A DNA stretch of 21,858 nucleotides from a virus, in IMG/VR virus record IMGVR_UViG_3300030328_003898, positions 1 to 21,858 of that record. One strand, given 5' to 3'. The notes beneath the pieces were generated by a model. That model ran no database searches and was not told the DNA's origin. It saw nothing but the letters and a program-made list of their open reading frames with translations. Positions 1-21,858 of the stretch are shown piece by piece. The stretch's first letter is position 1. Each line of letters opens with the position of its first letter. Made by a program: the position numbers and the translations under genes.

Positions 1-19
1 GTGTTCTTCTTAGTCCCAT
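1..19 (-). CDS. 5' end of a further small gene, cut by the window edge
   Basis: Only about six codons are visible (MGLRRT). An earlier ATG, overlapping the stop of the upstream gene, reads MIWD and then stops, so the ATG ending at 17 is preferred. It lies just after a GGAGAGTG ribosome site. It follows the first DTLLADRK promoter-like module, as expected for the next member of the leftward operon. Nothing can be said about function. Confidence 0.35.
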
Positions 20-20
20 A

Positions 21-428
21 TCATTCACTCTCCTTCTTATCTAATGATTCTTGGGATTCCTTATTAGTCTTTCTATCTGCTAAAAGTGTGTCTCTATGTG
101 CTAATACTCGCGCAACATCTCGTCTAAAGAAACATGACGGATGGGGGTCAACAAGACCTAACTCATCAAGCCATACAATAATATCCACATCCAAAGAGCC
201 AACACCATCGTAGTCACAAATATAGTTATCATCATCTAACCATATTCCTCCACCACCATAGAATTCTTCTCCACCGGATTCAACATCATAGACTTCAAAT
301 CCACCTCGACCTTTTTCAGTATTTACCCAAGCCGTAATTTTCATGGTTCTCTTAACTCTAGGAGTAGCACCCCAAGAACCTTCCATACAAACCCAAGATT
401 CTCTTTCCATGCTTAATGTATCTCTCAT
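21..428 (-). CDS. hypothetical protein with DTLLADRK C-terminal module
   Basis: 135 aa, family not recognised. The start is the ATG 1 nt after the upstream stop, preceded by GGAGGATGAATAA; three codons further upstream would run into the neighbouring gene. The central part (about residues 25-95) is rich in Gly, Asp and aromatic residues (for example EEFYGGGGIWLDDDNYICDYDG) and looks like a small beta-rich domain. The last 25 residues carry the DTLLADRK...ESLDKKESE tail shared with three other genes here. That tail doubles as a promoter-like DNA module for the next gene. Small cytosolic accessory protein by context. Confidence 0.75.
   Translation of the reverse strand: MRDTLSMERESWVCMEGSWGATPRVKRTMKITAWVNTEKGRGGFEVYDVESGGEEFYGGGGIWLDDDNYICDYDGVGSLDVDIIVWLDELGLVDPHPSCFFRRDVARVLAHRDTLLADRKTNKESQESLDKKESE
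51..92 (-). promoter_or_regulatory. in-gene promoter-like module, copy A (DTLLADRK)
   Basis: On the minus strand GACACACTTTTAGCAGA is followed by an AT box (ACTAATAAG) at the same spacing as in copies C and D, and then by GAATCATTAGATAAG. The copy lies inside the 3' end of the upstream gene, about 45-70 nt before the next start. Weakest AT box of the set. Confidence 0.5.
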
Positions 429-429
429 T

Positions 430-654
430 TTATTCATCCTCCTTATCTAAAAGTGCTACCATCGGAACCATCATCTTTAGTAGTTTGTGGATTTGCTCAT
501 CCTCAAAAACACCTTCTTGATGCGCTCTATCAAACACCTTAATCAATCTCAATCTTTCCCAAGAATGTTCTAACGCCTCGGTAAAAATCGCGGCCAACTT
601 ATTGTACCTGTATGATTCCATTTTCTTCATTTCTGCATATTCTTCTACATCCAT
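430..654 (-). CDS. small hypothetical helical protein
   Basis: 74 aa (MDVEEYAEMKK...). Its ATG overlaps the stop of the upstream gene as TAATG, after a GAGAGTGAAG ribosome site, so translation is probably coupled. The sequence is charged and predicted mostly helical (AEMKKMESYRYNKLAAIFTEA). It ends in KEDE, whose codons form the ribosome site of the next gene. No family recognised. Confidence 0.72.
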   Translation of the reverse strand: MDVEEYAEMKKMESYRYNKLAAIFTEALEHSWERLRLIKVFDRAHQEGVFEDEQIHKLLKMMVPMVALLDKEDE

Positions 655-977
655 TATTCTTCACTCTCCTTGTTAATTTTTACAATCTTTTCTGCTCGAT
701 TGAAAGCATAGTCCCACAATTCTTCAACCCCATCCGATAACATTGAGACTAATCCTCCAACATAATAATCGGTCCAAATTAATCTGCCTCGACCCATCGC
801 TCTCCTTCTTAAGTCTTCTTCGGTAAATCCAACAATCGGTCTATGTTGACCATCATTAAATTCAATTGTACCCATCCAAATCCTAGTGCTAGTGGTTAAT
901 TCATTCGGCAGGTCATCTTCTTGTTCAAAGATTTGTTCTGCTAACTTTTCTATATCACTATCGTTTTCTACCACCAT
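654..977 (-). CDS. hypothetical protein
   Basis: 107 aa starting at MVVENDSD. This ATG lies 1 nt beyond the stop of the upstream gene, and GGAGGGTGAG in that gene's last codons acts as ribosome site; the eight-codon extension upstream would overlap it. N-terminal acidic helix (about 1-25), then a mixed segment with RIWMGTIEFNDGQHRPIVGF (about 30-55) and a C-terminal helix ending KESEE. No motif identifies a function. Confidence 0.72.
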   Translation of the reverse strand: MVVENDSDIEKLAEQIFEQEDDLPNELTTSTRIWMGTIEFNDGQHRPIVGFTEEDLRRRAMGRGRLIWTDYYVGGLVSMLSDGVEELWDYAFNRAEKIVKINKESEE

Positions 978-978
978 T

Positions 979-1218
979 TTACTCACCCTCCGGTACTTCA
1001 CAAAGCATTCTATCGAAATTATACCAATTACAGTTATGATGACGATAATGATAATAATTTATCTTGTGCATCCAAACATTCCATAGTATAGCCATATCTT
1101 CAACCGTTTCACAAGTTTCATAGAATCGGGTTATATATTTGCCCTCTCTTTCATGGTCTTTAAGATGGGTAGCCATCTGTATTTGAAACTCTAAATATGC
1201 TTCACTCCAATTAGCCAT
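979..1218 (-). CDS. small aromatic- and histidine-rich hypothetical protein
   Basis: 79 aa (MANWSEAYLEF...). The start follows GGGGGTAACTAAT from the upstream gene's end. The C-terminal half is unusually rich in Tyr, His, Trp and Asn (INYYHYRHHNCNWYNF, about residues 53-69), which could bind a metal, but no standard motif is present. It ends EVPEGE; those codons supply the next ribosome site. Confidence 0.7.
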   Translation of the reverse strand: MANWSEAYLEFQIQMATHLKDHEREGKYITRFYETCETVEDMAILWNVWMHKINYYHYRHHNCNWYNFDRMLCEVPEGE

Positions 1219-1219
1219 A

Positions 1220-1447
1220 TTAGTTACCCCCTTCTATGATTTGAATTACTTCTCCTTCAAACGGATTCTCAATTTTCTCATCTCTGCCTTTTCCAGTAGC
1301 CAAGTTAAAGTTACAAAGAAGCCAAACAATTCCAGCAACAGTATAACCTTGCTTTGCATATTTGATTATCTTTGATGCAATTACCTTATCGGTTTTATCC
1401 ATAATCTCATCCGTCATTTCTCTCAGTTCTGTTAATGTTATCTCCAT
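1220..1447 (-). CDS. small hypothetical protein, possible membrane-associated helix
   Basis: 75 aa from MEITLTELREMTDE. This ATG lies 1 nt after the upstream stop and behind AGGAGAGTGAATAA; the longer frame would extend into the preceding gene. Residues about 35-53 (GYTVAGIVWLLCNFNLATG) are hydrophobic enough for an amphipathic or single membrane helix, flanked by charged segments. No family recognised. Confidence 0.7.
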   Translation of the reverse strand: MEITLTELREMTDEIMDKTDKVIASKIIKYAKQGYTVAGIVWLLCNFNLATGKGRDEKIENPFEGEVIQIIEGGN

Positions 1448-1448
1448 T

Positions 1449-1640
1449 TTATTCACTCTCCTTTCTGCCCCTTGTGGGATATTTTGAATTAGTGGAATCA
1501 TCCTTATTAATGTTCCGTTCTGCTAAAAGTGTGTTCGTCTTTTCTAAGATTCTCTCCAAAACCCATGAGTATTGTAAAAGGTTATGATTATACAATTCCC
1601 TAGCCCATGCCTTTTCCTCATCTGTAATTTCATAATTCAT
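1449..1640 (-). CDS. small hypothetical protein with NTLLAERN C-terminal module
   Basis: 63 aa from MNYEITDEEKAWARELY. The ATG lies 1 nt after the upstream stop, following GAGGTGGTGTTGAA. The N-terminal two thirds is helical. The C-terminus carries copy B of the shared module (NTLLAERN, then a diverged tail ending KESE). The tail after the AT box differs from the other three copies, so this one may be decaying or specialised. Confidence 0.72.
   Translation of the reverse strand: MNYEITDEEKAWARELYNHNLLQYSWVLERILEKTNTLLAERNINKDDSTNSKYPTRGRKESE
1505..1535 (-). promoter_or_regulatory. in-gene promoter-like module, copy B (NTLLAERN)
   Basis: Minus strand AACACACTTTTAGCAGAACGGAAC followed at the usual spacing by ATTAATAAGG. 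The upstream block matches copies C and D almost exactly. The downstream GAGAATCATTAAATAA part is not conserved. Next start is at 1447. Confidence 0.5.
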
Positions 1641-1641
1641 T

Positions 1642-1845
1642 TCAACACCACCTCTTTGATTCATAATATCTATCAGCACATTCTTCTTCTGAAAGTTCTT
1701 CTTTCCATACTGCTATTCCCTTTAGATTTGAGTTTTCAATTTTCAACTCATAGTTGATTATCTGTAATCTTTTTAGTTGTTCCATCAATCGACCTTTTTC
1801 TAAAATCAAATCCCCAATCCATTTTCTTAATTCTTCTTCATTCAT
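1642..1845 (-). CDS. small coiled-coil protein
   Basis: 67 aa from MNEEELRKWIGDLI. The start ATG follows the ArdC stop by 1 nt, with GGAGGATGAGTAA as ribosome site. Residues about 13-45 show leucine/isoleucine heptad spacing (LILEKGRLMEQLKRLQIINY), indicating a dimeric coiled coil. The acidic C-terminal part ends KRWC. Being directly downstream of an ArdC-like gene, it could be a partner of that protein, but this is context only. Confidence 0.72.
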   Translation of the reverse strand: MNEEELRKWIGDLILEKGRLMEQLKRLQIINYELKIENSNLKGIAVWKEELSEEECADRYYESKRWC

Positions 1846-1846
1846 T

Positions 1847-2863
1847 TTACTCATCCTCCTTCTTCTCTTGATAGCCAAATACTTCCGGCATTAGTAGTTC
1901 ACAAGCCCTTTGAGCCTTTGAAGCAGCACTGTTGATAAACTTAGCACCACCATCCTTAGCACCTTTGATAGCCTTTAGCCATGAATCAAGATATGCTGCA
2001 TGATTTTCCATTTGTTCTTCCAAAGCCTTGTCCTCGATACCTGCTCCCATGCAAAGCATAGATGCACCCATTTCAGCAACAAGTTCTTCTCTAGCATAAT
2101 CTTCACTACCAAACATTCCCTTCAAATCTCTATCTAATCTTGAAGCATGACCAGTCCAATGAACTGCCTCATGGAATCCTACTGAACATCGACCTTCTGA
2201 TGTCTTGAATAGTTCTCGATTCGGTAGGTGAACATAGTCTTGAGAAGGAGAATAGTATGCTCTCCCTTGATTAGTTTCTCTAAAGTCCATATCCATATCC
2301 TTAACCATCGCATTGAACCTCTTTTCAGCATTAGTGACGGCCATCTTCTTAGCCTTCTTAGTCTTCTTCGGTTTCTCAAGTGGAGGTAGATTCGTTTGAC
2401 CTCTATTGAATACCATGAAGAACTTAGGATGGAATGAACTTCTAACTTTTTCATCACCAGTCTTCTCATCTTCTTCGGTCCAAGTAGAGCGTTTCCAAAA
2501 TACTACCGGATGAGCCTTAGCACCTTTCTGAACTCCAAAGTATTCTTCCGAGTCGGTAGCCTTAGCATGTTTCTCTCCTAGTTTCTTCCAAATGTTGAAA
2601 GTACCCCACTGATTATCTTCAAACCCTTCGGCTACTCTAATCAAATTTAGATGGAAAATATTGGAACCTCGATATGCTTTTCCAGTGGATGCCGACTTCG
2701 GTAAATCCATCATAGTAGTACCGCCTTTCCATGATTGTTTCCACGGTCTAACGCCTTTTTCCAAATGCTCAATTATGGTTTTGGCTACCTGTTCATGTAT
2801 TGCTAAAGCCTTAGCCCTAGCATTCCCTTTCTTCTTCTTATTTCTTGTCTTTGTCTTACTCAT
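1847..2863 (-). CDS. ArdC-like antirestriction protein (ssDNA-binding plus zincin-like domain)
   Basis: 338 aa. A basic tail (residues 1-15) is followed by an ArdC N-terminal type domain (about 18-150; EHLEKGVRPWKQSW, then FHLNLIRVAEGF and FGVQKGAKAHPVVFWKR). This domain is known in plasmid and phage ArdC/TraC proteins to bind ssDNA and protect incoming DNA from restriction. The C-terminal half has a zincin-like metallopeptidase signature: HEAVHWTGH at about 229-238 and EELVAEMGASMLC at about 254-266 as the expected third-ligand region. Length is typical of the family. The start ATG follows GGGGGCGAACACC and overlaps the previous gene by 8 nt. Module C lies just upstream, so it may be transcribed separately. 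Likely early role: defending viral DNA after entry. Confidence 0.88.
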   Translation of the reverse strand: MSKTKTRNKKKKGNARAKALAIHEQVAKTIIEHLEKGVRPWKQSWKGGTTMMDLPKSASTGKAYRGSNIFHLNLIRVAEGFEDNQWGTFNIWKKLGEKHAKATDSEEYFGVQKGAKAHPVVFWKRSTWTEEDEKTGDEKVRSSFHPKFFMVFNRGQTNLPPLEKPKKTKKAKKMAVTNAEKRFNAMVKDMDMDFRETNQGRAYYSPSQDYVHLPNRELFKTSEGRCSVGFHEAVHWTGHASRLDRDLKGMFGSEDYAREELVAEMGASMLCMGAGIEDKALEEQMENHAAYLDSWLKAIKGAKDGGAKFINSAASKAQRACELLMPEVFGYQEKKEDE

Positions 2864-3050
2864 GGTGTTCGCCCCCTTTGTTATTTAATGATTCTCGGCC
2901 TTGCTTATAAACTTTCCGTTCTGCTAAAAGTGTGTCGTTTTCTATTTTCTCAATCAATCTCCTTCTTGATTCTGATTTCAAACCACAACCGGATAATCGA
3001 TGCTTATTTCCTTGACTATCTACATAAACCCACAAATTCTCTAATTTCAT
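2856..3050 (-). CDS. small protein of the MKLEN...SQG.KHRL family, with DTLLAERK tail
   Basis: 64 aa. The first 40 residues (LWVYVDSQGNKHRL, then SRRRLIEKIEN) closely match the protein encoded at 3324-3581, so the two are paralogues; this copy lacks the central insert. Residues from about 39 are the shared DTLLAERKVYKQGRESLN tail, which contains promoter-like module C for ardC. The start follows AAGGAGGAATATTAGA, the end of the 28-aa gene upstream. Function unknown; a tiny beta-hairpin domain is suggested by the alternating aromatic/polar pattern. Confidence 0.78.
   Translation of the reverse strand: MKLENLWVYVDSQGNKHRLSGCGLKSESRRRLIEKIENDTLLAERKVYKQGRESLNNKGGEHHE
2905..2936 (-). promoter_or_regulatory. 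in-gene promoter-like module, copy C (DTLLAERK)
   Basis: Minus strand GACACACTTTTAGCAGAACGG, then AAAGTTTATAAG, a good BRE/TATA-like box. After it, GAGAATCATTAAATAAC lies where a transcription start would fall. The ardC ATG is about 45 nt beyond the TATA. Best copy of the four. Confidence 0.6.
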
Positions 3051-3051
3051 T

Positions 3052-3138
3052 CTAATATTCCTCCTTCAAAATTTCAACATATAGTTTGTAGTTTTCAATC
3101 CTAGTCTCTAAGTGTTTAATGTAATCTTGTGTATTCAT
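3052..3138 (-). CDS. 28-residue helical micropeptide
   Basis: MNTQDYIKHLETRIENYKLY then VEILKEEY. An ATG with a GGAGGG ribosome site 6 nt upstream opens a 28-codon frame that exactly fills the gap between two genes. Its own end (AAGGAGGAATATTAG) provides the next ribosome site. Strongly amphipathic, consistent with a short coiled-coil helix. Called from spacing and ribosome site only. Confidence 0.6.
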   Translation of the reverse strand: MNTQDYIKHLETRIENYKLYVEILKEEY

Positions 3139-3327
3139 TCAAAACCCTCCGTAATGTTTTAACATACATTTAGTACAAAATCCTTTTGTTTTATCCATTC
3201 TGCTATCATGCTTTCTCCAAAAAATGTTGGGAATTTCAAAACCATTAGAATCAACACCATGAATAAAAGGTTGTTCTTCTTTACAAATTCGACAAACATA
3301 CGTTGTGGGCCAGTTGATTTCTTTCAT
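3139..3327 (-). CDS. small zinc-ribbon-like protein
   Basis: 62 aa from MKEINWPTTYVCRICKEEQP. The ATG overlaps the upstream stop (ATGA) after AAGGAGGTATGTAG; the 30-codon extension upstream lies within the previous gene. Two cysteine pairs, CRIC at about 12-15 and CTKC near 53-56, are separated by about 37 residues, as in a small treble-clef/zinc-ribbon fold. Role unknown. Confidence 0.72.
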   Translation of the reverse strand: MKEINWPTTYVCRICKEEQPFIHGVDSNGFEIPNIFWRKHDSRMDKTKGFCTKCMLKHYGGF

Positions 3328-3581
3328 TCTACATACCTCCTTTCGATTTTCTGAATCAATCTCTTTCTTGAGTCTGATATTTCTAAGTCTGCACCATTCC
3401 AGCCGAAACCAATCCAACCTTTACTCAGTTCTCCATAAGAAACCCACATTGTATATCCACCGGACATTCCATCAGAATACCAACCTCTATTTTCTAGTCG
3501 ATGCCTCTTTCCTTGACTGTCTGTATAAATCCACAGATTTCCCTTTCCATAGTTATTCTTTCCTGCATTTTCTAATTTCAT
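3324..3581 (-). CDS. hypothetical protein, paralogue of the 2856-3050 product
   Basis: 85 aa from MKLENAGKNNYGKGNLWIY. The start is 1 nt past the upstream stop and behind GGAGGTTGAGTAA. LWIYTDSQGKRHRL and SDSRKRLIQKIE align with LWVYVDSQGNKHRL and SESRRRLIEKIE of the smaller paralogue. The extra 30-residue Gly/Trp-rich insert (about 36-62) may be ancestral or acquired. It lacks the DTLLAERK tail. Confidence 0.76.
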   Translation of the reverse strand: MKLENAGKNNYGKGNLWIYTDSQGKRHRLENRGWYSDGMSGGYTMWVSYGELSKGWIGFGWNGADLEISDSRKRLIQKIERRYVE

Positions 3582-3582
3582 T

Positions 3583-3810
3583 TTACTCAACCTCCAAAAA
3601 TTCTACTTGTGCTACTGCATTTGAACATCTAACTTTCGGGCATACATATTCTTTGATTTTTACCCACCCTAAAACATGATGTTCAAAGGGAATAGATGAA
3701 CTACCCAATTCCATAAAAGTAATATTTTGGATTGAAGTCATTCCTATTGTTTTACCTTGAATATCTTCATCATAAAGATAACTAGAACATTTCATACAAA
3801 TCATACTCAT
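3583..3810 (-). CDS. small cysteine-pair protein
   Basis: 75 aa. CMKC at about 5-8 and CPKVRC at about 57-62 could bind one zinc ion. The region between contains hydrophobic strands (TIGMTSIQNITFMEL). Start ATG after GGAGGTGCTTGA, overlapping the previous stop region. No family recognised. Confidence 0.72.
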   Translation of the reverse strand: MSMICMKCSSYLYDEDIQGKTIGMTSIQNITFMELGSSSIPFEHHVLGWVKIKEYVCPKVRCSNAVAQVEFLEVE

Positions 3811-4068
3811 TCAAGCACCTCCTTCAATCATTTGTTGCTGATTCATGATACCCAAAATAGCACCCATTACAAGTTGTGGGTCGTCGCGCCATTCTTCCCA
3901 ATCCCAATAACCGGATTCAATCTTACCATCAATAACTAATCTAAGGTAAGAGCAATCTTCGGGATAGGCAGGGCAAACCAAAGACATTCTATCGCTTATT
4001 CTTATTGAACATTCTTTGTCCTTTACAATAGGAATAATCTCATCTTTATATCCAGCGTAGTCTCTCAT
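3811..4068 (-). CDS. hypothetical protein
   Basis: 85 aa (MRDYAGYKDEIIPIVKDKE...). Acidic, with a Trp-rich segment (SGYWDWEEWRDDPQLVMGAI) resembling the DDPQLV/DDPLLLVSG stretch of the product at 5143-5571; this short similarity may be a shared helix or chance. Starts after GGAGAGGTGTTTGA and ends EGGA, whose codons form the next ribosome site. Confidence 0.7.
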   Translation of the reverse strand: MRDYAGYKDEIIPIVKDKECSIRISDRMSLVCPAYPEDCSYLRLVIDGKIESGYWDWEEWRDDPQLVMGAILGIMNQQQMIEGGA

Positions 4069-4302
4069 TCAAACACCTCTCCATACTCGATTTTTTAATA
4101 TTAAATATGTGGACTTTCTTAGTTGGTCAAACGCTTCAATCAACATATCAGTCGCATAATCCATAGCATAGTCATAGCCTTCTTCATCTATCACATCATC
4201 AAGGAAATTATATTGCTCAATAATTTTTTCACAAGTTTCCCAGTTGTTTCTGAAATTCCATTCGCCAATCTCAATAGCCAAATCAATCCATCTTTCTTTC
4301 AT
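4069..4302 (-). CDS. small hypothetical helical protein
   Basis: 77 aa (MKERWIDLAIEIGEWNFRNN...). Predicted helical and acidic in the middle (FLDDVIDEEGYDYAMDYATD), with a basic end (KNRVWRGV). The start overlaps the 40-aa gene upstream as TGAATG behind GGAGGTGC. No motif identified. Confidence 0.7.
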   Translation of the reverse strand: MKERWIDLAIEIGEWNFRNNWETCEKIIEQYNFLDDVIDEEGYDYAMDYATDMLIEAFDQLRKSTYLILKNRVWRGV

Positions 4303-4425
4303 TCAAGCACCTCCGTTACAGATTGAGCAGTTCATTGATTTGGGGCATGGCCCATAAACTGCTACACTGATGTTGTGCAATTCTATGTTCATTCTTAATC
4401 CGGTCTTGGTTTTTAGTACGGTCAT
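4303..4425 (-). CDS. 40-residue cysteine-containing small protein
   Basis: MTVLKTKTGLRMNIELHNIS, then VAVYGPCPKSMNCSICNGGA. The start has AAGGAGTGAGAG upstream, and the frame ends exactly at the next gene's start (TGAATG). Three cysteines (CPKSMNCSIC) resemble half a zinc knuckle. It is the first gene after promoter-like module D, which supports it as a real gene. Confidence 0.62.
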   Translation of the reverse strand: MTVLKTKTGLRMNIELHNISVAVYGPCPKSMNCSICNGGA

Positions 4426-4430
4426 GTCTC

Positions 4431-4682
4431 TCACTCCTTCCTATTTATTGATTCTCCCTCAAGTATAAAAACCTTTCGTTCTGCTAAAAGTGTGTCTTTT
4501 TCTACTATATCTTGAGCAGTAGCATGAGTCCAACAAACCAATCTCAAAGCCTGTTGAGCATTGACGTTTCCTTTTCTCGCCATCTTAGCCAAACTTTCGA
4601 TTTGGGATTTCCTTTCTCTCATATCTTTATCCAACCAAATCGGGTCGGTACAAACTTGAACATAGAATAATGGTTGATTCAT
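4431..4682 (-). CDS. hypothetical protein with DTLLAERK C-terminal module
   Basis: 83 aa from MNQPLFYVQVCTDP. The ATG overlaps the upstream stop (ATGA) after GGGGTGATAGA. Residues about 20-60 are helical and basic (DMRERKSQIESLAKMARKG, then NVNAQQALRLVCW). The tail VEKDTLLAERKVFILEGESI is copy D of the shared module and contains the TATA-like box for the next gene. Confidence 0.74.
   Translation of the reverse strand: MNQPLFYVQVCTDPIWLDKDMRERKSQIESLAKMARKGNVNAQQALRLVCWTHATAQDIVEKDTLLAERKVFILEGESINRKE
4464..4496 (-). promoter_or_regulatory. in-gene promoter-like module, copy D (DTLLAERK)
   Basis: Minus strand GACACACTTTTAGCAGAACG, AAAGGTTTTTATACTTG (TATA-like), then GAGAATCAATAAATAGG at exactly the spacing of copies A and C. 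The 40-aa gene starts about 45 nt beyond the AT box. Confidence 0.58.
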
Positions 4683-5146
4683 TCTATCACCCCACAAGAA
4701 CCGCAAATCACTTCTCTCGGACCTCTCTTTGGAATTATCTTTGAGATATGAGTTATGTTTGATGGGTTGATTCCATTTGCTCTACATTTTCGACATTGTA
4801 ATCTTCCGATTCTATGATTAATCGGAACTTCAACCGCTTCCCACATATCTTCAATTAATTTGGCTAACTTATTCCGAGTTTTAGTGGCCTTCCTTTTTTG
4901 ATTTACCTTACGTCTAAATTCTTTGCCCGATAATGGGTCTTTGAATTTCTTCTCAAGTGCTTTCCGAGCAGGAACAGTATTTCTGCCGGTAGGATTTCCA
5001 GTTGCTTTACCTCGATTTTCAGGAATTTTATGCGGGAAACATTTTCGACATAATTGATAATTCCGAGAACTATCAGCCAATTTATAGCATTGAGTTCGCT
5101 TCTTACAACCTTTGCATTTTCTTGAACCGATTCTAATTATATTCAT
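4679..5146 (-). CDS. basic protein with two pairs of zinc-binding motifs
   Basis: 155 aa, strongly basic. An N-terminal module has CKGCKKRTQC (about 11-20) and CRKC (about 33-36). A long Lys/Arg-rich linker (about 45-105) is followed by a C-terminal module with CRKCRANG (about 118) and CGSCG (about 148). Two zinc ribbons joined by a basic linker suggest nucleic-acid binding, for example a transcription or replication accessory factor or a structure-specific nuclease; no catalytic signature is seen. It overlaps both neighbours by 4 nt, so translation is probably coupled. Confidence 0.75.
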   Translation of the reverse strand: MNIIRIGSRKCKGCKKRTQCYKLADSSRNYQLCRKCFPHKIPENRGKATGNPTGRNTVPARKALEKKFKDPLSGKEFRRKVNQKRKATKTRNKLAKLIEDMWEAVEVPINHRIGRLQCRKCRANGINPSNITHISKIIPKRGPREVICGSCGVIE

Positions 5147-5571
5147 TCTATCACCTCATTTGGATATAAATATCCTCTACTTCTATGAAGATTACAACAA
5201 CCACTTCTACACCAAAGAGGTGTTTTATTCAAATCCTGTTTCAACCAAAAACAATGAGTCAATTCATACATCAATAAATTATCACTAATCCATTCAGAAA
5301 TTTCTTCATCAATACCTCGGAAATACATACTCATATTAACCCATTCTTCAAAAGAATCTCCGGTTTGTTTCCATCTCAAATAACTTGTAGCCAAACCACT
5401 TACTAGTAAAAGTGGGTCATCACCATGATTTAGTGTTTGTCTCCAATCATAAGAATTGAAATTTCGCATCGTTTCCATAACTTCACTGAAATCATCAGTA
5501 TCTATTTTTTCAAGAATAACTGATGTATCAGTTTGATAACTTGGGATTGGTAAAGTTCTTGTTATATTCAT
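5143..5571 (-). CDS. hypothetical protein
   Basis: 142 aa (MNITRTLPIPSYQTDTS...). Acidic helical core with DDPLLLVSGLATSYLRWKQT (about 51-70), GIDEEISEWISDNLL and a C-terminal CRSGCCNLHRSRGY cluster that could hold a metal. Its ATG overlaps the stop of the 17-aa peptide gene as TAATG. No family recognised. Confidence 0.74.
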   Translation of the reverse strand: MNITRTLPIPSYQTDTSVILEKIDTDDFSEVMETMRNFNSYDWRQTLNHGDDPLLLVSGLATSYLRWKQTGDSFEEWVNMSMYFRGIDEEISEWISDNLLMYELTHCFWLKQDLNKTPLWCRSGCCNLHRSRGYLYPNEVIE

Positions 5572-5624
5572 TATTCATGCCCCCATATACCAATAAGAAT
5601 AAGGAAAATTACAATTTCAATCAT
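5571..5624 (-). CDS. 17-residue hydrophobic micropeptide
   Basis: MIEIVIFLILIGIWGHE. The frame starts directly after the stop of the upstream gene (TAAATG), has GAGGATGGG 10-11 nt upstream, and ends TAATG on the next start. It fits the gap exactly and continues the pattern of coupled junctions. Twelve consecutive apolar residues would form a membrane helix. Too short to be sure by composition alone. Confidence 0.5.
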   Translation of the reverse strand: MIEIVIFLILIGIWGHE

Positions 5625-5846
5625 TTAGAACCCATCCTCATAATAAGCACTCTGCACTGAATCATCATTTTGCATATCAGTATATATTTTAATAAAGAAG
5701 TTTTCATGTTTCCACCATTGTTCTGAAAACCTATCAAAGGATATTTCTTCATTGAAATCTACTGCTGAAAGTGCATCCCTAAGAGATTCAGTAAAAGCAT
5801 GGACAACTTCTGATGAAACCATTCTATTCACCCATAGATACATCAT
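5625..5846 (-). CDS. hypothetical protein
   Basis: 73 aa (MMYLWVNRMVSSEVV...). Predicted helical and acidic with FDRFSEQWWKHENFFIKIY in the middle. Starts directly after the upstream stop behind GGAGGTGGATGAATAA. An internal ATG (MVSSEVV, residue 9) is an alternative start with a poorer ribosome site. No motif found. Confidence 0.7.
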   Translation of the reverse strand: MMYLWVNRMVSSEVVHAFTESLRDALSAVDFNEEISFDRFSEQWWKHENFFIKIYTDMQNDDSVQSAYYEDGF

Positions 5847-6155
5847 TTATTCATCCACCTCCATTATCATTGAGTTTTTAATTTCATAAATTTTATCCAA
5901 TACCTCATCTAATTGAGTTGTGCTATTTCTAAGATACTGTAAATTATAGACCAAATCATACAATTCATTCAACATTTTCTTTTGAGATATTATTTGCTCC
6001 TTTGTTGGATTTAGAATAATTCGACTATCAACTTCATCTTCTGAATACCATTCACAAATAGAACAATATGCAATCCAATCACCACCAATAGCACCTTCAT
6101 TCATTGGTCGATGGTTTATTCGCTCGCCACAATCTTCGCAAATTCCCATATACAT
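5847..6155 (-). CDS. zinc-ribbon protein with helical C-terminus
   Basis: 102 aa. CEDC at about 6-9 and CSIC at about 31-34 form a compact zinc ribbon (spacing 21), followed from about 45 by a long helical segment (ISQKKMLNELYDLVYNLQYL) that may be a coiled coil. Domain order suggests a small DNA/RNA- or protein-binding adaptor. Starts just after the stop of the 6156-6362 gene (TAAATG). Confidence 0.76.
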   Translation of the reverse strand: MYMGICEDCGERINHRPMNEGAIGGDWIAYCSICEWYSEDEVDSRIILNPTKEQIISQKKMLNELYDLVYNLQYLRNSTTQLDEVLDKIYEIKNSMIMEVDE

Positions 6156-6362
6156 TTATGCCCACCTCACTTTAGTTCCAATCGTGTTTGTGATTAACAG
6201 GCCACCATTTGCCTCAATCAAAACCACCGGTCCTTTTCGGGTTCTTGTTGGTCTTACTACCATTGGGTCAAGTCCAAGTCTTCGGGCTATTTTCGCCATA
6301 TCCTCAGACCAACCACTAGGTAGTTCTTCGTTCATTTCATCGTTCATAATTTCAGTTCGCAT
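6156..6362 (-). CDS. first gene of the left operon, hypothetical
   Basis: 68 aa from MRTEIMNDEMNEELPSGWSE. The start used has GGGAGGCG 7 nt upstream. An in-frame ATG at 6377 (giving MGGER...) contains that ribosome site and lies near the predicted transcription start, so a leaderless longer form is possible. The C-terminal half (GPVVLIEANGGLLITNTIGT) looks like a small beta domain; residues 20-35 are helical. Function unknown; as promoter-proximal gene it would be made first and most. Confidence 0.72.
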   Translation of the reverse strand: MRTEIMNDEMNEELPSGWSEDMAKIARRLGLDPMVVRPTRTRKGPVVLIEANGGLLITNTIGTKVRWA

Positions 6363-6414
6363 TCGCTCGCCTCCCATAATTAATACTAGATACTATCTAG
6401 TATATAGACTTTGT
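6363..6414 (-). promoter_or_regulatory. TATA promoter of the left operon
   Basis: Minus strand AAAGTCTATATACTAG (TATATA at 6401-6406), then TTATGGGAGG 29 nt downstream of its first T. It matches the cassette promoters further right. An inverted pair CTAGATA/TATCTAG between TATA and start could be an operator. Confidence 0.75.
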
Positions 6415-6585
6415 GTTTACCTGATTTGAGCGATTTTGACCATTTCATACTTAAAATGTTACTTTTGGGGCATATTTTTGTAACAAAGGAGCAGTTCATC
6501 TCGTTTTTGATTCCTATGATTTGGTAGTTTCCAAGAGTAAAAAGTAACAAATTTTACTATCAGATTGTTAATTATTTGTGTTGGT

Positions 6586-6608
6586 ATAATAACATTCGAT
6601 GTTATTAT
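6586..6608. repeat. 10-bp-arm inverted repeat
   Basis: ATAATAACAT, spacer TCG, ATGTTATTAT: a perfect palindromic site or hairpin. A second hairpin (GTCTGA...TCAGAC) follows at 6612-6633. Could be a replication-initiator or repressor site. Confidence 0.75.
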
Positions 6609-6661
6609 TTTGTCTGAAAACGTACCATCAGACCTAAGCGAAAGCAGATTTTTCGACTCGA

Positions 6662-6685
6662 TTTTTGTACCACACGGGACAAAAA
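6662..6685. repeat. GTACC/GGGAC inverted repeat, copy 1
   Basis: TTTTTGTACC, loop ACAC, GGGACAAAAA. One A/G mismatch interrupts the arms. The same mismatch is present in the second copy at 6967-6994. Confidence 0.7.
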
Positions 6686-6739
6686 TTCGGGACAAAAATT
6701 TTGAATGTTATTTTTTAGCCCATTTTAATAACCTATTTT

Positions 6740-6842
6740 TTTTGTCCCATTTTATTTTTCTATGGTTTTTCTTAACAATTTTTTTTTGTCCCATGTTAAG
6801 AATTTCTATGAAAAAATAACAAATTTTTTTTTGTCCCATGTT
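6740..6842. repeat. 44-45 bp tandem direct repeats
   Basis: TTTTTTTGTCCCAT starts recur with the GTCCC word at 6744, 6788 and 6833 (spacings 44 and 45 bp). Copies two and three share TTTTTTTGTCCCATGTTAAG. The intervening TTTCTATG words are also shared. Iteron-like arrangement. Confidence 0.7.
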
Positions 6843-6861
6843 AAGAAAAAAGTGTAAAATA

Positions 6862-6879
6862 TAACATTTCAAAATGTTA
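6862..6879. repeat. 8-bp-arm inverted repeat
   Basis: TAACATTT, spacer CA, AAATGTTA. Perfect palindrome, related in sequence to the TAACAT/ATGTTA arms at 6586-6608. Confidence 0.75.
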
Positions 6880-6966
6880 CATTTTGGCTGCAAAAACTAA
6901 CAAATTAAAAAGTTATTTTTTATTAACGAAAAGTATCTTTTTTCTCCAATATCGACTGGTCGGCAG

Positions 6967-6994
6967 TTTTTTTGTACCGCGTGGGACAAAAAAA
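6967..6994. repeat. GTACC/GGGAC inverted repeat, copy 2
   Basis: TTTTTTTGTACC, loop GCGT, GGGACAAAAAAA. Eleven of twelve arm positions pair; same central mismatch as copy 1. Confidence 0.72.
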
Positions 6995-7156
6995 ACGGGG
7001 AGCAGTATCACTTTTTGTCCCAAAAAAAAGTCGTCATGCTCGACCCCTAGATAGGGAGAAGTACACTTTCATTTTCGGTTTTTTTCGTTAGACTGGTCGC
7101 CATTTTTTTTGTCCCGACCAAAAACGCCAAAAATAACCTATGGCGTAAATCGCATC

Positions 7157-7202
7157 GGGTCCGACCTCCAAGTATATTTACTAACTAGTATATAACCTTT
7201 TA
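7157..7202 (-). promoter_or_regulatory. TATA plus palindrome unit 1, no gene behind it
   Basis: Minus strand AAAGGTTATATACT (TATATA 7189-7194), then AATATACTTGGA and the palindrome GGTCGGACC beginning 28 nt after the first T of TATATA. No ribosome site or sizeable frame follows. Reads as a regulated promoter for a small RNA or as an initiator site. Confidence 0.6.
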
Positions 7203-7220
7203 TTTTTGTCCCCCCTTAAA

Positions 7221-7232
7221 ACTTTATATACC
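7221..7232 (+). promoter_or_regulatory. plus-strand TATA box
   Basis: AAAACTTTATATACCGG (TTTATATA 7223-7230) is a strong archaeal-type box on the plus strand, opposite in direction to nearly everything around it. No gene follows on the plus strand, so any transcript would be noncoding or antisense to the units at 7273-7367. Confidence 0.4.
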
Positions 7233-7272
7233 GGCAGCCCCAAAAAAAAATAACTAGGGCTAAAAAATTATC

Positions 7273-7317
7273 GGGTCCGACCCCTAAGTACATTGAGATG
7301 GGGGTATATAATACTTC
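7273..7317 (-). promoter_or_regulatory. TATA plus palindrome unit 2, no gene behind it
   Basis: Minus strand GGAAGTATTATATACCCCC (TATATA 7305-7310), then AATGTACTTAGG and GGTCGGACC at exactly the same 28-nt spacing as unit 1. The downstream T-run (7255-7267) and the T-rich stretch at 7240-7250 could terminate a transcript of under 60 nt. Confidence 0.6.
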
Positions 7318-7330
7318 CGATTGGCCCCCC

Positions 7331-7370
7331 CGTACCCCATACTAGATGGGCAGGGGGTATATAATACTTT
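7331..7370 (-). promoter_or_regulatory. TATA unit 3, partly matching units 1 and 2
   Basis: Minus strand CCAAAAGTATTATATACCCCC (TATATA 7358-7363), followed by GGGGTACGGGGG near where the palindrome lies in unit 2. The 5' part, including the preceding G7CC run, is nearly identical to unit 2, indicating duplication. Confidence 0.55.
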
Positions 7371-7377
7371 TGGCCCC

Positions 7378-7566
7378 CCCTTTTTGTCCCTATTTTTTGT
7401 CCTATGTTTTTTTGTTTTTGTTCCTAGTTTTTGTTTTTTCTTTTTGTCCCTTTTTCTTTTTGTCCTCTTTGTTTTTTGTTCTTTTCTTTTGTCTTTCTTT
7501 TTTGTCTGTTTTCTTTTTTTGTTCAGTCTTTTTGTCCTAGTAATTTTTTGGTAAAGATTTTTGTCC
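7378..7566. repeat. (T)nGTCC spacer array 1
   Basis: About 190 bp of T-runs each closed by GTCC, GTC or GTTC at roughly 9-15 bp intervals. It lies between a terminator (7571-7610) and TATA unit 3. It contains long open frames on the plus strand, but these encode only Phe/Leu/Cys/Val low complexity and are not genes. Confidence 0.8.
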
Positions 7567-7570
7567 CGGC

Positions 7571-7610
7571 AAAAAAATAAATAAAAAAAGGAGGATTAAT
7601 CATCACCTCC
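7571..7610 (-). terminator. cassette terminator, hairpin plus U-tract
   Basis: Stem AAAAAGGAGG/CCTCCTTTTT around the stop of the 7596-7778 gene, followed on the minus strand by TTTTTTTATTTATTTTTTT. The same tail recurs after five other cassettes. Confidence 0.8.
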
Positions 7611-7778
7611 TTTTTCCACTTTTACTTCTTCGCCACAATCTTCGCATATATCGCCGACCTCATAACACGTATCACAACATTCAGCAAAGTCGTTACAGTA
7701 ACAGTCGCCAGCGATATAACATTTTCCGCATTCATGAGTGAATGCGTTCAATTCTCTTATATGTTCCCATGATTTCAT
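7596..7778 (-). CDS. cysteine-rich zinc-binding small protein
   Basis: 60 aa with nine cysteines in pairs: CGKC (about 17-20), CYC (26-28), CCDTC (34-38) and CEDC (45-48). The spacing suggests two zinc sites, as in small zinc-ribbon or LIM-like modules. It overlaps the upstream gene by ATGA and is last in its three-gene cassette; its stop sits inside the terminator hairpin. Probable protein- or nucleic-acid-binding adaptor; function unknown. Confidence 0.78.
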   Translation of the reverse strand: MKSWEHIRELNAFTHECGKCYIAGDCYCNDFAECCDTCYEVGDICEDCGEEVKVEKGGDD

Positions 7779-8161
7779 GCTAATCCCTCCATAGTATCAA
7801 CACCCCAGTTCCTATTTACCCAAAACGCTGCTGCGTCTGCTGATTGCATGGGACTCTCATCCACTACTGGAAGACCCATTTGCTGCTCTACTGTATCGTA
7901 TAACATAGTCATGATACCCCATCTTCTATAATATTCACGGGTCCATACAGTTCGCGGAACTAATCTATCCTCACGCACAATAAATTGAGCATTAGCATAT
8001 TGAAATGGCTCTGAATCTCCATATGCTGTTAGGTCTTGGAAGAATCCTATATCGACATACTTAGGGGTGTCCGATGTAACATTCATATTCTCATCCAATT
8101 TTAACATGTTGAGAAAGCAATCCTCCGCATCGCCATAGTAAGGGAAGTCGGGCTTCAACAT
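7775..8161 (-). CDS. hypothetical protein
   Basis: 128 aa (MLKPDFPYYGDAEDC...). Mixed alpha/beta character with aromatic-rich segments (FQDLTAYGDSEPFQYANAQF; REYYRRWGIMTMLYD). Starts as TAATG on the stop of the upstream gene with GGGGGTGATGAA as ribosome site. Middle gene of a three-gene cassette. Family not recognised. Confidence 0.76.
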   Translation of the reverse strand: MLKPDFPYYGDAEDCFLNMLKLDENMNVTSDTPKYVDIGFFQDLTAYGDSEPFQYANAQFIVREDRLVPRTVWTREYYRRWGIMTMLYDTVEQQMGLPVVDESPMQSADAAAFWVNRNWGVDTMEGLA

Positions 8162-8652
8162 TATTCATCACCCCCGTTAAGCACGTTGCTCCATGAGATG
8201 TATTTGGTTGTGATAATGTCCTTATCTTTAATCTCAACGAAATTGATTAGGTCAAAGATTGCATCTTGACCCCTTTCGATAGCCTTCTCAATTGCGTGTG
8301 CTAGGTCATATACAACCTCAACCACATCAAAAACCAAATCATTCTTATCAACCCACGCACCTAAATATATATTAGTTCGCGGTTTCATAGATTCTTGAAC
8401 CTTGATAATATGGTTCTTAAATCCGATGATGATTTGATGAAGGATTTCATCATCAATATCATAATGGTTTGGAATTCTCAAGTCATCTCCTACAAACATA
8501 GCGACAGCGTAAGCCTCGCTATATCTTGAAAATGAAGTTGAATAAATTTCATTTTCTGAAACTTCAAGAGTACACCCGTCATTGAGAAAAATTTCCTCAA
8601 GAACTTGGGGGGCGGTCATAGGTCGGTCGGTTGCGGTCGAGTGTTCTTCCAT
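8161..8652 (-). CDS. hypothetical protein, first gene of cassette 1
   Basis: 163 aa. Acidic; helices near 12-25 and 75-92 (DDEILHQIIIGFKNHIIKVQ) and 115-135 (VVEVVYDLAHAIEKAIERG). The start ATG lies 27 nt after the first T of the TATA box core, so the mRNA is probably leaderless or nearly so; no good ribosome site precedes it. It ends NGGDE, whose codons form the next gene's ribosome site. No motif recognised. Confidence 0.77.
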   Translation of the reverse strand: MEEHSTATDRPMTAPQVLEEIFLNDGCTLEVSENEIYSTSFSRYSEAYAVAMFVGDDLRIPNHYDIDDEILHQIIIGFKNHIIKVQESMKPRTNIYLGAWVDKNDLVFDVVEVVYDLAHAIEKAIERGQDAIFDLINFVEIKDKDIITTKYISWSNVLNGGDE

Positions 8653-8690
8653 GTCCTACCCTATACTCGGAAGTACATAAACCTTTGGTT
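8653..8690 (-). promoter_or_regulatory. TATA promoter of cassette 1
   Basis: Minus strand CAAAGGTTTATGTACTTCC (TTTATGTA 8674-8681). The spacer GAGTATAGGGTAGGAC leads to ATG at 8652. Confidence 0.75.
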
Positions 8691-8737
8691 GATGATAATG
8701 TTTATATGCTTTCGTTTCTTAGTCATTTTATGTAGGG

Positions 8738-8853
8738 TTTTTGTCTTTCTTTTTTGTCTTTCTTTTTTGTCTTTCTTTTTTGTCTAATTTTTTTGTTTCT
8801 TTTTTTTGTCTTTCTTTTTTGTCCTCAAAACTTTTGTCTCATATTTTTGTCTC
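8738..8853. repeat. (T)nGTC spacer array 2, with perfect 13-bp tandem units
   Basis: TTTTTTGTCTTTC repeats head to tail three to four times near 8739-8785, then diverges. This is the most regular of the six arrays and shows the unit clearly. Confidence 0.85.
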
Positions 8854-8907
8854 AAAAAAAAATAAATAAAAAAGGTGGAAGAGGGCCGAAGGACATGGCC
8901 CCCTTCC
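8854..8907 (-). terminator. cassette terminator, 11-bp hairpin plus U-tract
   Basis: Arms 8877-8887 and 8897-8907 (GGAAGRGGGCC pairing, one G-U), then on the minus strand ACCTTTTTTATTTATTTTTTTTT. Follows the 8982-9290 gene. Confidence 0.85.
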
Positions 8908-8912
8908 GTGGG

Positions 8913-8941
8913 GTGGGTCCGGGTTTCGCCCCCCGGACCAC
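8913..8941 (-). ncRNA. conserved 3'-UTR hairpin, copy 1
   Basis: GGTCCGGG/CCCGGACC stem with outer GTG/CAC pairs, between gene end and terminator. Copy 2 at 10338-10366 has GGTTTGGG/CCCAAACC: two pairs changed from C-G to T-A on both arms. This compensation argues for a structure kept in the RNA (or as a DNA cruciform). Confidence 0.65.
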
Positions 8942-8981
8942 AGGGCAGGTCAAGACTGGTGTTTGTTGACGAAGAATGAAC

Positions 8982-9290
8982 TTAATCCACTTTTAGTGTG
9001 TCCCATCCTTGATAGGAGTACATCTTGTGGTGTTCGCCATAAAGCATATCCAAGATGCGGCCTTTCAACTGCATAGCGGAAAAGTTGTAGTTCACTACTA
9101 AGTTCAGTAGTTCTCTTTCAACGCTGCTTCCATGTCCGCGATTCTCAACACGTTGCATCATCTCAAGTGCTGGCTCGTAGGAATGTAAATACCTAGAGAC
9201 TCTAATGATGTCTATCCACGTTGGTAGCGGTTTTGGTTCGCCTGATGCCTCGTCATCAGGCTGTTCGTTCATTTCGTCATGTGTGTCCAT
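8982..9290 (-). CDS. hypothetical protein, single-gene cassette 2
   Basis: 102 aa from MDTHDEMNEQPDDEASGEPK, an acidic disordered start. The rest is helical (WIDIIRVSRYLHSYEPALEM; VERELLNLVVNYNFSAMQL). GGGAGGG lies 10 nt upstream of this ATG. An in-frame ATG at 9308 (MGGQPN) includes that site and lies 28 nt after the TATA core, so a leaderless longer form is possible. Ends WDTLKVD. Function unknown. Confidence 0.75.
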   Translation of the reverse strand: MDTHDEMNEQPDDEASGEPKPLPTWIDIIRVSRYLHSYEPALEMMQRVENRGHGSSVERELLNLVVNYNFSAMQLKGRILDMLYGEHHKMYSYQGWDTLKVD

Positions 9291-9345
9291 GTTCGGTTGC
9301 CCTCCCATATTCCAAATTATGCACAACAAGTACATAAACATTTGG
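9291..9345 (-). promoter_or_regulatory. TATA promoter of cassette 2
   Basis: Minus strand CAAATGTTTATGTACTTG (TTTATGTA 9331-9338), then ATATGGGAGGG, with the ATG 28 nt from the first T of TATGTA. Confidence 0.75.
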
Positions 9346-9349
9346 TTGT

Positions 9350-9512
9350 TAATTTTTGTCCTTTTTTTATATTTTTGTCCGTTATTTTTCACCTATTTTT
9401 TGTTTCATTTTTTTGTTCTCTGTTTTTGTCTTTGTTTTTTGTTCTCTATTTTTGTTCTTTCTTTTTGTTCTCTATTTTTGTCCCCAAAGATTTTGTCTAA
9501 AATTTTTGTCCT
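9350..9512. repeat. (T)nGTCC spacer array 3
   Basis: T-runs punctuated by GTCC, GTC and GTTC every 9-15 bp, between the cassette 2 promoter and the cassette 3 terminator. Plus-strand frames across it are low complexity. Confidence 0.8.
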
Positions 9513-9552
9513 AAAAAATAAATAAAAAAAAGGGTGGGCCGAAGCCCGACCC
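9513..9552 (-). terminator. cassette terminator with UUCG tetraloop
   Basis: Minus strand GGGTCGGGC UUCG GCCC ACCC with one bulged C, then TTTTTTTTATTTATTTTTTAGG. C(UUCG)G is an exceptionally stable RNA loop. Confidence 0.85.
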
Positions 9553-9554
9553 GA

Positions 9555-9620
9555 TTAACCCATATTCCCACCCCCACACTTCGCGTATTGAAACCCGCCG
9601 GTTCGTTCATTGAGATTCAT
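9555..9620 (-). CDS. possible 21-residue glycine-rich peptide
   Basis: MNLNERTGGFQYAKCGGGNM then G. The ATG has GGAGTG 8 nt upstream, and the stop falls just before the terminator hairpin. It follows the coiled-coil gene within 25 nt, so it would be in the same transcript. Composition does not settle whether it is translated. Confidence 0.38.
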   Translation of the reverse strand: MNLNERTGGFQYAKCGGGNMG

Positions 9621-9642
9621 TTCAAACACTCCTTGATTACCC

Positions 9643-10086
9643 TTACTTCAAACTCCAGCCGAATTCGGTAGATACATTGGCGGCGTTATCAGCGTTGCTT
9701 TGTAGCATAGTGCGGATAGCATCGGTCAATACATCTACTTGGCGGCGTAGGTCATCTACTTCGCATTGAAGGCTAGCAGTGTCGGCTATATTACTAACAT
9801 CATCTTGTAATGCTTCGATGTCGTTAGTCAAGTCGCCTTCAAGTTCACTTACTGTGTCCCTCAAGTCTTCGATTTCACCTTTGAGGTCGTTGATGTGTCC
9901 TCCAACTTCCTCTACCTTGTGGTGTGCCTTCTCGATGTCTAGGGTGACTTCCTGTCTAATGCTTTGGGCATCTAGGCTGTCTCTTAGACTAAAGGCAATA
10001 TCGTTGACTATCATGCGTAATCCTCGATTTAGGGTTTCTTCCGCCTCGTCGGAAAAAGGGCGTTCATCTGTGGTGTTCATATCCAT
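9643..10086 (-). CDS. long coiled-coil protein
   Basis: 147 aa (MDMNTTDERPFSDEAEETLN...). Residues about 45-125 show continuous heptads (VEEVGGHINDLKGEIEDLRD; EGDLTNDIEALQDDVSNIAD; VDDLRRQVDVLTDAIRTML), predicting an extended dimeric or trimeric coiled coil. The ATG at 10086 has GGAGG 9 nt upstream; ATG at 10080 is an alternative. It could be a structural spacer, a fibre-like component or an inhibitor acting by oligomerisation; context (accessory cassettes) gives no preference. Confidence 0.8.
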   Translation of the reverse strand: MDMNTTDERPFSDEAEETLNRGLRMIVNDIAFSLRDSLDAQSIRQEVTLDIEKAHHKVEEVGGHINDLKGEIEDLRDTVSELEGDLTNDIEALQDDVSNIADTASLQCEVDDLRRQVDVLTDAIRTMLQSNADNAANVSTEFGWSLK

Positions 10087-10142
10087 GCAGGTGTTTCCTC
10101 CATGTTACTAGCAGGGCTAGGCAGTATATAATACTTTTCATG
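10087..10142 (-). promoter_or_regulatory. TATA promoter of cassette 3
   Basis: Minus strand GAAAAGTATTATATACTGCC (TATATA core within 10125-10132), then ACATGGAGG 27 nt downstream. Here the ATG overlapping the ribosome site is out of frame with the gene. Confidence 0.78.
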
Positions 10143-10285
10143 TTAATTTTTGTCTCGTTTTTTTATTTTTGTCTGTTATTTTTTTTGTTATTTTTGTTTC
10201 TTTTTTTTGTCTTTGTTTTTTGTTCTTTCTTTTTGTCTGTTATTTTTTTGTTCGGGATTTTTGTCCTCAAAATTTTTGTCCTTCG
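10143..10285. repeat. (T)nGTC spacer array 4
   Basis: T-runs closed by GTC, GTT or GTCC at 9-16 bp steps between the cassette 3 promoter and the cassette 4 terminator. Confidence 0.8.
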
Positions 10286-10330
10286 CTATTGAAAATAAAA
10301 AAATGGAAGGGAGGCTGTGGATAGCCTCCC
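10286..10330 (-). terminator. cassette terminator, hairpin plus U-tract
   Basis: Arms GGGAGGCT (10309-10316) and AGCCTCCC (10323-10330), loop of six, then minus-strand TTTTTTTATTTTC. The tail is less regular than in other cassettes. Confidence 0.78.
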
Positions 10331-10337
10331 CTCCGGG

Positions 10338-10366
10338 GTGGGTTTGGGTTTCATCCCCCAAACCAC
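10338..10366 (-). ncRNA. conserved 3'-UTR hairpin, copy 2
   Basis: GTGGGTTTGGG/CCCAAACCAC stem. Aligned base for base with copy 1 (8913-8941), both arms differ by compensating changes at two pairs while the GGGTTTC part of the loop side is retained. Same position relative to gene end and terminator. Confidence 0.65.
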
Positions 10367-10404
10367 GGGATAGGACAATTCTGATGATTATAGAATTACT
10401 GTGC

Positions 10405-10764
10405 TTAGACTGGATATACGGTCAAGTTCCAATGGTTGCCCATCTCAAAGTAGTAACCGAAATCACTCAATAAGTTCCATAATTCGTTCCATAGAACTTC
10501 ATATGCTGGTACACACCAATGTTCTCGCATAACGTCGCATAAGCCGCCTTCAAAAGACATAGATACAAGTCTGTTATCTCCATACTTAAAATAATCTTCT
10601 GCTTCTATGCCTTCTATTATGCGCTTTTCGCCGTTGCTGTTATAGCAATAAGCGATTCCGTTGAAGTAAATTCTACTGTCTGTTAATAGACTGTTTTTCA
10701 TACCCCACCGTTCAATAGCGTTGGCTATGCGTTTATTCATTTTCGCGTCGTGTTGAATTTGCAT
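10405..10764 (-). CDS. hypothetical protein, single-gene cassette 4
   Basis: 119 aa from MQIQHDAKMNKRIANAIERW. GGGAGGTGA lies 10 nt upstream. An in-frame ATG at 10785 (MGGEND) overlaps that ribosome site and sits 28 nt after the TATA core. N-terminal helix, then a beta-rich part (SRIYFNGIAYCYNSNGEKRI) and a Trp-rich C-terminus (VLWNELWNLLSDFGYYFEMG). No family recognised. Confidence 0.76.
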   Translation of the reverse strand: MQIQHDAKMNKRIANAIERWGMKNSLLTDSRIYFNGIAYCYNSNGEKRIIEGIEAEDYFKYGDNRLVSMSFEGGLCDVMREHWCVPAYEVLWNELWNLLSDFGYYFEMGNHWNLTVYPV

Positions 10765-10822
10765 GTTGTCGTTTTCACCTCCCATATTATACCCTAGACA
10801 TAGGAAGTATATAGTCTTTTTT
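10765..10822 (-). promoter_or_regulatory. TATA promoter of cassette 4
   Basis: Minus strand AAAAAGACTATATACTTCC (core within 10806-10815), spacer with CTAGGGTATA, then ATATGGGAGG at 28 nt. Confidence 0.78.
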
Positions 10823-10824
10823 AT

Positions 10825-10938
10825 GTTATTTTTTGTCCTGTTTTTTTATTTTTGTTTCTGTTTTTTGTTCTTTATTTTTGTTTCTGTTTTTTGTTCTTTC
10901 TTTTTGTCCGTGAGTTTTTGTACTATATTTTTGTCCAC
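10825..10938. repeat. (T)nGTCC spacer array 5
   Basis: T-runs ending in GTCC, GTTTC or GTTC. Includes a 25-26 bp direct duplication (TTTTTATTTTTGTTTCTG type) near 10845-10890. Confidence 0.78.
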
Positions 10939-10976
10939 AAAAAAATAAAAATAAAAAAAAGGTGGGCATACGCCCT
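10939..10976 (-). terminator. cassette terminator, short hairpin plus U-tract
   Basis: GGGC, loop of four, GCCC (10964-10975), extended by outer AAAG/TTT pairing, then minus-strand ACCTTTTTTTTATTTTTATTTTTTT. Confidence 0.75.
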
Positions 10977-10982
10977 TTAACA

Positions 10983-11021
10983 TCACATAATAACCACCTC
11001 CGAATATTGATTGCGTTCCAT
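10983..11021 (-). CDS. possible 12-residue peptide
   Basis: MERNQYSEVVIM, with GGGTGAGG just upstream, 26 nt after the stop of the zinc-ribbon gene and just before the terminator. Very short; listed because another cassette also has a tiny frame with a ribosome site in the same position. Confidence 0.25.
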   Translation of the reverse strand: MERNQYSEVVIM

Positions 11022-11046
11022 AACCTCACCCTCTATTTGCTAATAA

Positions 11047-11196
11047 TTAGCAGATGATGTTTATTGTGTCTTTCATGTGTTTGCCGTGTGTATTGCTATG
11101 ACCGCATACATCGCACCATAAACACGCTTTACAGTGTTTGTGATGCCTTCGCGGAGTCAAAGCATTACCGCACATGTGGCAGAAATCCTTCTTCAT
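11047..11196 (-). CDS. 49-residue zinc-ribbon protein
   Basis: MKKDFCHMCGNALTPRRHHK, then HCKACLWCDVCGHSNTHGKH and nine more residues. Cysteines at 6/9, 22/25 and 28/31, with six histidines, give one classic zinc ribbon plus a third pair. The ATG has AGGAGG 7 nt upstream and follows a typical cassette TATA promoter, so I am confident it is expressed. Likely binds nucleic acid or a host protein. Confidence 0.78.
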   Translation of the reverse strand: MKKDFCHMCGNALTPRRHHKHCKACLWCDVCGHSNTHGKHMKDTINIIC

Positions 11197-11245
11197 CAAC
11201 AGTCCTCCTATACCCTACCCTAGTCATAGGCGGTATATAATACTT
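11197..11245 (-). promoter_or_regulatory. TATA promoter of cassette 5
   Basis: Minus strand AAAAAGTATTATATACCGCC (TATATA core within 11234-11241). At the 28-nt position it has ATAGGAGG instead of ATGGGAGG, so the overlapping ATG is absent here. Confidence 0.78.
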
Positions 11246-11342
11246 TTTATTTTTGTTTTTGTCCCTTTTTTGTTTTTTTGTTCTTTTTTTTGTTTTTGTT
11301 CTTTCTTTTTGTTCAGAACTTTTGTACTACATTTTTGTCCTG
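11246..11342. repeat. (T)nGTCC spacer array 6
   Basis: Shortest array, about 100 bp, T-runs with GTCC or GTTC. Lies between the cassette 5 promoter and the terminator of the 11485-13108 operon. Confidence 0.78.
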
Positions 11343-11347
11343 CGTAT

Positions 11348-11385
11348 AAAAAACACAAAAAAAATATGGGGGCCGAAGCCCCCAT
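11348..11385 (-). terminator. terminator with perfect UUCG hairpin
   Basis: ATGGGGGC UUCG GCCCCCAT on the minus strand (arms 11366-11373 and 11378-11385), then ATTTTTTTTGTGTTTTTT. Ends the four-gene operon 13108-11485. Confidence 0.88.
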
Positions 11386-11484
11386 GCGCCCGAAGACGAC
11401 TTTGGCTCTCATTGTATTCGTGGGTTTCAACTTCTTACTATCCTCCATTATTTCGGTCATTCAACTTTAACGATTAATCCTCGA

Positions 11485-11697
11485 TTATTCCTCTTGAGAA
11501 TATGGGCATTCGTCTAATTCAGTCGCTTCTGCTAAGATTGCTTCCCATTCATGGTAGCAGCAAAGAGGACAACAAACAGATTTTAGAATTGAAGTATTAA
11601 TTTCGTATATTCGCGCATTTATTTCAGCACAATTACACTCATAAACTCCATAAAATTCGTTCATCAATTCATTTACTTTAGCGGTTAATGTAGTCAT
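11485..11697 (-). CDS. small cysteine-rich protein
   Basis: 70 aa. N-terminal helix, then CNC (about 21-23) and CCPLCCYH (about 42-49), with a further Cys near 64 (ECPYS). The CPLC-type knuckle suggests zinc binding. Start as TAATG on the upstream stop after GGGGGTGATGAG. Last gene of the 13108-11485 operon; about 100 nt of leader to the terminator follow without a convincing gene. Confidence 0.75.
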   Translation of the reverse strand: MTTLTAKVNELMNEFYGVYECNCAEINARIYEINTSILKSVCCPLCCYHEWEAILAEATELDECPYSQEE

Positions 11698-12050
11698 TAC
11701 TCATCACCCCCGTAGTCCGGCGACTCCGGCTCATCATCGTAAGTAGTCCATGCGTCTAATGCTTGATTATCCCATTCTTCGATTACTGCATCAGCATCGA
11801 TAATTTCGGGGATGTATGAATCAATATGATAAATAGCAAAGGGGACATTTACATGAATAGCCATTGTAACAAATCCGCCCTTGATAATCGCTCTGTCGTG
11901 TCTATCTACTAGATTCATCAGAACGATTTGAGCGGAGGATTGTTTGTAACCTCCTTGACCGTCTAAGGTGTAAGTTAGAACTTCATGGCCCTCAAAATTG
12001 TCCTTGATGAAAGAGATGGCCCGAAGGCCTCTAAAGAAACTGTTACTCAT
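11697..12050 (-). CDS. hypothetical protein
   Basis: 117 aa (MSNSFFRGLRAISFIKDNFE...). Beta-rich middle (QIVLMNLVDRHDRAIIKGGF; AIHVNVPFAIYHIDSYIPEI) and a very acidic C-terminus ending DYGGDE. Start ATG overlaps the upstream stop (TAATG) behind GAGAGGTGATGAA. No family recognised. Confidence 0.76.
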   Translation of the reverse strand: MSNSFFRGLRAISFIKDNFEGHEVLTYTLDGQGGYKQSSAQIVLMNLVDRHDRAIIKGGFVTMAIHVNVPFAIYHIDSYIPEIIDADAVIEEWDNQALDAWTTYDDEPESPDYGGDE

Positions 12051-12235
12051 TATTCATCACCTCTCTCATCATCATTGTAATATTCTGTTTCATATTCGGC
12101 TTCAATATCTTCAAGTGAAATAGGTAGGTCACAATTTGAACAAAATGGCCATTCATTAGGTCCGTTAGGGTTTCCACTCCAAACCTGTTCAACAATCCAT
12201 TCGTAACAATCTTCGCAGGTGCATTCATCAGACAT
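12050..12235 (-). CDS. small acidic zinc-ribbon protein
   Basis: 61 aa. CTCEDC (about 5-10) and CSNC (about 32-35) form a compact zinc ribbon, followed by an acidic tail (LEDIEAEYETEYYNDDERGD). The overlapping longer frame at 12043-12321 on the same strand is rejected because this frame has the ribosome site (GGAGGTGATGAATAA) and the cysteine pattern. Acidic tail plus zinc ribbon is reminiscent of small transcription-modulating proteins, but that is speculation. Confidence 0.76.
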   Translation of the reverse strand: MSDECTCEDCYEWIVEQVWSGNPNGPNEWPFCSNCDLPISLEDIEAEYETEYYNDDERGDE

Positions 12236-13108
12236 TTATTCATCACCTCCGCGAATCTCGGTGTGGGTGAGGCGGAAGGCCTCGGCGGTGATGAAGACCC
12301 AAATCGGTCGAGGTTCTTCAAACACTCCTTCGCAAAAGAATACGCCCCATCGCGCTCCTTCGTGGGTGTGTCCGTGTGCTTTGCCGCCTATGCTTTGGCG
12401 GTATGCTGCCCCTGCCTTAACTCGGCTGCCGCCCTTCTTCAAGAATTCAACGCGGTGGGGTGCGATTTCGACTTGAGGTCCGTTATACTTGTTGACCACA
12501 TAAGCGACTAGGTGTTGGCCGTTCTGTGTGTGGTTGGTGGTGGTTGGTACAAGCATTTCCTCATCTGATGCGTCACTGCCGCACTTGTTGCACGTATTCT
12601 TATTGATTGGGATGGTAGTTCGGCTTCCGTCTTGATTGCAGCACGATTCATTAGAGCAAAGAAGACGGGATTCAGGCCATAGACCGGCATCGAGGTTTCG
12701 GGTATAGACTCCTTGACGGCCTCTTGAATTCATGTCTGAAAGGTTCCTCTTGTGCATTGGTGGCCTTCGTACTGTTCGGGTGTCGTTATCCTCTCCGAAT
12801 GGTTGAGTCATGAAAGCGGAGTAATGAACTTGAGATGCTGAAACTAGGTTCACCCAACTGATATGTACATTCTTCAATTGATTTCGTGCGGTTCTGATTG
12901 TGTCTCTACCAGTGGTTAAGTTTAGACCTCTAGCAACTTCCTTGATAGTCTTAGTTCTAAGGAGTTTTTCTTGACGTTCTGAAAGTCTCTCTATGACTGT
13001 TATATCATCAACTAGGTAGTCTATGGTATCATCCAAATTGTAATTTTCTTCACCCCCTAAATTAACGGCGTTCTTCATCATGTGTATAATGTCTGCTATT
13101 CCTCGCAT
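12236..13108 (-). CDS. putative DNA-binding regulator with HTH-like and zinc-finger segments
   Basis: 290 aa, family not recognised. Residues about 50-80 (KTIKEVARGLNLTTGRDTIR) resemble a helix-turn-helix. Residues 151-177 hold a zinc-finger pattern C-x4-CC-x15-CNKC. The C-terminal 100 residues are beta-rich (HLVAYVVNKYNGPQVEIAPH; RWGVFFCEGVFEEPRPIWVF). Its 3' half is noticeably richer in G+C than neighbouring genes, a possible sign of separate origin. First gene of a four-gene operon; start ATG is about 28 nt after the AT box, with GAGG directly following, so probably leaderless. Regulator of the accessory block is a guess from the domains. Confidence 0.72.
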   Translation of the reverse strand: MRGIADIIHMMKNAVNLGGEENYNLDDTIDYLVDDITVIERLSERQEKLLRTKTIKEVARGLNLTTGRDTIRTARNQLKNVHISWVNLVSASQVHYSAFMTQPFGEDNDTRTVRRPPMHKRNLSDMNSRGRQGVYTRNLDAGLWPESRLLCSNESCCNQDGSRTTIPINKNTCNKCGSDASDEEMLVPTTTNHTQNGQHLVAYVVNKYNGPQVEIAPHRVEFLKKGGSRVKAGAAYRQSIGGKAHGHTHEGARWGVFFCEGVFEEPRPIWVFITAEAFRLTHTEIRGGDE

Positions 13109-13145
13109 AATGTATGATTATTGACCATAGTACTTAGTCTTTTAC
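13109..13145 (-). promoter_or_regulatory. promoter of the 13108-11485 operon
   Basis: Minus strand GTAAAAGACTAAGTACTATGG fits the cassette promoter pattern with a weaker box (TAAGTA for TATATA), about 28 nt before ATGCGAGG at the gene start. No (T)nGTCC array precedes it. Confidence 0.5.
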
Positions 13146-13149
13146 CCCA

Positions 13150-13215
13150 AAAATCGCAATAATCGGCGATTTACCTAATGCTAGGCGGCACTCAAAATTT
13201 TTTACAAAATTTTTG
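13150..13215 (-). terminator. possible terminator of the packaging operon
   Basis: AAATCGC/GCGATTT hairpin (13151-13172) and short A/T runs (AAAATTTT words at 13192-13215) follow the terminase stop. The run of T is much shorter than in the cassette terminators. Confidence 0.35.
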
Positions 13216-13226
13216 AAACCAAGTAT

Positions 13227-14735
13227 TTATACTCTACGTCTTCTTGTAACGCCACCTATGCCGGTGGAGCCTTTACGCGATATAGTATTTCTTTTATCGC
13301 CGCCAATCCACTCGCCGCCGGACAAACTGCCCATCGCAACCGCCACGTTTCCCTGCGGAATCTGTAACTGGTCAACTGCGTGTGCAAACGCCATAGCCGC
13401 GTCGTTATGCTTACCTAAGTCCACGATAATTCCATCGCGCCAAGCATGAGTTTCTAACTCTTGAAATAAAATATTCACTGTACTACGAGTAGCATCGTCA
13501 CCATATGGGAAAATTAACTTCTCACGCTCAAACCAAACGCGCAATCTGTTCATTAGACCTTGTTTTAATGTGCGATTACTAACCCGGCTTTTACGATAGT
13601 CCACCAAAGCACCTTTTTGAGCCAGCAAACTTTCATACATTTGTTGAAAGCCCACATCTTCTGCTGCTAGTGGTGCATTACCATAGCGTTTAATCATTTC
13701 AATTAGAACATCAGCCTGTCTGTCGGGTGGAAAATCATTACGTCGCCACATATTTACAAAGTGGACAAAGCCATCGCTATCCTGTCGGACAACCACAATT
13801 ACAGAATAGTCTTTTCCTAGACCTTGTGCGGGGTCAAACCCAATAACATATCGAGATTCGTGTATCTTTTCAACCTCAAGTATTCCACTCATATTCAAGT
13901 TCTTACGCACAAGCATACGAGGATATACTGCTGCCTCATCGTCAACAACCCGACATAGATATTCCTGTATGAAAGATAACTCTCCCATAGCCTGTTTTTG
14001 TTCTAGTAAGAAATCAATCGGCCTGTATTCCGGCCACAATTCTTGTACCGGATTACCTTCCGGGTCTTCTTTCCATTCATCCCAATTAGTAATTGCAGAC
14101 CAAGTGCCGGATTTCCATGCGTCATTTTCTAACATCTCCGTATGGTACAAATCATTCATACTCATCGGCGTACCGACCACATAGATGCTAGTACCCGGAC
14201 TTAGCATCGGTGTAACCTTTTTACGAAACCATTCACGGGTAACACCCGGATTTAAGTCGCCCATATCGTCTAGTACGTCATCAAAAGCAATAGCCGCAGG
14301 ATGTTCACCACGAATAGCGGACCCAACACTGGTTGCGCGAATCCATGCGCCGTTAGTAAATCGAAGTTCTAACTTATTACCCCTGCGTGGGTCAAGATAC
14401 CTACTAAGTTCGGGATGTCTTTTCATATCTTCTCGGATTTCTTCAAGACGACGAACTGCTAAGTCTTTACTCGCAGAAAACAACCAAATGGTAAAGGGTT
14501 TATTGCGCCATCTTTCAAAAAGGCACTGATGCAATAACTTCACACGGAGAGTAGTAGATTTACTATGGTCCCGTGGTGCGATAATACAAACTCGATGAAC
14601 TTGTGCGCCTTCTCTTTTACCGTACATTTCCATCCACTCGCCAATGTGACCACCCCAAGTATAGCCCAACCACCGATAGAAGTATTCAATATCGCCCTTA
14701 CTACGAGCCATAGCGAAAGCAGAATTACGAGCCAC
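13227..14735 (-). CDS. terL: terminase large subunit (TerL)
   Basis: 502 aa, the usual length. ATPase domain: Walker-A-like APRDHSKST (53-61, replacing the standard GKS/T loop, as in many viral TerL), Walker B AIAFDDVLDD (148-157), coupling motif VVGTP (186-190). Nuclease domain: IGFDPAQGLGKDYS with D301, AAEDVGFQQ (E359/D360) and KHNDAAMAF (D445) as the RNase-H-like acidic set. It powers genome packaging into proheads and cuts the concatemer. GTG start behind GAGGTGAT; transcribed after three zinc-ribbon genes and the HTH-phosphoesterase. The Walker A residues are identical in type to TerL of marine tailed viruses, but I cannot assign a packaging strategy from sequence alone. Confidence 0.95.
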   Translation of the reverse strand: MARNSAFAMARSKGDIEYFYRWLGYTWGGHIGEWMEMYGKREGAQVHRVCIIAPRDHSKSTTLRVKLLHQCLFERWRNKPFTIWLFSASKDLAVRRLEEIREDMKRHPELSRYLDPRRGNKLELRFTNGAWIRATSVGSAIRGEHPAAIAFDDVLDDMGDLNPGVTREWFRKKVTPMLSPGTSIYVVGTPMSMNDLYHTEMLENDAWKSGTWSAITNWDEWKEDPEGNPVQELWPEYRPIDFLLEQKQAMGELSFIQEYLCRVVDDEAAVYPRMLVRKNLNMSGILEVEKIHESRYVIGFDPAQGLGKDYSVIVVVRQDSDGFVHFVNMWRRNDFPPDRQADVLIEMIKRYGNAPLAAEDVGFQQMYESLLAQKGALVDYRKSRVSNRTLKQGLMNRLRVWFEREKLIFPYGDDATRSTVNILFQELETHAWRDGIIVDLGKHNDAAMAFAHAVDQLQIPQGNVAVAMGSLSGGEWIGGDKRNTISRKGSTGIGGVTRRRRV

Positions 14736-14741
14736 ACTAAA

Positions 14742-14882
14742 TCACCTCATGTAATATGTTTTTGTTTTAGGTTCAAGAGCCTTTTTCCCACAATAAGGAC
14801 AAATACCCTTTTCTGCTTTAGAGCGTAAAATTCTCGGTATCTGCGCCCCACAAGCCCTACAATTAACTGCTACCCAAGTCAT
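14742..14882 (-). CDS. 46-residue zinc-ribbon protein
   Basis: MTWVAVNCRACGAQIPRILR, then SKAEKGICPYCGKK and a basic end. Two CxxC knuckles (8/11 and 28/31) in the canonical rubredoxin-like zinc-ribbon spacing. TAATG overlap with the gene upstream; ends just before the TerL ribosome site. Probably binds DNA or the terminase during packaging; inferred from position. Confidence 0.75.
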   Translation of the reverse strand: MTWVAVNCRACGAQIPRILRSKAEKGICPYCGKKALEPKTKTYYMR

Positions 14883-15034
14883 TAGTAATCTCCACCTAAT
14901 TGAAATCTAACACAATCTTTGATACATTCAAAACAAACACATTTACCATCAATCCACATTACTTCACGAAAGTAAATACTACACAAAGCACACTGAAATT
15001 GTCGAAAATCCCTAGAGCCGCCCATTCTACTCAT
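14882..15034 (-). CDS. 50-residue zinc-binding protein
   Basis: MSRMGGSRDFRQFQCALCSI, then YFREVMWIDGKCVCFECIKD and ten more residues. Cysteine pairs CALC (15/18) and CVCFEC (32/34/37) with C41. The start overlaps the previous stop (GATGAGTAG); ATG at 15025 is an alternative. Second of three tandem zinc-ribbon genes. Confidence 0.72.
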   Translation of the reverse strand: MSRMGGSRDFRQFQCALCSIYFREVMWIDGKCVCFECIKDCVRFQLGGDY

Positions 15035-15164
15035 CTCGTACCACCCTCATATATCCACAGTAGATTCTTTTACCTTCCTTATACACCATACACTTAGTAT
15101 CGCAAAGTATCTTCTCTTTTCCGCAGTTATTACACTTCCGTAATTTAGGTATTTTACTCTTCAT
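15027..15164 (-). CDS. 45-residue basic zinc-ribbon protein
   Basis: MKSKIPKLRKCNNCGKEKIL, then CDTKCMVYKEGKRIYCGYMR and five more residues. Pairs at 11/14 and 21/25 plus C36; strongly basic. Overlaps the end of the phosphoesterase gene by 11 nt, so translation is coupled. First of the three zinc-ribbon genes. Confidence 0.74.
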   Translation of the reverse strand: MKSKIPKLRKCNNCGKEKILCDTKCMVYKEGKRIYCGYMRVVRDE

Positions 15165-16623
15165 GTTCCATCACCGGAGCATAAAGACTCCCAACTAATC
15201 CTTGTTCACAATCAATAATATGAGCGCACAATCCGGGGCGTGAACGATAGCCGTGTCGTGCATGATACCTGTCTGCGCCCGCCAAACTTGGTAATTGGAC
15301 TACAAAAGCACCATTATTTTCAGTTAAAGACCTATGATGCAAATGTCCGTGGAACCAAACGTGGTTTTCACAAAGACCCCACGCTTTACGTTGCTCTTGA
15401 GCCATCAAACTAGGGAGTTTAGCAGGTTTAATAGAATCACCATGCGTAAAGCCCAATAAATTTTCACGCCAAACCACATATTGTCGTGTTGCAGCATTAA
15501 TAACTACTTCAACATCATCTGTATTTTCATATACTGCACTCAAATACATCATAAGTGCTAGGCTGCTCATACGGTCATGATTACCCGGCATAAATACTAC
15601 TTGTATAGGAGCAACTGCTCTTAACATCTCAATATGTTCACGGGCCATTTCGCAACCGCTCATCATAATCTGACCGGGGCTACCTGCAACATCTTGTTGA
15701 GTACCTTTTGTTGTCGTAGCAAAGTCGGTATCAATGTGGAACCAATCACTACCCGTTGGTACAATAATCTTCTCCGGTTGTCCCGGCAACCTACCAATTA
15801 AATTTTGAGTCTTAGAAATCAAGCGGCTGCGAGCAATATCAAAGTCATAAGCCTCTCCTGTCTCGTCTTCCCAACCGTATTTACCCCAATGGAAATCAGT
15901 AGGAGATATAACCGCAACATACTCACTAATAGGAGTTTCTAACTTAATTGGTTTGTATCTAGCAGAAAAATCAACGTCGGCCAAAAGATTACGGAATTCA
16001 TTAAGTAAGTAATAGTCTAACTCATTAAATGCGTCTGCATCCTTTTTCATTTGTAACATCATTTTTGCTTCTGCCTTTTTCATAAAGCCCATACGTTGTT
16101 TTTCAATAATTTCATCAATCATATCATCAAGATTACGAGCCAGCATATCTTCATCGGTATATGGGTCCATATCGTGTTTCCACTTATGTACTTTAATATA
16201 TTCAGAAATCCATTGGCGAGGAAACCCAAATTTTAGAGCCATTTGACTAATTGTGTAACCTTTACCAGTAAAGTCACTGTAAGCATTTTTCATTAATCTA
16301 TGAGTATTACCATCTACGACTACCATATTATTAGCCGCCTTTAATGATGTAATATATCTATCATTGTGACCGTCATAATAATAATCTTCATCACTTAACC
16401 AATTATCTTCTTCATCTGCAAATTCATTTGGTTTTGGTAACTTTTCCATCTTTTTATCTTTCATATATCTGTTTATACTCATGCGCCAAGCCTCCGGCGC
16501 ACCCTGTTTTTCATCAATCTTAGCCAAAAACCTAGAAAATTCAGAAGGGTTGTACCAACCATTATCTATATATCTTTCAATTAGTTCACGAATATACACT
16601 CCGCGTACTTTATCTCCCGCCAT
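15154..16623 (-). CDS. HTH domain fused to calcineurin-like metallophosphoesterase
   Basis: 489 aa. Residues about 1-60 basic/helical; 115-150 contain an HTH (YTISQMALKFGFPRQWISEY) typical of DNA-binding domains of small terminase subunits; 165-215 helical linker. From about 235 a metallophosphoesterase core: PTDFHWG (D243, H245), GSDWFH (D293), GNHD (347-350), THGD (394-396), GHLHH (426-430), a complete metal-binding set. Likely a DNA-binding phosphodiesterase or nuclease. It heads the operon that contains TerL, and no separate TerS was found, so the HTH part may serve as recognition subunit. No ribosome site; TATA-like TTTATTAAG about 30 nt upstream suggests a leaderless mRNA. Confidence 0.86.
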   Translation of the reverse strand: MAGDKVRGVYIRELIERYIDNGWYNPSEFSRFLAKIDEKQGAPEAWRMSINRYMKDKKMEKLPKPNEFADEEDNWLSDEDYYYDGHNDRYITSLKAANNMVVVDGNTHRLMKNAYSDFTGKGYTISQMALKFGFPRQWISEYIKVHKWKHDMDPYTDEDMLARNLDDMIDEIIEKQRMGFMKKAEAKMMLQMKKDADAFNELDYYLLNEFRNLLADVDFSARYKPIKLETPISEYVAVISPTDFHWGKYGWEDETGEAYDFDIARSRLISKTQNLIGRLPGQPEKIIVPTGSDWFHIDTDFATTTKGTQQDVAGSPGQIMMSGCEMAREHIEMLRAVAPIQVVFMPGNHDRMSSLALMMYLSAVYENTDDVEVVINAATRQYVVWRENLLGFTHGDSIKPAKLPSLMAQEQRKAWGLCENHVWFHGHLHHRSLTENNGAFVVQLPSLAGADRYHARHGYRSRPGLCAHIIDCEQGLVGSLYAPVMEHEE

Positions 16624-16916
16624 GAAACTAAATGTTTAGGGTTACTTAATAAAGGGATGGGTTCAGTCTATTGTTTTTATTGTTTTTACTACTTACTGAA
16701 AGAAATAACCAAAGGACAGAAGCCCGAAATACTGAATTAATTTTTTTCTTCTTTAATGTGTTTAGGGTTTTTCCTAATTTTCTTAAACATCTTTGAAATA
16801 AAAAAACAATTAAAGAAACCGTTAGACGTAATACTATTAATTTTTTCAGAAGAAAATTGAAAGAATAAAAACAATTCATACAAACCTTGATTGGAGGCGA
16901 TAATTATAGTTAAAAT
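16624..16916. promoter_or_regulatory. divergent intergenic promoter region
   Basis: AT-rich 293 bp between leftward packaging and rightward structural genes. The minus-strand box TTTATTAAG (about 16646-16654) serves the phosphoesterase. On the plus strand AAAGAATAAAAAC (near 16860) is a weak TATA candidate. TGTTTAGGGTT occurs twice in the same orientation (16633-16643 and 16759-16769) and could bind a regulator. No convincing gene; the open frame on the minus strand is low complexity. Confidence 0.5.
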
Positions 16917-17183
16917 GTGAAAATTAATGCTTTAGACCTTTCTGCGCTATGGAATGCAATAAAAGGCAACGAAGATTTTCAGATGTGTTACGACGAAGCG
17001 CAAAATAATTGTCTTGATGTACCGGGCTACGTCAATAGTAGTGTAGTTCTTGTGGCGATTTTTGCCGAATTTATGTTCTTTTTATTTTTGTTTATATCAA
17101 CGCGAGTAATGTTAAAACATCGTAAAAAGTCTCACAAAGATAATGGAGCCAAGCGAGGGCAGGGCCATAATAGAGAGGCTTGA
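16917..17183 (+). CDS. small single-span membrane protein
   Basis: 88 aa with GTG start (an ATG two bases earlier runs straight into a stop). N-terminal 40 residues acidic with two cysteines (QMCYDEAQNNCLD); residues 41-62 (VVLVAIFAEFMFFLFLFIST) form a membrane helix; basic tail KHRKKSHKDNGAKRG. The positive-inside pattern puts the N-terminus outside. First gene of the structural operon; could act in lysis or in the virion membrane interface. The GGAGGCG site is rather far (about 20 nt) from the start. Confidence 0.65.
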   Translation: MKINALDLSALWNAIKGNEDFQMCYDEAQNNCLDVPGYVNSSVVLVAIFAEFMFFLFLFISTRVMLKHRKKSHKDNGAKRGQGHNREA

Positions 17184-17436
17184 TAGCCTTCGCAATAGAA
17201 TGGACCGACAGGATGGAAGAATAGGTGAAATCGTTGGTTATGTCCGCCAACCTTACGAGAATACAAGCCGATTAATGTCGCTTGAACTCAAAGTTGACGA
17301 AATACAAAAGGATATACAGGCTATCAAGGCCGGTCCAGTGTACTCACTAGACCGAGCAATTAACAAAAAAATCGCAAAAAGTGGCGGAATTCTTATGATT
17401 TTCTTAATTTTTGCTCAAAGTTTAGCGATGATTTAA
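17143..17436 (+). CDS. coiled-coil protein with C-terminal membrane anchor
   Basis: 97 aa. Heptad-like helix (IIERLDSLRNRMDRQDGRIG and LMSLELKVDEIQKDIQAIKA) followed by a C-terminal membrane helix (SGGILMIFLIFAQSLAMI). The architecture resembles haemolysin XhlA-type phage lysis accessory proteins, a resemblance in layout only. Overlaps the previous gene by 41 nt in another frame. Confidence 0.68.
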   Translation: MEPSEGRAIIERLDSLRNRMDRQDGRIGEIVGYVRQPYENTSRLMSLELKVDEIQKDIQAIKAGPVYSLDRAINKKIAKSGGILMIFLIFAQSLAMI

Positions 17437-17461
17437 TAATCAGCAGGAATAGTCGCTTTGT

Positions 17462-18862
17462 ATGGTAGAGCGAAAGCCCCGTCGTTTCCCGTGGTTTAGG
17501 CGTGTAAAGGCAGAAGAAAAACCACAAGAGAGAATTACTACCAATACTCCACTTAGAGTTGCGGCAGGTATTCCCGACATCATGCGGGACACCGAAGTTC
17601 TACAAAAAGATAGTAACTTCGACAATGAATTTGACTTGTACGACAAAATGATTAAATTAGACCCCGAACTCAATGGAGCAGTTCGCGCAGTAAGCCTAAC
17701 TGCTAACAATTACGAAATCGATTACTCACGCGGGAAGAATACTAATATTAGAAATGCTATCGAAGAACTTGTTCATACAATAGACTTTGATGATTTCTTA
17801 ATTAATGCTATGCGCTCCCTTATGGTATATGGTAACGATATTAACAAATTGGTCGGTAAAGCAGGTATGGGTATTACGGATGTGCAAAGCCTTCCAGTAA
17901 AACAGATTACTATTGTTGACGAGCGTGGCGGTCTTGAATCATACTTTGTGGCCGACGAAGACTCTCCGATAATTCGCCCTGTAACATATATGTTAAGAGA
18001 AACATCACTCTACGAGCAAGCGTTCCCTGTTGACGAAATACTACACATTCGTATTGACTACCGTTCCAATTGGTTCACAGACAACAAAGGCCGTCGAACT
18101 TACGGTGTATGGGGAGCATCCCGATTTACCTCGCTAAAACAGCCAATTCGTGCAAAGTATAATACTATTAACAATCGTGTTTCGCTAGAAGATGCGATGA
18201 CTAAGCAATACATTACCATAGATAAGTCTGCTATTGAACATATCCAAGACCCAATAGAGCAAAAAGAAAGATTGCAGTATATTATTGATGAAGTTATCAA
18301 ACTATTCGATGGGCTGCGAGGCGACCAAATCCCAGTTCTACCTCACTATGTTGAATTACATCATGTTAATTTAGAAAATAGCATACCTTCTTCATCAGAA
18401 TTCTTAGACACCATTAATGCTGATATTGCGGCAGTTTTACAAGTTCCCCGTGTGGCTGCTGGTCAAGAGCGAGGCTCAACCTTTGCTGCTACTTACAACG
18501 CTAACTTGTGGGCGGTCCAAGCGATTAGTCGGCTACAAAAGATTCTCGGAGAGGCAGTACATCGCCTCTTTTCCACCCATCTTGAATTATTGGGCATACC
18601 TCACAGTATGGCGGACATTCCCCCGATTAGATTTGAGGCTATGAATGAAGAATCCCCTCTTGCTATGATGCAACGTGCAGTTATGGGTTATGATTCCGGC
18701 GTAATTACGCTAAATCAAGCATTAGATATGATAAACCTCCCATTAGCAGGTGCAGAAGGTGAAGAAAGAAAGGGCGAATCTTCAAACGACACTCCCGACA
18801 TAAGTGAGTTGCCTAGAGAGGATTCTCAACCGGGCGCGTCGGATTTGGTAGAAGATGAGTAA
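17462..18862 (+). CDS. portal protein
   Basis: 466 aa, normal length for a portal. N-terminal basic segment, then FDLYDKMIKLDPELNGAVRA (about 57-76), YSRG...EELVHTIDFDDFLI, the stem/wing region, and near 300-345 the conserved VPRVAAGQERGSTFAATYNA followed by AVQAISRLQKILGEAVHRLF. Acidic disordered C-terminus. Forms the dodecameric ring through which TerL pumps DNA and to which the tail attaches. Starts the head gene cluster; the next gene overlaps its end by 8 nt. TerL lies on the opposite strand, which is less usual. Confidence 0.9.
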   Translation: MVERKPRRFPWFRRVKAEEKPQERITTNTPLRVAAGIPDIMRDTEVLQKDSNFDNEFDLYDKMIKLDPELNGAVRAVSLTANNYEIDYSRGKNTNIRNAIEELVHTIDFDDFLINAMRSLMVYGNDINKLVGKAGMGITDVQSLPVKQITIVDERGGLESYFVADEDSPIIRPVTYMLRETSLYEQAFPVDEILHIRIDYRSNWFTDNKGRRTYGVWGASRFTSLKQPIRAKYNTINNRVSLEDAMTKQYITIDKSAIEHIQDPIEQKERLQYIIDEVIKLFDGLRGDQIPVLPHYVELHHVNLENSIPSSSEFLDTINADIAAVLQVPRVAAGQERGSTFAATYNANLWAVQAISRLQKILGEAVHRLFSTHLELLGIPHSMADIPPIRFEAMNEESPLAMMQRAVMGYDSGVITLNQALDMINLPLAGAEGEERKGESSNDTPDISELPREDSQPGASDLVEDE

Positions 18863-19208
18863 GAAAAATGGTAGGTCGTTTAACGACAAGATGATAGCGA
18901 GGACAGTCCTACCAGTAATCTATTTATGGATGGCTTCTGCTGGAGCAGTTGTCGCTATGGGTATTTATGCCCCCGATGTAGTTCTAACTAATCTCGACGG
19001 CTTTATCGCTCTTATTGCTATTATTGGCGGTGTGGCTGCTCCTGCATTTAACACGCTTATGCGTATGTGGGAATCAGAACAGGCAGCAGAAGTCGCTGAA
19101 ATACCAGCAGACTTTGTGCATGAAAGAGAAAGAGAAGTTGACCAACATCAACATACAATGATAGTCGAAAAACATGAGGCAGGTGTAACCAGTGGGAAAA
19201 AATCCTGA
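18855..19208 (+). CDS. two-helix membrane protein, holin-like layout
   Basis: 117 aa. Membrane helices at about 19-38 (LPVIYLWMASAGAVVAMGIY) and 47-65 (LDGFIALIAIIGGVAAPAFN), with a short loop between, then a charged His/Glu tail (EREREVDQHQHTMIVEKHEA). Size and topology fit a class II holin, but many viruses encode similar small membrane proteins in head clusters. Overlaps portal (8 nt) and the next gene (17 nt), implying coupled synthesis. Confidence 0.72.
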   Translation: MSKKNGRSFNDKMIARTVLPVIYLWMASAGAVVAMGIYAPDVVLTNLDGFIALIAIIGGVAAPAFNTLMRMWESEQAAEVAEIPADFVHEREREVDQHQHTMIVEKHEAGVTSGKKS

Positions 19209-20694
19209 CGATTTCGATATGCTAGTCCGTAAGGCTAAGACTCTTGCAGAAGCCACCGGTCGGACAGAAGAAGATGTTCTAGCGGACCTTATGGATGACG
19301 GAAAACTTAACGAGTCTAATAAGGAAAAGCGCGACCTCGTTTCTGAATTGAAAGAGGCAGCAGAACTAATTAATACCGTACAGGCAATCAACAAAGAAGT
19401 GTCTGATAATAAAGTATTAAACGGCAACGGCAACAGTACAAAGGTTGAAGTTGATACTACACTAGAAGGCGACATAGTGGACCGGGCTATCGAATCCGTA
19501 CAACGTAAGGCCGAAAACATCAAGAAAATACTAATATTGATTTCCCCACTTTTCTTAATACTAGGTGGTGGTAGCCTAGAAATGTTTGGTGTTACAGACT
19601 TTACTGGCGACGATGAGGAATATGATGATACTTACTACGAAATTTGGGGTTGCACTGATTACGAGGCAGAAAATTACGATGAGTATGCGAACATGGATGA
19701 TGGTTCATGTTATTATCCTACTTATGGTTGTACCAATGATGCTGCACCCAATTATGACCCCGAAGCAGATGTAGATGATGGCTCATGCGAGCCAAACCCG
19801 CCTCCACCAAGACCGGGTTGTACAGACCCCGAAGCCGAGAACTATGATGATAATGCACAAGAGGATGACGGCTCTTGTACTTACGAAGAACCCGAACCTA
19901 TCTACGGATGCACTGATTCCGAAGCAAATAACTACGATGCAGAAGCAGAAGAAGATGATGGGTCATGTGAATATGATGAGCCGGAACCCGAACCCGAACC
20001 GGAGCCGGAAAACAACTGTACTGTTGAAATAACCAATCATTATCGAGGTCATGTGGCCGAAGATGATGAACAAAATGCTATTCTAATAGCATTCCGTATC
20101 GTACCGAATGATTGCGAAGGTGAAACAATTGAGGTTGATATTGATATGCACCCGCCGGGTGAAGATGATGAGGTGGACTACCATCACTATGTAACTGTAA
20201 ATGGTAATGAATCAACTGATGTCTCACATACCTTTGATAATGTTGCTTCGGGCGTTTGGGTTCCAAGAATTACTGCGGCACTTGATAACGAACCAGTAGA
20301 AGTAATTTGGATGTGGTCAATTGAAGTCGAAGAGGAAACTTGTGAAATCAATTTATTTGCTATTAACATAGGAACAAATAATACTTCGGCAGTTGTCTTT
20401 TATGACCTTGATTGCGGAACAGAACCCAATCAACTAGATGGTTATAATGTAACTGTTCAGTTTCTTGTGTATAATGTGAACTCAACGAACAGTAGTGAAC
20501 TTCCTATTAAGTATAATACGACAGAACATTACATACAAGGTTATGCAGATGACCCGCGTATGTTACGCTTGAGTAATTTCACTAGTAACAATACAACTGC
20601 ATATGACTTCTATTGGTATGCTTCTTGGGAAAATGCTGACGGCGAATGGGAATTTGTTGAACGAATGTGGCTAAATAGAGAGTTAAGTGCTTGA
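19192..20694 (+). CDS. membrane-anchored surface protein with GCTD..DDGSC repeats
   Basis: 500 aa, GTG start. Residues 1-110 cytosolic-type, charged; membrane helix about 111-128 (ILILISPLFLILGGG); then four repeats of pattern GCTD-x2-A-x-NYD-x2-A-x2-DDGSC (about 152-262), Asp/Asn-rich loops likely to bind Ca2+ with one disulphide each; an EPEPEPEP spacer; then two or more Ig-like beta domains to the end with several N-x-S/T sequons. The repeat is widespread in secreted proteins of marine archaea and Bacteroidetes. Situated between portal and protease genes, so possibly a virion surface or host-envelope protein for adhesion. The C-terminal part is beta-rich, ending WLNRELSA. Confidence 0.85.
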   Translation: MGKNPDDFDMLVRKAKTLAEATGRTEEDVLADLMDDGKLNESNKEKRDLVSELKEAAELINTVQAINKEVSDNKVLNGNGNSTKVEVDTTLEGDIVDRAIESVQRKAENIKKILILISPLFLILGGGSLEMFGVTDFTGDDEEYDDTYYEIWGCTDYEAENYDEYANMDDGSCYYPTYGCTNDAAPNYDPEADVDDGSCEPNPPPPRPGCTDPEAENYDDNAQEDDGSCTYEEPEPIYGCTDSEANNYDAEAEEDDGSCEYDEPEPEPEPEPENNCTVEITNHYRGHVAEDDEQNAILIAFRIVPNDCEGETIEVDIDMHPPGEDDEVDYHHYVTVNGNESTDVSHTFDNVASGVWVPRITAALDNEPVEVIWMWSIEVEEETCEINLFAINIGTNNTSAVVFYDLDCGTEPNQLDGYNVTVQFLVYNVNSTNSSELPIKYNTTEHYIQGYADDPRMLRLSNFTSNNTTAYDFYWYASWENADGEWEFVERMWLNRELSA

Positions 20695-20702
20695 GGTGGA
20701 AA

Positions 20703-21134
20703 ATGTTCGACATCTTACAAGAAGTTGAACTAAAAGAACGACTGGAAACCTTTCAAAGTTCTACCGATAAAGGTTATCCCGAATTTGTTACTCCTTTAAC
20801 ATATTATACAAGAAAAGAAAATGATAAAATTTTAGCATACTCTTCTTTTTCTGATATGGGTGGGTTTTATTTCGTAGGTAATACCTATGTTATGCCTCAC
20901 AGTCGAGGAAAGGGAATTTATGGTAATCTTCTTACTAATAGAAACCAGCATTTAGCAGACAAGCCAAAAATTACTCTTGTTAATCCTATTGAGGGTACAG
21001 ACATAGAGATATTAAAAAGTCAAGTGGCTAAACAGGGTGGTATAGAAGTTTGTAGTTACGCTGATGTTGCAGATATAATGAGCAAAGAAACATACGATAA
21101 ATTAGCAAAACTACCTATGTATATTTACAGGTGA
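20703..21134 (+). CDS. GNAT-family acetyltransferase-like protein
   Basis: 143 aa. Motif A is VMPHSRGKGIYGNLLTNR (about 68-85), with the R-G-x-G-like acetyl-CoA pyrophosphate loop after strand FYFVGNTYV. Strand ILAYSSFSDMGGFYF precedes it, as in the fold. Start ATG chosen because GAGGTGG lies directly upstream; the longer TTG start would include it. It may acetylate a structural or host protein, or a small molecule. Follows the surface protein with an 8-nt gap, in the head cluster. Confidence 0.78.
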   Translation: MFDILQEVELKERLETFQSSTDKGYPEFVTPLTYYTRKENDKILAYSSFSDMGGFYFVGNTYVMPHSRGKGIYGNLLTNRNQHLADKPKITLVNPIEGTDIEILKSQVAKQGGIEVCSYADVADIMSKETYDKLAKLPMYIYR

Positions 21135-21138
21135 TATT

Positions 21139-21858
21139 ATGCCGACACGCGGAAAAGATGAGCCACGGGATGAATTTTTATCTCGTTGTATGGCTGACCC
21201 AAAGATGGGAGAAGATTTTCCCAATAATGACCAGCGATACGCCGTATGCAATAGTTATGCTGATAAATCATCCACGGCCTCGGATGATAACATGACTTGC
21301 GACGACTGTACTACCGTAGCCGAATGTGCAGAAGAAGATAAGTGTCTAGGCGTAGAGGCTGCTGAACCAGTTCCTAGTGCTGATGAAACGCATGGAGAAT
21401 ATATGACTCGTTGTATGGCTATGGGCTATACTAGCGAAGAATGTATGATAGCCCATGAAGGGCATGAATTCAAAGAAGCCGAGAAAAAGGATGAAGAAGA
21501 AATGTATGCAGAAGAAATTTCTGTTACTATTGATTTAGAAGTTTCAGATGTTGTTGCAGTAGTAGAGGCTACTACAAAACAAACTATTATGGAAATTCGT
21601 GGGGTTGCTTTCCACGAAGGTATGAATAAGAATAATTGGTCCCTTACCCGTGAAGGTGCAGAAGTTGTGGTTGAACAAATGGTGGGAGCGGATGTAACTC
21701 TCAACCACCCTAAAGCGCATGAGGAAGGGGCGGGTTTCACCCGCAACATGAATGGTGATGTTGATGAGGCCGTTGTCGGAGTCATCAAACAAGCATCCAT
21801 TCGTGACCTTTCCGATGGGCGATGGGAAGTAACCTATGTGGCTCATGTAGTACGCACA
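21139..21858 (+). CDS. probable prohead protease, N-terminal 240 residues, runs off the window
   Basis: Open from ATG 21139 to the edge. The N-terminus has DEFLSRCMADPKMGEDFPNN then DQRYAVC (about 11-37), a motif met in head-maturation proteases and related phage capsid proteins (R/CM...FP...QR.AVC). A second, partial copy (GEYMTRCMAMGYTSEECM) lies near 88-105, between Cys-rich and acidic linkers. From about 150 comes a protease-like domain: IMEIRGVAFHEGMNKNNWSL, GADVTLNHPKAHEEGAGFTR (His of NHP a candidate catalytic residue) and VVGVIKQASI. The catalytic serine is expected beyond the edge. It would cleave scaffold and capsid during maturation. Confidence 0.68.
   Translation, partial: MPTRGKDEPRDEFLSRCMADPKMGEDFPNNDQRYAVCNSYADKSSTASDDNMTCDDCTTVAECAEEDKCLGVEAAEPVPSADETHGEYMTRCMAMGYTSEECMIAHEGHEFKEAEKKDEEEMYAEEISVTIDLEVSDVVAVVEATTKQTIMEIRGVAFHEGMNKNNWSLTREGAEVVVEQMVGADVTLNHPKAHEEGAGFTRNMNGDVDEAVVGVIKQASIRDLSDGRWEVTYVAHVVRT

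Follow-up and report, generated by a model that had tools for sequence, protein, structure and literature searches.

Why should a run of viral operons keep the same noncoding DNA when the genes inside them are unlike one another? The question is raised by the IMG/VR virus record IMGVR_UViG_3300030328_003898, positions 1-21,858, and we refer to this whole stretch of 21,858 bases as the window. It encodes a terminase, a portal and an ArdC-like antirestriction gene, and its source is probably a marine tailed virus of archaea. The ArdC-like protein (1847-2863; PF08401, PF18818) belongs to a run of ~20 small minus-strand genes at 21-6377, most of which have Shine-Dalgarno-like sites ahead of them. 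For the Magrovirales, which are viruses of Poseidoniales, a family B DNA polymerase, an archaeal-like DNA primase and a genome of 90-110 kb are described. A polymerase of this family was present in 7 of 21 records, relatives included. Matches to PF01896 and PF00705 were absent in nine records, and the largest contig, possibly an incomplete genome, is 72 kb. A host search among genome contigs found no relative.

The initial annotation had described six repeated units in which the intergenic DNA is alike and the genes are not, and both parts of this description held. All six units are present on the minus strand, at or near where they had been placed, with their intergenic regions within 7324-11484 and small, unrelated genes between these. 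The units share one order: a TATA box (TATTATATAC or TTTATGTAC), a GGAGG-type site, one to three genes, a GC hairpin, a U-tract (T6-8 and then an ATTTAT-like stretch), GGACAAAAAT, an array of the word G[GA]ACAAAAA and the next promoter. When the six intergenic regions were aligned pairwise, the local alignment scores exceeded those of dinucleotide-shuffled pairs by z = 11-26, a similarity beyond base composition. The arrays ahead of the promoters had also been recognised, but not their exact period: many word copies follow each other at exactly 13 nt (15, 19 and 26 were also seen), and three consecutive words at this spacing occur 16 times compared to 0 in 100 shuffles. The 8-mer GACAAAAA has 39 copies in the island, none of them inside a called gene. 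A simple scan for terminator-like sites gave 7 in the region 7300-11500 compared to 3.8 expected, and only three of those are the hairpins meant in the units, so that the terminators in the units rest on anatomy and not on statistics. A sigma-70 promoter scan gave 12 sites where 11.1 were expected, no more than chance.

The left border of the island is the terminase large subunit gene (13227-14735), which is on the minus strand like the parts of the units described next. For unit 1 the word array covers 11250-11340, upstream of a TATA box at ~11233-11242, and the gene (11047-11196) encodes a 49 aa, four-cysteine, zinc-ribbon-like protein with a weak Pfam zinc ribbon match. The terminator scan found the hairpin ATGGGGGCTTCGGCCCCCAT followed by ATTTTTTTTG at 11366-11385. 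Unit 2 has its array at 10829-10936, its TATA box at ~10808-10817 and a gene for 119 aa (10405-10764) that matches a family with no function assigned (phrog_35453). A hairpin with a T tail from the same scan (10305-10334) separates it from unit 3, where the array lies at 10147-10281, the TATA box at ~10124-10133 and the gene at 9643-10086. The 147 aa product of this gene is coiled-coil-like and has no function assigned; its family matches look like coiled-coil noise and were discarded. Between units 3 and 4 there is another such hairpin with a T tail (9536-9552, terminator scan). The array of unit 4 (9352-9511) precedes a TATA-like TTTATGTAC at ~9330-9339 and a gene for 102 aa (8982-9290), which has 43-45% identical relatives in L096 and L098, where the word is AATCCAAA. 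In unit 5 an array at 8738-8853 and a TATA-like TTTATGTAC at ~8673-8682 are followed by three genes: the first (8161-8652, 163 aa) belongs to cassette family c1, the second (7775-8161, 128 aa) has no function assigned and neither has the third (7596-7778, 60 aa), which is cysteine-rich. Unit 6 consists of an array at 7381-7566 with two TATA boxes downstream (~7358-7367 and ~7304-7313). It opens into ~1.2 kb without a called gene (6363-7595) before the next operon, and this stretch holds several more TATA boxes, along with dispersed GGACAAAAA words that point either way.

With the terminase as anchor we found 80 related loci, and in most of those reaching far enough an island of similar kind lies just downstream of the terminase. 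Every virus lineage has one word of its own in tens of copies, among them GGTTACAAAAAC, CGTTACAAAAC, ACCCTACAAAA, GCTACAAATTT, CCCTACGAAGT and others, and a common core near ACAAA is found in the words of all lineages. L020, for example, holds 69 copies of GGTTACA compared to 0.8 expected. Where contigs are longer, the words keep to a single zone, that of the island. They lie mostly outside genes, and in some relatives inside them. The conserved noncoding frame proposed initially is thus found within the window, whereas outside this virus only the layout is kept, with a different word and with island genes often on the strand opposite to the terminase. Loci without this type of word mostly form one group (L061-L076), plus a few others. 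In L070 (11250-15200) no ACAAA-type word was detected in the island spacers, where TATATA boxes stand densely alongside AGAGAG tracts; such tracts also occur in spacers of L020, L031, L088 and L093.

The orientation of the words is equally regular. In many relatives the island genes run opposite to the terminase, and even there (L020, L032, L093, L058, L088) the polarity of the word is that of the terminase strand. As polarity does not follow transcription, we disfavoured RNA elements and stoperators as explanations of the words. Antisense U-tract terminators were rejected as well, since neither strand of words such as CCCTACGAAGT and AATCCAAA offers a long run of T. Across the island and flanking genes of L093 (contig G017) the word stands in frame inside coding sequences, where it is translated as VTK if the gene is on the plus strand and as FCN or FVT if it is on the minus strand. 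In-gene copies in G017 number 25 compared to 6.2 expected from synonymous shuffles; this excess was not seen in the window or in G007.

We then considered the distance between the TATA box and the nearest word, which is constant in 6 of 12 viruses tested (P 0.03 to <0.001): L058 (4/4, P<0.001), L093 (4/5, P=0.001), L051 (3/4, P=0.004), L020 (3/3, P=0.007), L088 (3/3, P=0.008) and L032 (3/6, P=0.03). For the window itself the result was not significant (3/6, P=0.26, with a fourth case by hand), nor was it for L052, L040, G007, L059 and L046. In L093, L097 and L058 a palindrome of two words sits at equal distance from the TATA box as a promoter site. Most relatives have the TATA box 27-31 nt ahead of the start codon, often without a Shine-Dalgarno sequence, as is typical of leaderless transcripts in archaea. 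The spacing, the promoter palindromes and the start-codon pattern together led us to take the word as a regulator site, possibly an operator or an upstream activating site of a virus-encoded regulator.

The explanation that we hold to be somewhat probable is therefore a hypervariable accessory-gene island in which the virus-specific words would be the sites of one virus-encoded regulator controlling all cassettes. Each operon would be a self-contained cassette of promoter, genes and terminator, and the array upstream of its promoter would bind that regulator. The copy nearest to the promoter would act on TATA-dependent initiation and the further copies would load more of the protein, bringing every cassette of a virus under common control. 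Between lineages the regulator and the words would change together, and cassettes would be gained or lost via recombination between genes. Protein binding, the sign of the regulation, the identity of the reader and the functions of the genes we infer from sequence. The non-significant TATA spacing of the window and of the five other viruses counts against this explanation. So do the single polarity of the word relative to the terminase and the in-gene copies, neither of which a plain promoter operator requires.

The gene content of the islands is highly variable. In 29 loci, up to 9 kb downstream of the terminase, 294 called genes fall into 189 families with 139 singletons; this count includes flanking genes, and gene calling is imperfect in the AT-rich arrays. 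Content differs cassette by cassette between relatives, and what sets close relatives apart is entire cassettes. When the window is compared with G002 and G003, which have the same word, the spacers align at ~70-79%, whereas most of the intervening genes do not. Family c1 follows the word of the window as well as those of L020, L040/L052, L051 and L059, and its occurrence behind different words in different viruses speaks for a common regulator of exchangeable cassettes. Comparison with the relatives thus confirmed that gene content varies while the layout stays, but the literal intergenic sequence is not fixed, as other words are used.

These observations support an exchange of cassettes between viruses, for which the initial annotation had proposed homologous recombination in the conserved intergenic DNA of modular, insulated cassettes. 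Size-changing homology breakpoints indeed fall between genes in 58 of 65 cases compared to 32.6 expected, an excess that is softened because genes are better conserved and alignment ends therefore tend into the spacers. Arrays that are primarily recombination substrates, with shared repeats promoting exchange among same-word viruses and no regulator (as in PeSL-like spacers), would explain this excess, the gain and loss by cassette between close relatives and the spacer homology common to viruses with the same word. Within intergenic DNA, however, 32 breakpoints were observed near words compared to 32.3 expected. An unconditioned excess (33 compared to 21.7, P=0.002) had disappeared once we limited the analysis to intergenic positions. 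As the words attract no more breakpoints than the rest of the DNA between genes, they are probably not crossover sites. Recombination alone also leaves the constant TATA distance in several relatives and the in-gene copies unexplained, and we consider it unlikely as the primary role of the arrays. The cassette-like layout and its variable content stand; insulated expression and the mechanism of exchange are presumptive.

If the words are sites of a viral regulator, a protein reading them should be looked for nearby. In most word families a protein of 250-440 aa adjoins the island, usually with a zinc ribbon. In the window this is an orphan protein of 290 aa (12236-13108, minus strand) with a zinc ribbon at residues ~145-188, which we regard as the best candidate for the word-binding regulator. 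Domain searches of this protein revealed no helix-turn-helix and no other known DNA-binding domain, and in its AlphaFold2 model (mean pLDDT 41) the ribbon is the sole confidently modelled part. It is 35-41% identical to its counterparts in L024-L028, compared to 90-92% for the terminases. Candidate readers of different word types are unrelated by BLAST, and several are linked by profile comparison. The reader families of L034/L078/L079 and of L051 are without a clear CxxC pair, and L098 has the word and no counterpart of the 336 aa protein of L096; both count against the regulator explanation, as does a model that is confident in the ribbon alone. Autoregulation of the candidate reader was dropped, as only some of the families have words close to the reader's promoter.

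Words and neighbouring proteins were exchanged jointly. The window is 91% identical in DNA to G001, the contig of L020, until 36 nt beyond the terminase stop; homology is then lost abruptly (13191-13227), as at a module-exchange junction, and beyond it there are short scattered matches only, with both the word and the neighbouring protein different. The terminase tree groups the window, and likewise L040, with viruses whose word is a different one. Such joint differences count for the regulator explanation. Word and candidate reader are found together in 35 loci, 13 loci have neither and 3 depart from this pattern, a co-occurrence that is confounded by the physical linkage of the two and by the origin of the word-less loci mostly from one clade. 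The co-variation would fit a pair of reader and word, and linkage or clade effects could produce it as well. The joint exchange and the confinement of the words to one viral island also argue against a host-encoded regulator or architectural protein as the binding factor, with words differing as hosts differ. That words are lineage-specific and that the candidate reader is without a recognised DNA-binding domain would suit such a host factor, which nevertheless seems rather improbable to us.

The polarity of the words bears on iterons or centromere-like sites in viral replication, packaging or segregation, for which proximity to promoters would be secondary. Tens of copies beside the terminase, the constant orientation relative to its strand even where the genes oppose it and the excess inside the coding sequences of G017 would all be expected of such sites. 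On the other hand, the constant TATA distance in several viruses, the promoter palindromes and the recurrence of the window arrays ahead of each operon would not, and we find this reading doubtful. A neutral expansion of tandem and dispersed functionless repeats is very improbable: tandem arrays rich in AT and of varying copy number would suit it, but the layout is the same with different words in strongly diverged viruses, the TATA distance is constant and in-gene copies exceed the synonymous-shuffle expectation.

The regulator explanation can be taken one step further, to a regulatory password. Tentatively, each lineage might possess a private word and its own fast-evolving zinc-ribbon reader, the word marking every operon of the island and both turning over and moving as one module. 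Were this true, the word would decide which cassettes a virus acquires and expresses, and a tailed virus would be seen keeping a pool of exchangeable genes under common control. Concerted evolution of a DNA-binding protein with dozens of its sites could also be measured here. In practice, viral contigs under one regulatory system could then be recognised by their common word, which would also mark the probable locations of host-interaction genes in these marine viruses.

Among known systems, T4-like phages have promoter early stem-loops (PeSLs), described as promoter-terminator spacers that recur around small variable genes, mostly of no known function, with gene exchange between relatives (Arbiol 2010, Comeau 2014, via PMC4503421, PMC3950731). 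The window spacers likewise combine a hairpin, a U-tract and a TATA promoter, are mutually alignable and surround variable genes, although the terminator statistics are weak. Unlike PeSLs as described there, they hold a word array between terminator and promoter, with a word that differs by lineage, and their promoters are of TATA type and not the bacterial sigma-70 type early promoter. In the haloarchaeal myovirus HGTV-1 a TATA box with an inverted-repeat motif stands before most left-side ORFs (Sencilo 2013, as summarised in PMC3950731). This resembles our repeated motif with TATA before many genes of one region, including the inverted repeat at the TATA box in L093, L097 and L058; the likeness is one of description, and the summary in PMC3950731 reports no virus-specific words or arrays for the HGTV-1 motif. 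The stoperators of cluster A mycobacteriophages are tens of asymmetric ~13 bp sites whose consensus varies between phages with the phage-encoded immunity repressor, and they are spread genome-wide and oriented with transcription (PMC6550527, PMC9283540). The words share with them an asymmetric, virus-specific site in tens of copies that diverges between viruses, but are packed in one island, are oriented with the terminase strand instead of transcription and have no helix-turn-helix repressor recognised in the candidate reader. That each lineage has its own island-confined word may be new here, and an earlier description of such words is possible. The architecture works like PeSLs and the HGTV-1 motif, and in its multiplicity, its virus-specific site and the divergence of this site it resembles stoperators, from which orientation and distribution set it apart. 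We place it in neither family.
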